Below, piece by piece: positions 1 to 64,000 of a stretch of 64,000 nucleotides of DNA. The DNA is taken from the NCBI GenBank assembly GCA_022826825.1, contig JAJDUD010000061.1, positions 124,001 to 188,000 on the forward strand. Reading direction: 5' to 3'. Every line of letters begins with the position of its first letter. Positions within the stretch are counted from its first letter, which is position 1. This DNA comes from Acidobacteriota bacterium. Lineage in GTDB: Bacteria; Acidobacteriota; Vicinamibacteria; Marinacidobacterales; Marinacidobacteraceae. The position numbers were made by a program, and so were the translations under genes. Under the pieces are notes generated by a model. That model saw only the letters and a list, made by a program, of their open reading frames with translations. It was not told where the DNA came from and made no database searches.

Positions 1-27
1 CAGCTCGGGTGCGGAGGCCGGACACTG

Positions 28-1014
28 ATGGCCTCCGCCCGGGAGGACGAGATCGTTCGGCGGGCCGCGGACCTGCTCGCCGGAAGGGGCGCCGCCTGCC
101 AGTTCGAGGTGGCCCGGGAGCCCGTTCCACCGGCCTCCCCTGCCGAAGTAACCGGTCCGGGCGAAACGGAGTTGGAAACTGCCGGAAGCGCCGCGGACCT
201 CCGGCGCATCGCCCTCCACGCGCCGGCGGGACCCGTGCGCGCCCGTGCCGCGGCAGCGGCGACGGAAACCGATCCGGACGATCCGATCGGTCATCTGCTG
301 GCCGGCTGCTCGGCAAACGAACGGAAGAAGCCGGCGGATGCTGCCGATGCGTTCCGAAGGGCCATCGAGCGTGACGATTCCGTGGCCGCCGCTCACTTCG
401 AACTCGGCAAGACGATGATCGTCCTCGACGACCTCGAAGCAGCGCTCGCGTCCTTCCGGCGGACCACCGAAACCCTGCCCGAGTTCGCCCCCGGGTGGGC
501 AAACGCCGGCGCCGCTCTCGGTGAACTGGAGCGCCCCGAAGAGGCTCTCGGAAAGCTCGAGCGCGCCGCCGATCTCGACCCGCTCAGCCACTCGCTGGCT
601 TCGAACCTGGGAGTCACGCTGCGGGACCTCGGGCGGCTGCCGGAGGCGGAACGCGCCTTCCGATGGACGCTCGAGCTCGCCCCCGACTTCGTGTTCGGGC
701 ACTACAACCTCGCGAACGCGGTCTATCTGCAGGGCCGGCACCGGGAAGCGGTGGGGTTGTTCGAGAAGGCGCAGGCCATGGACCCATCGGGTTCGGACCG
801 CCAACGGCTGCTCCTCGCGGCGGCCCGGCTGGCCGCCGGAGACGTGGAGGAGGCGCTACGGGATTACCGGGAGGTGTTTGACTCCCTGGAGGGTCAGATG
901 CGGCTCGACATGCGCACCGTCGCGCAGTGGGACCTGCGTCGGCTCGCCGAGCGAACGGGCGTCAGTCCCGGCCTGAAACGCGCCGCCGAACTCGTCCGCG
1001 CGGTTCGCGCCTGA
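28..1014 (+). CDS. TPR-repeat protein
   Basis: A 328-residue protein whose residues from about 95 to 290 form consecutive tetratricopeptide repeats; typical stretches are AAHFELGKTMIVLDDLEAA and HYNLANAVYLQGRHREA. TPR arrays are protein-interaction scaffolds, and no catalytic domain is visible. The ATG at 28 is preceded by GGAGG at 13-17, a well placed ribosome binding site, so I take it as the start. The frame is also open back to base 1, so this could instead be the end of a longer gene cut by the window edge. I see no signal peptide from this start. The last 130 or so bases are repeated 611 bases downstream. The partner and process are unknown. Confidence 0.8.
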   Translation: MASAREDEIVRRAADLLAGRGAACQFEVAREPVPPASPAEVTGPGETELETAGSAADLRRIALHAPAGPVRARAAAAATETDPDDPIGHLLAGCSANERKKPADAADAFRRAIERDDSVAAAHFELGKTMIVLDDLEAALASFRRTTETLPEFAPGWANAGAALGELERPEEALGKLERAADLDPLSHSLASNLGVTLRDLGRLPEAERAFRWTLELAPDFVFGHYNLANAVYLQGRHREAVGLFEKAQAMDPSGSDRQRLLLAAARLAAGDVEEALRDYREVFDSLEGQMRLDMRTVAQWDLRRLAERTGVSPGLKRAAELVRAVRA

Positions 1015-1039
1015 CTTCAGGAAACGAGTCGGCCGCCAG
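883..1039 (+). repeat. Direct repeat, copy 1 (3' end of TPR gene)
   Basis: This 157-base stretch spans the last 44 or so codons of the TPR gene, its stop and 25 bases beyond. It recurs at 1494-1650 with few mismatches and no length change, at a constant offset of 611 bases. Confidence 0.9.
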
Positions 1040-1222
1040 ATAGCGGGAAAGGCGTCACGCCTCCCCGATTGCAGGGGGAGAAGGCCCTCGGGTCGGCCTG
1101 GTGGAGCGCCATCGGGCTGGTTTCGCGCTCCCGCGCGATGCCGGTCTGAAGACCCCCACCGGGAGAAACGCCCATGCGTGCGTCCTCCTACGCACACCGC
1201 CCGTCACAAAAATGGCGGAAAC

Positions 1223-1425
1223 GGCTTGGAACGCCGGCCTCCGGCCGGCACAGCGGGCCGAAGGCCCGCGGGCGACGCGCCGCTGGTTGTCTTGGGCGGC
1301 AGAGGTCCAGGAGTGTCCCCTCCGCCCGGTTGCACCAAGAGAGCGAACCATCGCGCAGGTTGGCGCCGTGCCGTGCGCTGCGCGGTCGCGTAGCGCGTGC
1401 CGGCCAGAGGCCGGCGTTCCAAGCC
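1223..1425. repeat. Imperfect inverted repeat, MITE-like
   Basis: Two 29-base arms, 1223-1251 and 1397-1425, are reverse complements with one mismatch, and weaker matching continues outward to about 1211 and 1437. Each arm contains a shorter palindrome (GGCCTCCGGCC in the left arm). The 145-base interior has no convincing gene. The structure suggests a small non-autonomous mobile element or a REP/BIME-like intergenic element. I could not identify a target-site duplication. Confidence 0.65.
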
Positions 1426-1493
1426 GGCGGCGCCATCACGGCGCTTGACCGACCCACCGGACTGCATTTTCACAGCAACTGGCGGGCGTTCCT

Positions 1494-1650
1494 TCCCTGG
1501 AAGGTCAGATGCGGCTCGACATGCGCACCGTCGCGCAGTGGGACCTGAGGCGGCTCGCCGAGCGAACGGGCATCCGTTCGGACCTCAAACGAGCCGCCGA
1601 ACTCGTCCGCGCGGTTCGCGCCTGACTTCAGGGAACAGGCCGGCCGCCAG
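1494..1650 (+). pseudogene. Duplicated, broken 3' end of TPR gene
   Basis: This is copy 2 of the direct repeat. Read in the matching frame it encodes the same C-terminal tail as the TPR protein (QMRLDMRTVAQWDLRRLAER, ending at a TGA at 1622-1624), but there is no upstream TPR coding sequence or plausible start. It appears to be the remnant of a second TPR gene or a segmental duplication separated from copy 1 by the inverted-repeat element. Confidence 0.75.
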
Positions 1651-1732
1651 TGACGCGCCACACCAGACTCTCGTTAGTACCACTGTCCAAGCATTGGGGT
1701 CATTCCGCGTCATTCACACAGGAGATATCCTG

Positions 1733-1969
1733 ATGTTGCACCCGAACTTGTCCCGATACACAAACAGATTCCCTAGTGCTAATCTGACTGATGCTGCGTT
1801 CCTTGCCAGCCGTGTAGCCGGGTTTCAGGTTCACCCGTCAGGGACATTGATGTCACGTAGAAGGAAGCGGAAACAGGTGCCGGCCCGCTTCCGGTTTCGG
1901 GACGGCGGCGCGACGGTGACGGCGGGCGCGTGGGTAGTGCGGGCGCCGGGCGTTCCCGGCCGCGGCTGA
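1733..1969 (+). CDS. Possible small protein, unknown function
   Basis: A 78-codon reading frame starting at an ATG with AGGAG just upstream (around 1720-1724), a better ribosome binding site than most genes here have. The first 40 or so codons lie in a patch visibly richer in A and T than its surroundings (about 1660-1860). The rest is basic, with an SRRRKRKQ cluster. I recognise no domain. It could be a genuine small gene, a leader peptide or a remnant of foreign DNA. The rest of 1651-2184 shows nothing else I can name. Confidence 0.3.
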   Translation: MLHPNLSRYTNRFPSANLTDAAFLASRVAGFQVHPSGTLMSRRRKRKQVPARFRFRDGGATVTAGAWVVRAPGVPGRG

Positions 1970-2184
1970 CGCTTCCCGGCGGAAATCGCCTCACCGTGCG
2001 CCCGATCTGGGAAACGGCCCGATTCCGGGGGGGGCGATCCGTGGCCGGCATCCTCCATTCGGCTCCCGGGCCTCCCCGTGGCAACTCGCGGACCCGGGGC
2101 CTGCGTGGCGGCTTGACGAGGGTGAGGTCACGAACGGCGGAGCGCCGAGCGCCGCGGATCTCTGTTCACGCCCTCGCCATCTGC

Positions 2185-5100
2185 ATGAGAGTCGCCGGAT
2201 CCTCACTGGTGTTCGCCGCCGGAGTTCCGCAATCGGCAACGGCCCAATCGCCAGCCGAGATCCGTGTTGACGACAGCGCCGTCGTTGTCGCCGAAAACGG
2301 GGGCACCTACACGCAAAAGGTGTGGCTCTTCAGCGAACCGACTGCGAACGTCACCCTGCAGGTAACGAGTGGAAACACCTCGGTGGTGACCGTGAGTCCG
2401 ACGACGCTTACGTTCACTCCATCGAACTACCGCGTCAAACAGGAGGTGACGTACACCGGAGTCGATGACAGCGCACGCAACTTCCCTCCGGCGCACCGGG
2501 CAACGACGGTCACCTACACCGCAAGCGGCGGGAACTATGCCGGCATCTCTCACCGGGTGAGCGTTATCGCGTCCGATGATGAACCCATTGTGTACGCCCT
2601 CGCTGAGGGATTTTCGTACAACGTGGGCATGGGGTTCGTGGTGGCGCAGGGCTGCACCCCGGTCGTGGTGCATCTCGTCAGTTCCGATACCAGCTTGCTC
2701 CGGGTCGAACCGACGATGCTGTCGTGGACCGAGCAGGATTCGGGCACGACGAAGGCGGCGAGGATGACGTTTCCCCTCAACAACGCGCTCGGGGACAGCC
2801 GCGTCAGGCTCGAGCGGCGTCTCACCCAGCCCTGCGAGGGAGCCATAGATCCCCAGGACCTCATCTTCGTCGTGCGAGACAACGACCCGTGGAGTCTGTC
2901 CGTCGAGGGCGCCCCGGCGTGCGGCGCCACGGTCACCGACTCATCCATACCGGCGTCGACCTCCCTCGTGCTCACTCCCGCCCCGTCGGCGGAGCTCGAG
3001 ACGGAGTATCGGTGGGTCACCGACACGGCGCAGGGGGAATGGCGAGCGGCTCAACCGATCCGAACGTCCGGCCGCTCGATCGCTGTGACCCACTCCAGAC
3101 TCAACGAGTTACGGAGGGCGTACGCCGGTTTTGCCGGGTTCGACTATCGGCTCAGGGACGCCCCCGACATCACTGCGCGGTGCACCTGGTCGTTCGACGA
3201 CGACGGCAGCGACGGCGGCCCGGACGGTGGCGGCGGTGGCGGCGGCGGCGGTTCGCCGCCAGCGAACCGGCCTCCCGCCTTCGGGCGTTCGCTTTACCGC
3301 TTCGAGCTTCCGGAGAACGAGGACGGGCGACGCCGTCCGGTGGCGCTGGGGACGGTCGAGGCGGAGGATCCGGACGGCGACGCCGTGACCTACTCACTGG
3401 CCTCCGGCGACGCGGAGCGCTTCGCCATCGGGGCGGCGGACGGGGCGGTGCTCTACGTGGGGCCGGGCGAGGACTACGAGACGGAGCCGAACCGGTTCGA
3501 GTTGACGGTTCGCGCCCGCGACCCGCACCGGGCGGAAGCGCTGGCGCAGGTGGTGGTCGAGGTGGTGAACGTGAACGACGCGCCGGAGGCGGAGGACGAC
3601 GAGGCGGAGACGGCCGAGGACGTAGCGGTGGTGGTGGACGTGCTGGCCAACGACACGGACCCGGACGGGGACGCGCTGCGGGTGCGGAGCGTCTCGGCGG
3701 CGGCGCACGGGAGCACGGCCATCGGTCCGCGCGGGGTGGTGTACACGCCGCACGCGAACTACCACGGGACGGACCGATTCACTTACGTGGCCGCCGACAG
3801 CGACGGGGAGACGGCGGAGGCGGCGGTTGAAGTGACGGTCACCCCCGTGAACGACGCGCCGGAGGCGGAGGACGACGAGGCGGAGACGGCCGAGGACGTG
3901 GCGGTGGTGGTGGACGTGCTGGCCAACGACACGGACCCGGACGGGGACGCGCTGCGGGTGCGGAGCGTCTCGGCAGCGGCGCACGGGAGCACGGCCATCG
4001 GTCCGCGCGGGGTGGTGTACACGCCGCACGCGAACTACCACGGGACGGACCGGTTCACCTACGTAGCCGCCGACAGCGACGGGGAGATGGTGGAGGCGGC
4101 GGTTGCAGTGACGGTCACCCCGGTGAACGACGCGCCGGAGGCGGAGGGGGTGATCCCGGACCAGACGCTCGACGAGGGCGGCGGCGAGAAGTCGGTGGAC
4201 CTCGGGCCGTTCTTCAAGGATGTCGACGGCGACGCGCTGAGCTACCGCGCGTCGTCGTCGGACGCGGCCGTGACGGTGGTGTCGGTGGCCGGGGCGCTGA
4301 TGACGCTGACGCCGGCGGAGTACGGCTCGGCGGTGGTGACGGTGACGGCGGAGGACCCGCAAGGGTTGACGGCGCAGCAGACATTCGCGGTGGGGGTGAG
4401 CGACCGCCTGGTGCGGGCGGTGGTGGGCGACACGCTGGCGGCGATGGCGCGGTCGCAGTTGGCGAGCGCGCGGGTGACGCTGGGGCGCCGGGCGCCGGCG
4501 AAGGGAGCGGCGGGCGGTTCGCGTCTGACGGTGCTGGGGCGCCCGGTACCTTTTGACATGGCGTCGGCGCGGGCGGCGGCGGAGCAGTTGCTGGCGCGTT
4601 GGGCGGCGGGCGCGGGAGGATATGGCCTCGGACCAGGGGCCGGCACCGTCGCAGCGGGCATGGGCGCCGGGCCGGGCAGGATGCTGCCGGGGGCGGCGGC
4701 GGGAGCCGGCGGCCCCGGCCGGGCCGGCAATGTGGTTCGCTCCGCGCTTGGCGGCATTCATGGCGTCGGCGGCCTCGGCGGCTTCGCAGCGGGGATGGAC
4801 CCGTTGCGGGGCTCGGAGTTCCAGTTGGCGCTGGGCGAGCGGACGGCCCGTGCGGCGAGTCCGGGCCGGCTCTGGAAGCTTTGGGGACAGGGCGACATCC
4901 AGACGTTCGTGGGAGCGCCGTCGGGGTCGGACTACGAGGGCGACGTTCGAACCGCCTACGTCGGGGTGGACACGGCGCTGTCGGCGCGCTGGCGGGCGGG
5001 AGTCGCGGTCTCGCGCGGCGACGGCGGCGGTGACTGGCGGGTGGGCGACGCGCGCGGCGCGCTGTCCACGAGCCTGACCACCGCCTATCCCTACGTGCAA

Positions 5101-5862
5101 TGGTCGGAGGGGCCGAACTCGGTGTGGGCGACGGCGGGGGCCGGCTGGGGGACGGCGGAGAACGTGCGCGAGTCGGGCCGCGTGGGGACGAGCGACCTGA
5201 GTCTGCGGCTGGGTCTGGTCGAGGTGCGTCGGGATCTCGACGCGGTCGGCGGCGTGGACCTGAACCTGCGGGGCGACGCGGCCTGGGCGCGACTTCGCAC
5301 CGCGGCGGGCGACGAGACCGTTGACCGCCAGTCGGCGGCAGCCCATCAGGCGCGGGCGGGCGCCGAGCTGTCGCGTCCCCTGCGCTGGGAAGGCGGATCG
5401 CTGTCGCCGTTCGGCGAGCTGCACGTGCGGCGCGACGGTGGCGCGGGCCAGACGGGGACGGGTCTGGAGGTGGAGGCCGGGACACGGCTCGCCGTGGGGC
5501 GGCTCCGGGTGGACGCGCAGGGCCGGCTGCTCGTGTTGCACTCGGCGTCGGGCTACCGGGAGCGGGGCGTGGGGATGACGCTCGGCGTCGGGAGCCGCGA
5601 CCGGATCGGTCTGTCGCTCCTGGTGTCGCCACGCTGGGGCGACGCGGCAACCGGCCGCGGGACACTGTGGCGGGAGCAGGTCTTCCGCAGCCGCCTGCCG
5701 GAGGCGAGGAGCGACGCGTGGGCGTTGGACGCGCGGGGCGAGTACGGCATGCGGCTCTCCAGTGGCGGGCTGTTGACGTGGTTCGGCTCGCTGAGCCGAT
5801 CGGCCTGGGGCCGGCGGCTGATGATCGGCGGCCGGCTCGGCAGGCCTTCGTCCGGCCCGTAG
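2185..5862 (+). CDS. Cadherin/Ig-repeat surface protein with autotransporter-like barrel
   Basis: A large exported adhesin-like protein of about 1225 residues. From the ATG at 2185 it begins with a short signal peptide ending near SATAQS; an in-frame GTG at 2122 would give a longer, more basic n-region, and the frame is open to 1930, so the start is uncertain. In order: two beta-sandwich segments, a linker with nine consecutive glycines near 3230, a cadherin-like domain (about 3280-3580), two almost identical 92-residue modules with the DTDPDGDAL calcium-type motif, and a further PEAEGVIPDQTLDEGG module. From about 4860 to the end, alternating hydrophobic strands resemble an autotransporter beta-barrel. 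Probably surface-anchored through its own barrel. The ligand is unknown. Confidence 0.8.
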   Translation: MRVAGSSLVFAAGVPQSATAQSPAEIRVDDSAVVVAENGGTYTQKVWLFSEPTANVTLQVTSGNTSVVTVSPTTLTFTPSNYRVKQEVTYTGVDDSARNFPPAHRATTVTYTASGGNYAGISHRVSVIASDDEPIVYALAEGFSYNVGMGFVVAQGCTPVVVHLVSSDTSLLRVEPTMLSWTEQDSGTTKAARMTFPLNNALGDSRVRLERRLTQPCEGAIDPQDLIFVVRDNDPWSLSVEGAPACGATVTDSSIPASTSLVLTPAPSAELETEYRWVTDTAQGEWRAAQPIRTSGRSIAVTHSRLNELRRAYAGFAGFDYRLRDAPDITARCTWSFDDDGSDGGPDGGGGGGGGGSPPANRPPAFGRSLYRFELPENEDGRRRPVALGTVEAEDPDGDAVTYSLASGDAERFAIGAADGAVLYVGPGEDYETEPNRFELTVRARDPHRAEALAQVVVEVVNVNDAPEAEDDEAETAEDVAVVVDVLANDTDPDGDALRVRSVSAAAHGSTAIGPRGVVYTPHANYHGTDRFTYVAADSDGETAEAAVEVTVTPVNDAPEAEDDEAETAEDVAVVVDVLANDTDPDGDALRVRSVSAAAHGSTAIGPRGVVYTPHANYHGTDRFTYVAADSDGEMVEAAVAVTVTPVNDAPEAEGVIPDQTLDEGGGEKSVDLGPFFKDVDGDALSYRASSSDAAVTVVSVAGALMTLTPAEYGSAVVTVTAEDPQGLTAQQTFAVGVSDRLVRAVVGDTLAAMARSQLASARVTLGRRAPAKGAAGGSRLTVLGRPVPFDMASARAAAEQLLARWAAGAGGYGLGPGAGTVAAGMGAGPGRMLPGAAAGAGGPGRAGNVVRSALGGIHGVGGLGGFAAGMDPLRGSEFQLALGERTARAASPGRLWKLWGQGDIQTFVGAPSGSDYEGDVRTAYVGVDTALSARWRAGVAVSRGDGGGDWRVGDARGALSTSLTTAYPYVQWSEGPNSVWATAGAGWGTAENVRESGRVGTSDLSLRLGLVEVRRDLDAVGGVDLNLRGDAAWARLRTAAGDETVDRQSAAAHQARAGAELSRPLRWEGGSLSPFGELHVRRDGGAGQTGTGLEVEAGTRLAVGRLRVDAQGRLLVLHSASGYRERGVGMTLGVGSRDRIGLSLLVSPRWGDAATGRGTLWREQVFRSRLPEARSDAWALDARGEYGMRLSSGGLLTWFGSLSRSAWGRRLMIGGRLGRPSSGP
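3571..4122 (+). repeat. Two tandem 276-base coding repeats
   Basis: 3571-3846 and 3847-4122 are the same length, in frame (92 codons), and differ at only about eight positions. The encoded modules start VNDAPEAEDDEAETAEDV and are VCBS/cadherin-like. Such high nucleotide identity points to recent duplication or ongoing gene conversion. Confidence 0.95.
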
Positions 5863-5990
5863 CCCCGGCGGTCCGGTTCTCCCCTACCTCCTCCAAGGAA
5901 CCTCCGCGATTTCCCCGGAACCGCTTCGCCCGTCTCTCGAACGCGCCTCCAGCGGAAACATGTCGTGCGCCCCAATTTCCCGATTCCCAT

Positions 5991-6020
5991 TTGACTTGGA
6001 CCCCGGTTCAGCCGTATAAG
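5991..6020 (+). promoter_or_regulatory. Sigma-70-type promoter
   Basis: TTGACT at 5991-5996 and TATAAG at 6015-6020 are separated by 18 bases, about 65 bases before the first gene of the exported-protein operon. It is the best consensus promoter I found in the window. The rest of the 5863-6086 gap shows no other feature. Confidence 0.7.
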
Positions 6021-6086
6021 GGCTTCCCCCCGCCACGCGTATGTTCCGCATGGCGGTCATCCCCCGGCGAACGGAGAAATCCCCTT

Positions 6087-7562
6087 ATGCCCAGCCACCT
6101 CAACAATCCCAAACGCCTGGCAGTCGGCCTGCTTGCGGCCGGCGTCGCGTTCTTCCTCCTCGGGGGATTCGCTGCGGCCCAGGAGGAAGAAGCGGAGCCC
6201 AAGCCGCCTGAGGGGCAGACCCACCCGCTCCTTGAGCCTCACGACGTGCTCAACGAGTTCGGGGTGATCAGTTCCAGCGGGCACGACGACGGCGGCTGGG
6301 GGCTCACGCCCGATTTGCGCGTGCCCGAGCAATACCAGTACCGGCGCCGGGATCAGCAACTGAAGGAAGTGGACCTCACGGGGAACCAGCTTCCGCCGAT
6401 CCTCACCGAGATGCGGGTGCTCAGCAAGGAAGTCGCGCCCGGCGACGAGGTGCGCGCCATCGCGCGGGTCGTCTCGCCCTACAACGAGGCCCAGTCGTTC
6501 GTCTCGCTGTTCTACAACCGGGAGCTCGGCCGCGCGGCCACCATGTACATCAACTTCCAGCCGCACGAGAGTGACGACACCCTGTTCCTCGGCCGCGGCA
6601 AGCTGTCCCGCTTCGCGGCGCCGGGACGCTACGTGGTGGGAACCACGATCATCGCCGACAAGGTAGGCGACCGGAAGGCGTACTGGGCCGATTTCCACAA
6701 GGCGATGCAGGAGGAGGACGGTTCGCCGGTCGGCTTCCAGGTCACCGAGAGCGACAGCGTGGACATCACCGCGCCGATCCTGAAGTCCGTCAGCGTGGAA
6801 ACCGAACGCGTGCGGGCCGGCGGAGGCCTGATCAAGTACAGCGTGGTCGCCGAGGACGAAGTTTCCGGCGCCACCGAGGCCGAGACGATCTGGGTGTCCC
6901 CCAGCGGCTACCACCAGATCCGCTCGACCATGGTGATGGTGGGCGGCCAGCCGGGTCTCTTCAAGGGCGTGCTCCAGATTCCCCGGTGGTACGAGGGCGG
7001 CGAGTGGCAGCTCATGCGCATCACGCTCAAGGACAACGCCACCAACATCCGGTACTACTTCAACCGCACCGAGCCCATGATGGAAGCGGCGACGGTTCAG
7101 GTGGACCAGGAAAAGGAAATGATCGACCAGGTCCCGGCCGAGATCCTCGCGGTGCAGTTCACCAAGAAACAGGCCAAGCTGGGCGAGCGGGTAGGGCTGA
7201 CCGTCCTCGCCGAGGACAACCTCTCCGGCGTCTTCAGCATCGAGGGCTACGTCCGGTCGCCGAACGGCGCCGACGCGCTCAAGGTGAAACTCAAGAGCAT
7301 GACCCCCGAAGCCGGCGAGTTCGTGGACGTGAACCGACCGTCCAAGCTGCCGGAACCCAACATCTGGACCGGGAATTTCACGGTCACGGACACCATGGAG
7401 TGGGGCGAGTGGGAACTCGTCCGGCTCGGCGTTTCCGATGAAGCCAGGAACTTCTACACCTACTACGAAGACCGGGATCCCGAGATAGACGGGATCACGG
7501 TCAACTTCTACAATGAAGACACCGAGACCGCCGAAGAAGGCGGCAAGGAGGGTGCGCGATGA
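6087..7562 (+). CDS. Exported Ig-like-domain protein, unknown function
   Basis: A 491-residue secreted protein. The ATG at 6087 has GGAG ten bases upstream and is followed by a clear Sec signal peptide (hydrophobic core AVGLLAAGVAFFLLGGFAAA, cleavage before QEEE). The mature part seems to be all beta, with at least two related domains: stretches such as ITAPILKSVSVETERVRAGG and PAEILAVQFTKKQAKLGERV each introduce a segment with a DEVSG or DNLSG motif, as in Ig-like surface domains. No catalytic residues are evident. It overlaps the next gene by four bases (ATGA), so it is probably made together with the Tat-exported protein and may be its periplasmic partner. Confidence 0.75.
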   Translation: MPSHLNNPKRLAVGLLAAGVAFFLLGGFAAAQEEEAEPKPPEGQTHPLLEPHDVLNEFGVISSSGHDDGGWGLTPDLRVPEQYQYRRRDQQLKEVDLTGNQLPPILTEMRVLSKEVAPGDEVRAIARVVSPYNEAQSFVSLFYNRELGRAATMYINFQPHESDDTLFLGRGKLSRFAAPGRYVVGTTIIADKVGDRKAYWADFHKAMQEEDGSPVGFQVTESDSVDITAPILKSVSVETERVRAGGGLIKYSVVAEDEVSGATEAETIWVSPSGYHQIRSTMVMVGGQPGLFKGVLQIPRWYEGGEWQLMRITLKDNATNIRYYFNRTEPMMEAATVQVDQEKEMIDQVPAEILAVQFTKKQAKLGERVGLTVLAEDNLSGVFSIEGYVRSPNGADALKVKLKSMTPEAGEFVDVNRPSKLPEPNIWTGNFTVTDTMEWGEWELVRLGVSDEARNFYTYYEDRDPEIDGITVNFYNEDTETAEEGGKEGAR

Positions 7563-8899
7563 CGGCCAAGACGATCGACCGCCGCGATTTCTTCAAGCTG
7601 GGCGCGGCCGCGAGCGCCGGGGCGGTGCTTTCCACCCGGAACGCCGCCGGTAGTCCCATCTTCGAGGCGGGGGCCGGGATCCCGCAGGGAGGCATGGTCC
7701 TTCCGGCGAACCCGGGCTTCAAGACGAAGCACCTGGTGACGGTCATCCTGGGCAACGGCGCCCGGAAGATCGACGTCATCGACAACCCGGAGCACTCGCC
7801 CTTCCAGACGAAGATGGCCCCCGAGGGCACCGTCTTCACCGAGGACTACGGCGAGACCGCGAACCTCCACGGCTACATGTACTCCGAGGTGCTCAGCGGC
7901 GTGGACGCTCCCGCCCAACGGCCCCGCTACCCCACCTGGTCCGAGTACATCCGGAAGAAGGCCGGCGGGACGGCGACCGACTACTGGACTCTCCAGGGCG
8001 CGTCCTACTACCGCGCCTGGACCTGGGACGTGAAGCACTTCAGCCAGCATCCCGAATACGGCGTCAAGCACGGGTCCACGAGCCTCACGATGAACCGGAT
8101 CTTCTATCCGGAGCAGCAGCTCACCGGCGCGCAGATCGTGGATCTGAACGTGGAGAAGGGCCTCGGGCACACGCCGAAGGAGCGGAAGCAGGTCGAGGAG
8201 TTCATCGACTCCGTCCTGGCGTCCAAGTCCTATGTCCCGCCGTCCACCCGGGAGCCGGTCATCAACCGGGAGATCCCCTACGGGGACGCTCAGGTGCTGA
8301 CCCTGGTGCCCCAGATCCTCAAGGAGTTCAAGCCGAAGTCCATCACCGCGCAGATCCTCGCCCTCGACGACGCGCACGCCGACTTCGGGTTCTGGGACTA
8401 CAACACGGACTACTGGGAGTACATCAAGCACATCAAGACCACCGATGAGCTGATCGGCAACCTGTGGCGCCAGATCCAGGCGGACGCGTACCTCCGGGAC
8501 ACGACCGCGCTGGTGATCCGTCCCGAGTGCGGCCGCGACGACGAAGTGAACATCTACGGACAACTCGGGCACAGCCCGGGCAACTACTACGCCCACTACG
8601 TGTGGTTCATGGCGCTCGGGCCCGACTTCAAGAAGGGCCACACCGTGACCGAGCGGGTGCAGCGGCGGGACGTCGTTCCGACGCTGACCTACCTCATGTC
8701 CGGTGAGAACGCCGAGTTCGCCACCGGGCACGTCCGGACCCAGATGTTCAAGGACGAGTACAACCTGCCGAAGTACATCCTTCCGCCGACCGCCGAGGTG
8801 AAAGAGCCCGCAGTCGATTGGGAGAAGATCGTCGAAGAACGCCGGACGGCCGAGAAGGTCAAGGAGTTCGCGCGTTCGACCGTCGGTTACGGCGACTGA
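7559..8899 (+). CDS. Tat-exported alkaline-phosphatase-superfamily-like protein
   Basis: A 446-residue protein with a twin-arginine signal (DRRDFFKLGAAASAGAVL), so it is exported folded. The body resembles the alkaline phosphatase/sulfatase fold. ALDDAHADFG matches the Asp...His metal-binding stretch. RPECGRDD followed by GQLGHS and WFMALGPDFKKG parallels the usual 'DHG ... GH ... GP' end of the family, and RDVVPTLTYLM is the typical C-terminal helix. The usual second-site Asp-His pair appears to be Glu-Cys here, and the N-terminal metal-binding Asp (normally in an 'IDG' motif) is not obvious, where GNGARK occupies the position. The activity may therefore be altered or lost. It sits between the Ig-like protein and a zinc-ribbon protein in one operon. 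Confidence 0.65.
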   Translation: MTAKTIDRRDFFKLGAAASAGAVLSTRNAAGSPIFEAGAGIPQGGMVLPANPGFKTKHLVTVILGNGARKIDVIDNPEHSPFQTKMAPEGTVFTEDYGETANLHGYMYSEVLSGVDAPAQRPRYPTWSEYIRKKAGGTATDYWTLQGASYYRAWTWDVKHFSQHPEYGVKHGSTSLTMNRIFYPEQQLTGAQIVDLNVEKGLGHTPKERKQVEEFIDSVLASKSYVPPSTREPVINREIPYGDAQVLTLVPQILKEFKPKSITAQILALDDAHADFGFWDYNTDYWEYIKHIKTTDELIGNLWRQIQADAYLRDTTALVIRPECGRDDEVNIYGQLGHSPGNYYAHYVWFMALGPDFKKGHTVTERVQRRDVVPTLTYLMSGENAEFATGHVRTQMFKDEYNLPKYILPPTAEVKEPAVDWEKIVEERRTAEKVKEFARSTVGYGD

Positions 8900-8945
8900 C
8901 CTGAGGACGAAGTCCCGAGTCAAACAAACAAGGAGATCAACGAAA

Positions 8946-9215
8946 ATGGACGATCTGAACCGTCGCGCATTCCTCAGGAGGGCCGGTTTCGCCTTCGCGG
9001 GCGCGGTGGGCGCCGCCTCGTTCGCGGCCGCCCAGCAGCAGGAAGAGGAGAAGAAGGAAGACGAAGAGGCCCAGGAAGAGATCGACTACGACGCTCTCTT
9101 CGCGGAGGATGCCGGGGACGAAGACACCCGCGCCTGCCCGCAGTGCGGGGCTCTCATGTACCGGCAGGGCCGGACCTGGACCTGCGAGAACTGCGGCTAC
9201 AGCTACGTCGAGTAG
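8946..9215 (+). CDS. Small Tat-exported zinc-ribbon (rubredoxin-like) protein
   Basis: An 89-residue protein with a twin-arginine-type signal (LNRRAFLRRAGFAFAGAVG), then an acidic linker of Glu, Lys and Asp, then a compact four-cysteine knuckle: CPQCG ... CENCGYSYVE. The two CxxC pairs would bind zinc or iron. Tat export would let the metal be loaded in the cytoplasm. GGAG lies about ten bases before the ATG. It is the last gene of the three-gene operon and is followed by a terminator. It could be an electron-transfer or metal-delivery partner of the upstream Tat protein; that is inference. Confidence 0.75.
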   Translation: MDDLNRRAFLRRAGFAFAGAVGAASFAAAQQQEEEKKEDEEAQEEIDYDALFAEDAGDEDTRACPQCGALMYRQGRTWTCENCGYSYVE

Positions 9216-9277
9216 TCCTTCCTGAACCGGCGCCGCCGGAGCTGCAGTCCAGCAGCCTCCGGCGGTCGTCCCATTGG

Positions 9278-9309
9278 CCCGTTGCCCACAGCGCGGCAGC
9301 GGGTTTTTT
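9278..9309 (+). terminator. Rho-independent terminator
   Basis: Stem CCCGTTGC (9278-9285) pairs with GCAGCGGG (9296-9303), including one T-G wobble, across a ten-base loop. Six Ts follow at 9304-9309. It ends the exported-protein operon just before the convergent CDP-alcohol phosphatidyltransferase gene. Confidence 0.75.
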
Positions 9310-9324
9310 GCGTTGGCAGCCGGC

Positions 9325-10056
9325 TCAGGCGGGCGCCGGAATGATCAGGTGCCCGAGGACAATGAAGAAGAAGCACACCGTGCTCAACATCGCGTACTCG
9401 GCGCTCGCCCGGCGATAGGTCCAGAAACGGAAGCCGGCGGCCGGGGTCCTGCCCTCCAGCACGGCGCGCGTGTAGCAGATCCGCTGCGCGGCGATCAGGT
9501 TCCCGAAGATCGCGACCACGATCAGCGCCGCGTGGATGTTCCCGGAGACGAGCCCGACGACAAAGGCCACCGAGCGTTCCGGACGCTCGAGGAACCCCAC
9601 CTCGCAGGCGGGAATCAGTTTCTCGGCACGGGAGCGGGCGTACGAGGTAGCGACCGTTCCCGCGGTGGCGAGACACCAGACCGCGAGCCAGACGTTCCGT
9701 TCAGGTGTTTCGGTGTAAGCCAGGAAGTAGAACAGCAGTCCGAACAGCAGCAGCATGTCGGAGTAGCGGTCCATCACGGAATCGAGATAGGCCCCGAACT
9801 GCGTGACCCCGCGCGAGGCGCGGGCGACCGCTCCGTCCAGGCAATCGAACGTGATCGCCAGCAGGACCACCCAGCCGGCGGTCCATTGGTCCCCCTCCAG
9901 CAGCGGCCAGAAGACGACCGCCATGACGAGCGGGCCCGAGAGCGTCAGGGCGTTCGGGGGAACGCGCGCCCATATGATCCCGCGCGCGATGCCGTCCCGG
10001 ACCCATTCGAGCACGACCTCCCAGAAGCGGCCCAACCGGGAGAAGAGCTTCTTCAT
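9325..10056 (-). CDS. CDP-alcohol phosphatidyltransferase family protein
   Basis: A 243-residue integral membrane enzyme of phospholipid synthesis. It contains the complete family signature DxxDGxxARxxxxxxxxGxxxDxxxD, seen from DCLDGAVARASRG to LDSVMD, whose aspartates bind the two divalent metals and the CDP moiety. About six hydrophobic segments are visible. The family moves a phosphatidyl (or similar) group from a CDP-alcohol onto an alcohol such as glycerol 3-phosphate, inositol or choline; the substrate cannot be told from the sequence. It is divergent from the lipid kinase gene at 10231, with 174 bases between them. Given the lipid locus nearby it may supply head groups, but that is inference. 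Confidence 0.88.
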   Translation of the reverse strand: MKKLFSRLGRFWEVVLEWVRDGIARGIIWARVPPNALTLSGPLVMAVVFWPLLEGDQWTAGWVVLLAITFDCLDGAVARASRGVTQFGAYLDSVMDRYSDMLLLFGLLFYFLAYTETPERNVWLAVWCLATAGTVATSYARSRAEKLIPACEVGFLERPERSVAFVVGLVSGNIHAALIVVAIFGNLIAAQRICYTRAVLEGRTPAAGFRFWTYRRASAEYAMLSTVCFFFIVLGHLIIPAPA

Positions 10057-10230
10057 GTGGCCTCGGGCGGGAACGCAGTCCGCGGCCGGGGAAACCCCGG
10101 GCGTGGCGAGGGGCCCGGGACGGGCGCCTTCGGAAGGGATTGGGTCAAGGGCGCTCGGTCAGAGCAGCGGCGGGTATCTCGCCCTGCCGCGCCGAGAGAC
10201 CCGTAGCATATTCGGGATCACCACGCCGAG

Positions 10231-11178
10231 ATGAGCAGTCTTCCGCTGGTGATCGCCAACCCGGAAGCCGGGGGCGGCACCGGGCGGGACCGCTGGTGGG
10301 CCGCTTCCGGACGGGTGGCCGAGCGGCTCGGTCCGCACGACCTCGTCTGGACCGAAGCTCCGGGCCACGCGGAACGGATCGCCCGGGCGGAGGGGAGCGC
10401 ACGACCTCTCCTGATCGCGTACGGCGGCGACGGAACCGCCTCGGAAGTGGCTCGGGGTCTGGCCGTCTCGAAGGGGAGCGCCGAGCTGGGTCTTCTCCCC
10501 AGCGGGACGGGCAACGACTTCGCCGCCGATTCGGGAATCCCCGCCCGCCTTCCGGAAGCCGCCCGGTTCCTGAGCCGAACCCCGGCCCGGGCCACCGATC
10601 TCGGCCATATCGAGGATGCCACCGGAGCGTCCCGTTTCTTCCTGAACAGTTTCTCGCTCGGCCTCGCGGCCTCCGTCGCCGAGCGAGCTGCTGCCGGAGG
10701 GGGTCTGGGCCGGGCCACCTACGCGGCCGCCGCGGCGCGGGAAGTCGTCGCGTTCCAACCGCTGTCGCTCCGCGTCGGCCTCAACGAAAACCCCGCGAGG
10801 CCGCGAACGCTGCTGAACGTCACCATCCTCAACTCGCGCCGGTTCGGCGCCGGGATTCCGCTCGCCCCGCCCGCCGACCCGGGTGACGGCGAACTGGATG
10901 CCGTTCTCATCGGTCCGCTCGGTCCCCTGGCGCTGATGGACGCCGTTTTCCGCCTGACCCGGGAAGCGCATTTCGGACGCCGCGAGATCGATCACCGCCG
11001 CATCACGCGCGCCGCGATCGGCTTGCTGCCCGGCGCGGGCGGCACGCCGGAACTGCTCTCCGAGGTGGATGGCGACGTCGTCCGCTGGCGGCAGGCCCTG
11101 ACGGTGTCGGTGGCGCCCGGCGTGGTCCGAATCAGGAGGGCCGAGGCCCGTACGCCGGACCGCGATCCCGACGCGTGA
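10231..11178 (+). CDS. Diacylglycerol-kinase-family lipid kinase
   Basis: A 315-residue soluble enzyme of the DAGK/sphingosine kinase/YegS superfamily, which phosphorylates a lipid hydroxyl using ATP. The nucleotide-binding GGDGT motif is present (YGGDGTASEVARGL), followed by LPSGTGNDFA, the second hallmark. The C-terminal half is the usual beta-sandwich (DPGDGELDAVLIGPLG). The start is the ATG at 10231; no strong ribosome binding site is seen. It ends one base before the convergent glycosidase gene, with no terminator visible between them. The substrate could be diacylglycerol or another lipid alcohol. Confidence 0.88.
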   Translation: MSSLPLVIANPEAGGGTGRDRWWAASGRVAERLGPHDLVWTEAPGHAERIARAEGSARPLLIAYGGDGTASEVARGLAVSKGSAELGLLPSGTGNDFAADSGIPARLPEAARFLSRTPARATDLGHIEDATGASRFFLNSFSLGLAASVAERAAAGGGLGRATYAAAAAREVVAFQPLSLRVGLNENPARPRTLLNVTILNSRRFGAGIPLAPPADPGDGELDAVLIGPLGPLALMDAVFRLTREAHFGRREIDHRRITRAAIGLLPGAGGTPELLSEVDGDVVRWRQALTVSVAPGVVRIRRAEARTPDRDPDA

Positions 11179-11179
11179 A

Positions 11180-13114
11180 TCACGGACCCGCGCCTGCCTC
11201 CAGCTCCTCCACGGCCCCCAGCGCGAAGAGGGGCGCCCAGCTCTGGAAGCGCTGGCCACACCCCTCGCCGGTGCGGGCGTCGAAATTCTCGCGGCAACGA
11301 CCCGTGCGGCGCCGGTCGGCGAGGAACATTTCCGCGCCCTTCCGGGCGAGTTCGGCGGCGAGGGCGGTGAAGCCGTACCGCCGGAGTCCCTGAAGCACCA
11401 GGTAGTTCATCGGCGGCCAGATCGAGCCGCGCCAGTACTGCTGGTCGCGAAAGGCGGGGTCATCGCGCGAGACGGTGGGCAGTATCCAGTCGCCCCAGAA
11501 GCGGGCCGGGTCGCGGAGGGTTTCGATCATGCGGCCGGCTTGCCGCGCGTCGGGAATTCCCGCGGCCAGCGGCAGGAAGTTCGACGCGGCCACGCGGCCG
11601 GAGGGCCCGGACGGCAGCTCGTCGAGATAGAGCCCGGCGGCTTCCGACCAGAGCACGCGGTTCATCGTCGCGGCCAGCCGGCGATAGTCGGCGGCCAGGC
11701 GCTCCCCCGTGGAACCGTCCCCGAGAACCCGGGCGATCCGCGACAGGCTCTCCAGATCCAGCGCGCGGTAGCTGCAAAGGTCCACGGCCGACATGGCGAG
11801 GACCTCCCGCCGGGAATCCCAGGCGGCTTCGTCCCAGAGCGGCAGGTCGTCCTGGCCCGACTCCCAGGCGGCGCGCTGGTGGCCGGTCGCGTCCGTCTCC
11901 CACGGCGGCACCCGGCCGGGGGCGGGCACCAGGTCCGTGTCGGAACCCCAGGCGAGCAGTCCGGGCGTCAGCCCCTCCCGGCGCGGCCGTCCGTTCTTGT
12001 CGGCGACCCACCAGTCGGCCCAGGCGAGCAGGGCCGGGTAGGCGGCCGCCAGCGCCTCCGGGTCGGGGTGCGCCCGGTGCAGCCTCAGCGCGGCGAACGA
12101 ACCGACCGGCGGCTGCGAGCGATCGGGGGTGCCGCCGCGTCGGCTCCGCCAGTTGGGAATGTTCCCGTTCGGGTACTGCGTTGCCGTCCCGGCGAGGAGA
12201 GTGGACCAGGCGAGGTCGCCCGACACGGTCGCGAGCAGCAGGGCATTGAAGAAAGTGTCCCAGCCGAAGATGGTCCAGTCGTCGGGCTCCGGCGGATCGG
12301 AACCGGTCCCGCTCCCCGCGATCGGGAAGATCCACCTTCGGCCGGCGGGGGTGTAGAGCCTGCCCGTTTCGGGCTGGATCAGCACCGTCCACATCAGGTT
12401 GTCGGCGATGCTCTCGGCCAGCTCGGGGCAGCCGGGCACGCGGGGGCGCCGGCGCTCCCACTCCGCGCGGGCCTCATCGATCCAGGCGTCGGCCTCGCCG
12501 AGGAGGCGTTCGGCCCCTTTCCCGCCCCACGCGGCAACCATCGCCACCTGCCCGGCGACCCCGGCTCCGGACTCGAGACGCCACCCGGCCTCGCCACCGG
12601 AGTCTTCCGCCGGACGGCGCCAGCCGGTTCCGCCCGCGAACGCGGCCACGACCTCGAGATCCTCTCCGCCGTCGACACCCGGCACCCGGGCGCGCCAGCC
12701 GGGCAATCCCCGCTCCGCCCGTTCCCACCGCCCCTCCCATCCCCACGGGACGTCCCCGATCAGCTCGAGACGGCCCGCTGCCTCCATCCTCACGCGCAGG
12801 GCTACCGCGTCCTCCCGGCGCGACCACTCGAGGACCAGACTCTCCGCCGGCGTCCGGGATCGGGGGTCCACGGCCCCACCCCCAGCGGCGCCCGCTTCCG
12901 GTGACGACTGCGAGTCCAGCGCGAACTCGATCCGCGCGTACGAGAAGTCCGGAGCGTGGGGGCCGACCCGGGAGACCATCCCGTACCAGTCGTCCCATTC
13001 GCGGCGTTCGCCGGCCGGAGTGACGAAGGCGAGGCGGATGCCGACACCGCGGCCCGGACCGGGAGACAACACCAGGCCCGCCCACCGGCGGGCCTCGAGG
13101 GCGCCGACGTGCAT
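11180..13114 (-). CDS. Glycoside hydrolase, GH63/trehalase-like (alpha/alpha)6 barrel
   Basis: A 644-residue protein without a signal peptide, so probably cytoplasmic. The N-terminal 200 or so residues are a beta-sandwich. The rest is an (alpha/alpha)6 barrel of the GH37/GH63/mannosylglycerate-hydrolase-like type: WTIFGWDTFFNALLLA is the family's 'WDxxF' region, QQYWRGSIWPPMNYLVLQG the conserved 'WRGxxWP' segment, and RENFDARTGEG the C-terminal 'EN(Y/F)...G' motif. Enzymes of this group invert alpha-linked glucosides, mannosides or glycerate glycosides. It is the last gene of the sugar locus, 13 bases after the exported hydrolase. The substrate is unknown. Confidence 0.8.
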   Translation of the reverse strand: MHVGALEARRWAGLVLSPGPGRGVGIRLAFVTPAGERREWDDWYGMVSRVGPHAPDFSYARIEFALDSQSSPEAGAAGGGAVDPRSRTPAESLVLEWSRREDAVALRVRMEAAGRLELIGDVPWGWEGRWERAERGLPGWRARVPGVDGGEDLEVVAAFAGGTGWRRPAEDSGGEAGWRLESGAGVAGQVAMVAAWGGKGAERLLGEADAWIDEARAEWERRRPRVPGCPELAESIADNLMWTVLIQPETGRLYTPAGRRWIFPIAGSGTGSDPPEPDDWTIFGWDTFFNALLLATVSGDLAWSTLLAGTATQYPNGNIPNWRSRRGGTPDRSQPPVGSFAALRLHRAHPDPEALAAAYPALLAWADWWVADKNGRPRREGLTPGLLAWGSDTDLVPAPGRVPPWETDATGHQRAAWESGQDDLPLWDEAAWDSRREVLAMSAVDLCSYRALDLESLSRIARVLGDGSTGERLAADYRRLAATMNRVLWSEAAGLYLDELPSGPSGRVAASNFLPLAAGIPDARQAGRMIETLRDPARFWGDWILPTVSRDDPAFRDQQYWRGSIWPPMNYLVLQGLRRYGFTALAAELARKGAEMFLADRRRTGRCRENFDARTGEGCGQRFQSWAPLFALGAVEELEAGAGP

Positions 13115-13127
13115 CGCGATGCGCGAA

Positions 13128-15857
13128 CTATCGTCCGATCGGCGTCAGGCGGATCGTGGCCGTGCGGCGTCCATCCCCCGGGGCGAAACGGACCCGGAAC
13201 CGGCCGCCGCCCGCCTCGGCGCGGCGAGCTGGTCCTGGCTCCGGGGCGACCTGGTCCGGCGCCGGCTCCACGCTGGCGTCCCCGCTCACCACCGTCGCTT
13301 CGACCGGGACGCCGAGCAGATCTACCTCGTACGCGCGACCGGCGGACCCCTCCGTGATGAGCGTCCAGCCCTCCGCATCCGCCTCGAAGTCGAGGATCCG
13401 CAGGCCCGTGCTGCGCTGGCCCGGCTCGAGATCGATCCGCGGCGGCGCCACCGCCAGTCCACCCTTCCAGGTCACGGTGATCTCGGCGGGCTGGCCCTCG
13501 GCGATCCGGATTGCCCTCGCCGGATGCGTCGCGCCCGCTACCGGATCGGCCGCTTCCACCTCCGCAGGGCGGCCCTCGGTCACCGTCACCCGCAGGTCTC
13601 CGGCGCCAGCGGGAGGGTCGGGGACGAACCCGATGTCCACCGGCGGACCCTCGCCCGTGATGCGAAGGCGGCGCTCCCCGCCCGCCGGACCGGGACCGCC
13701 GCGGATCTCCACGTCGATCGTGGTCTCGCCGACCCGGAGGCCGCGCACCGCCGCCTCCCGCCAGTCGGCCGGCAACTGGGGGGCGAGGCGCGCCCTCCCG
13801 TTCGGAGCGTCGGGGTCCCAGCCGAACACGCCGCGCAGCAGCGGGGTCGCCACCATGGAGCTGGCGAAGAACTGGTGCGGCACCGTCTGGTCGAGCGGCT
13901 GGTAGAACGTTCCCGAGAAGAGCTCGCCGTGGCGGCCGAGGCTCCAGTCGTAGGTCATCTGCTTGACCGCATCCATCAGGTGGAAACCCGCCCACGGACG
14001 GCGGTAGCGGTACTGGGCCCAGGACAGATAGCCGGTCACGAACGGCCAGACGGTCCCCATGTTGTAGGCGAGGGGGTCGTACAGGCCGCTCTCCGTCGAG
14101 AGCATGTGCGCCCCCCAGTCCGACGACAGGCGGTCCCCCGCCATCCGGGTCAGCGTCCCGCGGGCGCGCTCCTCGTCCAGCAGGCCGAACGCGGCGGCGG
14201 CCGCCGGCCACACCGTCAGATTGTCGTTCGTGCTGCCGTCTTCGAGGATGCCGAACGCGTGGTGGCCCGCGTCGGCCCGCCAGTAGGCATTGTTCAGGGT
14301 CTCGCGGGCGACCTCTCGGGTCCGCGCGGCCCGCTCGGCCACCGCCGGGTCGCCCAGCCGCTCCGCCAGCGCCAGCGTGCCCTCCAGGGCCGCGACCCAG
14401 ACGCCAGCCAGGTAGATGTCCTGGTGGATCGCGGCGCTCAGTCCCCCCACCTCGACCGCGGCCAGGCCTCCGACCGTGTTCTCGATGATGCCGTCCCCGT
14501 CGGTCTCGGCGCTCAGGCACCACTCCCAGGCGCGCCGGTATGCCGGCCAGAGTTCCTCCAGCAGCCCGTCATCGCCGCTCGCCCGCCAGTACTGGTAGAG
14601 CGCCAGCATCCAGTAGGGAGTCGTATCGGCGTGGTAGTAGGCGTAGGGATAGGTCTCGAACCAGTCGATGTGCGCGGCGCCCTGCGAGATCTCGTGGGTG
14701 ATCTTGCCGTCGTCGCGCTGGTAGCGGGCCAGGAAGCGGAGTTCCTCCGCGACCAGCTCCCACTGGCCCAGGGCGTCCATGGCGAAGGTGTTCATCATCG
14801 CGTCGCCGCCGAAGAACCATCCGAATCCGGGGCGGGCGCCGCTGCCCGAGAGCCCCCAGCCCGCGACCAGGCCACATCCCAGATCGGGGTTGCAGACGCG
14901 CTGCTCCTCGAGATTGATCTTCGCCCATTCGAGGGCCAGGTCGAGGGACGGATCGGGGGTCTCGACGGACGCGGTGGCGCCCAGCGCCGCATCGGCCCAG
15001 GCGCGGGTACCCCGGTAGAACCGCTCGGCGTCCGCGATCAGCCGGGCGTAGCGGGCGAAGACGGTGTCACGCGGGACGGTTCCCGCGGCAACGGCGATGG
15101 GAATGAACTCGCGCCGGGCGCGCTCGGGATCGACCGGGATGACCATCGTGCGGGGCGCTTCGCCGAGCTGGTGCGCCGGGTGCTCCACCGAATTCGTCGC
15201 CCAGGGGGAGCCCACGACCGCGTTGTGCCGCTGGAGGCTCTCCGAGAGCACGAAGACCCGCCGGGTCCCGTCCCAGAAGGCGTACTGCCCGCCCAGCGAC
15301 GCCGGCCACATGAAGTCGAGGACGGGGTGGAACTCGGCGACGATCTCCATCGGGTCCGGGCTGTCCACGTCGAGGAGCACGAGGATGCCGGAGGCGTCCG
15401 TGTCCCGGGGCGCGAGGATGTGCTGGCGGACCCGGAAGGACGCATGGCTGTAGGTGATGGTGGTGAGCTCCGGCCGCACTTCGACCGTTCGGGCGACCCG
15501 CTCGCCGGGGATGGGGGCGCCGTAGCCGGGCGCCTGGAAGAAGAGGCGGAAGCCGCGTCCGACCTTGAGCGGGTGGACCCAGAGTTCGGCTTCACCGGTC
15601 TCCACCCCCAGCCATGCCGCGCGCGGGCCGGTGACGCCGAGGTACTCGCCCGGCCGCACGGGACCCGTGAGTTCGACGGGCGACGGCCTGATCGTGAAGC
15701 GCGGGACCGAAAGCGAGGCCAGGTCGCCCGCCGGGGGATCAGGGACGCGCTGGGGGAGGGCTGGCGAGGCGAAGAAGCCCGCGAGGGCGGTCAGCGCGAA
15801 GACGGTCGGGACGAGGCGCGCTCCCCGCTCGGTCCGCCGGATCCTCATCGCGCTCAC
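13128..15857 (-). CDS. Exported glycogen-debranching-like glycoside hydrolase
   Basis: A 909-residue protein with a signal peptide (hydrophobic core VPTVFALTALAGFFASPALP) starting at GTG 15857 or ATG 15848, so it acts in the periplasm or outside. After an N-terminal beta-sandwich, about 300 residues in, comes an (alpha/alpha)6 domain like that of amylo-alpha-1,6-glucosidases: GFGWFFGGDAMMNTFAMDA, EISQGAAHIDWFETYPYAYY and YNMGTVWPFVTGYLSWAQY carry the expected acidic and aromatic residues. The last 170 or so residues are a second beta region. It follows the two permease genes, so it probably trims a glycan before or during uptake. Confidence 0.75.
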   Translation of the reverse strand: MSAMRIRRTERGARLVPTVFALTALAGFFASPALPQRVPDPPAGDLASLSVPRFTIRPSPVELTGPVRPGEYLGVTGPRAAWLGVETGEAELWVHPLKVGRGFRLFFQAPGYGAPIPGERVARTVEVRPELTTITYSHASFRVRQHILAPRDTDASGILVLLDVDSPDPMEIVAEFHPVLDFMWPASLGGQYAFWDGTRRVFVLSESLQRHNAVVGSPWATNSVEHPAHQLGEAPRTMVIPVDPERARREFIPIAVAAGTVPRDTVFARYARLIADAERFYRGTRAWADAALGATASVETPDPSLDLALEWAKINLEEQRVCNPDLGCGLVAGWGLSGSGARPGFGWFFGGDAMMNTFAMDALGQWELVAEELRFLARYQRDDGKITHEISQGAAHIDWFETYPYAYYHADTTPYWMLALYQYWRASGDDGLLEELWPAYRRAWEWCLSAETDGDGIIENTVGGLAAVEVGGLSAAIHQDIYLAGVWVAALEGTLALAERLGDPAVAERAARTREVARETLNNAYWRADAGHHAFGILEDGSTNDNLTVWPAAAAAFGLLDEERARGTLTRMAGDRLSSDWGAHMLSTESGLYDPLAYNMGTVWPFVTGYLSWAQYRYRRPWAGFHLMDAVKQMTYDWSLGRHGELFSGTFYQPLDQTVPHQFFASSMVATPLLRGVFGWDPDAPNGRARLAPQLPADWREAAVRGLRVGETTIDVEIRGGPGPAGGERRLRITGEGPPVDIGFVPDPPAGAGDLRVTVTEGRPAEVEAADPVAGATHPARAIRIAEGQPAEITVTWKGGLAVAPPRIDLEPGQRSTGLRILDFEADAEGWTLITEGSAGRAYEVDLLGVPVEATVVSGDASVEPAPDQVAPEPGPARRAEAGGGRFRVRFAPGDGRRTATIRLTPIGR

Positions 15858-15888
15858 GCCACTCTATCCGGGGCTTGCGGCGCGCCCC

Positions 15889-16722
15889 CTACCGAATCCC
15901 TTCCAACTGGATGCCCCGCACGAAGTACCTCTGGGTAAAGAGGAACAAAAGCGCGATCGGGAGCGCCGCGACCACGCCCGCCACCATCTGGTACGGCCAG
16001 TTGATCTCGTAGGTGGAGTGGAAGGCGGCGATCCCCACCTCCACCACCCGCATCTCCATGGAGCGGGTGACGAGCAGCGGCCACATGAAGTTCTTCCAGG
16101 CGTCGATGAAGGCGAAGAGCGCCAGGGTCGCCACCGCGGGCTTCGCGAGCGGCAGCGCGACGCTCCGGAAAATCCGCCAGTGGCCCGCGCCGTCGACCCG
16201 GGCGGCGTCCTCCAGTTCGCGGGGCAGCGTGCGGAAGTACTGGCGCATCAGGAAGATGCCCCACACGGAGACCAGCTCGGTCGAGACCAGGCCCTGGTAG
16301 CTGTCGATCCAGCCGAGGGCGTCGATCATCAGAAAGCGGGGGATGAGGACGATGACCGCGGGCACCATCATGGTCGCGAGGAAGACCATGAACAGCGTGT
16401 CCCGCCCCGGAAAGTCGCAACGCGCGAAGGCGTAGCCGGCGGCGGTGGCGGTGGCCACCTGGCCGGCGACCACGACCGTGGCGAAGATCAGCGAGTTCAG
16501 GAAGTAGCGTCCGAACGGCTGGGCGGTCAGCGCTTCGGGATAGTTCGACCAGAGCGGGGACTCCGGGAACAGCCGGCCGGAGGAGAAGACCTCCAACTGG
16601 CCCATGAGGCTGGTGGCCGCCATCCACAGGAAGGGCGCCGCCATGACCAGGCAGGCGAAGGCGAGCAGGAGCGTGCGGGAGATCCCGCCGGTCGCGCGAG
16701 CGGCCGTTCTTGCGTCAGGCAT
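15889..16722 (-). CDS. Carbohydrate ABC transporter permease, MalG type
   Basis: A 277-residue inner-membrane permease with six hydrophobic segments. It carries the EAA loop that contacts the ATPase (ELEDAARVDGAGHWRIFRSV, with the conserved 'EAAxxDGA.....F..I.LP' pattern) and ends FVRGIQLEGIR, the usual MalG-family C-terminus. It forms the channel with the larger permease encoded just upstream, whose end overlaps its start by eight bases. The substrate is a sugar or oligosaccharide by family. Confidence 0.9.
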   Translation of the reverse strand: MPDARTAARATGGISRTLLLAFACLVMAAPFLWMAATSLMGQLEVFSSGRLFPESPLWSNYPEALTAQPFGRYFLNSLIFATVVVAGQVATATAAGYAFARCDFPGRDTLFMVFLATMMVPAVIVLIPRFLMIDALGWIDSYQGLVSTELVSVWGIFLMRQYFRTLPRELEDAARVDGAGHWRIFRSVALPLAKPAVATLALFAFIDAWKNFMWPLLVTRSMEMRVVEVGIAAFHSTYEINWPYQMVAGVVAALPIALLFLFTQRYFVRGIQLEGIR

Positions 16723-18532
16723 GCGCGCCCCTTCTTTCGAGAAGGCGGAAGTGGAGCCAGGTGGCGGCGAAGACGACGCCGAAGAGAATCCAGCTCATCG
16801 CGGCCGCGTTGCCGAACCGGAGAAACTCCCACGCCTCCCGGTAGATGTGGTAGACGGCGACGTCGGTCGCCCCCAGCGGCCCGCCCTCGGTCATGACGTA
16901 GACGAGGCTGAAGACCTGGAACGAACCGATCACCGACGTGACCAGCACGAAGAAGAGCGTGTGGCGGAGTCCGGGCAGCGTGATGTGCCGGAAGCGCTGC
17001 CACGGGCCGGCGCCGTCCACCTTCGCGGCGTCGTACCAGACGCGGGGAATGGCCGCCAGTCCGGCCTGAAAGACGACCATCTGGTACCCCACGACCATCC
17101 AGACGCCGATCACCATCAGGCTGACGAGCGCGACGTCCGGCGAGGTGAGCCACGCGACCGGTCCGATCCCGATGGCGCCCAGCGCCCGGTTCGCGAGCCC
17201 GTAGCCGTCGTTGAGGAGCCACTTCCAGACGACCGCGATCGCCACCACGCTCGTGACGCTGGGCAGGAACAGGGCGAGACGCGCCCAGCGGACGGCCCGC
17301 CGCGACTCCCTGGTGAGGAGCGCCAGCGCGAGCGCGACGGCCATCGCCGCCGGGACGTGCAGCGTGAAGACGCCGGTGTTCAAGATCGCCGACCACCAGC
17401 CGCCGTCACTCAGGAGGGCGCGGTAGTTCTCGAGTCCCACGAATGGGTGGGCGGGGTCGACGAGACGCCAGTCGTGCAGGGAGATCCACAGCGAGAAGAG
17501 CAGGGGGCCGAAGGTGAAGACCAGTAGAAGGGCTGCCGCGGGGGCGAGGAATCCCCACGCCGCGAGCGTCCTCGCGAGGGCGCGGGGACGCGCGGCGAGG
17601 GGCAGGAGGAAGAGGACGAGCGAAACCACAAGGGCGGACCCGATCGCCGAGGCGATCAGCGCGACGGTCGGGGAGCTGGTTTCTTCGTAGCCGAGGAAGA
17701 CGAGGTGCAGGGTGCCCGCCGGGGTCTCCGCCCGCCCGGCGGGTCCCTCACGCAGCGCGACGGCCCCCCCGTGGTAGGTGGCGCCGCCGGCCACGACCGT
17801 GTAGCGCGGGGCGGAGCGGAGTTGCGGGTCGGCGGCGATCGCTTCGCCGGCCTCCCGGGGCATGGTCCAGATCCGGTCCGGTTCACCAAGCGCGGCGCCG
17901 CTCGCCCAGGGAAGGCCGGCGACGCGGGCAGCCGCTTCGGGGTCCGCACCGGCCGCCCCGGCGATCCCGGCCGCGCGAAGGCCGCGGGCGAGGCGAGCGC
18001 TGCTGACCGCTCCCAGTTCCCCGTGCGCCCATTGCTGCGCGGCAGCCGCGACGAGCGCAAACAGGGCGGCGCAGAGCAGCGTGGCCGCGGCGGGATAGCG
18101 GGACGGCGGCGGAGCCCGGCGCCTGGCCGCAGCCCACGCCGCCATGCACAGCACCCCGAGCAAGGCGAGAACGAAAGCGGCCCACGGCCACCCGTTTCCC
18201 TCGTCGGCCGGCTCGACCGCAATCCACGCGGCCGGCTGCAGCGCGCCGGCCCGGTAGGCAAAGGCTCCCGGCCCGGATCCTCCCGCTTCCGGCGCCACGA
18301 TCCGGGCGCGACCGTCGAGCAGCGATACGACGTCCGCCTCCGTAACGCCCGGTACCTCATACAGGGAGGCCGCCGCGCGGGCTTCCTCGCGGGTCGCTTG
18401 CTCCCGGGCGCCGGAGAGCGCGTCCGCGGCCACCAACAGGATCACGGCGGTCGCCGCGGCGGCCGCACCGGTCGCCACGAGAGGGGTGACCCCGGCCGCG
18501 CCGGCGGCGTTCGTCGCACCCGCGCCGCTCAC
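16715..18532 (-). CDS. Carbohydrate ABC transporter permease, MalF type, with enlarged N-terminus
   Basis: The second channel subunit, 605 residues. I place the start at GTG 18532, whose GTGA overlaps the stop of the binding-protein gene; the open frame continues upstream, but there it shadows that gene. The C-terminal 290 or so residues are an ordinary MalF/UgpA permease (FLAPAAALLLVFTFGPLLF and AAKVDGAGPWQRFRHITLPG, the EAA loop). The N-terminal 310 or so are extra: a membrane segment, about 45 polar residues, two more membrane segments, then a periplasmic stretch of roughly 110 residues before another hydrophobic segment. This resembles in spirit the large P2 loop of E. coli MalF but differs in layout. 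It may help dock the binding protein. Confidence 0.85.
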   Translation of the reverse strand: MSGAGATNAAGAAGVTPLVATGAAAAATAVILLVAADALSGAREQATREEARAAASLYEVPGVTEADVVSLLDGRARIVAPEAGGSGPGAFAYRAGALQPAAWIAVEPADEGNGWPWAAFVLALLGVLCMAAWAAARRRAPPPSRYPAAATLLCAALFALVAAAAQQWAHGELGAVSSARLARGLRAAGIAGAAGADPEAAARVAGLPWASGAALGEPDRIWTMPREAGEAIAADPQLRSAPRYTVVAGGATYHGGAVALREGPAGRAETPAGTLHLVFLGYEETSSPTVALIASAIGSALVVSLVLFLLPLAARPRALARTLAAWGFLAPAAALLLVFTFGPLLFSLWISLHDWRLVDPAHPFVGLENYRALLSDGGWWSAILNTGVFTLHVPAAMAVALALALLTRESRRAVRWARLALFLPSVTSVVAIAVVWKWLLNDGYGLANRALGAIGIGPVAWLTSPDVALVSLMVIGVWMVVGYQMVVFQAGLAAIPRVWYDAAKVDGAGPWQRFRHITLPGLRHTLFFVLVTSVIGSFQVFSLVYVMTEGGPLGATDVAVYHIYREAWEFLRFGNAAAMSWILFGVVFAATWLHFRLLERRGAHA

Positions 18533-19851
18533 CGCGCCAGCACCTCGTCCACCCGGCGCGCCACCTCCGCCGCGCTGACCTCGAGAGGCTCGCCGATGAG
18601 CAGCCGCCGATCCATGATCTCCACCGCCAGCCTCTCGACCCGGGAGAAGTCGCGCACGGTCGCGCCCCAGGTCATCCGGGCCCGTTCCGCCAGCGCGACG
18701 AACGCGTCCTCCACCCCGGTAGGGTCGGCGGCGGCGATCTCCGCGGCGACGTCGACCCGCGTCGGGATCGCCAGACCCGAGCGCGCCCGGATCCGCTGCG
18801 CCTCGGGCGAGGCGAGAAAACCCGCCAGGTCGATCGCCTGGCGGAGATTCGCCGCGTTCGGAGGCACTGCCCAGCCGGACGCGTAGAGAACGCTCGTCGC
18901 GCCCGGCTGCGACGCATGGTGCGGAATCGGCAGGATCGCCAGGTCCAGCGCGCCGGCCCGGACCAGGTCGCGGAAGACGGGGAGGGTCCAGTGCCCGGAC
19001 AGCAGGAACGCCTGTCCGCCCGAAGCGAACCGGGCCTCCCGCCCCGGGTCCGCCTGCTGGACGAACTGGGCGCCCGGCGTCAGGCCCTCGTCGGCCAGTT
19101 CGGTGAGAAAGGCGTAGGCGGAGAGCGCCGCCGGGCCGTCGAGGTAGCCCGCGGCGCGGTCCCCGCCGGGCGCGAGGATGTCTCCGCCCGCCGACCAGAC
19201 GAACGGCACCCACTGGAAGAGGTTGCGGGGGAAATCGAACCCGTAGACATCCGGTCGGCCGTCCCCGTCCCGATCGGTGGTTGCCGACCGGGCCGCGCGG
19301 CGGAACTCCTCCCAGGTCCAGCCGTCCGCCCAGGCGTCGGCTTCCGCCCCTGCACCCCCCCCGATCCCCGCGCCCGCCAGCACCGCGCGGTTCGCGTAGA
19401 TGACCATCGGGGTGAAGTCCTTGGGCAGCGCGAACAGGGACCGGCCGCGCCGAAACGCCTCCAGCACCTGCGGGAAGATCCGGTCGGCGCGGAAGTTCAG
19501 CGCCGTCTGGTACGGCGCCAGGTCCACCGCCAGCCCCCGGTCCACGAACGTGGGGATGTCGGGCGAGTCGAGGAGGTACACGTCGGGGGGGTGGCCCGCC
19601 GCGATGGAGGTGAGGAGCCGTTCCTCGTATCCGTTCGGCGCGGACTCGAGGAGGACGCGGGTCCCCGGGCGCAGGGCCTCGTAGCGATCCGCGACCTGCT
19701 GCTCGATCTCGAGTTCGTAACCGCCTGCCCAGAGCGCGACCCGAAGGGTGGTGGCGCCGGGCGAGACGCCGGAAGCCGCTGGAAAGCAGCCGATGGCGGC
19801 GAGGGACAGGGCGGCGGGAAAGAGGATCCGGCGAACGACGGTCGCGGTCAC
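18529..19851 (-). CDS. ABC transporter sugar-binding lipoprotein
   Basis: A 440-residue solute-binding protein of the MalE/UgpB type. Starting at GTG 19851 (GTGA overlap with the ATPase gene) it begins with a lipoprotein signal ending LAAIGC, so it is lipid-anchored on the periplasmic side. Typical family stretches are EIEQQVADRYEALRPGT, AAGHPPDVYLLDSPDIPTFV and LYASGWAVPPNAANLRQAID. It would deliver the sugar to the two permeases encoded immediately downstream. An earlier in-frame start would place about 30 residues before the signal and is less likely. Confidence 0.9.
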   Translation of the reverse strand: MTATVVRRILFPAALSLAAIGCFPAASGVSPGATTLRVALWAGGYELEIEQQVADRYEALRPGTRVLLESAPNGYEERLLTSIAAGHPPDVYLLDSPDIPTFVDRGLAVDLAPYQTALNFRADRIFPQVLEAFRRGRSLFALPKDFTPMVIYANRAVLAGAGIGGGAGAEADAWADGWTWEEFRRAARSATTDRDGDGRPDVYGFDFPRNLFQWVPFVWSAGGDILAPGGDRAAGYLDGPAALSAYAFLTELADEGLTPGAQFVQQADPGREARFASGGQAFLLSGHWTLPVFRDLVRAGALDLAILPIPHHASQPGATSVLYASGWAVPPNAANLRQAIDLAGFLASPEAQRIRARSGLAIPTRVDVAAEIAAADPTGVEDAFVALAERARMTWGATVRDFSRVERLAVEIMDRRLLIGEPLEVSAAEVARRVDEVLAR

Positions 19852-21011
19852 GCCGGGGTTCCTGGATGCGAACCCCGGCCCGGCTGCGGCGCCGCACCGG
19901 TCCGGCTGCCGTCCGGGCCGAAGAGATGCGTCCGCTGCCACGCGACCGAGACGTCCACGCGGTCTCCGGCCGCGATGCGCAGCGCGGAGGGCGCCCGCGC
20001 CACCCAGGCCGCATCGTCCGGCCCGTCGAGATGAATCCGCTGCTCGCTGCCGAGCGACTCGACGCGCAGGGCGGTTGCGGTGAACTCGGGGGACGGGTGC
20101 GGGCCGGGGCGCGTACCCGCGGAACCCGGCGGCGGCCCGGAGGCGGGAGGGGCGACGACGGCGACCGTGAGGTCCTCGGGTCGGACGCCCAGCGTGGCTT
20201 CGGGGTGGGGCGAGGATCCCGGGAAGACGAATGGGCCGCCCGCGAGGCGGCCCTCCCCGTCGCGGGCCAGACGGAGCCGGTTCATGGGAGGCGATCCCAC
20301 GAAGGCGGCCACGAAGAGGTTGGCGGGACGCCGGTAAATCTCGTGCGGCGTCCCCAGTTGCTGCACCCGGCCGCGGTCCATCACCGCCACCCGCTGGCCG
20401 AGCGAGAGCGCCTCGACCTGGTCGTGCGTGACGAAGATCATGGTCGTTCCGAGGCGGCGGTGGAGCGCGGCGATCTCGTCGCGGGTCTGCAGCCGCAGCG
20501 CGGCGTCCAGGTTCGACAGCGGCTCGTCAAAAAGGAAGACGCCGGGGTCGCGCACCATCGCCCGTCCCAGCGCCACCCGCTGCTGCTGTCCTCCCGAGAG
20601 TTGGCCGGGACGCCGCGACAGGAGCCCACCGAGCCCCAGCACTTCGGCTACCTCGCTCACGCGACGCCCGATCTCGGCCGGACCCGCGCCGCGTACCCGG
20701 AGGCCGAAGCCCAGGTTCTCGGCGACGGTCATGTGCGGGTAGAGGGCATAGCTCTGGAACACCATCGCCACGTCGCGGCTGCCCGGCGCGACCTCGTCCA
20801 CGCACCGGTCCCCGATCCACACCTCTCCCGCGTCGTGCTCCTCCAGGCCGGCGATGAGGCGCAGCAGCGTGCTCTTGCCGCACCCCGACGGACCCACCAG
20901 CACCATGAGTTCGCCGGGGCGGATCTCGAGATCGACGTCCGCCACGGCCGTCACGTCCCCGAAACGCTTCCGGACGCCCTTCAGCACCACCGCCCGCGGC
21001 TCGCGTGTCAT
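19848..21011 (-). CDS. Carbohydrate ABC transporter ATPase, MalK/UgpC type
   Basis: The 387-residue ATPase that powers the importer. Walker A GPSGCGKST, signature LSGGQQQRVALGRA, Walker B VFLFDEPLSNLDA and switch FVTHDQVEA are all intact, followed by the TOBE/MOP regulatory domain (EATLGVRPEDLTVAVV). The ATG at 21011 sits in an ATGA overlap with the stop of the preceding glycosidase gene. ATPase, binding protein and both permeases are encoded in order with four- or eight-base overlaps, so the importer is complete. Confidence 0.93.
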   Translation of the reverse strand: MTREPRAVVLKGVRKRFGDVTAVADVDLEIRPGELMVLVGPSGCGKSTLLRLIAGLEEHDAGEVWIGDRCVDEVAPGSRDVAMVFQSYALYPHMTVAENLGFGLRVRGAGPAEIGRRVSEVAEVLGLGGLLSRRPGQLSGGQQQRVALGRAMVRDPGVFLFDEPLSNLDAALRLQTRDEIAALHRRLGTTMIFVTHDQVEALSLGQRVAVMDRGRVQQLGTPHEIYRRPANLFVAAFVGSPPMNRLRLARDGEGRLAGGPFVFPGSSPHPEATLGVRPEDLTVAVVAPPASGPPPGSAGTRPGPHPSPEFTATALRVESLGSEQRIHLDGPDDAAWVARAPSALRIAAGDRVDVSVAWQRTHLFGPDGSRTGAAPQPGRGSHPGTPA

Positions 21012-23221
21012 CGGCGCCGCCCCTCGTCCAGCGTCTCCCACCCCACCCGGAGCGCCCGCTCCCGGGTCCCCTCGTAGCGCGCCGCGTCCACCGCCAGCGA
21101 GACCCGCCCGTCGTCGAGCTCCACCGCGACGTTGCGCCCGCGGACGCGCACCGGTCCCAGCCGCACCCGGGACAGCCCGTGCGGCAGCGGCCACACCTCG
21201 ACGCCCTCCTCGTCGAGGTGAAGCCCGGCGATTCCCCGGGCGAGCAGGTCCACCACCCACGAGTGCTGGTAATCGTCGATGCCGCGGAAGTGGCAGGCCC
21301 GCCCGGTGTAGGGGTTGTAGTGCTCGAAGGAGTTGGGTCGGCCCGGATCGCCGCCTTCGAACATGAGATGCACGAAGCGGGCGAGCCGGTTCGCGGCCAG
21401 CTCCCCCGCGCGCCGGTTCCCGCGCCGCCAGGCGCGGAGCAGCCCTTCGATCACGTGGCTGGTCGTCATCGGCCACACGCGGCCGTTCCACGGGCAGTTG
21501 CGCCGCTTCCCGCGCCAGACTCCCTCAGCGGAGAAACGGGGGTCGTCCACGCTCGACGACGGCAGCGGAAAGGGGGTGCCGAAGGTCCGCGGGTCCTCGA
21601 GGTGGTCCATCAGGGCGTCGAGGCGGAGGGCGTCCACGCGGCCGGTCAGCAGCGGGTAGAAGCCCACCGCGGCCTTGACGCCGGTGCGTTCGAAGGTGCG
21701 GCCGTCCACGTCGGTGAAGAGGCGCGCCTCGGGGCACCACATGCGCTCCATGATCGCGCTTTGGCAACGCATCTGCAGCGCCTGCCAGTCGGAGGCGTCG
21801 CCCGGCCGCCCGACCCGCCCGGCGAGCCTGGCGAGCGCGCGGAAGAGCTGATGGGCGTAGACGGTCACGTCAATGCCCTTGAGGCGCAGGCGCGGCTGCC
21901 AGCCGCGCACGTCCGCCTCCGCGTCGACCGCCATGTACCGCGACATGTACTCCTGTCCCGTCTCGAAGTGGTTCACGACGGTGAACATGCCCGAGCCCTC
22001 GGGGTCGCGCGAACGGTTCAGCCAGCGGGCGTAGCGGGACAGGCCCTCGTAGCAGCGGGCGAGGGCGGCGGGTTCGGGGTGCATCGCGTGCACCGCGAGC
22101 AGCGAGTCGCCCCAGTTCGCGTGGTAGAAGTCGGTGCGTTCGAGGTGGTTCGGGTAGAGCCGTCCGTGCAGCGACCCGTCCTCCTTCTGGTTGTCGAGGA
22201 AGTTGAGGAGCGATCCCCACGCCTCGCGCCCGCTCTCGCGCCAGCGCATCTCCATCATGTGGCACTGCGCGCTGTAGGTGATCGGGACGTGGAAGTACTC
22301 GATCCCCTCCGCAATACAGGGATGGCGCACGTTGCCCGAACGGCCCTCGATGCGGTTGAGCCCCAGGCCGTGGATGCGGTAGTCGAAATAGCGGTCGAGC
22401 CGGGGATCGCCGCAGGAGAAGGCGGGGAAGCCGGCGAAGAAGGACTCCCAGGTGAGGCGATCGGCCGGCGCCCGGATCCCTTCCCACGGTGGATCGGACA
22501 GCCGCGGGTCGAGATGCATGCGGAGCGCGAGGGGCCCCTGGTCCGCGGCGGGAACGGGAAACGCCACCGCCGTCCAGATCCAGCCGCTCCGACCGTCGGC
22601 GGGCTCGGGGATACCGCCAGCGTCCTCGATGTCCGCGGTCTCCCCTTCCGCGAAGGGTGACACCGTCCAGTCGGGATCAGCGCCGCCCTCTGAAAGAAGA
22701 ATCCGGCGCCACGCGGGAACGCCGCACCCCCGGATCTCCATCCCGACCGACAGCTCCTGCCCGGCCCGGTCGGTGAGGCGTCGCACCCACCGCACGCCCC
22801 CGGAGGAGGGGCGCATCCCGGACACCCCCCGGGAAACCGATGCCGCCGGCTGGGCCGTGAACGCGACGAGGAATCCCGCGGCCGCTCCGGGGGGGAGTGT
22901 CCAGGCGCTCTGGAGGATCCCGCCGGGGAGGACCTGCCGCGTCTCGACCGCCAGCTCGCCCCCGCCGTTCCGCCACTCGGCGACCAGCGCGCCCGGGCGC
23001 CAGCGGAGTCCGGCAGGTCCCGCCGACAGCGGAATCTCCGCGCCCGAGCCGTCCAGCAGGGCCACCGAAAAGCAGGGTCCCACCTCGTGCTGCAGCAGAT
23101 GGGCCGCGTCCCAGAATCCGGGCCGGTGCAGCCAGCGGGGAAACGGCGGCGCCCAGAGCACCCCGTCGAGTCCTCCCAGGCACCACTTGTCGGGCCGGGC
23201 GAGGGCTTCGATGCGGCTCAC
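21008..23221 (-). CDS. Cytoplasmic glycoside hydrolase, MGH1/GH63-like
   Basis: A 737-residue protein without a signal peptide. It has an N-terminal beta-sandwich of about 260 residues and then an (alpha/alpha)6 barrel: DRYFDYRIHGLGLNRIEG, EGIEYFHVPITYSAQCH, NCPWNGRVWPMTTSHVIEG and HYNPYTGRACHFRGIDDYQH resemble the mannosylglycerate-hydrolase-like/GH63 group. It is the first gene of the importer operon and overlaps the ATPase gene by four bases, which suggests it acts on the imported sugar. The locus thus has two cytoplasmic glycosidases and one exported one. The exact glycoside is not predictable from sequence. Confidence 0.78.
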   Translation of the reverse strand: MSRIEALARPDKWCLGGLDGVLWAPPFPRWLHRPGFWDAAHLLQHEVGPCFSVALLDGSGAEIPLSAGPAGLRWRPGALVAEWRNGGGELAVETRQVLPGGILQSAWTLPPGAAAGFLVAFTAQPAASVSRGVSGMRPSSGGVRWVRRLTDRAGQELSVGMEIRGCGVPAWRRILLSEGGADPDWTVSPFAEGETADIEDAGGIPEPADGRSGWIWTAVAFPVPAADQGPLALRMHLDPRLSDPPWEGIRAPADRLTWESFFAGFPAFSCGDPRLDRYFDYRIHGLGLNRIEGRSGNVRHPCIAEGIEYFHVPITYSAQCHMMEMRWRESGREAWGSLLNFLDNQKEDGSLHGRLYPNHLERTDFYHANWGDSLLAVHAMHPEPAALARCYEGLSRYARWLNRSRDPEGSGMFTVVNHFETGQEYMSRYMAVDAEADVRGWQPRLRLKGIDVTVYAHQLFRALARLAGRVGRPGDASDWQALQMRCQSAIMERMWCPEARLFTDVDGRTFERTGVKAAVGFYPLLTGRVDALRLDALMDHLEDPRTFGTPFPLPSSSVDDPRFSAEGVWRGKRRNCPWNGRVWPMTTSHVIEGLLRAWRRGNRRAGELAANRLARFVHLMFEGGDPGRPNSFEHYNPYTGRACHFRGIDDYQHSWVVDLLARGIAGLHLDEEGVEVWPLPHGLSRVRLGPVRVRGRNVAVELDDGRVSLAVDAARYEGTRERALRVGWETLDEGRRR

Positions 23222-23287
23222 GTGTCGATCCCGGTCAGAACGCCATCATACGGCGCATCAGGCCCCCGGGCGCCGGGCCCGTCCGGA

Positions 23288-24289
23288 TCAGGCGGAGTCG
23301 CGACCTCGAAACCAGTTCACCGTCTCCAACAGGGTGACCCGGCCGTCGCGGGGGTCGTGGCCCAGTTCCCGCGCCGCCTTTTCGGAACTGAAATACCAGT
23401 AGCAGGCGGCCATTTCCCGGCTGATGCGGTCCACCGCCGGTTCCCGCCCCACCTGACGCGCAACCTCCTCGGTGAGCAGCGCGCCCGCGGTGTAGAGGCC
23501 GCGCGAGAGCCGCAGGCGCGGCGCGGGCGAGCCGGACACCTCCCCGAGGCGGGCGAAGAAGTCCTGGAAGCTCCAGTTGTGTCCGCCCAGCAGGTAGCGC
23601 TGGCCGCTCCGTCCCTTCGCCATCGCGGCCACGACCCCGGCCGCCGCATCGCGGACATCCACGAAGTTCAATCCGCCCGGCGGAATCACGCTGAGCTGGC
23701 CGGACAGGAACCGCAGCACGTCCCCGGTCGAGGACAGCCGTTCGTCCCCGGGGCCGAGGAGCAGCGACGGGTTCACGATCACCACCTCGATTTCCCCGGC
23801 GTCGGCGAGCAGCGCGCGCTCCTGCAACCACTTGCTCCGGTAGTAGGGCCAGCGTCCGATCAGCTCGATGGGAACGGGCGCCTTTTCGTCGCAGTCGGGC
23901 TCCGGCTCGCGCGAAACCGCAGTGGTTCCGCTGGTGGACACGAGCAGGATCCGCTCCACGCCCGCCCGCCGGGCGGCCGCCGCCAGCGTGCGGGTGCCGT
24001 CCACGTGAACCCGCTGGAGACTGGCGGCGGCGTCCGGATCGCGGGAGACCCGCCCGGCGAGGTGGAAGACCCTCCCCACGCCATCGAGCGCCGCCTCCAG
24101 TCCCGTTCCCGAGACCACGTCGCCGACCACGACGTCCACGCCGCGGGCCGAGAGTTCGGGCGCGGGCTGGCGGGCCAGCACCCGAACGGGCTCGCGTTCC
24201 TCGAGCAGCAGGGGCAGCAGATGACTGCCGAGAAAGCCGGTGGCGCCGGTGACCAGTACCGGAGCGGCTGGAAGAGTCGCTTCGGTCAC
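23288..24289 (-). CDS. NAD(P)-dependent epimerase/reductase (extended SDR)
   Basis: A 333-residue Rossmann enzyme: TGATGFLGSHLL binds the cofactor near residue 15, and YYRSK supplies the catalytic Tyr-xxx-Lys. It looks like the dihydroflavonol reductase/3-beta-HSD branch of extended SDRs. I choose GTG 24289 because the conserved fold begins ten residues later and the frame upstream overlaps the neighbouring gene. It lies 22 bases after the big lipid enzyme gene and probably shares its transcript, so a role in reducing or isomerising a lipid intermediate is plausible. The sugar operon follows 66 bases later. Confidence 0.82.
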   Translation of the reverse strand: MTEATLPAAPVLVTGATGFLGSHLLPLLLEEREPVRVLARQPAPELSARGVDVVVGDVVSGTGLEAALDGVGRVFHLAGRVSRDPDAAASLQRVHVDGTRTLAAAARRAGVERILLVSTSGTTAVSREPEPDCDEKAPVPIELIGRWPYYRSKWLQERALLADAGEIEVVIVNPSLLLGPGDERLSSTGDVLRFLSGQLSVIPPGGLNFVDVRDAAAGVVAAMAKGRSGQRYLLGGHNWSFQDFFARLGEVSGSPAPRLRLSRGLYTAGALLTEEVARQVGREPAVDRISREMAACYWYFSSEKAARELGHDPRDGRVTLLETVNWFRGRDSA

Positions 24290-24311
24290 GGTAGGGCCCG
24301 GTCGCCGTTCT

Positions 24312-27300
24312 TCAGCCGACGGGGGTCGGATCGGGTACCCGGTCGTTCGCCGGTGAAGCGGCGGAACCTGAGGACTTCTGGCTGGTTGGCTCCGCGCTCT
24401 CGAGGATGCGCGCCGCCTCCTCGTCAAGCTGGATCGGCTCCTGACGCCCCAGGCGCTCGACCATGGTCTGAACGAGTCCGGTCACCCGACCTTCCGCAAC
24501 CGCGGCCCGGACCCCTCCCCCGGCGAAGCGAAGCAGGAAATCGTGGGAGAGGAACGGTCCGATCCGCGCCGCCACGGTGCGCGAACGGAGCCCGACGGCG
24601 CCGGGGGGGAACGCTCCCCAGGTATCGAGATGGATCGGCAACACGCCGACCCGGCAGCGGTACGCCAGGTGCGCGAACCCGCGCCGGAACTTCTGGATCT
24701 GCCCGCTCCGGGACCTCGTTCCTTCCGGGAACACCAGCACGCTGTAGCCCTGGTTGAGGTATCCCGCGGCGCGGTCCAGCGACTCCCGGAGCGAGCCGCG
24801 GCGTTCCATCGGTACGAGGTTCGTGAAGTTGCCGAAGAAGGTGCGTTTCACCCGGTTGTCGAAGAAGTAGTCGGCGGCGGCCAGGGCCAACAGGTTCGCC
24901 CCCGCGTCGCCCAGAGCCATCTTCACGAGCCCCATGTCGAGATGGGACCCGTGATTCGCCACCACCAGGTAGTTCGTGTGGTTCGGCACGTGCGCCCGAC
25001 CCGTGAAGGTGGGCTCCAGCACCTGGTGGTAGAACCAGTGCTGGACCTCGGTCAGGGCCGCACGCCCGGCCTTGGCCACCGCGGGCGGGATCTCGATCTC
25101 GTCCTCGTCCCGCTTCTTCCGGGATTCAGCGCGGCGTGGACGGCGGCCCCGAACGCCCGCCTCGGGCGTCCGCACGGCGAGCACCAGCTCCTCGATGGTG
25201 TTCATGTTGGCCAGGGCCTCGGGAGACGCCGACTCACCGAATTCACTGTCGAGCCCGGCCGCGAGTTCGTTGTACATGAGGCTGTCGAAGCCCAGCTCCG
25301 CGAAGGAGGACGAGGTCCGGATCTCCGCAACGGGACGCTCGCAGATGGCGGCGATGAGCTCCAGAATCCTGTTCCCCGAGAAGGCCTCCTCGCCGGATGC
25401 GGCGGCCGCTTCGCGGCGCCGGTCGCGCAGCCAGCGCACGAGCTCGGCCCGTTTCACCTTGCGGGTCGCCGTCCGGGGGAGCGTCCCGTCCGTGAACTCG
25501 ACGGTCTTGATCCGCTTGTGCAGGGGCAATCGGGACGAAACGGAGCGGAAGTGGGTCTCGATGCGCTGCCGGCCTTCCGGGGTCTTCTCCTTGGGGACGA
25601 CGACCGCCGCCACCTGCTCGGCCACCCCGTCGGGAAGCCCGACCACGGCGAGTTCGGCGATCAGGTCCGGCGCGGCGTAGACCTCTTCCACTTCGTCCGG
25701 GTAGATGTTCTTGCCGCCGCTGTCCACGATCACGTCCTTGCGGCGGCCGACCAGGAAGAGGTGCCCGTCGTTGTCGCGGCGTCCCAGGTCTCCCGTGTAG
25801 AGCCAACCGTCGCGAAGCGCTTCCGCCGTCGCCTCCTCGTTTCCGTAGTACCCCGCCATGACGTTCGGGCCCTTCGCCGCGACCTCGCCGACCCCCGAAG
25901 CGTCGGGGTCCACGATGCGGATCTCGATCCCGGGGAGCGCCTTGCCGACGCTGCCGATGGGGACGGGGCCGTCCGGCGAGGTCACCGTCAACACGGGGGC
26001 GGCTTCCGTGAGCCCGTAGCCCTGGGCGATGTGGAACCCGAGGCCGCGGAATGCCTTCCAGGTCGATTCGGAGAGCGCGGAAGCGCCGCTGATCAGGTAG
26101 CGGATCCTGCCTCCCAGCGCGGTGTGCACCGGAAGGAAGACCGCGGGCCCGATGTTGACTCCGGTGTCCTCCCGGAGGAGGTGCGCCGCGTCGATCAGGG
26201 CGGTGGCGAGGTCTTCCGCCCGCTGCGACCGCTCGGCGAAGGGAGCCAGGATGCGCCGACGCAGGAGATCCCAGAGGGCCGGCACTCCCACGATGCAGGT
26301 GGTGTGCCCCTTCTGCAGCTCGGTGTTGATGGCTTCGGGGCCGACCTCCTCCAGATAGGCGATCTGGGCGCCCCGCGAGAGCGGCAGCAGGAAGCCGGTG
26401 GTGAACTCGAAGGAATGGTGGAGGGGGAGGATGCTGAGCGCACCGTCCTTCTCGTCGATGTCGTACACCGACAGCAGCTTGGCCACCAGCGAGGTGAAGT
26501 TCCGGTGCGTCAGCATCACCCCCTTGGGCGTGCCGGTCGTCCCGGACGTGAAGAGAATGGAGGCCAGCGCCGCCGGGCTGGTCCGGACGGACTTCGCGGG
26601 CGCCGTTTCCTCGTCCTCTCCATCCTCCAGCGCGAAGACGTCCCGGAACGGGTGGGCGGGGGCGGGCGGCCCGGCGCCGTTATCGCCGGCAAGCCCCGAA
26701 TGCCGCTCGAACAGCGCATCGCTCATCAGGACCGCCCTGGCGTCTCCGAGCCGGAGCAGCCGGACGATCTCCTCGCGCCGCAGGTCGCGTTCGAGGGGAA
26801 TGGCGGTCGCCCCGATCCGCTGGATGGCGAAGTACGCCATGCCCCATTCGGGGGAGTTCTCTCCGATCAGCCCGACGTGGTCGCCGGCGGCGAGCCCTCG
26901 GGCAGCCAGGAACGCGGCCCCCCGGAGAACGCACTCCCGGAGATCGGCGTAGGTGTAGCGCTCCTCACGGCCGCCGCGGGTGATCCGCATCGCGACCCGC
27001 CCGGCGTGGTTCTTGGTACAGGCCTCGAACAGCTCGTTGATCGTCCGGTAGGTGTAGACGCGCTTTTGCGCGCGCCGCTGGCCGCGTTCCTGGTCCTCGA
27101 GCGCCGGGAACACCCATCGCTCGAGGCCCGGCAGGTGTACGTGGAGCCAGTAGTCGTACCAGTCGATTTCCTCGGGATTGAAGAAGAGCTTTCCTTCGTT
27201 TCCGTCGAGCCGGGAGAAGAGATCGTGCGTGTTGTCGGCGCGGAAAATGAACTCCTCGCCGGCGATGAAGGGCCGGAACGTGTGGTACTGCCGCTCGCCC

Positions 27301-28733
27301 TGGACGACGAAGTCCTCGAACGAGTCCACGTTCCGCTGGAGCGCCTCGACGACGCCGACCAGGGGGCCGACGGGTTTGTCGCCAGTCCGTTCCAGCACGC
27401 CGGACAGCGCGGAGGCGGACTGCCGCATCCAGTTGAGGGTGTGCTTCTCGAAGCGGTCGGCGCGGACCGCCTGGGCCTCCATCCGGGCGAGCGCCTCGTT
27501 CCAGAGCTTCACTCCGGTGGGACGGTCGCGGAAGTGCCGGCGCTTGTAGATGCCGACGAGGTCCACGAGCCGCTCCACCCGCGCCGGATTCCGGTCCCCG
27601 CTGGACACCTGGTACACGAGGTGGGGCTCCGACACGATCGTTTCGGCGGCCACCGCCAGCGTCGCCGACGCAACCAGGTCCACCGGCACCACGTCCAGGA
27701 CCACCCCCGGGCCGACCGGAAACAGGTTCTGGCCGCGGAGCGCCATCCGAACGAGCGGGGCGCTGGTGGTGAAGCCCTCGTTCCAGCCGGTGTGGGGGAA
27801 CGAGAGCGCGCTTTCCACCACCGCCGGCCGCACGATCGCGCGCGCGACGCCCTCGGCGCCCGCCACGAGCTGATCCCCGAGGCTCTTCGTGTAGGTGTAG
27901 ATGTTCGGCCAGCCCCAACCGTGCGCCTTCTCGATGCCGAGATCGCGGAGCCGGCGCCGGATCCACTCCTTCCGCTCGCGGGCGATGGCGAGCGACATCG
28001 AACGCGCATCGTCCGGGTCGCGGCCTTCCTCCGCGAACCGCTTGCGCGCCGCTTCCCGGAAGGCGTCCGCGCGCGACTTGTCCTCCGCTTCGTCGCGCAC
28101 CCGGACGGCGAGGCGTTCGCAGTCCTCGATCTCCTTCTCGACCGAGAACTCCTGGTCCTCGCGGTCCCGCCGCGGGAAGTACCCGATCAGGGGTTCGTCC
28201 TCACGAACCTCGCCGGATCGCATCCCCGCCACGAAACAGGTGCTGATGTGCACGAGGGCGGGCCGCTTCATCCTCCGGGCGAAGGCGATGGTGTTCCTCG
28301 TCCCGTGGACGTTCGTCTGGAGCGCCGCCTCGAGCGAGGGGTTGAACGTCACCCGGCCGGAACAGTTGAGCACCAGGTCGATGTCGGCGGCGATCTCGGC
28401 GGCGCGTGCTTCCGGATAGCCGAGGTTGTCGCTCGTGATGTCCCCGCCGAGGACGACGATCTTCTCGTCCAGGAAATCGTGGAGGGCGGCCCCGTGGCGC
28501 TCACGCAGCGGCGAGAGCGCCGGGGAGTTGTCCATGATGTCCTTGAACCGCACCCGGCTCTCCGCCTCGCCGGCGGCCCGCACCATGAGATAGACGCGCC
28601 GGATCTCCGGGAAGAACTCGAGGAGCATCCCGAGACAGACCTTCCCCAGGAACCCGGTCCCGCCGAGCAGCAGGATGCTCCGTCCGGCGAAGGCTGCGCC
28701 CGCGTCGATCCGGGGACGGGCGCTCTCGGTCAC
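24312..28733 (-). CDS. Multidomain acyl reductase-ligase-ACP-acyltransferase (ElbD-like)
   Basis: A 1473-residue fusion, start GTG 28733. Residues 1 to about 520: fatty acyl reductase (GGTGFLG at 24-30, YTYTK near 280, then a FAR_C-type helical region). About 570-1100: acyl-AMP/CoA ligase (FTSGTTGTPKG near 725, YGLTEAAP, WLYTGDLGRRDNDGH near 975, lysine loop LPRTATRKVKR near 1090). About 1120-1190: acyl carrier protein with the phosphopantetheine serine in LGFDSLMYNEL. About 1230-1420: PlsC acyltransferase (NHGSHLD near 1260, FPEGTRS near 1333). This matches my recollection of the myxobacterial ether-lipid enzyme ElbD. It could activate a fatty acid, load it on the carrier, reduce it to fatty alcohol and acylate a glycerol backbone. 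All key motifs are intact. Confidence 0.9.
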   Translation of the reverse strand: MTESARPRIDAGAAFAGRSILLLGGTGFLGKVCLGMLLEFFPEIRRVYLMVRAAGEAESRVRFKDIMDNSPALSPLRERHGAALHDFLDEKIVVLGGDITSDNLGYPEARAAEIAADIDLVLNCSGRVTFNPSLEAALQTNVHGTRNTIAFARRMKRPALVHISTCFVAGMRSGEVREDEPLIGYFPRRDREDQEFSVEKEIEDCERLAVRVRDEAEDKSRADAFREAARKRFAEEGRDPDDARSMSLAIARERKEWIRRRLRDLGIEKAHGWGWPNIYTYTKSLGDQLVAGAEGVARAIVRPAVVESALSFPHTGWNEGFTTSAPLVRMALRGQNLFPVGPGVVLDVVPVDLVASATLAVAAETIVSEPHLVYQVSSGDRNPARVERLVDLVGIYKRRHFRDRPTGVKLWNEALARMEAQAVRADRFEKHTLNWMRQSASALSGVLERTGDKPVGPLVGVVEALQRNVDSFEDFVVQGERQYHTFRPFIAGEEFIFRADNTHDLFSRLDGNEGKLFFNPEEIDWYDYWLHVHLPGLERWVFPALEDQERGQRRAQKRVYTYRTINELFEACTKNHAGRVAMRITRGGREERYTYADLRECVLRGAAFLAARGLAAGDHVGLIGENSPEWGMAYFAIQRIGATAIPLERDLRREEIVRLLRLGDARAVLMSDALFERHSGLAGDNGAGPPAPAHPFRDVFALEDGEDEETAPAKSVRTSPAALASILFTSGTTGTPKGVMLTHRNFTSLVAKLLSVYDIDEKDGALSILPLHHSFEFTTGFLLPLSRGAQIAYLEEVGPEAINTELQKGHTTCIVGVPALWDLLRRRILAPFAERSQRAEDLATALIDAAHLLREDTGVNIGPAVFLPVHTALGGRIRYLISGASALSESTWKAFRGLGFHIAQGYGLTEAAPVLTVTSPDGPVPIGSVGKALPGIEIRIVDPDASGVGEVAAKGPNVMAGYYGNEEATAEALRDGWLYTGDLGRRDNDGHLFLVGRRKDVIVDSGGKNIYPDEVEEVYAAPDLIAELAVVGLPDGVAEQVAAVVVPKEKTPEGRQRIETHFRSVSSRLPLHKRIKTVEFTDGTLPRTATRKVKRAELVRWLRDRRREAAAASGEEAFSGNRILELIAAICERPVAEIRTSSSFAELGFDSLMYNELAAGLDSEFGESASPEALANMNTIEELVLAVRTPEAGVRGRRPRRAESRKKRDEDEIEIPPAVAKAGRAALTEVQHWFYHQVLEPTFTGRAHVPNHTNYLVVANHGSHLDMGLVKMALGDAGANLLALAAADYFFDNRVKRTFFGNFTNLVPMERRGSLRESLDRAAGYLNQGYSVLVFPEGTRSRSGQIQKFRRGFAHLAYRCRVGVLPIHLDTWGAFPPGAVGLRSRTVAARIGPFLSHDFLLRFAGGGVRAAVAEGRVTGLVQTMVERLGRQEPIQLDEEAARILESAEPTSQKSSGSAASPANDRVPDPTPVG

Positions 28734-28747
28734 GGGGCCGCCTCGCG

Positions 28748-30346
28748 TCAGGAGACCTCGGGGATCATGATCGGCGGGACGTGGAGCATGGTGATTTCCG
28801 CGGAGCGGCCGTGCGTGCTCCGCGCCATCGCGATCGCTTCGGTCACCGTCTCCGCTGATTCCCAGCCGAGGATCTCGGGGACGTGCTGGTTCTTCGCGCC
28901 GGCCACGATGATCCGGCCGACGTGCTGGCGCCCGTTTTCGCCCCAGTACCACATGAAGAAGGGATGGGCCCCGTGGTAGGCGTTCCCGTCCCGGTACATC
29001 TGGACGTAGGACGGGTTGTGCGCGAATTCCTCCTCGTACTTGGTCCTGAGCACGAAGGGGTCCCGGGTTTCCGGGAGCAGCCGGTGGAAGAACTCGATGT
29101 AGCTGGGGTGAAACAGGGGATCGAAGTCGTCGTAACAGGGGTGGGCCAGGATCAGGGTGCCGCCCTTCTTGATCAGGGGTTTGCCCCGGTAGAGGTTGAA
29201 CAGGTAGCCCGGACCCATGACCTGGACGAGGAGCGGGTTCAGGATCGAGTTCACGTTGTAGGGCGAGATGTAGGGGATCCCGGAGAGCAAAATGTCGCAC
29301 TGTCCCTTCACGGGGACGGCGTACTGCTGGAAGGAACGCTCGAGCGTCTTCTCGTGAACGGGCTCGGTGCGGCCGGCGTAACAGCCGATCAGCTCGAAGG
29401 CGCCCGGGATGCGGTGCAGGAACTGCCGTTTCGCCGGCGCGGGAAGGCGGCTCAGCGACCAGCGCGTTCCCGCGAGCTTCAGCCGGTCGAGGTCGCTGAA
29501 CTCATCCTCGTCCTTCCCGAGAAACGAGAGGGCGTCGGAGTACATCCGGTTGTTGAGCACGGTCTCCACGTGAAACACGTTCAGGTGCCGATCCACGATC
29601 TTTCCCATCCGGTCCACCTTGCGGCTCAGTTCCGACTTGGCCGGATCCATATAGCCGTCGGAATCGCGGATCGTCTGCGGCTCGTGGTGGGGCCTGAGGC
29701 TCTCGTAGTCGCAAAGTCCCACGGTCACCGATTTGTGGCCCCCGTCCATCGGGACCAGGTTGATGTTCAGGTAGATGACGAGGTCGCTTTCCGTCACCCG
29801 CCGGTTCACCCGGACCGGCTCGTGATGGCGGGTCTTCCCCAGCGCGACCATGCCGTTCGGATCCTCGGCGTCGTGGTTGTAGTAGCGACCGGGAAAGTAC
29901 GCCTTGTGGATGTCCGACCCCACCATCCGGCGCATCTCCGATTCGGTCATCTTCCGGTGGAGCGAGTTCGCGATGATCAGGTGGACGTCGTCCACCCCGT
30001 GGTCGCCGAGCATCTCCAGCACGATCTCGAGCGCGGTCTGGCGAACGTCGGGAGTGGCCATCGGCGGCAGCGGCAGGCTGATGTCGTCGAGAGCGATCGT
30101 GACCCGCATTCCCGGGCGAAGCTGCGCGTAGAGCGGATCGCAGCCCAGCGGGTGGTTGAGCGCGTGCCGGATGGCGCCGCGCGGGTTCGGCAGCCCGCGG
30201 ATCGGGGGCGGCGGATAGACCACCCGGGTGCCGATCGGCAGGTGTTCCTCCAGAAAGTCCTCGCCGTAGTGCAGGACGCGGGCGGCCGAGTCGTTGTCGA
30301 TGAAGACGATCCCGGGGTCCGTCTTGTGGCGCAGGGCGGGGGTCAT
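28748..30346 (-). CDS. LarA-like (DUF2088) protein
   Basis: A 532-residue cytoplasmic protein related to the N-terminal domain of nickel-pincer lactate racemase Lar[21 protein letters not shown] and [16 protein letters not shown] match the family's 'D-x-(S/T)RPxP' and 'GxHR' regions, although here the arginine of the usual 'TRP' is replaced and the motif reads DDISLPLP. It is longer than LarA (about 420). It ends 14 bases before the start of the large fusion enzyme gene, so the two are presumably co-transcribed. By family it might racemise, epimerise or dehydrogenate a 2-hydroxy acid or polyol. Its role in a lipid pathway is unexplained. Confidence 0.72.
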
Positions 30347-30372
30347 GCGGTGGGCTTCCTTCCTGGCTCGCT

Positions 30373-31089
30373 CTAGAGCGCGGGGGTGAGGTTCGGCTGG
30401 CTGAGGTCGATGACCGGCCAGTCGTGGTGCCGCGCCGTGCTCCTCAAGCGGACATCCGGGTTGGCCGCGGTGGGATGTCCGACCACGCTCAGCATGGGCA
30501 GGTCGGACATGCTGTCGGCGTAGGCGTAACTATCGTTCAACGAGAGCCCCTCGCGTTCCGCATACTCCCGGATCCAGAGGGCCTTGCTGGCGCTCGCCAT
30601 CACCGGCGGCGCCAATCGGCCGGTTGCCCGGCCGTCCGCGAACTCCAGGCGATTGGCGACGAACTCGGTGATGCCGAGGTCGTCGAGGAGGGGACGGACG
30701 GACACCTCGAGCGCGCCCGTCACGACCACCTGCCGCAGGCCGCTGCGGCGCGACTGCTCGATGAGCGCCCGGGTGCCGGGGAAGATGCCGGGGCGGATCA
30801 CGTCCCGGTAGAGATCCTCCGCGAGCGAGCGCAGCCGGTCGTAGGACTGGCCCCGGTACCACTTGAAGAACAGATCGTTGAAGAGTTTGCGGCTGTAGAA
30901 GTCGGTCGCCGGGAACAGCGGGATCCCGGCGAGCGTCGAGGCGGTGGTCTTGAGACTCCGCAGGATCCCCTGGTCGTTCCGCGCGTAGTACCCGAGGACA
31001 TGAACGAGATTCGTGCGGATCAGGGTGCCGTCGAGGTCGTAGAACGCCGCCGCTTTCGCCGGACGGTTCGCTGGTTCGCCGCGTGACAT
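30373..31089 (-). CDS. HAD-IB family phosphatase
   Basis: A 238-residue phosphatase of the haloacid dehalogenase superfamily, subclass IB (SerB-like). Motif [12 protein letters not shown] carries the nucleophile and general acid aspartates. Motif II is VVTGALEVS. Motif III/IV ends with [11 protein letters not shown], binding magnesium. The ATG at 31089 lies just before the domain; a longer form is possible. It is the promoter-proximal gene of the lipid locus and 26 bases upstream of the LarA-like gene. In glycerolipid pathways such enzymes remove phosphate from lysophosphatidate- or phosphatidate-like intermediates, so it may produce the alcohol acceptor here. The substrate is inferred. Confidence 0.83.
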
Positions 31090-31222
31090 CGAGGTCAGAT
31101 TATCGCCGCGCGACCACTGCGACGGTGGCGCGACGCGCGGCCGAGGCGCGTGTTGGCGTACCATCCACGGTCCCGAACAGCCTGTTCAACTCCCCATTTC
31201 GCCCAAGAGGGGCGAGAAGTTC

Positions 31223-32293
31223 GTGATTCAACTGCCAACCCCGAGAGACTCTTCGCAAGCCATCCGGCGCGTCGCGATTACGTCGGTCGGGGCCTACCTT
31301 CCGGACCGGGTGCTGTCGAACGACGACCTGGAAAGAATGGTGGACACGTCCGACGAGTGGATCCGGGAGCGCACCGGCATCAGCGAACGCCGGATCGTGG
31401 AAAAGGGCACCGGATGTTCCTTCCTGGCCTCCCGCGCGGCTCAGGACGCGCTGCGGCGGCGGGGCATCGCGGCCGACGACATCGACCTCATCGTGGTCGC
31501 CACCGTGACCCCCGACATGAGCTTCCCCGCCACCGCCTGCCTGGTCCAGGACCAGATCGGCGCCAGCCGCGCCTGGGGATTCGATCTGTCGGCGGCGTGC
31601 AGCGGCTTCAACTTCGCGCTCGCCGCGGGGACGCAGTTCGTCGCCAGCGGAGCCGCGGAACGGGCGCTGGTGATCGGGGCCGACGTGATGAGCTCGATCA
31701 CCGACTACGAGGACCGCGCCACCTGCATCCTGTTCGGCGACGCCGGGGGGGCGGTGCTGCTCGAGGCCGCCCAGGACGGCGAGGGCATCCTCGGATTCAA
31801 CAATCAGGTGGACGGCTCCGGGTGTGACCTGCTCAAGATGCCGGCCGGGGGCAGCGTCCGCCCGCCCACCCACGAAACCGTGGACCGCAAGGAGCACTAC
31901 CTGCAGCAGCAGGGCAAGGCGGTCTTCCGCTTCGCCGTGCGCAACTCGGCCGACGCCGCCGAGGCACTGCTGACGGAACTCGGCTTCTCGCGCGACGACG
32001 TTTCCTTCCTGGTCTGCCACCAGGCGAACGCCCGCATCATCGACGCGGTCGCGCGGCGGCTCCAGCTTCCGCCGGAACGCGTGGTGAAGACCATCCACAA
32101 GTACGGCAACACGACCGCCGCCTCGATTCCCACCGCGCTCCGCGACGCTCTCGATCGCTCGCTGCTCGCGCCCGGCGACCTGGTGCTGTTCAGTTCGGTG
32201 GGCGCCGGGCTGACCATCGGCACCGCCGCGATTCGCTGGGGCGGCGAACGGACCGTCGCCACCTCGGCGGCGACGAACTCCACCGGCCCCTGA
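31223..32293 (+). CDS. fabH: 3-oxoacyl-ACP synthase III (KAS III)
   Basis: A 356-residue condensing enzyme that starts fatty acid synthesis by joining acetyl-CoA (or another primer) to malonyl-ACP. The catalytic Cys-His-Asn triad is intact: [21 protein letters not shown] and YGNTTAAS. The N-terminus ([28 protein letters not shown]) is canonical. The start is GTG at 31223 with GAGGGG about 14 bases upstream. It is divergent from the lipid locus across 133 bases, and the two could share regulation. The next gene overlaps its stop by four bases (CTGA). A specialised KAS III feeding the adjacent lipid pathway is possible; I cannot distinguish that from housekeeping FabH. Confidence 0.93.
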
Positions 32294-34392
32294 GTTCTCA
32301 AGCGACCCCCGGCGATGCCGCCGGCGCCGGCAACCAGCTAGCGCTCGAAACGAGCCCCTATCTCCTCCAGCATCGGGACAACCCCGTCCACTGGCAGCCG
32401 TGGGGGCCGGCCGCCTTCGAGGAGGCGGCCCGCCGCGACTGCCCGGTGCTGCTCTCGGTCGGGTACTCCAGTTGCCACTGGTGTCACGTGATGGCCCACG
32501 AGTCCTTCGAGGATTCCGCCATCGCCCGGGTCATGAACGAATCGTTCGTTCCGGTGAAGGTGGACCGGGAGGAGCGGCCCGACGTCGACGAGATTTACAT
32601 GGCCTTCGTGCAGGCGACCACCGGGGCCGGCGGCTGGCCGCTCACCGTCTTCGTGGCGCCGGACCGCACCCCTTTCTTCGGCGGCACCTATTTCCCGCCG
32701 GAAGATCGCTGGGGGCGCCCCGGGTTCCCCCGCATCCTCGCCGCCATCGCCGCCGCCTGGAAGGACCGGTCCCGGCGAACCGAGCTGCTTCAGGGCGGCG
32801 TGCGGCTTCTCGACCGGCTCCGCCAGGCGGCGGAGCTGCCCGGGCGTCTCGCCGCCCGGGGCACGCTCATCACCTCCGACCCGGTCGGCCGCGCGGTGCG
32901 GCAGTTTCTCGGCTCCTACGACGCGGAGTACGGCGGTTTCGGATCGGCGCCGAAGTTCCCTCCCAGCCGGCAGCTCACGCTGCTCCTCCGGCACCACCTG
33001 GAGGAGGGAGGCGCGGAGTCTCTCGACGCGTCGCTGTTCACGCTCCGGCGGATGGCGGACGGCGGGCTCTTCGACCAGCTCGGCGGCGGGTTCCATCGCT
33101 ATTCCACCGATGCGGAGTGGCTGGCCCCCCACTTCGAGAAGATGCTCTACGACAACGCGCTCCTCGTGCCGGTCTATCTCCTCGCCCACCGGATCACCGG
33201 GGACGCCCGGCTCGCGGAGGATGCCCGCCGCGTGCTCGACTGGATGCGGGGCGAGATGCGGAACCCGGGCGGGGCGTTCCACGCGGCGCTCGACGCCGAC
33301 TCCGAGGGCGAGGAAGGGCGCTACTACACCTGGACCACCTCGGAACTGGACGAGGTGCTCGGGGAAGACGGCGCGCTCTTCGGCGCCGCCTACGACGTGC
33401 GCCACGACGGGAACTGGGAAGGCCGGACGATCCTGCGGCGGGTGATGGACGATGCCGCTTTCGAGGAGGAATTCGGTGTCCCTGCCAGCCGCGTCGCATC
33501 CGAACTCGCCACGGCGCGGCAGCGGCTCCTGGCCAGGCGCGCCGAGCGGGTGCGTCCCGGACTCGACGACAAGGTCCTCCTCGCCTGGAACGCGCTCGCG
33601 GTGACGGCGTTCGCGCGGGCGCATCGGGCGCTCGGCGACGAGGACCATCTCCGCGTGGCGCAGAACGCGGCCCGGTTCCTGCTCGACAACCTTCGCGGGG
33701 AAGGGCGCTACTTCGCGGTGTGGAGCCGCGGACAGGCGAAGGTGCCGGCGATGCTCGAAGACCACGCCTTCTGGCTCCAGGCGCTCCTCGATCTCTTCGA
33801 AAGCGACTTCAACGAGGACTGGCTCCGGGCAGCCGAAGACGTGGCGGGCATTCTGAACCGCCACTTCGCCGCTCCGGGCGGCGGGTTCTACACCACCGCC
33901 GACGACCACGAGGCGCTACCCGTCCGGACCCGGAGCGGCTACGACGGGGCTCTGCCGTCCGGCAACGCGGTCGCCGCCGACGGGCTGCTGCGCCTCGCGA
34001 CCCTCACCGGCTCGAAAGGTCACCGGGATGCCGCCCGCGCCACCATTACCGCGTTCTTCGCCCAGTCCGTCGAGAGTCCGGGCGGTTTCGCCACGCTGCT
34101 GACCGCAATCCAGCGTTATCTGGCCGAACCGCGCCAGATCGTGGTGGTCGGACCGGGCGGCGCGAAGGAAACCCGCGACGCGCTCGGGCGGCTCTGGCGG
34201 GTCCCGGCGGAGAACGCCGTCGTCCTGCTCGCGGACGTGGGCGGGGCCCGGGAGAGCGGCCTTCCGGCGGTGCGGGCCGCCCGGGAGGCGGGGCCCGAAG
34301 GCGGCGGACTGTCGTTCCTGCCGTGCCGGGGCGGGGTCTGTTCGCTCCCGCTGGCGAACGTGGAAGCCGCCTGCGACCATCTGCGCTCGTGA
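32290..34392 (+). CDS. YyaL/SSP20-type thioredoxin-domain protein
   Basis: A 700-residue protein of the DUF255 family: an N-terminal thioredoxin-like domain with the diagnostic SSCHWCHVM, then an (alpha/alpha)6 barrel ([31 protein letters not shown]). The family is widespread but its reaction is not established. The conserved N-terminus, [19 protein letters not shown], lies upstream of the first ATG/GTG/TTG (GTG at 32446). No such codon occurs in frame between it and the fabH stop. The only candidate is CTG at 32290, in a CTGA overlap with the fabH stop, so I propose a CTG start. It overlaps the sulfatase gene by GTGA at its own end. Confidence 0.85.
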
Positions 34393-35945
34393 GCGTCCAA
34401 CGGCGAGACGGCCTCGCAGCCGCGAGTTCTGATCGCTCTTGGTGCTCCTGCGCCGCGCTGTTTTTCGTGCCGTTCCTCGTTGCCTGCACGGGTGACCGGG
34501 CGCCCGAGGGAGACCCGGCCCGGCCCAACGTCCTCTTCATCGCGGTCGACGACCTGAACGACTGGATCGAGCCGCTCGGCGGACATCCCCAGGCCCGCAC
34601 CCCCAACCTCTCCCGGTTGGCCGGCGAGGGCGTGCTCTTCACCCGCGCCTACACCCCCTCCCCCTCCTGCAACCCGTCGCGGACCGCGCTCCTGACCGGA
34701 CAACACACCACCACCTCGGGGATGTATTCCAACTACCAGTGGTGGCGAGAGGTCTTGCCCCATGCCGTGACCCTTCCCCGGTATTTCGCGGACAACGGTT
34801 ACTGGGCCGGGGGCGCGGGGAAGATCTTCCACAACAACCAGCCCGATCCCGGGTCCTGGGACGACTACTTTCCGTCGCTCGAGGAGCACATGCCGTCGTC
34901 GCCGCGTCCCGTGGGGGAAGGCACGGTGAACATGCCGGCCTTCCCCGACATGTACGGCGCTTTCGACTGGGCGCCCCTCGACGTGCCGGACGAGGCGATG
35001 GGGGACTACCGGTCGGTGGCCTGGGCCATCGAAGCGCTCGAGCGGGAGCACGAGAAACCGTTCTTCCTGGCGGTCGGGATCTACCGCCCCCACCTGCCCT
35101 GGTACGTCCCCCGGAAGTACTTCGAGATGTTCCCGCTCGCTGAGGTCCAGCTTCCGCGGCTCCTCGAAAACGATCTCGCGGACGTCCCCGAACGCGCCGT
35201 CGAGATCGCGCGCCGCGGCGGGAACTACCACGAGCACGTCCTCGCCGCCGACCAGTGGCGGGAGGGCGTCCAGGGGTATCTCGCCTCCATCGCCTACGCC
35301 GACGCGATGGTCGGCCTGCTCCTCGATGCGCTCGACGCCAGCCCGCACGCGGAGGACACCGTCGTCGTCCTCTGGTCGGATCACGGTTGGCAGCTCGGCG
35401 AAAAGGAACACTGGAGGAAGTTCGCGCTCTGGGAGAACCTCACCCGCGTTGTCCTGATGTTCCGGGTGCCGGAGGGGACCGGCGCCCTCCCCGGGGGCAC
35501 GCCCGCCGGGGTTCGCTCCGGCAGGACGGTTTCCCTCCTCGACCTCTATCCCACCCTGGTGGAGCTCGGCGGGCTACCCGAAAAGGAGGGCCTCGACGGC
35601 CGGAGCCTGGCGCCGCTCCTCAAGGATCCCGATGCCGCCTGGGATCGTCCGGTCATCACCACTTACCAGTTCGGCGAGTACGCGGTCCGCGACGAACGCT
35701 TCCAGTACATCCGCTATATCGACGGGAGCGAAGAGCTCTATGACCTGGAGGCGGACCCGGAAGCGTGGACCAACCTCGCCGGCGATTCCCGGTACGCCGC
35801 GGACCAGGCCCGGTTGAACGCCCTTCTCCCGACCGATCCCGCGCCCTTCGTGGAAACCGACTATCCGCTCATGCCCCACCACATCCCGCCGCTGCGCGGG
35901 CTCGACGACTACCTGGAGCGCAAGGCGGCCGGCGCGCGACGGTAG
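34389..35945 (+). CDS. Lipoprotein sulfatase (type I, formylglycine)
   Basis: A 518-residue sulfatase resembling iduronate-2-sulfatases. The active-site motif CNPSR (Cys-x-Pro-Ser-Arg) should be converted to formylglycine by a modifying enzyme encoded elsewhere. Metal-binding residues are visible in [11 protein letters not shown] and [14 protein letters not shown], and [15 protein letters not shown] is the usual C-terminal element. From GTG 34389 (GTGA overlap with the previous gene) it begins with a lipoprotein signal ending FLVACTG, so it is anchored in the envelope. It would desulfate sulfated glycans or related esters. The combination with fabH and a YyaL-type gene in an overlapping set is unexplained. 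Confidence 0.9.
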
Positions 35946-35990
35946 CGGCGTCCTCCGTTCTTGAGGGGCTGCCGCAAACGCGGCGGGCCG

Positions 35991-36455
35991 CTACGGATCG
36001 TCCCCGTCGGACGCCAGGTGGGCGATGAGGTATCCGAGCGAGACGAGTTCCAGCGTGACCCCCGCGCCGAGGAGCAACTTGGTGGGGGTTTCGAGTCCCT
36101 TCCGCTGGCCGTCGGCGTCATAGCACTTGACGTACTTCGTGTTCTCCGTGGCGTTCTGGCTGAACGTCGTGCTTACGTTCCGGCAGGGCAGCCAGCGCCA
36201 GAGCGCGGCGCCCGCGAACGCCGCCACCCCGCTGATCGCGAACGCCAGCGCGCTGCGCTTCTTGTCGCCCGGCCGGATGCGGCCGGTGGTGATCGTCGAG
36301 GTGTTCTGGGCGCGATAGACCCCACTCGCCGCGGCGATCTCGGCAGCCTCGAGAAGGGAAGCGGCGCCCGCCCCCGCGACCGCCGGGGATGTTCCCGCGT
36401 GGAGGGGCGACACGATCAGGCCGTAGCAGACAGCGACGGCAAGGATCTTCTTCAT
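35991..36455 (-). CDS. Small exported/membrane protein, paralogue 2
   Basis: 154 residues from ATG 36455: a signal peptide (ILAVAVCYGLIVSPLHA), a conserved block AAASGVYRAQNTSTITTGRI, a hydrophobic segment (ALAFAISGVAAFAGAALW), a short region with two cysteines, and a second hydrophobic segment (LLGAGVTLELVSLGYLIA) with an acidic end. No family is recognised. It is clearly paralogous to the protein encoded immediately upstream (36464-36976), eight bases away. It converges with the sulfatase gene; no terminator is obvious in the 45 bases between. Confidence 0.7.
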   Translation of the reverse strand: MKKILAVAVCYGLIVSPLHAGTSPAVAGAGAASLLEAAEIAAASGVYRAQNTSTITTGRIRPGDKKRSALAFAISGVAAFAGAALWRWLPCRNVSTTFSQNATENTKYVKCYDADGQRKGLETPTKLLLGAGVTLELVSLGYLIAHLASDGDDP

Positions 36456-36463
36456 GGCGGCGG

Positions 36464-36976
36464 CTACGGCGACGCCGGCTGCGCGTCGTCCTGCTGGCCG
36501 TCGTCGCGCAGGTGACGCACCAGGTAGAAGAGAGACACGAGCTCGAGGCCGATGCCGGCCCCGAACAGGGCCTTGGTGGGAGTGCTCCAGCCCTTTCGCG
36601 AGCCGTCCTCTTCGTAGCATTCGACCTGAGTCTTGAGTCCTTCGCCGAAGTGCCGGGCGTCACCTCCCTCGCGGCAGGTCAAGTTGCGCCAAAGCGCCGC
36701 GCCGGTGAACGCCAACAGGCCACTAATGGCGAACGCGATGGCGCTCCGCTTCTTGTCGTCGTCCCGAATCCGCCCGGTGGTGATGTTGGCGGTGTTCTGG
36801 GCGCGATAGACGCCGCTGGCCGCGGCGGTCTCGGCAGCCTCGAGGAGCGAGACCGAGGAGATCGGCGGTGCGGCGGCGTTCGCTACCGCCCGCGCGGAAC
36901 GACTCGCTTCCGCATTGGCGTAGAGCGGCATCAGGACCATGCCGTAGACGGTGAGAAAAACGACGACTTCCTTCAT
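36464..36976 (-). CDS. Small exported/membrane protein, paralogue 1
   Basis: 170 residues: a signal peptide (VVVFLTVYGMVLMPLYANA), then AAASGVYRAQNTANITTGRI, a hydrophobic segment (AIAFAISGLLAFTGAALW), a loop with two cysteines, and a second hydrophobic segment (LFGAGIGLELVSLFYLV) with an acidic tail. Block by block it matches the next protein downstream, with the same order, spacing and two loop cysteines (probably a disulfide). A function cannot be assigned; small proteins of this layout may sit in the inner membrane with an N-terminal periplasmic portion. A tandem duplication is the simplest explanation. Confidence 0.7.
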   Translation of the reverse strand: MKEVVVFLTVYGMVLMPLYANAEASRSARAVANAAAPPISSVSLLEAAETAAASGVYRAQNTANITTGRIRDDDKKRSAIAFAISGLLAFTGAALWRNLTCREGGDARHFGEGLKTQVECYEEDGSRKGWSTPTKALFGAGIGLELVSLFYLVRHLRDDGQQDDAQPASP

Positions 36977-37033
36977 GGAGAAGTTCCTTCCCGGCGACGA
37001 GTGATGGCTGGAACCAGTTTGACCTGTGTGGGA

Positions 37034-37555
37034 TCAGTTCCGGATGCGGACGATCACGTTGCCCGCGATCACGGTCTCGCCGCTGCGCTGGAGGCGCAGG
37101 TAGACGCGGTAGGTGCCCGGCAGCGAGAAACGGTGGCTCCCGAAGAAGTAGGTCTCGATCTCCGAGCCTTCTTCGTAGGGATCGCAGTCCGGTTCGTACA
37201 CCGATTCGGTGTCGTCGTCCCAGTCCCAGACTTCTTCGAGGCAGTAGTAGTCCTCGGGGTTCTCGGCGGTGTCCAGATCCTCGAGGCGGGCGGTGATCCG
37301 CACGTCCAGGGACGGGCGGCGTGTCTCGCCGGGCATCCGCGGACGGAGGAACAACTGCCGGGGCGCCCGCAGCGTCAGCTTCGGTTCGACGACGGTTGGG
37401 GCCCACTCGTCGGAGGCCGCCCCGATCATGATGACCCGCGCGTATCCTCCCGACTCGGAGCGCTCGGAGCCCCCGCCGAGGAGCGCCGTGGGCAACAGCC
37501 CGGCCACGAAGCCGGCGACCACGACAGGGAGGCCGCGTGCAGCCCGAATGCGCAT
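37034..37555 (-). CDS. Exported protein, unknown function
   Basis: 173 residues with a signal peptide or N-terminal membrane anchor (GLPVVVAGFVAGLLPTALLG). The mature part seems to be a single beta-sandwich: LTLRAPRQLFLRPRM and SLPGTYRVYLRLQRSGETVI look like strands of an Ig- or PKD-like fold, with a very acidic loop containing two cysteines (YYCLEEVWDWDDD ... YEPDCDPYEEG) that could bind calcium. It begins ten bases after atpC, so it could be read through from the ATP synthase operon. No homologue is recognised. Confidence 0.65.
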   Translation of the reverse strand: MRIRAARGLPVVVAGFVAGLLPTALLGGGSERSESGGYARVIMIGAASDEWAPTVVEPKLTLRAPRQLFLRPRMPGETRRPSLDVRITARLEDLDTAENPEDYYCLEEVWDWDDDTESVYEPDCDPYEEGSEIETYFFGSHRFSLPGTYRVYLRLQRSGETVIAGNVIVRIRN

Positions 37556-37565
37556 TCAGCGGATT

Positions 37566-37991
37566 CTACGACTGTGCCTTGGTTTCTGCCTCCGCCGCCC
37601 GGAGACGGGCCTCCGCGCGGGCCACCGCCTGCTGCGCCTGCTCGACGTCGTAGGCGGCGCCGAACTCCTCGAGACGGGCCTTCGCCCGGTTCAGCGCGCC
37701 CTCGGCCCGCGCCAGGTCGATGTCCTGCGGGCGTTCCGCGGTTTCGGCGAGAACCGTCACGGTGTCGTCGAGGACCTCGAGGAAACCCCAGTGCACGGCC
37801 AGGTAGTGCTCCTCTTCGCCCTGGCGGTACTGAAGCTGGCCGCTGCGGATCTGGTAGAGGAGCGGGGCGTGACCGGGCAGGATGCCGACGTAGCCGAAGA
37901 CCGCCGGGGCCTCCACGTAGTCCACGTCGTCCCGGAACACCACCCCGCCGGGGGTGATGACCTCGAGCCGCAGGCGCGCCGGGGTGCTCAT
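37566..37991 (-). CDS. atpC: ATP synthase epsilon subunit
   Basis: 141 residues. An N-terminal beta-sandwich (LRLEVITPGGVVFRDDVDYV, YVGILPGHAPLLYQIRSGQL) and a C-terminal helical hairpin of alanine, glutamate and arginine are both present, as in epsilon subunits that link the rotor stalk to the c-ring and can inhibit ATP hydrolysis. It is the last ATP synthase gene of the cluster, 14 bases after the beta subunit. Confidence 0.93.
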   Translation of the reverse strand: MSTPARLRLEVITPGGVVFRDDVDYVEAPAVFGYVGILPGHAPLLYQIRSGQLQYRQGEEEHYLAVHWGFLEVLDDTVTVLAETAERPQDIDLARAEGALNRAKARLEEFGAAYDVEQAQQAVARAEARLRAAEAETKAQS

Positions 37992-38005
37992 GTTCGCCGG
38001 ACGCG

Positions 38006-39454
<1,449 letters not shown>

Positions 39455-40336
39455 TCAGTCGAGCGCTTCGGCGCCGCTTACGACTTCGAGAATCTCCTTC
39501 GTGATCGCCGCCTGCCGGACCCGGTTCATGGTCAGGGTCAGGTCGGCGATGAGTTCGTTCGCGTTCTTGGTTGCGTTGTCCATGGCGGTCATGCGCGCCG
39601 CCTGCTCGGCGGCCACCGATTCGAGCAGCGCCCGCCAGATCTGGTATTCGACGTGCCGCGGGAGGAGTTCCGCGAAGATCTCCGCTTCCGTTGGCTCATA
39701 GAAGAACTCCCGCGCGGTTCCGTCTTCGGAACCCGACAGCTCCAGCTTCTCGAGCGGCAGCAGCCGCTCGACCCGGACGTCCTGGCGAAGGATGTTCTTG
39801 AACTCGTTGAAGACCAGATAGATCGCGTCGAGGCCTTCCGGATCCTCGGGGTCCTCGCGGCGGTAACGCTCCATCAGGGGCGCCGCGACCTCCCGGGCGT
39901 GTTCGTAGCCGAGCGCCCGGAAGATGTCCTCGAGCGGATCCACGAGGCGCACCCCGCGGCGGCGGAAGTGCTCCTTGCCCTTGCGCCCGACGGCCCGGAC
40001 TCCAACCTCCTGCTCGCTCAGGGACTTGAGGAGGATCTCGGCGCGCTTCAGGACATTGGTGTTGAAGGATCCGCACAGCCCGCGGTCCGACGTGATCACC
40101 ACCACTTCGACCCGGCGCGGCGGCCGCTCGCGCAGCAGCGGATGGCTGTCGGTCCTGGCCCCCACCACCACCGAGTTCAGCACCTCCAGGATCCGCGCCG
40201 CGAAGGGCCGCGCCGAGACGATGGCCTCCTGGGCCCGGCGCAGGCGCGCGGTAGCGACCATCTTCATCGCCCGGGTGATCTGCTCGGTGTTCCGCACGCT
40301 GCGGGTGCGGCGGCGGAGTTCGAGGAGGGTCGGCAT
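39455..40336 (-). CDS. atpG: ATP synthase gamma subunit
   Basis: 293 residues. The N-terminal and C-terminal long helices that form the rotating central shaft are clear (LRRRTRSVRNTEQITRAMKM; MDNATKNANELIADLTLTMN), with the central Rossmann-like domain (VVVITSDRGLCGSFNTNVL) between. It lies 22 bases downstream of atpA. Confidence 0.96.
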   Translation of the reverse strand: MPTLLELRRRTRSVRNTEQITRAMKMVATARLRRAQEAIVSARPFAARILEVLNSVVVGARTDSHPLLRERPPRRVEVVVITSDRGLCGSFNTNVLKRAEILLKSLSEQEVGVRAVGRKGKEHFRRRGVRLVDPLEDIFRALGYEHAREVAAPLMERYRREDPEDPEGLDAIYLVFNEFKNILRQDVRVERLLPLEKLELSGSEDGTAREFFYEPTEAEIFAELLPRHVEYQIWRALLESVAAEQAARMTAMDNATKNANELIADLTLTMNRVRQAAITKEILEVVSGAEALD

Positions 40337-40357
40337 GGGACGGTACCGGAGGGGCGC

Positions 40358-41920
40358 CTATGCGGGGACCGGCGCCCGCGCCTCCGCTGCCGCGCTGACC
40401 GCCGCTTCCCCGGTGCGGAAGGCGTCGCGCTTGAACTCGGCGATCGCCTCCCGAAGCGCGGCGGTCAGCGAATCGTCCAGTTTCCGCTCCTCGCGCACCC
40501 GGGCCAGCGTGTCCGGATGGCGGGTCTCGAGGAACTCGTAGAGCCCCGTCTCGAAGCTCCGGCAATCAGCCAGCTCGAGGTCATCGAGGAAACCATCGTT
40601 CGCGGCGAAGATGACCGCCACCTGCTTCTCCACCGGCAGCGGCTCGTACTGGTCCTGCTTCAGGACTTCGGTGAGGCGCTCTCCCTTGGCCAACTGGGCC
40701 TGGGTGGCCTTGTCGAGGTCCGAGCCGAACTGCGCGAACGCCGCCATCTCCCGATACTGCGCGAGCTGCAACCGCATGGTGCCGGCGACCTGCCGCATCG
40801 CGCGGATCTGCGCCGAACCGCCCACCCGGCTGACCGAGTTGCCGACGTTGATGGCGGGCCGGATGCCGGCGTTGAAGAGGTCTCCCTCGAGGTAGATCTG
40901 CCCGTCCGTGATCGAGATCACGTTCGTGGGCACGTAGGCCGACAGGTCGCCGGCCTGGGTCTCGATGAAGGGGAAGGCGGTGAGGGAGCCTCCTCCCCGC
41001 TTGTCGGAGAGCTTGGCGGCGCGCTCGAGCAGCCGCGAGTGGAGATAGAAGACGTCGCCGGGATAGGCCTCGCGGCCCGGCGGCCGCCGCAGGAGCAGCG
41101 AAATCTCGCGGTAGGCGGCGGCGTGCTTCGAGAGGTCGTCGTAGATGCAGAGGGCGTGCCCGCCGTGGTCCATGAAGAACTCGCCCATCGCGCACCCGGA
41201 ATAGGGTGCGAGGTACTGGAGCGGCGCCGGCTCGGACGCCGCCGCGGAAACGATGATCGAGTGGTCGAGCGCCCCGTGGTCCTCGAGCGTCTGCACCACC
41301 TGGGCAACCGTCGACAGCTTCTGCCCGACCGCGACGTAGACGCAGACGACGCCGGTGTCCCGCTGGTTGATGATCGCGTCCACCGCGATCGCGGTCTTCC
41401 CGGTCTGGCGGTCTCCGATGATGAGCTCACGCTGGCCGCGGCCGATGGGAATCATGGCGTCCACCGCCTTGACTCCGGTCTGGAGCGGCTCCTTCACCGG
41501 CTGCCGGGCGACGATGCCCGGGGCGATGCGCTCCACCGCGCCCGTTTCGGTCGTTTCGATCGGTCCCTTGCCGTCGAGCGGACGGCCCAGGGCATCCACC
41601 ACGCGCCCCTTCATGGCCTCGCCCACCGGCACCTGCAGGATCCGCCGGGTGCGCTTCGCGGTGTCTCCCTCCCGGATCGAGGTCACGTCGCCGAAGAGAA
41701 CGAGCCCCACGGACGACTCTTCGAGGTTCAGCGCGAGGCCGAACACGTCGTTGGGCAGCTCCACCAGCTCGCCGTACATGACCCCTTCCAGGCCATGCAC
41801 GCGGGCGATCCCGTCCCCGGAGGAGACGACGGTTCCAACTTCCGCGACATCGACGCCGGTGTCATGGCCGGCGATCTGTTCCCGCAACAGGGCGGCGATT
41901 TCGTCTGCTCGAATACTCAT
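40358..41920 (-). CDS. atpA: ATP synthase alpha subunit
   Basis: 520 residues. It has the non-catalytic nucleotide site P-loop [15 protein letters not shown], the conserved [21 protein letters not shown]-terminal crown, and the [14 protein letters not shown] signature with the arginine that reaches into the catalytic site. It alternates with beta in the F1 hexamer. About 43 bases separate it from atpH. Confidence 0.97.
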
Positions 41921-41963
41921 GGGTTTTCCTATAACGTATTGATTCCAGGGCCTTTATGATGCA

Positions 41964-42512
41964 TCATGCCCCGTACTTCTCCTCGAACCGGGAGAGCTGA
42001 CGGCTCACGCTGGCGTCGTAGATGCGGTTCCCGATGCGGATGACGAATCCGCCGAGCAGTTCCGGGTCCTCGCGGAAGCGCAGCCTGGGAGTGCCGGAAA
42101 AAGCGGATGCCAGCGCCGCCTCGAGGCTCGCCCGGTCCCGCTCGTCCAGTTGGCGCGCGGAAACCACTTCCGCTTCGACGATCCCCCGATGCTCATCCAG
42201 CGCCGCCCGAAACGCCGCCGCGGTCTCCGCCAGGTGACCGGATCGCTCCCGGGCCACCATGACCGAGACGAACCTGCCGAGATCGGAGTCCGGCAGGATC
42301 CGGTCGGCGACCGCCTTCGCCGCCGCCGCGCGCCGCTGCCGCGGGATCGCCGGCGAGGTCAGCGTCTTCAGGAGTTCGGGGGAGCGGTCGAGCGAAGCCG
42401 CAAACTCGTCGAGACCTCCCGCCAGCGGCTCCAGCTTCTCCTCGTCGCCGCGGGCCACCACCGTGTCCAGGAGGATGCCCGCGTAGTGGCGGGCCACGTC
42501 GCTGGAGACCAA
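41964..42512 (-). CDS. atpH: ATP synthase delta subunit
   Basis: 182 residues, matching the usual delta length. The N-terminal helical bundle (VARHYAGILLDTVVARGDEE) and C-terminal stalk-binding region (LRFREDPELLGGFVIRIGNR) are recognisable. It joins the peripheral stalk to the top of F1. The likely start is TTG at 42512, four bases after the atpF stop; a GTG five codons further on is an alternative. Confidence 0.92.
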   Translation of the reverse strand: MVSSDVARHYAGILLDTVVARGDEEKLEPLAGGLDEFAASLDRSPELLKTLTSPAIPRQRRAAAAKAVADRILPDSDLGRFVSVMVARERSGHLAETAAAFRAALDEHRGIVEAEVVSARQLDERDRASLEAALASAFSGTPRLRFREDPELLGGFVIRIGNRIYDASVSRQLSRFEEKYGA

Positions 42513-42516
42513 CCTT

Positions 42517-43119
42517 CTAGTCCCGGCGAATCGCCGTCATCCCGGCGTCGATCAGGCGCCGATGGTCTTCCTCGGACATGGTGTCGCGGAGCCGCGTCCG
42601 CGCGATCTCGACGGCCGCCCGCGCGGCTCCCGCGGAAAGGCGGCGCTCGGCGACCCGCACCTCCTGATTCAGTTCGGCCTGGGCCGCAGCGCCGATCTTC
42701 CGGGCCTGTTCTTCGGCGGCCGCCACGATGCGGCGCCCCTCGGCGGTCGCGGCTTCGGTGATCCGCTCGCGCGCCGCTTCCACCTCATCGTCCAGCTCGC
42801 GAAACCGCTCCGTCGCTCGTTCGGCGGCGCGGGCAGCCTCCTCGCGGTCCGCCCGCGCCGCGGCGAGCTGCTCCCGAATCTGGAGCGCCCGCGCCTCGAG
42901 GTAGCCGGCGATCGGCTTGCGAAGCGCGAGGACCAGAACCGTCGCGAGGATCGTGAAGTTGACGATCTTCGGCAGATTCGAGGCCCCTTCCTCGGCAGCG
43001 AACGCCGGCGCCGCCATGGTGGCCAGGATGGCGCTGGCGAGGGCCGCCGCGACCAGGAGCGGCCGCCGTGCCCGCATGGCTCCTGCTCCGGGAAAGACGC
43101 GCCGCCGAGACCGCTTCAT
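42517..43119 (-). CDS. atpF: ATP synthase b subunit, with N-terminal signal-like segment
   Basis: 200 residues. The ATG at 43119 lies in an ATGA overlap with the b' gene. A basic stretch is followed by a signal-peptide-like segment (LLVAAALASAILATMAAPAFAA, split here by no stop) and then the true membrane anchor (FTILATVLVLALRKPIAGYL) and a long charged coiled coil that forms the peripheral stalk. The cleavable-looking leader is unusual compared with E. coli b, but is known in some lineages with b/b' pairs. An internal ATG at about 43077 is an alternative start. Confidence 0.9.
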   Translation of the reverse strand: MKRSRRRVFPGAGAMRARRPLLVAAALASAILATMAAPAFAAEEGASNLPKIVNFTILATVLVLALRKPIAGYLEARALQIREQLAAARADREEAARAAERATERFRELDDEVEAARERITEAATAEGRRIVAAAEEQARKIGAAAQAELNQEVRVAERRLSAGAARAAVEIARTRLRDTMSEEDHRRLIDAGMTAIRRD

Positions 43120-43544
43120 GAAGCGCGGCGCAGGACCCGGGCGGTCAAGTCGTTCGCCAGACTCTCGGCAGCCGTTTCGAGTTCGGAGGCCGCGCGCGTG
43201 GTCTGCTCCCGGAGCGAATCCTTGCCCGCCTGGAGCGTCGCCGCCGCCTCTTCCCGGGCCGCGAGCAGCGTGGCGTCGGCGCGCTCCCCGGCCTCGCGCC
43301 GGATCCGGTCCATCTCGCGGTAGCCCTCCTCGCGCACGGCCGCGACCGCCGCTGAAACCCGGGTCTCCGCGGCCTGGACGTCGGCCTCCGCCGCTTCGCG
43401 GGCCTGACGGGCGCCTCCGACCTGCTCCTCCCGCGCCTCCATGGCGCGCGCCAGGGGCTCGAAGAACTGCCGCTTCAGGACCAGCGTCAGGCACACCACG
43501 ATCACCGACACGATCAGGGCGGTGATGTCAGGAATGATGGTCAC
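43116..43544 (-). CDS. ATP synthase b' subunit
   Basis: 142 residues: one N-terminal membrane helix (ITALIVSVIVVCLTLVLKR) followed by the motif FFEPLARAMEARE and a long Ala/Glu/Arg-rich coiled coil. This is the second stalk subunit that pairs with b in organisms having a heterodimeric peripheral stalk. It is the first ATP synthase gene of the cluster. The 170 bases upstream, 43545-43714, hold no other gene; a promoter is expected there but I see no convincing consensus. Confidence 0.9.
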   Translation of the reverse strand: MTIIPDITALIVSVIVVCLTLVLKRQFFEPLARAMEAREEQVGGARQAREAAEADVQAAETRVSAAVAAVREEGYREMDRIRREAGERADATLLAAREEAAATLQAGKDSLREQTTRAASELETAAESLANDLTARVLRRAS

Positions 43545-43714
43545 GAAACCTGCGGCCTACAGGAGGCGAGGGAGCGAGCCGCCCTACCGGAAGTGGGGAG
43601 GAATCGGTCGGGAAACCGAGGGCGGCCGGATGCGCGCGGTCTGGCGAACCAGCCCGCCACGGACGGCGCGAAGGCTATCACCCGGCCCCGGGGTTGCCAA
43701 GGATTCGGGCGTTG

Positions 43715-44143
43715 TCAGGTGCTGGCGCTTTCGGGTTCGTTTGGCGGCGCTGCCGGGGCCGGATTGGCCGCTGCCTGGGACGGCGAGCGCTTGTAGTCGC
43801 GGTGGACCTGAAAGTGAGCGCCGTCGGCGTCGCTCTTGGCTTCCAGGGTCAGGTTGGCGGCCTGGACCGCAACCCCCGCGATGGACCCTCCGGAATGCAC
43901 GATGACGTCCTGGGCCGCGATCTCGCCGCTCACCCGGCCGCCGCCTTCCACGACGACGCGCTGGGCGTAGATCCGGCCGTCGAAGTTCCCGGAGTTGCCG
44001 ACCGAAACTTCGTCCTCGGAGTGGATTTCTCCTACGAACTCCCCGTTCACGTTGAAGGGACCGGGCGCATTCAGTCGGCCTGAAAGACGCGAACCGGATC
44101 CGACGTATCCGCTATGGGCGTCCCGCGATGGGTCTCGTGCCAT
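43715..44143 (-). CDS. Bactofilin
   Basis: A 142-residue polymer-forming cytoskeletal protein. The central 95 residues are the bactofilin (DUF583) right-handed beta-helix, with glycine and valine recurring at regular spacing (VGSGSRLSGRLNAPGPFNVN; GRIYAQRVVVEGGGRVSGEI). The N-terminal tail is polar and the C-terminal tail is rich in Ala and Pro. It lies four bases after parB, a pairing seen in myxobacteria, where bactofilins help position the ParAB-parS system. A role in chromosome segregation or cell shape is therefore likely. Confidence 0.92.
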   Translation of the reverse strand: MARDPSRDAHSGYVGSGSRLSGRLNAPGPFNVNGEFVGEIHSEDEVSVGNSGNFDGRIYAQRVVVEGGGRVSGEIAAQDVIVHSGGSIAGVAVQAANLTLEAKSDADGAHFQVHRDYKRSPSQAAANPAPAAPPNEPESAST

Positions 44144-44147
44144 CGTT

Positions 44148-45008
44148 CTATTCGCTCACTTCCCGTTCAGTGGTCAACACGACGTAGATGCGGTGGAGGT
44201 CATCCTCGGAGAAAAATTGTATCTGGACGGCGCCACCCTTGCCACGCCGCCGGATCCGGACGGGAAACCCGACGGCGCGCTGCATCCGCTGCTGCGCATC
44301 GCGCGTGTTCGGATCCAGGCCAGGCGGCCCGGATCGCTTCGGCTGACCGGGCGCGCTGCCCTCCCGTGCCCGCTTGACCCGGCGTTCGACCTCCCGAACC
44401 GAAAGATCGCCCCGGATGATCTCCTCGGCGAGTTGAGCCTGGGTCGCGGCGTCGAGGGGAACGAGCGCCCGGCCCGCCGCCGCGCGCAGCTTCCCCGTTT
44501 CCACGAGACGCCGTACCTGGGGGGTCAACTCCAGGAGCCGGAGCGTGTTCGTCACCGCGGTGCGGCTGCGCCCGACCTCCGAGGCGATGGCGCCGTGGGT
44601 CATGCTTCCCGCATCGGCGAGCCGGCGAAAGGCGAGCGCCTCCTCAATCGGGTTGAGATCCTCCCGTTGCAGGTTCTCGACCAGCGCCAGCAACCCGACG
44701 TCCTCATCGGAGGCCTCACGAACCACGACCGGCACGCGCTCGAGACCCGCCAACCGGGCGGCGCGCCAACGGCGTTCGCCGGCGATGATCTGGAATCTCC
44801 CGGCCTGCGGCCGGACCACGATCGGTTCGATGACGCCGCGGGCGGCGATGGAGGCCGCCAGTCCTTCGAGGTTTTCGGCGGCGATCTGCGAGCGCGGCTG
44901 CGCGGGATTCGGCGCCAGTTCCCCGACCGGCACGGAACGGGGTCCGTCGGTCGACACGGCCGATGGAAGCAGGGCATCGAGGCCACGCCCCAGACCACGC
45001 CGCTTCAC
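44148..45008 (-). CDS. parB: Chromosome partitioning protein ParB
   Basis: 286 residues. It begins with the RGLGRGLDALLP ParA-stimulating motif, then the CTPase domain (box IIAGERRWRAARLAG and ENLQREDLNPIEEA) and the parS-binding helix-turn-helix (THGAIASEVGRSRTAVTNTL). The start is GTG 45008, in a GTGA overlap with the parA stop. It should load at the parS site 0.8 kb away and form a sliding clamp near the origin. Confidence 0.96.
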   Translation of the reverse strand: MKRRGLGRGLDALLPSAVSTDGPRSVPVGELAPNPAQPRSQIAAENLEGLAASIAARGVIEPIVVRPQAGRFQIIAGERRWRAARLAGLERVPVVVREASDEDVGLLALVENLQREDLNPIEEALAFRRLADAGSMTHGAIASEVGRSRTAVTNTLRLLELTPQVRRLVETGKLRAAAGRALVPLDAATQAQLAEEIIRGDLSVREVERRVKRAREGSAPGQPKRSGPPGLDPNTRDAQQRMQRAVGFPVRIRRRGKGGAVQIQFFSEDDLHRIYVVLTTEREVSE

Positions 45009-45781
45009 CGGGAAAGAACCTCTTGCGCCAGGTCCGCGTAGGCGACCGCCACCTTGGAACGCGGGTCGTAGATCTGGAGCGGGAGCCCGTAAGAGGGCGC
45101 CTCGGCGGCCCGGACCGAGCGGGGAACGATGGAGTCGAACACCCGGTCCCCAAGTTTGCCCCGAACCTCGGCGATGACGTCGCGAGCGAGGTTCGTGCGC
45201 CGGTCAACCATGGTGAAGAGGACTCCCAGCAGATCGAGCCCCGGGTTCCACGACCGCCCGATCCGGGTCACGGTGTCGAGCAGCCGGGAAAGTCCCTGCA
45301 TCGCAAAGAACTCGCATTGCATGGGGACCACGACGGCGTTCGCGGCCACGAGAGCGTTGACAGTCAGCAGGCCCAGGGACGGAGGACAGTCCAGCAGGAC
45401 GAATTCGGTGCCCGGATCGTCCCCGGCGTAGTCCGAAAGGCTCCCACGGAGCCGGAGCGCCCGGCTTTGGGGGTCCGGATCGTCGGCCGCGATCTGCAGG
45501 TCCGCGGCAGCCAGTGACGGATCGGAAGGACACGCAGTCAGATTCGGAATGTCGGTGCCCAGAACGGCGCGGCCGAACGGTTCCCGGTCCACGAGCACGT
45601 CATAGATGCTGTATCCGTCCTCGGCGATCTGAAGCCCGAGACTGGTGGTGAGATTGCTCTGAGGATCCAGGTCCACGACCAGGCAACGGTGCCCGCTCAT
45701 CGCGAGAGCCGCGCCCAGGTTCACCGTGGTGGTGGTCTTGCCAACTCCCCCCTTCTGGTTGACGACCGCCAGAATCCTCAT
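45005..45781 (-). CDS. parA: Chromosome partitioning ATPase ParA/Soj
   Basis: 258 residues. The deviant Walker A motif KGGVGKTTT is intact, with LLDCPPSLGLLTVNAL (Walker B region) and VVDLDPQSNLTTSLG. I choose ATG 45781 because the ATPase fold starts at residue 2. The frame upstream overlaps the rsmG end and the parS site. It forms a gradient that moves ParB-parS complexes, and may also act on DnaA. Confidence 0.96.
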   Translation of the reverse strand: MRILAVVNQKGGVGKTTTTVNLGAALAMSGHRCLVVDLDPQSNLTTSLGLQIAEDGYSIYDVLVDREPFGRAVLGTDIPNLTACPSDPSLAAADLQIAADDPDPQSRALRLRGSLSDYAGDDPGTEFVLLDCPPSLGLLTVNALVAANAVVVPMQCEFFAMQGLSRLLDTVTRIGRSWNPGLDLLGVLFTMVDRRTNLARDVIAEVRGKLGDRVFDSIVPRSVRAAEAPSYGLPLQIYDPRSKVAVAYADLAQEVLSR

Positions 45782-45826
45782 CTGGAGGGGTCCGAGACTA
45801 CCACGATGATCCGTCGCGTTACCTTG

Positions 45827-45842
45827 TGTTTCACGTGAAACA
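45827..45842. other. parS: parS centromere site
   Basis: A perfect 16-base match to the consensus TGTTTCACGTGAAACA, lying between the rsmG stop and the parA start and about 5.5 kb from the origin. It is the only perfect copy I found in the window. Confidence 0.95.
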
Positions 45843-45851
45843 ACGCGGCGT

Positions 45852-46505
45852 TCAGCGCGACGTTGTACGGGTCCGTCCGATCCAGACAACCCCCCGGTCC
45901 GCAGGGACGAATTCCTCGTCGAAGAGGCCACTCTCGAGCCTTGCGCTCTCCCGGGCGGGACGGGAGGTCGGCCAGATCACCGGCGCCCCGGCGGGCATTC
46001 CGGCGGCGAGCATGGTCCATTCGGCGGCCTGCAACTTCACCGCGCGCATCGTCACGGCCGCAGCGCGCGCCACCTCGGCCTGTCCCGTCTCAGATCTCAA
46101 GAACTCCTTGAGCCTTTGCCTGACCACGCGAACGCGCGCGCCCAGCCCGAGTTTGTCGCTGGCCATCTCCAAAAAGGCGGCGGAGGTCTGCCGCGGCTCC
46201 AGCAGGATCCAGTTCCCACCTCCGGCGATCGCGAGCGGCAGCGCCGGGGTTCCCCCTCCGCTCCCGATGTCGAGGAAGGGACCGCGCTCCGGCAGCAGTT
46301 GGCCCAGGAGCAGGGCCTCCCGAAAGTAGTAGCGCGCGAGGTCTTCCGGAGAGCGAAAACCCGTGATGCCGGCTCCCCTCCAGGCGCACAGCATCTCGAA
46401 GAGCTGCGCGAGCTGTTCGCGCGCCGCGGGAGAAACCGGCGGCCCGGTTCCGGTCAGCGCCTCGTTCAGAGGACCGCTGGAGTGGGCTGCCGCTCCGGCG
46501 CTCAC
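45852..46505 (-). CDS. rsmG: 16S rRNA m7G527 methyltransferase RsmG (GidB)
   Basis: 217 residues, start GTG 46505 in a GTGA overlap with the yidC stop. The SAM-binding loop DIGSGGGTPALPLAI and the following WILLEPRQTSAAFLEM match RsmG, which methylates G527 of 16S rRNA. Its loss commonly gives low-level streptomycin resistance. Position between yidC and parA matches origin regions lacking mnmE/mnmG. Confidence 0.9.
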   Translation of the reverse strand: MSAGAAAHSSGPLNEALTGTGPPVSPAAREQLAQLFEMLCAWRGAGITGFRSPEDLARYYFREALLLGQLLPERGPFLDIGSGGGTPALPLAIAGGGNWILLEPRQTSAAFLEMASDKLGLGARVRVVRQRLKEFLRSETGQAEVARAAAVTMRAVKLQAAEWTMLAAGMPAGAPVIWPTSRPARESARLESGLFDEEFVPADRGVVWIGRTRTTSR

Positions 46506-48256
46506 CTCCCGGCCGTCAGCTTTCGTCGCGAGCCGCCCTTGTTCCGCTTGCCCTTGCCGCCCACCTCGACCACGCTGGCATCCGCCTCCCGCCGGTCCAT
46601 GATCCGGCTGGTCACCGCCTGCTGCCCCATGGAAATCAGGTTGTTCGCGAACCAGTACAGCACCAGGCCGGACGGCGCCCAGGCCATGATCAGGACGAAG
46701 ACCACGGGCATGAACATCATGATCTTGGCCTGGATGCCCTCTACCTGGGTCGTGGTCATCTTCTGCATGACGAGCTGACTCACTCCCATCAGCACCGGGA
46801 GGATGAAGTACGGATCCTCCCGCGACAGGTCCTGAACCCAGAACACGAACGGGGCGTGCCGCAGCTCGACGGAAACCACGAGCAACCGGTAGAAGGCGAA
46901 GAAGAAGGGAATCATCAGCAGCATGGGCAGACAGCCGCCAATGGGCGAGACGTTGTGCTCCCGGTACAGCGCCACCATCTCCTGGTTCATTTCGCCGCGT
47001 TTCGGATCCGTGGGCTTCATCCCCTTGTACTTCTCCTGGATCCGCTTCACCTGCGGGCTGATCTTCTGCATCCGCCGGATGGAGACGTAGCTGTAGTGCT
47101 TCAGCGGCGCGAGCAGGAGGCTGATCAGGATGGTCACCAGCACGATCGCCCACCCGTAGTTCCCCATCACGTCATACGCCCAGAGCAGTCCCTGCCGGAT
47201 CGGAACCACCAGGAACCGCAGCCAGGCGCCGAACTCCACGATGTCCACCCCGAGCTCGGTGAGCAGTTCCACCTGCTTCGGACCCGTGAACAGCGTGAAT
47301 TCGCTGGCGCCGGCGGACCTCAGGTGCGCGACCAGAAGGTCCCGCGAGCCGCTCGGATTGTCCGGGACGACTTCAAAGCTCTCCCACGGTATCGCGAGCG
47401 CCTCCAGCCTCGCTTCGTAGCGCTGGCCGGGGTCGGCCACCAGGAGTCCCGCGAAGTAGTGCGACGCAACCCCGACCGCCTGCGCCGACAGGCTCGCCGC
47501 CTCTCCTCCGGCTGCTTCGGCGAAGGAGAAGAGCCGGCTCTCGCCCCCGGACTCGATGACGCCCTGCTCGGCGCCCTGATATCTCCCGATGGAGCTCTCA
47601 TTCTCGATCCCGGGGCCGAACAGGACCTCCTTCAACTGTTCCGCGCCTCCCCGGATCGCCGAGACCGACACCCCCATGCGGTAGTCGCCGCCCTGAACGC
47701 GGATGGTCTTCGAGACCTCCAACCCGTCCGCCGACGCCCAGCGGAACTCGATCTCGCGCGTTTCTCCGTCCCTCAACTCCAAGCGGACGGGGCCCGTGCG
47801 GACCTGCCCATCCACGGCGACCTCGTGCAGCGCGGCCGCGAGGCGGGCGGGCGCCGGGTCGCCGGGCAGCACCACGTCGAGCGGACGGACCGAGCCCACG
47901 AGATCGTCTCCCTGCGGCAGCGCCTCGAGCGGGGCGCCCAGGGAATCCGTGTGCTCGAGGAGCCGAAGCCTCAGCAGCCGGGCGCCCCGGTTGGAGAACT
48001 CGGCCACGTAGCGGCTCGTCTCCACCGCCACCGTCTGCTCGCGCTCGGCCTCGCGTACCTCCGTGGGGGTCGCGGGAGGGGCGGCTTCGGCCGCCGGGAC
48101 GGGGACATCCGGGGGCGGGGGTGACGTGGGCCTCGCGGCGACCGGCGTTTCTTCCGCCGGAGGGGCCGGCGGCGCGCTCTCGGGCCCGAAGAAGCGGACG
48201 AAGAGGAGAAAAACGAAGAACGACAGCAGGAACGCGAGAAGAACGCGCCGTTCCAT
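46502..48256 (-). CDS. yidC: Membrane protein insertase YidC
   Basis: 584 residues, Gram-negative type. The first membrane helix (VLLAFLLSFFVFLLFVRFFG) is followed by a Pro/Ala-rich linker and a periplasmic beta-supersandwich of about 270 residues. The five conserved helices then follow (YGWAIVLVTILISLLLAPL; GGCLPMLLMIPFFFAFYRLL), with the hydrophilic-groove arginine in the first of these regions' neighbourhood, and a basic Lys/Arg tail that can contact the ribosome. It inserts membrane proteins, including subunits of the ATP synthase. Confidence 0.96.
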   Translation of the reverse strand: MERRVLLAFLLSFFVFLLFVRFFGPESAPPAPPAEETPVAARPTSPPPPDVPVPAAEAAPPATPTEVREAEREQTVAVETSRYVAEFSNRGARLLRLRLLEHTDSLGAPLEALPQGDDLVGSVRPLDVVLPGDPAPARLAAALHEVAVDGQVRTGPVRLELRDGETREIEFRWASADGLEVSKTIRVQGGDYRMGVSVSAIRGGAEQLKEVLFGPGIENESSIGRYQGAEQGVIESGGESRLFSFAEAAGGEAASLSAQAVGVASHYFAGLLVADPGQRYEARLEALAIPWESFEVVPDNPSGSRDLLVAHLRSAGASEFTLFTGPKQVELLTELGVDIVEFGAWLRFLVVPIRQGLLWAYDVMGNYGWAIVLVTILISLLLAPLKHYSYVSIRRMQKISPQVKRIQEKYKGMKPTDPKRGEMNQEMVALYREHNVSPIGGCLPMLLMIPFFFAFYRLLVVSVELRHAPFVFWVQDLSREDPYFILPVLMGVSQLVMQKMTTTQVEGIQAKIMMFMPVVFVLIMAWAPSGLVLYWFANNLISMGQQAVTSRIMDRREADASVVEVGGKGKRNKGGSRRKLTAGR

Positions 48257-48258
48257 GA

Positions 48259-48585
48259 TTAGCGGTCTCCAGTGAGGCCAGCGCCCGGGCCGCCGCTTCG
48301 CCCGGTCGGCGCCGGCACCGCGTCATATCCGGACCCGCCAAAGGGATGGCAGCGCAACAGCCGGCGGGCGGTCAGTACAAGCCCGCGCCCGGCGCCATGA
48401 AGCCGGATGGCTTCCTCCCCATAGTGCGAACAGGACGGCTGAAATCGGCACGCGCCCGCGAAGAGCGGGCTGAGCGCCAAGCGGTACAACCGGATGAGGC
48501 TCACGAAGAACCCGCTGAGAACGCGCTTCAAGAGGCCATGGCCCGAGAGGCCGAGAACCGTGTTCCCGCGGGAGACGGTTGCCAT
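48259..48585 (-). CDS. yidD: Membrane protein insertion efficiency factor YidD
   Basis: 108 residues. The family core is clear: LIRLYRLALSPLFAGACRFQ, PSCSHYGEEAIRLHG and LRCHPFGGSGYD, with its three conserved cysteines. The protein sits at the inner face of the membrane by an amphipathic helix and assists YidC. It starts next to the rnpA stop and ends two bases before yidC. Confidence 0.93.
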   Translation of the reverse strand: MATVSRGNTVLGLSGHGLLKRVLSGFFVSLIRLYRLALSPLFAGACRFQPSCSHYGEEAIRLHGAGRGLVLTARRLLRCHPFGGSGYDAVPAPTGRSGGPGAGLTGDR

Positions 48586-48586
48586 T

Positions 48587-49039
48587 TCAGGCCCGCCGCC
48601 CCTTCCCGCCAGGCTCTGGTCGCCCGGTCCGTCGCCGTTGGCGTTTTCGCCCTACGACCCTCCCGGTAGCGATCCGATAAGCATGCTCCAGGTCCGGCCA
48701 GGAGGCCTCCTGGATGCCGCGGCGGGCGATCAGGATGAGATCTCCGGCAGGGCGGTCCGCCCCGCGCCGGTACACCTCGCGCAGCAGACGCTTGGCCCGG
48801 GACCGCTGGACGGCCCCTCCAATCTTCCGGCTGGCCACCACGCCGAGCCGCGGAGACCCACCTCCGGCCACGCCGGTCCGCCGGATGGCCACGAGGTAGG
48901 GGGAAACGCCGCGTACTCCGGCGGACATCACCGCCCGGAACTCGGCCGACCGCGTAATCCGCTGGTCCCTGGAAAGGGACTCGTCCCGACGACCGTCCAC
49001 CGGCCGCGGGCGGCGACGCGTCGCGCGATCCTCACCCAT
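48587..49039 (-). CDS. rnpA: Ribonuclease P protein component
   Basis: 150 residues from ATG 49039, with an alternative longer start at 49078. The RNase P protein core is recognisable: RSAEFRAVMSAGVR, RLGVVASRKIGGAVQRSRAK (the 'RNR'-type basic helix) and LREVYR. It binds the catalytic RNA and the 5' leader of pre-tRNA. The extra basic Gly/Arg tail at the C-terminus is longer than usual. The RNA component is not in this window. Confidence 0.92.
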   Translation of the reverse strand: MGEDRATRRRPRPVDGRRDESLSRDQRITRSAEFRAVMSAGVRGVSPYLVAIRRTGVAGGGSPRLGVVASRKIGGAVQRSRAKRLLREVYRRGADRPAGDLILIARRGIQEASWPDLEHAYRIATGRVVGRKRQRRRTGRPEPGGKGRRA

Positions 49040-49096
49040 TTTCCCCTGCGCCAAACCGGACACACCGTCAGCGCGCACCGAACGGCCGGCCGGCGG

Positions 49097-49231
49097 CTAG
49101 GCCGACAGCCTTCGGCGGCCCCGGCGACGCCGGCGAGCGACGACCGCGCGACCGCCCGGAGTGCTCATCCGCGCCCGGAAACCGTGCTTCCGCTTCCTCC
49201 GCCGCCTATTGGGCTGAAACGTCCGTTTCAC
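49097..49231 (-). CDS. rpmH: Ribosomal protein L34
   Basis: 44 residues from GTG 49231. The entire L34 pattern is present: [20 protein letters not shown], then [20 protein letters not shown] and LSA. GGAGAGG lies eight bases before the start. It is the first gene of the leftward operon with rnpA, yidD and yidC. Confidence 0.96.
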
Positions 49232-49691
49232 GGGATTGTCCTCTCCAAGTCATTGAAAATACAATAAAAACCCGGTGGTCAAAGCTACTGTCGCAGCGCC
49301 GCCCCGCCGAGCCCAACAGTATACCGCCAAGGCACGTTTCACGTAAAGTCAGTTTCGGTTTCAGCGTAACGGCTGCCTCCTGTCCGTGGCGCTGTAAGCG
49401 TTCCTCGGGCAGCGCCCACCCGTGGGTTTGTCGCGCGTCCGAAGCCGCGGTTCCAGATTTCCTGCGGGCCAAAACCGGCGCTGGACACCTGCGCGGCGCT
49501 CCCGCCGTGTTGTTTTTTTCTCGGGGAATTCTTGGGATTGTCAAGACCGCACTGACGCGTCCCGAAGGGGGGTTGCTACATTCCGACCCCGGTCGTCGAG
49601 AACCGAGCCGCCGCGAGCCGGGCGGCCGGTTCTTTCCCCTTTTTCGTCTCAGCTACTGCTGCGCTCTCCAGCTCCAATCTTCGATCTTTTC
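49232..49691. other. Divergent intergenic region between rpmH and dnaA
   Basis: A 460-base gap without a convincing gene. The end near rpmH (about 49235-49290) is AT-rich and carries its candidate promoter. At 49335-49350 there is an 11-of-16 match to the parS consensus. Further right are a run of Ts (about 49508-49517) and a GC-rich stretch leading into dnaA. No consensus DnaA boxes were found here, so the origin is placed on the other side of dnaA. Confidence 0.6.
49256..49282 (-). promoter_or_regulatory. Candidate rpmH operon promoter
   Basis: Reading leftward, TTGACC (complement of 49277-49282) and TATTTT (complement of 49256-49261) are separated by 15 bases, a little short of the ideal spacing. 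It lies about 25 bases before the rpmH start in an AT-rich patch. Confidence 0.45.
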
Positions 49692-51155
49692 TTGCACCAA
49701 CATTCGCGCCTGACGACAGCTACCGAAGCGCCCGAAACCGCCGCCCAGCACTGGATGGAGGTGCTGTCCGTCATCAGGACCAGCCTTTCTTCCCATGAAT
49801 TCGACACCTGGTTCGCTCCGGCCCAGTTCGCGGGCGCTGAAGACGACGGCGTGGTAATCCGGGTTCCCAACGCCATGTTCGCGAATCATCTCGAGGGCGA
49901 GTACCGGGAACGGATCCTGCGCGCGTTCGCGGCGACGGGCAGGCCCGTAGCCTCGATTCGGTGTTCCGTCTCCGCGAGTGCGCCCGCCGACCCCAGGGAC
50001 GCCACCTCCCCATCCGAAGCGGCCGGCGCCGCACCGGGCATGGCGGGCGGCCTGTCCCCCGTGGACGATGTCTCACCCGCCGCTCATCGCGCCCAGAACA
50101 CCCAGTCCCCGCGGCCGGCGTTGCGGAGCGATTCCGTTTCCGCCTCCTTCTCCTTCGATTCCCTCGTTGTCGGCGCGAGCAATCGGTTCGCCCACTCGGC
50201 AGCCCTGGACGTGAGCAATCCGGGAGTCCGGAACTCCCCCTACAACCCACTCCTGATCCACGGAGAGGCAGGACTCGGCAAGACCCACCTCCTCCAGGCG
50301 ATCGCCCGGCGGTTTCGGGAACAAAACCCGGGACGCAGGATCCTCCTGACCAGGGGAGACACCTTCAGCAGCCACGTGATCAGCGCCGTCCGGGCGAACG
50401 ACCTCTACGGTTTTCGCAATGAGTGCGCTCAGCTTGAAATGTTCCTGGTGGACAACATCCAGTTCATCGCCGGTCTCGACCGCTTTGGCCGGGTTGCCGA
50501 AGAGTTCTTCCACGCACTCACCTTGCTCTCGGACCGGGGCCGGCCGATTGTCCTGACTTCCGACCGCGACCCACGGGACATCCCGAATCTGGATGGCCAG
50601 ATCAAGAGCCGCCTGGAAAGCGGACTGACGACCCACATCGGCAATCCGGATTGGGAGATGCGGGCAGCCATTGTCCGCAAGAAGGCCGCGTCCCTGGGAT
50701 TGCAGCTACCGGATGGGGTCGCGGAGACCATTGCGTCCCGCTACCAGAACGACGTCCGGAAACTCGAGGGAATCCTCAACAAGCTGGTCGCCGAATCGAA
50801 CGCCGACCGGGTCCAGATCTCTCCAGCTCTCCTCGACCGGATCCTCTCCGAGAGTGCCTGCCGACGAAGCCGTCAACCCTCCGTACAAGAGGTGCAGGTG
50901 GCCGTGGCCAAGGCCTTCGGCTTTGCGCCGCTACGACTGGTCGGGAAGCAACGCTCCAACGTGCTCGTCCTCGCCCGCCACGTTGCGATGTACCTCTGCC
51001 GCAAGACAACGGGCCGGACTCTCGTGGAGATCGGGAAGGAGTTCCGGCGGGACCACTCGACCGTGACCTACGGGATCCGTCGCATCGCTGCCGCGCGTGA
51101 GCGTGATCTGGGACTCAACAAGCTCCTCGAGCGTCTCCTGGACCAGCTTTCCTGA
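49692..51155 (+). CDS. dnaA: Replication initiator DnaA
   Basis: About 487 residues. Domain I includes WMEVLSVIRTSLSSHEFDTW; the first W is conserved in the family, so the ATG just after it (49755) is probably internal. TTG at 49692 or CTG at 49710 are upstream candidates, and neither has a clear ribosome binding site. Domain III has Walker A HGEAGLGKTHLL and the arginine-finger region IKSRLESGL. Walker B reads LVDNIQF, with Asn where nearly all DnaA proteins have a second Asp. Domain IV ends with the DNA-binding signature RRDHSTVTYGIRRI. It binds the boxes directly downstream and melts oriC. Confidence 0.95.
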   Translation: MHQHSRLTTATEAPETAAQHWMEVLSVIRTSLSSHEFDTWFAPAQFAGAEDDGVVIRVPNAMFANHLEGEYRERILRAFAATGRPVASIRCSVSASAPADPRDATSPSEAAGAAPGMAGGLSPVDDVSPAAHRAQNTQSPRPALRSDSVSASFSFDSLVVGASNRFAHSAALDVSNPGVRNSPYNPLLIHGEAGLGKTHLLQAIARRFREQNPGRRILLTRGDTFSSHVISAVRANDLYGFRNECAQLEMFLVDNIQFIAGLDRFGRVAEEFFHALTLLSDRGRPIVLTSDRDPRDIPNLDGQIKSRLESGLTTHIGNPDWEMRAAIVRKKAASLGLQLPDGVAETIASRYQNDVRKLEGILNKLVAESNADRVQISPALLDRILSESACRRSRQPSVQEVQVAVAKAFGFAPLRLVGKQRSNVLVLARHVAMYLCRKTTGRTLVEIGKEFRRDHSTVTYGIRRIAAARERDLGLNKLLERLLDQLS

Positions 51156-51163
51156 ACCGCCGA

Positions 51164-51185
51164 AAGGGGGCTGGCCAGTCCCCTT
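51164..51185. terminator. Palindromic hairpin after dnaA
   Basis: AAGGGG...CCCCTT flanks an inner CTGGCCAG, giving a 22-base near-perfect palindrome nine bases past the dnaA stop. There is no T-run, so it is either a weak terminator or a structure at the left edge of the origin. Confidence 0.4.
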
Positions 51186-51269
51186 CCTCCGCAGCGCCGC
51201 CGGTCAACGGCGAAGCCGTTCCGGGCCTCGGCTGGGCACCAGAGAGCGCGGTCCCTGCGCGGCCCGGGC

Positions 51270-51495
51270 AGTGTGGAAAGGGTGCGCAAAACCTGTGGAA
51301 AACGTGTGGATTCCTGTGGAAAACCCGACCCGCCGAGAGGGGCTGGATACCGGTTGTGCGGTTTTCCCCAGGGCGCCACCATCAACCGGGCAGTTCCCCA
51401 ACAACGATCAAACCAATCAAATACCCTATTTTCAACGAGTTGCGGGATTTTTGCCCACTTTCCACACCGCAAATTAACGACTATAATTCCTCCCC
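51270..51495. other. oriC: Chromosomal replication origin (oriC)
   Basis: In the dnaA-dnaN gap. Four DnaA boxes sit in the same direction within 52 bases: TGTGGAAAG 51272-51280, TGTGGAAAA 51294-51302, TGTGGATTC 51305-51313 and TGTGGAAAA 51315-51323 (complement of TTTTCCACA). A fifth, CTTTCCACA at 51458-51466, faces the other way. Between and after them (about 51396-51490) is the most AT-rich stretch in this region, suitable as the unwinding element. Gene direction switches near here: leftward from rpmH, rightward from dnaN. Confidence 0.9.
51459..51487 (+). promoter_or_regulatory. Candidate dnaN promoter overlapping a DnaA box
   Basis: TTTCCA at 51459-51464 and a perfect TATAAT at 51482-51487 are separated by 17 bases. 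The -35 element lies inside the DnaA box at 51458-51466, so DnaA could repress this promoter. It is about 150 bases from dnaN; the intervening leader (51488-51639) shows nothing else recognisable. Confidence 0.5.
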
Positions 51496-51639
51496 GACGG
51501 CTCCTCTGTTTCCTATTGATCCGTTCGATCTTCACACCCCTCAAGGTTTCGAATCGAGGGGTCTCTGATCCCGTTGATATCCGCGGGGGTCTTCCGATGC
51601 CCCGGCGCCGCCAATTGCTGATCCAGAAAAGAGCACTCC

Positions 51640-52764
51640 ATGGACTTCACCACTGACCGAGAAGCCCTCCTGGCAGAACTGAACCTGTTTGCCGGCGTGG
51701 TCGAGAACCGGCCATCAGACCCACTCTCCATGTTCTCGAACGTCACCTTCCGGCCGTCCGGGAACGGATGCGAGCTGACGGCTTCGGGCGGAGAGATCGG
51801 TCTCAAGTCCAGCATCGCCGCGGAGACCAAGGGCGAAGGCTTGCTCAGCGTTCCGGTGAGCCTGCTCGCACGCTGGCTCAAGGAAGGGCGCGCGGAACAG
51901 GTCTCGTTCCAGGAAACCGACCAGAACTGGATCCAGGTCCGCTGCGGTGGCAACGACACCCGCATCCCCGGCCGGGTCGGAGACCCGCCGACCCTCTCGG
52001 AGCCTCCTGAGAATCCACTCTGCGCCGTGCCGTCCGAAATGTTCGCGACCCTGCTGCGATCCGGCTCGTACGCCTTTCCGGCCGCGGTGGACGCCTCGGT
52101 GGCAACCGCCGGCGCCCAGATCGAAGTCGAAGGCGGCAGCGTGCGGATCGTGTCCTCCGATCACTCGCGCCTCGCCTACTCCAGCGCCACGCTGGGAGAC
52201 GGAGACGGAGCCGCTCCCGGCGGCAAGCAGGCCTTCGGGCTCGGAATGAAGGCGATTTCCGAGCTGACCCTGCTGGCGCGGAGCGGCGACTCCGGAATGC
52301 GCTTTTTCGAAGGGGAGAATCACCTCTTCCTCGAGTTCGGACACCGGCTGCTGGTGTGCGCCAAGCTCGCCGATCGGCTGCCCGAGTACGAGCACGTGAT
52401 CCCGCGCGATTGTCCGATCCGGATTCGCACCAGCCGGGAGGGGCTGCTGGGCGCCGTCCAGGCCGCTCTCCCGTTCTCGACCGGGGACTTCAACCGGGCC
52501 AAGCTCGATATCGGCGACGAGTCCATTCGGATCGACGTCACGTCGGTGCGGGGAGAGGCGATCTCGGAAGTCGAGGTCCAGGAGGCGTCGGGTACTCCGC
52601 TGACCCTGCACCTGAACCTCGTACATCTGCGTGATTTCGCGAAGAGCTTCGACTGTGAAGCGGTTGCGCTGGAGTTCAACACCCCGGACACCGCGTTCAT
52701 TCTGCGTCCGGTCGACGAGGACGACAGCATCGAGCACTTCTGCGTCGGGATGCCGCTCGTTTGA
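51640..52764 (+). CDS. dnaN: DNA polymerase III sliding clamp (beta subunit)
   Basis: 374 residues in three repeated domains, as in all beta clamps. Recognisable stretches include KSSIAAETKGEGLLSVPVSL in domain 1, RIVSSDHSRLAYSSATLGDG in domain 2, and the C-terminal CVGMPLV, close to the family's 'MPMR(L/I)' end. It encircles DNA and holds polymerase III. recF, which usually follows dnaN, is absent; gyrB starts 30 bases later. Confidence 0.96.
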   Translation: MDFTTDREALLAELNLFAGVVENRPSDPLSMFSNVTFRPSGNGCELTASGGEIGLKSSIAAETKGEGLLSVPVSLLARWLKEGRAEQVSFQETDQNWIQVRCGGNDTRIPGRVGDPPTLSEPPENPLCAVPSEMFATLLRSGSYAFPAAVDASVATAGAQIEVEGGSVRIVSSDHSRLAYSSATLGDGDGAAPGGKQAFGLGMKAISELTLLARSGDSGMRFFEGENHLFLEFGHRLLVCAKLADRLPEYEHVIPRDCPIRIRTSREGLLGAVQAALPFSTGDFNRAKLDIGDESIRIDVTSVRGEAISEVEVQEASGTPLTLHLNLVHLRDFAKSFDCEAVALEFNTPDTAFILRPVDEDDSIEHFCVGMPLV

Positions 52765-57963
<5,199 letters not shown>

Positions 57964-57967
<4 letters not shown>

Positions 57968-58689
57968 ACGCGTCCCTCGGCGCCGCCGGCCCGGGCTTCC
58001 GCGCTGCTTTCCTGGGAATCGCGATCGTAGCGGCGCTCGCCGCCGGCTGTTCCTCCCCGCCCGAAGAGGCGCTCCTTTCGCAGTTCTTTCGCGCCATCGC
58101 GGCGGAGGACCGGGTGAGCGCCGGCGGGATATCGATGGCCGGCTTTCCCGGAGGCCCGGTCGAATCCTGGGAGATCCTCGAGAGCGGGATGGTGACCGAG
58201 GGCCCGTACCGGGTGCCGGAGCTTCGCCAGGAGGAGACGGACGCGGAGGCCGCCCGCGACGAGCAGTTCAAGATCTTCTACGACTTCCGCCAGGGGAACC
58301 GGGATGCCCTCGCCAGGATCACGGACCGCCTGGAAGGCGACCCGGACGCCGCCATCGGGGGACGCCTGGGGGAGATCGCCACCGAGTGGAACGCCCACGC
58401 GGCGGAGCGGCGCCGGCTGGTTTCCTCGCTGAGCGAGGTGCAGATGGCGCTCGAGGAGGAACGCCGCCGCGCGCAGCGGAGCCTGCTTCGGGAGGCGCCC
58501 GTGGACTACCTCTCGGGGAACATTTCGGAGCAGGAACTGCTCGTGCGGACCGTGGAGAATGGGGCGGCGCGTGACTACCGCTTCACCCTCATCCGCTACA
58601 ACCTCCAGAACCAGCACGGCGCCGACATCCCCGCGCGCTGGATCATCGCCGCCATCGAGCCGACCACGGAAGAAGAATCGTCCCGGTGA
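57964..58689 (+). CDS. Lipoprotein, unknown function
   Basis: 241 residues. A lipoprotein signal (FLGIAIVAALAAGCSS) is followed by a mainly helical domain with a long charged stretch, MALEEERRRAQRSLLREAP, likely a coiled coil. The end is a beta-rich segment (YRFTLIRYNLQNQHG) finishing in acidic residues. I do not recognise a family. It overlaps gyrA by ATGA and pyrE by GTGA, so it is translated in step with both although its envelope location gives no clue to a shared role. Confidence 0.75.
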
Positions 58690-59249
58690 GCGGCGACGCC
58701 CGGAGCGCCCTGCTCGCCATCCTCCGCCGGGAATCGGTTAGGTTCGGTGAATTCCGGCTCGCACACGGCGGGACCTCCAGCGTGTACGTGGACGCCAGGC
58801 TCACGGTCCTGCGTTCCGACGCCGCGGGGCTCGTCGGCCGGGTGCTGCTCGACACCATGGACCGGCGGGGCTTTCGGGCGTCCGCGGTCGGCGGGATGGC
58901 GGCCGGAGCGATCCCCCTGACGACCGCGGTGGTCATGGAAGCGGGCGCCGCCGGCCGGGACCTCGCCGGGTTCTTCGTGCGCAAGGAGGCGAAGGAGCAT
59001 GGCCGCGGGCGGCGCATCGAGGGCGTGGAACGCCCGCAGGGTGCGGCGGTCATCCTCGAAGACACCGCCACCACCGGGAAATCCACCCTGGCGGCGGTGG
59101 AAGCCGCCCGCGAGGCCGGCTTCGAGGTGGTGGGAGCGGTCGCGCTCGTGGATCGCGGGATGGGGGCCGGTCCGCTGCTGGCCGGGGCCGGCGTCCCCTA
59201 CGCGGCGGCGTTCGAGCTCGACGACCTGACGGGTACCGCCGAAAGCTGA
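58686..59249 (+). CDS. pyrE: Orotate phosphoribosyltransferase
   Basis: 187 residues from GTG 58686. It joins orotate to PRPP to make OMP in pyrimidine synthesis. The PRPP loop AVILEDTATTGKSTL is intact, with the KEAKEHGRGRRIEG lysine loop that closes over the substrate and FGEFRLAHGGTSSVYVDAR at the N-terminus. It ends convergently with the helicase gene, only 24 bases apart, without a clear terminator. Confidence 0.93.
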   Translation: MSGDARSALLAILRRESVRFGEFRLAHGGTSSVYVDARLTVLRSDAAGLVGRVLLDTMDRRGFRASAVGGMAAGAIPLTTAVVMEAGAAGRDLAGFFVRKEAKEHGRGRRIEGVERPQGAAVILEDTATTGKSTLAAVEAAREAGFEVVGAVALVDRGMGAGPLLAGAGVPYAAAFELDDLTGTAES

Positions 59250-59273
59250 TCCCGTCCGGCCGCCGGCAAGCGG

Positions 59274-61424
59274 CTAGACGCGTTCGAGCTTCGCGAACTC
59301 CAGGACGAGCCGCCGCCGGCCGTAGTACCGGAACAGGACGGAGAGGCGCTTCCCGTCCGGGTCCACCGTCTCGACCCGGCCGACCCCGAACCTGGGATGC
59401 CGCACCGTGTCGCCCTTTCGGAACGGGCCGGCGGCCGGAGCCGTTCCCAGGGGGAGGGCTCGGGCTTCCCCGCGCGCGGCATCGAGCAGATCCCGGGGAA
59501 TCTCGCCGAGGAACCGCGAAACGCCGCCGCGGGACCGCTGGTAGGGCGCGCCGCCGGGCGCCGCCGAGAGCTGCAGGCGCTTGCGCGCCCGGGTCATGCC
59601 CACGTAGAAGAGGCGCCGCTCCTCTTCGAGCTGGACGTCCGACTCGAGCGAGAAGGCGTGCGGGAAGAGACCCTCCCAGAGCCCGGCGAGGAAGACCGAA
59701 TCGAACTCCAGTCCCTTGGCGGCATGAACGGTCATCACGGTGACCGGGGGAGCGCCGGGGTCGGCCCCTTCGTCGGGCATCAGGTCCTCCGCCGACAGCA
59801 GGCTCACCTGGTCCAGGAAGGCATCCACCCCGCCGTCCGGGTTCGTGCGCTCGAACTCCCGGGCGGCGTTCTGGAGCGAGACGAGGTTCTCGAAGCGCTC
59901 CCGGTCGTTCTCCTGGATGAAGGGCCCGAGGCCGGTGTCCGCGATCGCCGAACCCACGACCTTCGCCGGTCCTCCGGGGATGGCGCGGCGAACCGCGGCG
60001 ATCCCCTCCACGAAGGCGTGCAGGCCGCTCAGCGCCCGCGCCGGCAGGCCGCGTTCCGCCACGATCCGCTCCGCTGCCGCCAGCAGGGACGTTTCGTCCG
60101 CGGTCCCCCGCTCTACGATGCGGCCGAGCGACTTCGGGCCCACGCCGCGCGGAATCGCCGCCAGGGCCCGCCGAAAGGCGGAGTCGTCGCCGGGATTGGC
60201 GGCCACCCGGAGGCAGGCGAGCGCGTCCAGCACTTCGCGCCGCTCGTAGAAGCGGAGCCCGCCGACGATCACGTGAGGGATTCGATGGGCGGCGAACGCC
60301 TCCTCGAACGCCCGCGTCTGGGCCCGGGTGCGGAGAAGCACCGCGGTGGAACCGCGCCCCTCTCCCTGAGCCGCGATCTCGATGGCAATCGCCTGCGCCT
60401 CGATCGTTTCGCTGGGAAACGAGCGGAACCGGGCCCGCTCGCCCCGCTCGCCGAGCGGCCGGAGCGTCTTCCCGTCGCGGCGCCGGTTGCGGCGGATCAC
60501 CGCGTTCGCGGCATCCACGATGGCGGCGGTGGAGCGGTAGTTCTCCTCGAGACGCAGGACCCGCGCGCCGGGGAAGTCCTCGCGGAAACGGAGGATGTTG
60601 CGGAAGTCGGCGCCCCGGAACGAGTAGATGGCCTGGTCGTCGTCGCCAACCGCGAAGATGTCGCGGTGGCCGGCGAGTCTCAGGACCAGGCGGTGTTGGG
60701 TGGGGCCGGTGTCCTGATACTCGTCGATCAGCAGGTGGCGCACCCGCCGGGCGACGAACGCGCGGGCCGCCTCCGAGGCGTCCAGCAGTTCGAGGGCGCG
60801 AATCAGCAGGTCGTCGAAGTCCGCGCCCTTCAGTTCGGAGAGCTTCTGCCGGTAGAGAGCCGTTGCCTCCCGCACGGATTCCCCCAGCCGGGGATCCCGC
60901 GGCCCGTGGAACGCGGCGCCGGAGGCCTCGGCGTTCCGCAGCCGGGAGATCAACTGGACGAGCCGCCCGAGCGGGAGCCGGTCGTCGTCGATCACGAGTT
61001 CGCGGGCGACCTGCCGAACGAGGGCGCGGCTCTCGTCCGCCCCGAACACCGGGAATCCGGACGGCAGGCCGATGTCGCCGCCGAAGCGCCGCAGCAGGTT
61101 CAGTCCGAACGCGTGGAAGGTGGAGACCCAGGGCAGGGATCCGGTTTCCCGCACCTCGGCGGCGAGGGCGTTCACGCGGGTGCGCATCTCCCGGGCCGCC
61201 TTGTTCGTGAAGGTGACCGCGAGGATGGATTCCGGGGCGGCGCCATCCACGAGCAGTCGCCAACCGATCCGGTGCGTGATGACCCGGGTCTTGCCCGAAC
61301 CGGCCCCCGCGAGCACCAGGGTGGGCCCGGCGGGCGCCGACACCGCCTCCTGCTGGGAAGCGTTGAGCCCCGCGAGGACCGATTGCCCGGAGCGGTCGTG
61401 GGTGCGGGCCGGATCAGTCGTCAC
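59274..61424 (-). CDS. UvrD/PcrA-family DNA helicase
   Basis: 716 residues from GTG 61424, which overlaps the end of the upstream SIS gene by 11 bases. Superfamily 1A motifs in order: Q-motif LNASQQEAV, Walker A GAGSGKTRVITHRI, motif II LLIDEYQDTGPTQH (the usual DExx box has Tyr: DEYQ), motif III GDDDQAIYSFRGAD, motif V TVHAAKGLEFDSVFLAG and motif VI VGMTRARKRL. The PcrA-type Tudor-like C-terminus (VRHPRFGVGRVETVDPDGKR), which binds RNA polymerase, is present. Likely roles are excision repair and clearing stalled forks or transcription. Confidence 0.92.
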   Translation of the reverse strand: MTTDPARTHDRSGQSVLAGLNASQQEAVSAPAGPTLVLAGAGSGKTRVITHRIGWRLLVDGAAPESILAVTFTNKAAREMRTRVNALAAEVRETGSLPWVSTFHAFGLNLLRRFGGDIGLPSGFPVFGADESRALVRQVARELVIDDDRLPLGRLVQLISRLRNAEASGAAFHGPRDPRLGESVREATALYRQKLSELKGADFDDLLIRALELLDASEAARAFVARRVRHLLIDEYQDTGPTQHRLVLRLAGHRDIFAVGDDDQAIYSFRGADFRNILRFREDFPGARVLRLEENYRSTAAIVDAANAVIRRNRRRDGKTLRPLGERGERARFRSFPSETIEAQAIAIEIAAQGEGRGSTAVLLRTRAQTRAFEEAFAAHRIPHVIVGGLRFYERREVLDALACLRVAANPGDDSAFRRALAAIPRGVGPKSLGRIVERGTADETSLLAAAERIVAERGLPARALSGLHAFVEGIAAVRRAIPGGPAKVVGSAIADTGLGPFIQENDRERFENLVSLQNAAREFERTNPDGGVDAFLDQVSLLSAEDLMPDEGADPGAPPVTVMTVHAAKGLEFDSVFLAGLWEGLFPHAFSLESDVQLEEERRLFYVGMTRARKRLQLSAAPGGAPYQRSRGGVSRFLGEIPRDLLDAARGEARALPLGTAPAAGPFRKGDTVRHPRFGVGRVETVDPDGKRLSVLFRYYGRRRLVLEFAKLERV

Positions 61425-62511
61425 GGACCGCCTTCTGGAGCCCCGCCGGGGCATCCACGTCGCGGCCGAGTTGTCGTCCGGCGAAGAAGGCGAGCAGTTG
61501 CAGGACGGGCGCGGTCTCGAAGGGGCGAACCCAGGGCGCGCCGGCCGAGACGACGGTGCACCCGCCATCCTGGTGCGCCGCCTCTCCCGGGTGGTCTGCG
61601 GCGGCCAGCCGCAGGAGGGGGGCGCCCGCCTCCGCGAGCGCCTCGAGCGCCCGGGTCTCGCCGGGAGAGACCCCGCCCGGTTCCGAGAGCAGCACCACCG
61701 GCGTCTCCCGGTCCACCAGCGCGAACGGCCCGTGGACGAGCTCCTCGGTGCGCAGCGCGATGGCCGGGACCACCGCGGTCTCCATCATCTTGAGGGCTCC
61801 CTCCGCGGCGAGAGGCAGGAGCGGGCCGCCCCCGAGAAAGAACCAGGTCCGATCGGCGGCGAGCCCGCGGACGAAGCGTTCGAGGCGTGGGCCGTGATCG
61901 ATGGCTCCCTGCAGGAGCCCGGGCACCTCGCGAACGTCCGTCGTGCCCGGTGGGTCTCCGGACGCTCCCTCCACGGCCGCCCATTCCCGCCCGAAAAACC
62001 AAAGCGCCAGCAGCGCGGCGGTGAAGCTCTTGGTCGCCGGGACCGCCGTTTCACGCCCCGCCCGGGTGACGTAGGCGAGGTCCGCGCGCCGGGCCGCCGG
62101 GCTTTCCGCCTCGTTCGTCACCACGACCCGGAAGACCCCCTCCTCTCCAGCCCGATCGAGCAGCCGCAGCACGCTTCCGGTGGCGCCGGACTGGGTCACG
62201 GCGATCAGCGCGCCGTCGCAGCCGTGGTCTCGCAAGGGCCCGTGAATCTCTCCGGCAGGTGCGACAGAAGCGGACAGCCCCGCTTCCCGAAACCAGGCGG
62301 CGGCGATTTCGGCAGCGTGGCGGCTCGTTCCGGAGCCGACGAGAAGGCTCTTCCCGCCGACAGGCGCGGCCCGGGCCCAAAGGGTGGCCAACCGCTCGGG
62401 CAGTTCGGCACCCAGCGCCCTGAGCGTCCGTTCGGCCGCCGCCGGCTGTTCGTGGATTTCGCGCCAGAGCGCCGGCTGTTCCCGGTTCTCCGCGGAGGCG
62501 GAAACGCTCAG
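61414..62511 (-). CDS. SIS-domain sugar-phosphate isomerase/deaminase
   Basis: 365 residues, two SIS domains like the isomerase half of GlmS and NagB-II/AgaS deaminases, but no glutaminase domain. Visible motifs: LLVGSGTSRHAAEIAAAWF, IAVTQSGATGSVLRLLDRA, ALKMMETAVVPAIALRTEE and EELVHGPFALVDRE. The first ATG/GTG/TTG is TTG 62391, but that omits the conserved helix ALWREIHEQPAAAERTL. The frame has no other usual start and is open back to CTG 62511, which forms a CTGA overlap with the glmU-like stop, so I propose a CTG start. By neighbourhood it interconverts glucosamine-6-P and fructose-6-P. Confidence 0.82.
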   Translation of the reverse strand: MSVSASAENREQPALWREIHEQPAAAERTLRALGAELPERLATLWARAAPVGGKSLLVGSGTSRHAAEIAAAWFREAGLSASVAPAGEIHGPLRDHGCDGALIAVTQSGATGSVLRLLDRAGEEGVFRVVVTNEAESPAARRADLAYVTRAGRETAVPATKSFTAALLALWFFGREWAAVEGASGDPPGTTDVREVPGLLQGAIDHGPRLERFVRGLAADRTWFFLGGGPLLPLAAEGALKMMETAVVPAIALRTEELVHGPFALVDRETPVVLLSEPGGVSPGETRALEALAEAGAPLLRLAAADHPGEAAHQDGGCTVVSAGAPWVRPFETAPVLQLLAFFAGRQLGRDVDAPAGLQKAVRDD

Positions 62512-63632
62512 ACCTCGTCGGCTCCTTCGAAGCGGCCCGCCGCGCGGCCCGGCTTCACCGCCTGCCGGCCTCGGGCGATGGCGAGCGCGCCCTCCGGTAC
62601 GTCCTCGACGATCACCGACCCCGCGGCGACGAAGGCCCGGCGGCCGATGGTCACCGGCGCCACCAGAATGGCGTTGCTTCCCACGAACGCGCCCGCCTCC
62701 ACCACGGTCCGGTACTTGCCGCGCCCGTCGTAGTTGCAGGTGATGGTCCCGGCCCCAAGGTTCGCGCGCACGCCGACGTCCGCGTCCCCCAGGTAGGACA
62801 GGTGGGGCAGCGCCGCGCGCCGCGCCAGCACGGCGTTCTTGGTCTCGACGAAGCTCCCCGCGAAAGACTCGGGCTCGAGCCGCGTGTTCGGGCGGATGTG
62901 GGCGAAGGGGCCCACTTTCGCATCGCGCCCGATGGAGCTGTCGAGCAGCACGCAGTGGCTCAGGACGCGCGCTCCGGCTTCCACCTCGGTGTTCTCGAGC
63001 CGGCAGAAGCTCTGGACCTCGGCGCCGCCGGCGATCTTCGTGTTGCCGGTGAGGCGCACCGAGGCCCCGATGCGGGCGCCCGGCCCGGCTTCACAGGTGG
63101 GATCGGCCCACAGGGTCTCCGGATCTTCCACGAGCGCCCCGGTCTCGATGAATCGCCCGGCGGTGCGGCGCTGGGACTCCCGGATGGCCGCGGACCAGGT
63201 CGCGGCATCCGTGATCCGGGTATGTCCCGGGACGGCGCCCGCGGGAGACTCCGCCGCTCGCAGGGCGTCGGCGGTCTCGCCGAAGCTCGGGCGTACGGCC
63301 GGGGCGAGAGCTTCCGAGGTCCCGGCGAGCGCCAGGGTCTGGCCGGAGGTGTTGTTGAGATGCAGCGGTTCGTCCGCCGCCGCCACCAGGGCGCGGATGG
63401 CGTCGACCGGCGGGGCGACCACTCCCGGGGCGAGGATGGCGCCCCGGACACCGGGGCGTTCCAGGGCCGGGGAGTCACCCGTGGCCCGGTCCACGACGAC
63501 GAGTTCGTCCGCCCGCAGCGCGGCGGCGGCCTCGGCCGCGGCCGCCGCGACGGTCGTGCCGAAGAACGGATAGCGGCCGATCTCGGAAGCCCCGGGATAG
63601 ACGAGCAGGAAATCCATGTGCAGGAAACTCAC
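62508..63632 (-). CDS. GlmU-like acetyltransferase with atypical N-terminus
   Basis: 374 residues (GlmU is about 455). The C-terminal 220 residues are the left-handed beta-helix acetyltransferase of GlmU with its catalytic histidine: LPHLSYLGDADVGVRANLGA, GTITCNYDGRGKYRTVVEAG and APVTIGRRAFVAAGSV. The linker AGRFIETGALVEDPETLWAD also matches. The N-terminal 130 residues do not contain the uridylyltransferase signature (LAAGxGTRMxSxxPKxLH); they begin MDFLLVYPGASEIGRYPFFG. It may acetylate glucosamine-1-P or another amino sugar but not make the UDP sugar. GTG 63632 or ATG 63617 start. Confidence 0.8.
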   Translation of the reverse strand: MSFLHMDFLLVYPGASEIGRYPFFGTTVAAAAAEAAAALRADELVVVDRATGDSPALERPGVRGAILAPGVVAPPVDAIRALVAAADEPLHLNNTSGQTLALAGTSEALAPAVRPSFGETADALRAAESPAGAVPGHTRITDAATWSAAIRESQRRTAGRFIETGALVEDPETLWADPTCEAGPGARIGASVRLTGNTKIAGGAEVQSFCRLENTEVEAGARVLSHCVLLDSSIGRDAKVGPFAHIRPNTRLEPESFAGSFVETKNAVLARRAALPHLSYLGDADVGVRANLGAGTITCNYDGRGKYRTVVEAGAFVGSNAILVAPVTIGRRAFVAAGSVIVEDVPEGALAIARGRQAVKPGRAAGRFEGADEV

Positions 63633-63690
63633 CCGAAGAACCGGGCAGAGGTCAGGAAAACGGGCGGGCGAGCGGGCCCCGGCGCCAGGA

Positions 63691-64000
63691 TCACCCTACC
63701 CCGCCCGGAATTCTACGTGGCCCGTTCTTCTTCCGGCCCGCGGGGGCGACGACGATGGTCACCTCGCCGCGCGGCGGTTCCTGCCGCGCCCGCCGGGCGA
63801 GGTCGGGCAGCGAACCGAACCAGTGCTCTTCATGGATCTTGGTCATTTCCCGCGACACGGAGGCCTCCCGGGGACCGAGGATCTCCGCCAGTTCCCCGAG
63901 AAGCTCCGCCGCGCGGCGGGCGGACTCGAAAAAGACCACCGACCCGGGCGCCTCCGCCGACCGCTGCAGGAACGCCCGCCGTTTGGCGCTTCGCCTTCCC
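63691..64000 (-). CDS. rsmI: 16S rRNA 2'-O-ribose C1402 methyltransferase RsmI, C-terminal part
   Basis: The gene runs off the right edge; the last 102 or so codons are visible. They match RsmI: RRAFLQRSAEAPGSVVFFES, SARRAAELLGELAEILGPRE, ASVSREMTKIHEEHWFG and PPRGEVTIVV are the C-terminal part of the tetrapyrrole-methylase fold as seen in RsmI. The upstream part with the SAM-binding loop lies outside the window. 58 bases separate it from the GlmU-like gene. Confidence 0.85.
   Translation of the reverse strand, partial: GRRSAKRRAFLQRSAEAPGSVVFFESARRAAELLGELAEILGPREASVSREMTKIHEEHWFGSLPDLARRARQEPPRGEVTIVVAPAGRKKNGPRRIPGGVG

Follow-up and report, generated by a model that had tools for sequence, protein, structure and literature searches.

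The window analysed here is a stretch of 64,000 nucleotides from the 3.98-Mb genome of an Acidobacteriota bacterium of the class Vicinamibacteria, and its positions 6087 to 9215 hold three forward-strand genes, P0001, P0002 and P0003 (Table 1). All three open reading frames of the preliminary description were recovered there and were also chosen by a codon-usage gene caller, and they are taken to be real genes because their dN/dS values against relatives are only 0.02-0.18. The sigma-70-like promoter read upstream of P0001 has a -35 hexamer, TTGACT, that is invariant in seven aligned loci from three genera, and a -10 hexamer that is kept in them as TATAAG or TACAAG; a simple scan of the window missed this promoter. 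A terminator-like hairpin lies 3' of P0003, and a clear hairpin followed by T7 occupies the corresponding spot after the ribbon gene of locus L161. Judging from the gene spacing, the three genes are probably transcribed as a single unit, and the promoter- and terminator-framed operon proposed earlier for this stretch appears, from these sequence features, to be a real one. Rfam and tRNA searches of the window gave no match. Between a TPR gene and the operon, positions 1930-5862 of the window encode a large autotransporter-domain protein with cadherin/Big_9 repeats; this gene is missing at the matching site in seven close relatives, and in one of them (L144) a TPR gene lies directly 5' of the Ig gene.

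Table 1. Features of the P0001-P0002-P0003 locus (window positions) and the related phage contigs.
Feature	Position or accession	Strand	Basis
Putative promoter, sigma-70-like, TTGACT-18-TATAAG	5991..6020	+	Read in the sequence
P0001, predicted Sec-exported Ig-like protein, 491 aa	6087..7562	+	ORF, structure model, dN/dS 0.05-0.18
4-bp ATGA shared by the P0001 stop and the P0002 start	7559..7562	+	Sequence; also in the paralogous pair
P0002, predicted Tat-exported alkaline-phosphatase-fold protein, 446 aa	7559..8899	+	ORF, fold matches, alignments
P0003, predicted Tat-exported zinc-ribbon protein, 89 aa	8946..9215	+	RR signal, acidic linker, invariant C-terminal ribbon
Predicted zinc ribbon in P0003, C64-x2-C67-x12-C80-x2-C83	9135..9194	+	Alignment, PDB profile matches
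Terminator-like hairpin with T tract, 3' of P0003	9276..9305	+	Found by scan
Ribbon + DUF1552 phage contigs (L228-L230, L234-L236)	IMG/VR 3300025635_000021, 3300006641_000033, 3300006863_000016		Tat-signal genes flanked by phage genes

The export signals that had been claimed for the three products, a Sec-type signal on P0001 and twin-arginine signals on the other two, are present. P0001 begins with a Sec-type signal peptide whose cleavage, by inspection, would follow ...GGFAAA. The N-terminus of P0002 is IDRRDFFKLGAA, containing the twin-arginine motif RRDFFK, and its match to the Pfam TAT_signal family (E 2e-4) falls just short of the cut-off; that of P0003 reads LNRRAFLRR, with the motif RRAFLR. 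TatC is encoded in the genome (E 3e-68), and with a twin-arginine signal on each protein and a Tat translocase to recognize it, P0002 and P0003 qualify as predicted Tat substrates.

P0001 was modeled with low-to-moderate confidence (pLDDT 64) as about 100 disordered residues followed by three Ig-like beta-sandwich domains (residues ~105-219, ~231-340 and ~352-474) that match Ig/MG-type (macroglobulin-like) folds. Its Pfam matches, to DUF7743/MG2, are below threshold, and a PDB sequence search returned weak matches only. The same genome carries a second P0001/P0002 pair, 39% identical to the first in P0001 and 53% in P0002, which again shows the 4-bp overlap and lacks a ribbon gene. Both pairs are present in all ten genomes of the family, with the two P0002 copies falling into one clade each. 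P0001 and P0002 thus appear to be a tight pair that was duplicated jointly, and since the two genes have stayed together through duplication and are translationally coupled, their products most likely cooperate.

The structure model of P0002 is of low confidence (pLDDT 46). The top 50 PDB matches listed by Foldseek all belong to the alkaline phosphatase superfamily, as do all rows of the VIA comparison, where Z values reach 15.5, with 226 residues at 4.1 Å, against the periplasmic domain of YejM. Sequence searches of the PDB, single or with a profile, gave no match for P0002. A single sulfatase was too weakly matched by the P0002 profile, and significance was reached only with an extended alignment, which gave a global profile match of E 4.5e-9 to the genome's own sulfatases, with SDHG placed over PECG. 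P0002 is therefore predicted, on its model and these matches, to have the alpha/beta fold of the superfamily, in agreement with the phosphatase/sulfatase fold assigned to it in the preliminary description. The assignment as a phosphatase is a different matter. Catalytic members use a Ser, Thr or Cys (formylglycine) nucleophile located ten residues before a conserved Gly, and a canonical sulfatase encoded at window positions 34467-35945 served as the yardstick for the catalytic residues that P0002 lacks. The nucleophile column holds His (H104 in P0002) in 28 of 28 clade members and Ser/Thr in four canonical outgroups, which also keep the metal Asp and the DHG motif. At the first metal site, the clade has N, S or G in the Asp66 position (N66 in P0002), and the DHG motif has become E-C-G or D-F-G, its His being replaced by C, F, M or L (C324 in P0002). 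The second metal site, D270, H273 and H338, is conserved across the clade and the outgroups, with a single D270 to E exception. P0002 thus departs from the catalytic members at the nucleophile and the first metal site, and agrees with them at the second.

With the canonical nucleophile missing along with half of the metal site, an ordinary phosphatase function for P0002 is doubtful, and of the earlier designation it is the fold that stands. Given this residue pattern, an ordinary phosphatase is a less likely identity for P0002 than an unconventional hydrolase or a binding protein that depends on metal. The YejM/PbgA periplasmic domain, LtaS, sulfatases and NPP share its fold (VIA Z 14-15.5) but keep a Ser, Thr or formylglycine nucleophile where P0002 has His104. 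One reading is that P0002 is nevertheless an active hydrolase, acting through H104 in a phospho-histidine-type reaction or through metal-bound water on phosphate or sulfate esters from the envelope or the host. The invariance or near-invariance of D270/H273/H338 and H104 in 28 sequences is more than a dead fold needs, and YejM, which also has an altered site, is reported to have Mg-dependent phosphatase activity, although it retains its threonine nucleophile, Thr302 (PMC7576196). We nonetheless consider an active P0002 hydrolase of this kind less likely than not, as the first-site Asp and the DHG His are lost and no characterized DUF1501-type enzyme was found in the literature searched.

The closest kin of P0002 among named families is suggested by profile comparison. 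A C-terminal local profile match (hhalign, E 2.7e-6) links P0002 to DUF1501 (PF07394), all 16 examined proteins of which share with it the His in the nucleophile column and an E/D-x-G-R motif. Further likenesses are the Tat signal, a GG replacing the metal Asp, a D-x-H motif and a late His. The similarity is, however, confined to profile-profile comparison, and a search of P0002 against PF07394 in Pfam gave no row at E up to 1. DUF1552 (HXXSHH, PF07586) is in turn related to DUF1501 by a global profile match (E 1.3e-12) and is likewise Tat-exported; compared directly with the P0002 clade it gives E values of 0.02-0.9, which are not significant, so that the link runs through DUF1501. P0002 is accordingly called here a putative DUF1501-type member of the superfamily. 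DUF1501 occurs in 47 of 60 sampled genomes of the class, and a literature search on its function gave nothing useful. Distant P0002 relatives in other Acidobacteriota (four loci) have as a constant neighbor a protein of about 450 aa with no Pfam match, and a UnbV_ASPIC/FG-GAP protein is sometimes nearby.

P0003 belongs to a small family in which the RR (Tat) signal is found in 13 of 13 aligned members, followed by a variable acidic or Lys-rich linker and then by the four-cysteine ribbon that had been recognized in it from the start, whose cysteines are invariant in the same 13 proteins. The C-terminus of the family has the form CPxC-x3-MYxQG-x2-W-x-CxxCGYxYxE; between the window protein and its orthologue in genome G225 the last 29 residues are identical (29/29), at an overall identity of 62-65%. 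P0003 has the C-x2-C ... C-x2-C pattern of ribbons, its profile matches the archaeal RpoM and S27ae zinc ribbons in the PDB, and it scores 23.3 bits against the RPB9/RpoM-type Pfam family PF02150, below the cut-off of 25.2. The spacing C-x2-C-x12-C-x2-C is also that of the rubrerythrin ribbon. Rubredoxin-type iron binding was considered and is disfavored, and zinc is the predicted metal, because the profile prefers the RpoM/S27ae zinc ribbons. The CPxCG-x-CxxCG pattern is common to P0003 and to the RpoM/TFIIS-type and S27ae ribbons, but these are cytosolic transcription or ribosome proteins, whereas P0003 would be exported by Tat as an independent protein whose linker is disordered. As a very small Tat substrate beside a larger one, it also resembles TIGR02811, the small Tat target of formate dehydrogenase regions; the match is weak (E 2.6e-4), far below the cut-off, and covers residues 3-40 only, leaving the ribbon outside. 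This strongly conserved exported ribbon, below the cut-off in Pfam and NCBIfam alike, therefore seems to be an unnamed protein family, and the statement that a system of this composition had not been described is borne out to the extent that neither database has a named family for it. A literature search for an exported zinc ribbon gave nothing useful.

The three genes differ in how widely they are distributed. With orthologues of P0002 counted at an identity of at least 65% and ribbons at E below 1e-34, P0002 was found in 12 of 193 genomes of the class Vicinamibacteria, all of one order, and P0001 in 10 of 193, all of one family and none outside it, while the ribbon was found in 37 of 193, in single copy each and across five families. 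In the wider phylum the ribbon was present in 11 of 396 genomes, only Vicinamibacteria. An alignment scan of 84,980 named species for P0002 gave 20 loci, of which all but one belong to this group; the exception, a contig with the label Gemmatimonadetes, shows the same match identities and gene order as an Acidobacteria contig and is probably mis-binned. The nearest named relatives are MAGs of Acidobacteriota, two carrying the label Vicinamibacteraceae, and names such as SB0661 and RHO1 suggest sponge samples. In the NCBI taxonomy the class includes an order Candidatus Marinacidobacterales, possibly the order concerned here. The trio as such thus appears to be lineage-specific, and the expectation that its members would co-occur in other genomes did not hold for the three taken together, since the ribbon is mostly found without the other two.

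These distributions bear on the earlier proposal that P0001, P0002 and P0003 form one obligate periplasmic complex. A single operon, co-export and a gene order kept in three genera speak for such a complex, but the Ig protein and the ribbon differ greatly in distribution (10 versus 37 genomes), the paralogous Ig/phosphatase-fold pair has no ribbon, and in G225 P0002 adjoins the ribbon in the absence of P0001. We regard an obligate complex of all three as improbable. In genome G227, which also has P0002 without P0001, P0002 and the ribbon are on separate contigs and the ribbon directly follows a TPR gene, an order suggesting that P0001/P0002 were inserted into an older TPR-ribbon neighborhood.

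Elsewhere the ribbon lies mostly away from the phosphatase-fold gene, and its neighbors vary by lineage. The arrangement is sdhCAB-TPR-ribbon-SDR or globin-OsmC-ribbon-SDR in family f3 and TPR-ribbon in family f69. Five f3 loci have the ribbon after sdhCAB and a small TPR gene, and four others have it after a truncated globin and an OsmC-like gene. The ribbon had no DUF1501/1552-type gene beside it in any of the 20 loci that were scanned apart from family f1 and G225, and on these 20 neighborhoods we reject the idea of the ribbon as a constant follower of the phosphatase-fold gene. Within the class, the presence of the ribbon and that of DUF1501 were not significantly correlated (16/18 versus 34/42 genomes; Fisher p 0.71).

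Beyond Acidobacteriota, the ribbon was sought in plasmid, phage and viral-contig collections. The plasmids and the GenBank phage set yielded no ribbons, and neither the viral contigs nor the plasmids contained P0002-like proteins; DUF1552 genes in plasmid records usually neighbor DUF1592/DUF1587 genes. The viral-contig scan gave three near-identical contigs (99.9%) in which a ribbon gene is followed, after 9 bp, by a Tat-signal DUF1552 gene (PF07586, E 3e-80). The contig is T4-like and also encodes a polymerase clamp, a clamp loader and a phage peptidase. As the phage ribbon is 64-68% identical to three ribbons of Vicinamibacteria (f3), the host of the phage may be a member of that class. Two unrelated settings, the present operon and the phage, thus place the ribbon beside a Tat protein of the DUF1501/1552 type, and this supports a functional connection between the two proteins.

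A competing reading holds that the ribbon has no functional tie to P0002 and is instead an exported housekeeping protein of the class as a whole, whose adjacency to P0002 and to the phage DUF1552 gene is accidental. Most ribbon genes do adjoin other genes (sdhCAB-TPR, truncated globin-OsmC, TPR, ribosomal genes and ABC permeases), and the separate contigs of G227, with TPR directly before the ribbon, fit this reading as well. On the other hand, a compact phage genome carries just the ribbon and DUF1552, 9 bp apart, and the ribbon is present in 12 of the 12 genomes of the order that have P0002, though both could be simply inherited. Such independence seems to us possible but rather less than probable.

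The model that best accommodates the data, with about an even chance of being right, is a dedicated P0001/P0002 pair joined by a facultative ribbon accessory of Tat-exported DUF1501/1552-type proteins. Under this model, P0002 would fold and acquire its metal in the cytoplasm before leaving by Tat, and P0001 would leave by Sec and join it beyond the membrane, where it would probably serve to bind or anchor P0002. The latter would represent a branch on the DUF1501/DUF1552 side of the superfamily, with His in place of the catalytic Ser, Thr or Cys and only the second metal site complete. P0003 would be a separate small Tat substrate, its zinc most simply loaded in the cytoplasm, which would explain its export by Tat, and probably assists Tat-exported DUF1501/1552-type proteins as an accessory in assembly, metal handling or docking, with its gene sometimes beside that of the client, as here and in the phage, and more often elsewhere. 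The genes, their signals, the fold class, the loss of the canonical catalytic residues, the paired duplication, the ribbon family and the phage neighbor can be read from sequence comparison; the pairing of P0001 with P0002, the zinc binding of P0003 and its accessory role are what we infer from them.

A broader proposal, which we put forward tentatively and at somewhat under even chance, is that the ribbon and its neighbor make up an undescribed two-component Tat-export module, in which the ribbon would accompany and mature DUF1501/1552-type proteins lacking the canonical nucleophile, and which would be phage-mobile and extended by an Ig protein in some sponge-associated Acidobacteriota. DUF1501 and DUF1552 are, to our knowledge, exported families of unknown function, and the ribbon is a candidate partner for them. 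The observation of H104 likewise provides a testable statement about the DUF1501/DUF1552 active site, and the carriage of a ribbon together with DUF1552 by a phage suggests that the pair may be of enough value in the host envelope to justify it.

Follow-up and report, generated by a model that had tools for sequence, protein, structure and literature searches.

Bacterial ether lipids are the basis of brGDGT palaeothermometers and of myxobacterial signalling. The closest described system to the locus analysed here is the elb operon of Myxococcus xanthus, which encodes the multidomain protein ElbD (Lorenzen et al. 2014; MIBiG BGC0000871). In M. xanthus, disruption of elbA had no lipid effect, disruption of the gene for alkylglycerone-phosphate synthase (AGPS) had a minor effect only, and the steps preceding the final desaturation are unknown (PMC9131029). 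The elbC gene is labelled 'unknown function' in the literature, and the review consulted describes no separate effect of it. How the ether bond forms in an ElbD route without AGPS is an open question, and one that a LarA-like gene in the present locus could answer.

Loci of this type are already on record outside myxobacteria (PMC9426513, PMC11868695, PMC10087280), although the initial annotation had called them little explored. The ether-lipid reading is not new either: PMC9426513 reports ElbD clusters in sponge Acidobacteriota and PMC10087280 reports elb operons in subdivision 4. The ElbD-type NRPS-like cluster families that the former describes for Acidobacteriota and Poribacteria from sponges share core architecture and phylum with our locus, which is probably one of them; the habitat is very likely shared as well. 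The genes flanking them are given as hydrolases, dehydratases and oxidoreductases, and the available portions of PMC9426513 do not mention a LarA-like gene, its residues or a relation to AGPS. The source bacterium is very likely a member of a sponge microbiome. The whole elb operons of subdivision-4 Acidobacteria (Sinninghe Damste 2018, cited in PMC10087280) belong to the same phylum as our locus and have been proposed to be linked to brGDGT synthesis. Their carriers may be the bigger set of relatives that emerged from our comparison (family code f32).

Gene order and domain content of the locus

In the window, the whole 64,000-nucleotide stretch that was analysed, four genes lie on the minus strand from 31089 to 23288 with gaps of 14–26 bp and encode a HAD phosphatase, a LarA homologue, an ElbD-like protein and an SDR (Table 1). 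The GTG start of the ElbD-like ORF is 14 bp past the stop of the preceding gene. This order, HAD/LarA-like/ElbD-like/NAD epimerase, is that of elbB-elbC-elbD-elbE in M. xanthus (PMC9131029). According to Pfam, the ElbD-like protein combines in one chain a reductase, an AMP ligase (ACS), a carrier (ACP) and an AGPAT-like PlsC acyltransferase, the domain order of M. xanthus ElbD. Its motifs are intact: GGTGFLG at residue 24 and YTYTK at 279 in the reductase, SGTTGTPKG within 725–738 in the ligase, LGFDSL at 1147 in the carrier, and NHGSHLD at 1260 and FPEGTRS at 1335 in the acyltransferase. The initial annotation had the coordinates and content of the locus right, had correctly placed the SDR, LarA-like and HAD genes around the multidomain protein in the same direction, and had likened this protein to ElbD. 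Published domain order and the HAD and NAD-epimerase/SDR flanks bear out that likeness (PMC9131029), and the comparison that it proposed with the neighbourhood of elb gave the same B-C-D-E order.

Table 1. Genes of the locus and domains of the ElbD-like protein (window coordinates; residues where stated)
Feature	Position	Strand	Evidence or remark
HAD-IB phosphatase, ElbB-like, 238 aa	30373..31089	−	PF12710 8e-35; DLDGT motif; ATG at 31089
LarA-like protein in elbC slot, 532 aa	28748..30346	−	NF052592, LarAH14/15/16 family
ElbD-like multidomain protein, 1473 aa	24312..28733	−	Pfam, motifs, GTG start
ElbE-like NAD-dependent epimerase/SDR, 333 aa	23288..24289	−	PF01370 3e-27; GATGFLG, YYRSK
Beta-ketoacyl-ACP synthase III (FabH-like), divergent neighbour of operon	31223..32293	+	
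ElbD-like: NAD_binding_4	residues 24-357		Pfam 6e-45
ElbD-like: 'Sterile' remnant, C-terminal to reductase	residues 484-541		Pfam, below cut-off
ElbD-like: AMP-binding	residues 570-963		Pfam 1.5e-77
ElbD-like: AMP-binding_C	residues 1014-1092		Pfam
ElbD-like: PP-binding	residues 1122-1184		Pfam 1e-11
ElbD-like: Acyltransferase/PlsC	residues 1242-1368		Pfam 7e-22

The HAD protein scored 119 bits against TIGR01490 (cut-off 98), and the SDR matched an HpnA-like profile below its cut-off. Unlike the M. xanthus operon, the locus has no elbA-like gene (the first NAD-epimerase gene) in front: beyond the HAD gene stands the divergent FabH-like gene, whose position beside the operon is conserved in close relatives only.

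The four-gene order was kept in seven Acidobacteria MAGs at 92–95% ElbD identity, in a Vicinamibacteraceae MAG at 72%, and, at 44–53%, in the majority of the more distantly related Acidobacteriota that were compared; in some of the most diverged loci there was no SDR within the stretch examined. Because the order persists across these relatives, the arrangement is not due to chance. The LarA-like gene occurred in all 14 genomes examined from the order of the source bacterium. Across 396 Acidobacteriota genomes, 34 of 39 full-length LarAH14-16 copies had an ElbD-type reductase on their contig no more than 8 kb away; each of the remaining five adjoins a contig end or lies on a contig of ∼5 kb, which can explain the missing neighbour. 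In a split version of the locus (G095, G131 and G188), the LarA-like gene adjoins a stand-alone reductase with an SDR and a diacylglycerol kinase, PlsY is nearby, and in G095 and G131 HAD precedes the LarA-like gene. Plasmid records searched for elb loci of other phyla yielded neither a full-length LarAH14-16 match nor a hit spanning most of ElbD.

A LarA homologue at the elbC position

What makes the locus most interesting is a non-canonical, single-His LarA-like gene that stands in the place of elbC, itself an uncharacterised gene. The initial annotation had named a LarA-like neighbour but missed its single-His character and its position. The protein scored 816 bits against NF052592 (LarAH14/15/16; curated cut-off 740) and is matched to M. 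xanthus ElbC by gene position. In the literature searched, we found no link of elbC to DUF2088, lactate racemase or ether lipids, and the identity of the elbC-slot gene as a LarA homologue appears to be new.

Residues were compared with those of canonical LarA (H108, H174, the R75 region, K184 and H200). The nickel-pincer nucleotide (NPN) residues are present: the cofactor lysine (K205) and nickel-ligand histidine (H221), together with the catalytic H130, are kept in the elbC-slot protein and are invariant in all aligned copies. By contrast, the second catalytic histidine and the substrate-carboxylate arginine (residues per PMC11623692) are missing in every elb-linked copy; in the protein studied here, the 12-residue second-His loop has no histidine and the arginine is replaced by L91. 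The other LarA of the source genome has both catalytic histidines and the arginine. Given these losses, the elbC-slot protein should not, as judged from its sequence, be a normal 2-hydroxyacid racemase. The second catalytic histidine is also reported to be missing in LarA groups 14 and 15 (NF052592; PMC7583248, PMC12611868). Group 14 has no known activity, and the inactivity of LarAH14 from Frankia in seven of seven racemisation assays (PMC7583248) fits a non-racemase while giving no positive activity. The literature search brought up no fixed elb context for groups 14–16.

LarC and LarE are present in the source genome. Their co-occurrence was dropped as proof of NPN use because it does not discriminate: of 20 genomes sampled for comparison among those lacking a LarAH14-16 profile match, 17 have LarC. 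Four carriers (G227, G283, G189 and G141) lack LarC and LarE over cut-off, yet in each of them the elbC-slot gene is intact and an ordinary LarA is present, and three of the four possess AGPS; these carriers fit poorly with NPN use by the elbC-slot protein. An AlphaFold model of the protein (mean pLDDT 38; nine near-identical sequences) was set aside.

AGPS and the ether-bond step

AGPS is an FAD enzyme without homology to LarA, and the end product of its pathway (MXAN_1676 type), an sn-1 alkyl glycerolipid, is presumably common to our locus. No AGPS match was obtained in the source genome at 1e-25; its two FAD-oxidase_C proteins resemble D-lactate/glycolate dehydrogenase. True AGPS (1e-159 to the mammalian enzyme) was present in 9 of 10 ElbD genomes without the LarA-like gene and in 7 of 40 genomes with it (Fisher p = 4e-5, uncorrected for ancestry). 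An ancestry-aware test was not significant, with three supported independent pairs, AGPS running in the opposite direction in ∼1.9 of the three on average, and a sign-test p of at least 0.25. As expected for an alkyl-DHAP reductase, an adh_short SDR follows AGPS in G156, G172 and G314, and G283 has the order AGPS-PlsC-SDR. Since the LarA-like gene tends to occur where AGPS is missing, its product may carry out the ether-bond step in place of AGPS.

The locus is probably concerned with ether lipids: the diacylglycerol kinase and PlsY neighbours in split and distant relatives of the locus and the AGPS of LarA-less ElbD genomes indicate ether glycerolipids. These data and the operon order support the corresponding part of the initial annotation; its plasmalogen part is not indicated, and a CarF/PEDS1 desaturase (PF10520) gave no match here or in the control genomes. 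We tentatively propose, at a probability a little short of even, an elbBCDE-type ether-lipid operon whose LarA-like protein replaces AGPS. The data show which genes are present, how they are ordered and linked, which residues they encode and how they are distributed relative to AGPS, whereas the ether-lipid product, the use of NPN, the substrate and the chemistry are inferred. The ElbD ligase domain would activate a fatty acid, to be held on the carrier domain and reduced by the reductase domain to a fatty alcohol (or aldehyde); PlsC would acylate glycerol phosphate, with glycerolipid intermediates being trimmed or reduced by the HAD and SDR proteins. That this proceeds without free intermediates, as had been suggested, is conjecture. 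The elbC-slot protein would form the ether bond, most likely by a hidden-redox exchange of acyl for alkyl at glycerol C2: its NPN would take hydride from the C2 hydroxyl of 1-acyl-glycerol (phosphate), giving the C2 ketone that stands ready-made for AGPS in acyl-DHAP. The acyl group would be swapped for the fatty alcohol and hydride returned to the same face, such that one catalytic histidine would suffice, versus two in a racemase, and a separate alkyl-DHAP reductase would not be needed. A new ether synthase of this kind, replacing AGPS and alkyl-DHAP reductase non-homologously through transient C2 oxidation, is in our estimate unlikely. Its reaction would be organonickel and non-racemase; we know of no NPN reaction beyond racemisation or epimerisation, and to our knowledge it would, if true, be the first. 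Single-His LarA groups 14–16 would likewise gain a function.

Somewhat unlikely is an ordinary elb operon whose LarA-like protein has an accessory role: as an epimerase of 2-hydroxyacids or polyols it would modify a head group or a side chain and have no share in ether-bond formation. LarA proteins of known activity are 2-hydroxyacid racemases or epimerases (PMC7583248, PMC11770544), and the substrate of the LarAH family might instead be a sugar acid or a head-group acid. In a distant clade, HAD and a Zn-alcohol dehydrogenase adjoin the LarA-like gene, which would also suit polyol metabolism, and AGPS coexists with the gene in G157, G227, G141, G283 and G242. Against this stand the residues lost from every elb-linked copy and the absence of the LarA-like gene where AGPS is present in G376, G140 and families f31 and f58, which a tailoring enzyme does not predict.

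The locus might make its fatty alcohols for something other than glycerol ethers, such as wax esters, a secreted glycolipid or the release of acyl-polyketides, but we hold this to be quite unlikely. The reductase family does serve wax and polyketide pathways, and no ether lipids were detected in Pontiella, which has elbD homologues (PMC11868695). Further, a related Acidobacteriota clade with ∼800-aa HAD-reductase fusions has neither a LarAH14-16 gene nor AGPS; its fusions, beside a second NAD_binding_4 reductase, an ACS, an enoyl-CoA hydratase and a pyruvyl-transferase-like protein, were rejected as AGPS-pathway loci. However, PlsC is fused into the ElbD-like protein, the kinase and PlsY neighbours indicate glycerolipids, AGPS is encoded elsewhere in LarA-less ElbD genomes or two genes from ElbD (G314), and in M. 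xanthus most of the vinyl and alkyl ether lipids disappear when elbD is mutated (PMC9131029).

It is equally improbable that the negative association arose by accident, through shared ancestry within two old ElbD lineages that happen to differ in both genes, compounded by MAG incompleteness and contamination: the independent pairs are few and the absence in G172 rests on a 92%-complete MAG, as its contig ends right after ElbD, but the contrast recurs in genus g42 (AGPS in G172, the LarA-like gene in G008), in family f65 and in the split clade. In G376, which has AGPS, the contig is intact, HAD is followed directly by the reductase and nothing fills the LarA slot; in its tree neighbours G095 and G188 the LarA-like gene is present and AGPS is absent. 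The LarA-like gene of G314 looks like contamination: a stretch of 2.4 kb is 96.7% identical to G218, yet the ElbD loci of the two genomes do not align. Its removal would make the negative pattern stronger.

An elb-type operon in the window

The initial annotation had proposed a candidate ether-lipid locus around a multidomain reductase, and domain and motif searches of the window confirmed its four genes, their coordinates and their domains. From the HAD phosphatase to the SDR, the genes are separated by gaps of 26, 14 and 22 bp.

Four-gene row containing the ElbD-like protein
Product	Coordinates	Strand	Position
HAD phosphatase	31089-30373	-	first
LarA-like protein	30346-28748	-	second
1473-aa ElbD-like protein	28733-24312	-	third
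SDR	24289-23288	-	fourth

The Myxococcus xanthus operon comprises elbA (NAD epimerase), elbB (HAD), elbC (unknown function), elbD (reductase-ACS-ACP-AGPAT) and elbE (NAD epimerase) (PMC9131029). According to gene order and the published description, the window shares the B-C-D-E order. By contrast, elbA, whose disruption left M. xanthus lipids unaffected (PMC9131029), is a feature of that organism and is absent from the window operon. ElbD homologues occur in many phyla in the Black Sea (PMC11868695), and ElbD-type clusters were described in sponge Acidobacteriota and Poribacteria in 2022 (PMC9426513) and entire elb operons in subdivision-4 Acidobacteria (PMC10087280). In its basic features the locus thus belongs to a type already on record, and its ether-lipid reading, already reported for such organisms, is probable.

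The source genome, an acidobacteriotal assembly, comprises 3.98 Mb in 77 contigs. Its closest named relatives by ElbD are Acidobacteria/Acidobacteriota MAGs (92-95% identity) and a Vicinamibacteraceae MAG (72%); from their isolate names, we read these relatives as sponge-derived. Directly after the operon, 11180-23221 (-) encodes three MGH1/GH116-like glycoside hydrolases, a sugar-binding protein and two Ugp/GlcT-like permeases. The replication origin is probably nearby, since F-type ATP synthase genes, YidC and gyrB-gyrA lie at 38006-57967.

The LarA homologue in the elbC slot

In a profile search, the elbC-slot protein was a full-length member of NCBIfam LarAH_14_15_16, scoring 816 bits against a cut-off of 740. 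Aligned with the malate racemase Mar2 and the same genome's ordinary LarA, it retains the first catalytic His (H130), the lysine carrying the nickel-pincer nucleotide (NPN; K205) and the nickel-ligand His (H221), all invariant across the aligned copies. The second catalytic His and four residues of the loop around it have been lost, and Leu91 occupies the position of the substrate-carboxylate arginine; none of the aligned elb-linked copies has Arg there. This Arg and two His bind the carboxylate common to all known LarA substrates (PMC11623692). Absence of the second His has been reported for LarA groups 14 and 15 (PMC12611868), and a Frankia LarAH14 was inactive on the substrate panel tried (PMC7583248). 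Because of these two losses and the Frankia result, the sequence makes an ordinary 2-hydroxyacid racemase unlikely. The predicted structure was too poor for use.

Outside elb loci, the second catalytic His is also missing from further Acidobacteriota LarA homologues at L076:7855 onward and L075:7966 onward, whose loops read NTNCFRGFNGGWK and VLGNPYGGYSGGYK, respectively; these are possibly other single-His subfamilies.

Linkage to ElbD and distribution against AGPS

Of 396 Acidobacteriota genomes, 39 encoded a LarA-like protein scoring 500 bits or more, 36 of them above the curated cut-off; a further genome had a fragment. An ElbD-type reductase lay within 8 kb on the same contig for 34 of the 39; the other five copies are on contigs of ~5 kb or near a contig end. 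Across 21 loci, the LarA-like, ElbD and HAD proteins showed correlated pairwise distances (Spearman 0.95-0.96), as expected for co-inherited genes, although shared ancestry alone would produce the same result. In G095, G131 and G188, a stand-alone reductase replaces the fusion, adjoined by the LarA-like gene, an SDR and a diacylglycerol kinase, with PlsY nearby; in the first two, HAD lies upstream of the LarA-like gene. A distant ElbD clade (G218, G148) has the order kinase-ElbD-HAD-Zn alcohol dehydrogenase-LarA-like.

Alkylglycerone-phosphate synthase (AGPS) was sought with a 592-aa G140 protein whose match to mammalian AGPS has an E-value of 1e-159. With thresholds of 250 bits and 46% identity, true AGPS occurred in 18 of the 396 genomes. 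It was present in 9 of the 10 that have fused ElbD and no LarA-like gene (the tenth is 72% complete), and in 7 of the 40 that carry the LarA-like gene, including the one with a fragment; among these seven, G307's AGPS has internal stops. This negative association gave a Fisher p of 4e-5, uncorrected for ancestry. G314, scored as carrying both, is probably AGPS-only, its LarA-like contig being contamination from a G218-like genome, because that contig is 96.7% identical to G218's over 2.4 kb, the two ElbD loci do not align and the MAG is flagged as 6% contaminated.

In G376 (100% complete), HAD abuts the reductase where its tree neighbours have the LarA-like gene, and AGPS is present in G376 and absent from those neighbours. 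Opposite states were also found within one genus (G172 versus G008, G172's contig stopping just past ElbD) and one family (G140 versus G218). Since the reductase tree holds just three supported independent pairs, with which a sign test cannot reach significance, mutual exclusion is suggestive, not proven. In G156, G172 and G314, the gene after AGPS encodes an adh_short SDR, as would be expected of an alkyl-DHAP reductase; in G314 (L148, with L068) both lie beside an ElbD gene, AGPS being two genes from it, and in G283 AGPS, PlsC and SDR are clustered. In the literature searched, we found no published description of a LarA homologue in the elbC slot or of its negative association with AGPS.

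A hidden-redox proposal and cofactor supply

AGPS swaps the acyl group of acyl-DHAP for a fatty alcohol, which requires a C2 ketone. NPN enzymes take a hydride from a secondary alcohol, yielding a transient ketone (PMC12611868). A one-His LarA-like enzyme might oxidise C2 of 1-acyl-glycerol (phosphate); the ketone would then permit an AGPS-like exchange, and the hydride would be put back on the same face, requiring neither a second His nor alkyl-DHAP reductase. This proposal, whose chemical steps we infer throughout, would jointly account for the residue pattern, the AGPS exclusion and the missing carboxylate Arg.

At odds with NPN use, LarC and LarE were not found over cut-off in four congeneric genomes (G227, G283, G189 and G141; 97-98% complete), which keep an ordinary LarA and an intact LarA-like gene (L060, L155, L157 and L156, respectively), cofactor lysine included. 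Either the cofactor is obtained by other means or the LarA-like gene is NPN-independent there. AGPS is present in three of these four (Fisher p 0.013 versus other carriers, uncorrected for ancestry).

Related reductase fusions also occur. At L089:9019 onward (G386; also G238 and G334), a ~1160-aa reductase-ACS fusion lacks a PlsC match. In L082-L087 (e.g. L084:8477-10942), whose genomes yielded neither a LarAH14-16 gene nor AGPS, proteins of ~800 aa join a HAD phosphatase to the same reductase family; their clusters also hold a second NAD_binding_4 reductase, ACS, enoyl-CoA hydratase and a pyruvyl-transferase-like protein.

Follow-up and report, generated by a model that had tools for sequence, protein, structure and literature searches.

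A tandem pair of apparently exported two-segment proteins downstream of atpC in one taxonomic family of Acidobacteriota

Subunit c of the ATP synthase (AtpE, PF00137) and the taxonomically restricted (orphan) membrane families of bacteria are the described systems to which the gene pair considered here can best be compared. A glycine-rich repeat in helix 1 is a feature of subunit c, and orphan families of the present kind are common in uncultured lineages. The pair, whose products are termed PB and PA, lies in a window of 64,000 nucleotides (the whole stretch of DNA that was analysed) from an Acidobacteriota bacterium. PB and PA resemble AtpE in their signal-like N-terminus, which AtpE shares in this genus, in their two hydrophobic segments, and in the invariant acidic residue of the second; they also adjoin F1 genes. 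They differ from it by the lack of profile similarity and of a glycine repeat and by a long cysteine loop, and the true atpE is on another contig. Like orphan membrane families, they occur in one taxonomic family and match no curated library, whereas the kept tandem pair, the fixed neighbourhood, and the contrast between loop and helices set them apart.

To the earlier note on this DNA no known family was apparent, and this has held: no match stands in Pfam, NCBIfam, PHROGs, PADLOC, or PDB, profile searches included. In Pfam, PA and PB are without any match up to E 5, and the 21 family members yield one weak match (a single member, E 0.17). PADLOC gives no match for either protein. A single PHROGs family of unknown function is found at E 0.15-0.31, which is not convincing. 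In PDB, PB alone gives no accepted match (best E 0.5, antibody chains), and the family profile finds nothing up to E 5. The match of PA to MakE in NCBIfam was rejected (E 0.032; 13 bits vs. a cut-off of 360; residues 10-39 only). No account of such a protein pair was found in the literature searched, judged from titles and the starts of abstracts. The PB/PA family is undescribed and is missing from the libraries searched.

Paralogy of the pair and its further copies

PB, the first gene of the pair, is located at 36464..36976 (minus strand) and encodes 170 aa. PA, the second, occupies 35991..36455 (minus strand) and, with the ATG at 36455 as its start, encodes 154 aa; the 209-aa ORF in the PA frame is simply that frame read at its longest. 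Eight bases lie between the PB stop codon and the PA start. With PB as the query, the two proteins are 60% identical (E=2.9e-46), which makes them paralogues far beyond chance and confirms the tandem paralogous pair recognized in the earlier note.

In PB, a signal-like N-terminus (~1-24) is followed by SLLEAAE...SGVYRAQNT (43-62), a first hydrophobic segment (~78-96), a loop from C101 to C120, a second hydrophobic segment (~135-153) containing E145, and an acidic C-terminal tail. PA has the same block order, and the sequence between its cysteines differs. Common to both are the signal-like N-terminus, the stretch SLLEAAE.AAASGVYRAQNT, a hydrophobic segment reading SA(I/L)AFAISG..AF.GAALW, the C...C loop, and a second hydrophobic segment with GAG..LELVSL.Y. 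The shared block order and the predicted exported two-segment architecture, both proposed earlier, are borne out by the presence of these blocks in each protein. Values of dN/dS between 0.10 and 0.36 in the eight PB/PA orthologue pairs computed indicate purifying selection on both genes, from which it follows that PB and PA are real genes.

A Shine-Dalgarno-like GGAAGGA is present upstream of the PB ATG, and none is found in the 8 bases preceding PA. Eight bases separate the genes both in the own genome and in six of seven genus relatives, and 12 bases do so in the seventh; by eye, no clear Shine-Dalgarno-like stretch is seen in seven of these eight gaps. The lack of such a stretch in the 8-base gap makes translational coupling of PA to PB likely. 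In G009, a genome of another genus, 115 bases separate the two copies, which is too long for translational coupling.

The own genome also contains two further copies at C27:89148-90753, which the earlier note had missed. They are alike over 512 bases at 90% and resemble PB (71 and 69%) more closely than PA (63 and 60%). Since both are PB-like, PA does not always accompany the family. In the locus L010 of this contig, where the copies take up 7158-8754, a transposase resembling IS4 and further small exported ORFs are found close to them (names by eye). A small exported ORF between the C27 copies is found in one of the 30 genomes searched, the own genome.

PB and PA might also be secreted membrane-active proteins, similar to two-component bacteriocins and used against neighbours. 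Small size, apparent export, pairing, glycine/alanine-rich segments, and a variable loop would all suit this role, as would the small exported ORFs and the IS4-like transposase (by eye) around the C27 copies. It is nonetheless very unlikely, as no immunity or processing gene is seen by eye beside the pair, the genes keep one fixed place family-wide apart from the C27 copies, PADLOC gives no match, and the MakE match of PA spans so short a stretch.

The neighbourhood of atpC and P3

The conserved neighbourhood starts with atpC (ATP synthase epsilon; 37566..37991, minus strand), which was named by eye from sequence and gene order. Upstream, on the same strand, are atpD, found with PF00006, and atpG, also named by eye from sequence and gene order. 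P3, a PKD-like protein of 173 aa that appears to be exported, is encoded between atpC and the pair (37034..37555, minus strand), and a convergent sulfatase-like gene (by eye) lies downstream of the pair. The earlier note had suggested looking for the pair next to atpC in relatives, and there it does follow atpC, with P3 in between: all nine genomes that could be read, namely the own one, G001-G007, and G009, have the order atpG-atpD-atpC-P3-copy-copy. In G008 a single copy is seen because the contig ends after it. A promoter scan of 35850-38200 found no promoter-like site, and co-transcription is therefore neither shown nor excluded by it; a terminator scan of the same region found two terminator-like sites vs. 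1.2 expected, which is uninformative.

P3 is comparable to PKD-domain exported proteins by its WDW(D/G)D motif, its beta-sandwich model, and one homologue at the PF00801 cut-off, and differs from them in that P3 itself matches no Pfam model. Of three homologues from the class, one passes PF00801 (23.6 vs. 23.5 bits) and two fall below. The model has a mean pLDDT of 61.6, higher in the domain, and a fold search with it finds PKD and Ig-like folds weakly, every match having an E-value above 0.001. The stretch EDYYCLEEVWDWDDDTESVYEPDCDPYE is nearly invariant among P3 proteins of the taxonomic family that bears the pair.

P3 is present in 136 of 193 genomes of the class, commonly without the pair. 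No PA or PB match is present in 20 sampled P3 loci, some of which are short, from 19 genomes outside the family; atpC occurs in one of these loci, in G012, on the other strand. Since P3 is widespread and its sampled loci outside the family lack PA and PB and rarely include atpC, the pair either joined or arose in a rearranged neighbourhood. The place beside the atp genes is thus not by itself evidence for a role in the ATP synthase. In the G012 locus (L074; sister family), a DNA adenine methylase-like gene (by eye) separates P3 from atpC, and P3 comes after a DUF255-like gene on the other strand, which amounts to a rearranged neighbourhood. Several P3 copies outside the PB/PA-bearing family adjoin a leucyl aminopeptidase-like gene (by eye).

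These data bear on the proposal that PB and PA, as membrane proteins expressed together with the F1 genes, assist or regulate the F-type ATP synthase. The position after atpC and P3 in 9 of 9 readable genomes and a hairpin of two segments, the second of which has an invariant glutamate, speak in its favour. It is considered unlikely, because the distribution of P3 and atpC described above allows the position to reflect a rearranged neighbourhood, two extra copies are found on another contig, and Pfam gives no match of any kind.

Far less probable still is that the pair is a duplicated and remodelled relative of subunit c forming an ion path or ring of its own, although the order of signal, two segments, and glutamate in segment 2 is the same and the atpE of the own genome likewise has a signal-like N-terminus. 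An acidic residue midway along helix 2 is indeed found, E145 being invariant in 21 of 21 sequences. Segment 1 has no glycine repeat in the motif given above, and the loop of about 40 residues is long for such a relative. In hhalign comparisons of the family with 25 subunit c sequences, probabilities of 0.3% and 0.2% do not support kinship, and a PF00137 search of the own genome finds one place, on C37, which is neither PA nor PB. That atpE (L132; G000:C37:28050-28241) is on a contig other than that of the F1 genes.

Conserved segments and a variable loop

After the signal, the mean hydropathy over 19 residues peaks at 1.73 and 1.60 in PB and at 1.74 and 1.87 in PA. In the controls it does not exceed 1.18 in atpC, atpG, and DUF255 and is 0.71 in P3, although the soluble atpD has one peak of 1.58, near the 1.60 of PB; the atpE of the own genome reaches 2.56 and 1.77. 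From these profiles, segments 1 and 2 of both proteins are likely membrane segments.

Across 21 family sequences, 40 columns are invariant. They include R58, Q60, N61, R77-S78-A79, S85-G86, L95-W96, C101-R102, and C120, and, in the C-terminal half, G139-A140-G141, L144-E145, V147-S148-L149, Y151, and H155. The two invariant cysteines flank the loop, the invariant glutamate E145 sits in hydrophobic segment 2, and about 40 residues connect the two segments. The most variable parts of the family alignment are the signal, the linker, and the residues that the two cysteines enclose. By eye, no fewer than five loop types can be told apart among the 21 sequences, and the loop differs by copy and by lineage; the cysteines and a C(Y/F)..(D/N)G.R block remain conserved next to the variable stretch.

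The side of the membrane on which the loop lies can be argued in two ways. Invariant cysteines around a variable stretch suggest, from the alignment, a loop on the outside. If both segments span the inner membrane and the signal is cleaved, the loop would be cytoplasmic, where a disulphide is unlikely. The three to six K/R residues that precede segment 1 in the 21 sequences fit badly with an outside position, and the charges do not settle topology. The AlphaFold2 model of PB is poor (mean pLDDT 49, pTM 0.27), with helices at 2-28, 44-60, 72-98, and 132-163, all of low confidence, and the fold and assembly are therefore unsupported by it.

In the tree, most PA rows separate from PB rows, and the PA and PB types are distinct in the genus. 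Both sides hold rows from other genera, with weak support, as 11 of 18 inner branches are weak and the bootstrap is unsettled; the PA of G001 lies outside the PA group. Recombination is observed in one genome, G007, the PB of which is a clear mosaic gene. Its first 143 bases are identical to the PB of G006, so that the 5′ part is of the G006/G003 PB type, and around segment 1 it has 59 bases identical to PA genes; 0 of 300 permutations reach either match. Its loop shares 93% identity over 42 aligned bases with that of the second copy in G009, a match that the permutation test does not place within its 25 best pairs. A conversion suspected in G001, where identity within its own pair is 93 vs. 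74%, is not confirmed by permutation (1.0), and no exchange is found for the own pair of the window (0.64). The permutation test ignores uneven constraint along the gene, and PA-PB matches near columns 54-68 may reflect conservation only.

A mechanism that joins these observations can be put forward tentatively, as one with a fair deal less than an even chance of being right: PB and PA would form a lineage-specific coupled envelope pair, hetero-oligomeric through conserved helices, with the cysteine-bracketed loop as a variable contact surface. After atpC and P3, PB and PA would probably be read from one transcript, and PA would probably be translated by coupling to PB. Each protein seems to be exported by its N-terminal signal; its two hydrophobic segments would form a hairpin, with the loop between them perhaps closed by a disulphide. 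PB and PA would then probably assemble in the cell envelope as a hetero-oligomer, the conserved helices meeting through small-residue positions and the invariant E145, S148, and Y151. The loop is the likely contact surface because, leaving aside the signal and the linker, the greatest differences between PB and PA, and among lineages, fall there. The earlier note had supposed that the two proteins act together or on different partners. Joint action is plausible in view of the fixed tandem order, the genus spacing of 8-12 bases, and the lack, in most of these gaps, of a clear Shine-Dalgarno-like stretch; different partners are indicated indirectly by loops that vary by copy and lineage.

Nearly as likely as this coupled pair, and likewise only a possibility, is an ordinary lineage-specific envelope protein with a tandem duplicate, the copies being redundant or separately used, with no joint complex and a loop under little constraint. 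Signal, linker, and loop may simply be the least conserved columns, PB-like extras exist on C27 without PA, recombination between tandem copies requires no function, and the own pair of the window is without sign of exchange. Against such a duplicate stand the retention of both copies in all nine readable genomes, the distinctness of the PA and PB types in the genus, and the conserved cysteines and C(Y/F)..(D/N)G.R block beside the variable stretch.

A recognition module diversified by recombination has also been considered. Here, gene conversion between copies would act on a fixed hairpin scaffold, and a loop cassette would be swapped not only between copies but also between strains and between genera of animal-associated Acidobacteriota; the products would serve as envelope receptors or adhesins whose partners change. 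This reading is improbable, and slightly the more so because the own pair of the window shows no exchange.

Distribution and significance of the family

The family is found in 10 of 10 genomes of one taxonomic family and in none of the 183 others of the class (193 in total), with at most 19 candidates scored per genome. A search of relatives matched 12 of 60 genomes, the own included; after the rejection of two, the same 10 genomes remain, all of that taxonomic family. The rejected matches are antisense to a peptidase-like frame in G044 (E 5.9e-4) and within a histidine kinase-like frame in G037 (E 0.0066; both by eye). In a sample of the phylum, 30 of 396 genomes gave matches at E up to 0.5, of which that of the own genome alone is convincing; since no more than nine candidates were scored per genome, this sample may have let a faint relative pass. 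The partial matches of the other 29 (E 0.011-0.49) were taken as chance. Among the viral contigs, plasmids, and phages searched, the family is absent. When 832 kb of fetched DNA, in which overlapping loci are counted more than once, was scanned for the architecture, 20 hits were obtained; of the 18 with the S-hydrophobic motif, 17 belong to the PB/PA family and one resembles a transporter fragment.

In the named collection, PB alone finds no locus, and the family alignment finds nine, from MAGs titled Acidobacteria (7), Acidobacteriota (1), and Vicinamibacteraceae (1). As far as searched, and with one of the nine named relatives bearing the title Vicinamibacteraceae, the family is confined to one taxonomic family of Acidobacteriota. 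For MAGs other than bin61 (MPMW), an origin from sponges or corals is a guess from their names.

What results is a small family defined with its limits, a fixed neighbourhood, and invariant residues, in uncultured Acidobacteriota. At least one of these bacteria comes from a marine sponge: work on Aplysina aerophoba lists bin61 (PMC5649159). Helices that stay fixed, set against a loop that changes between its two cysteines, suggest in a form open to testing which part of the proteins may determine specificity. Were the reading of loop exchange true, the family would be a new example of modular envelope-protein diversification in animal-associated bacteria.
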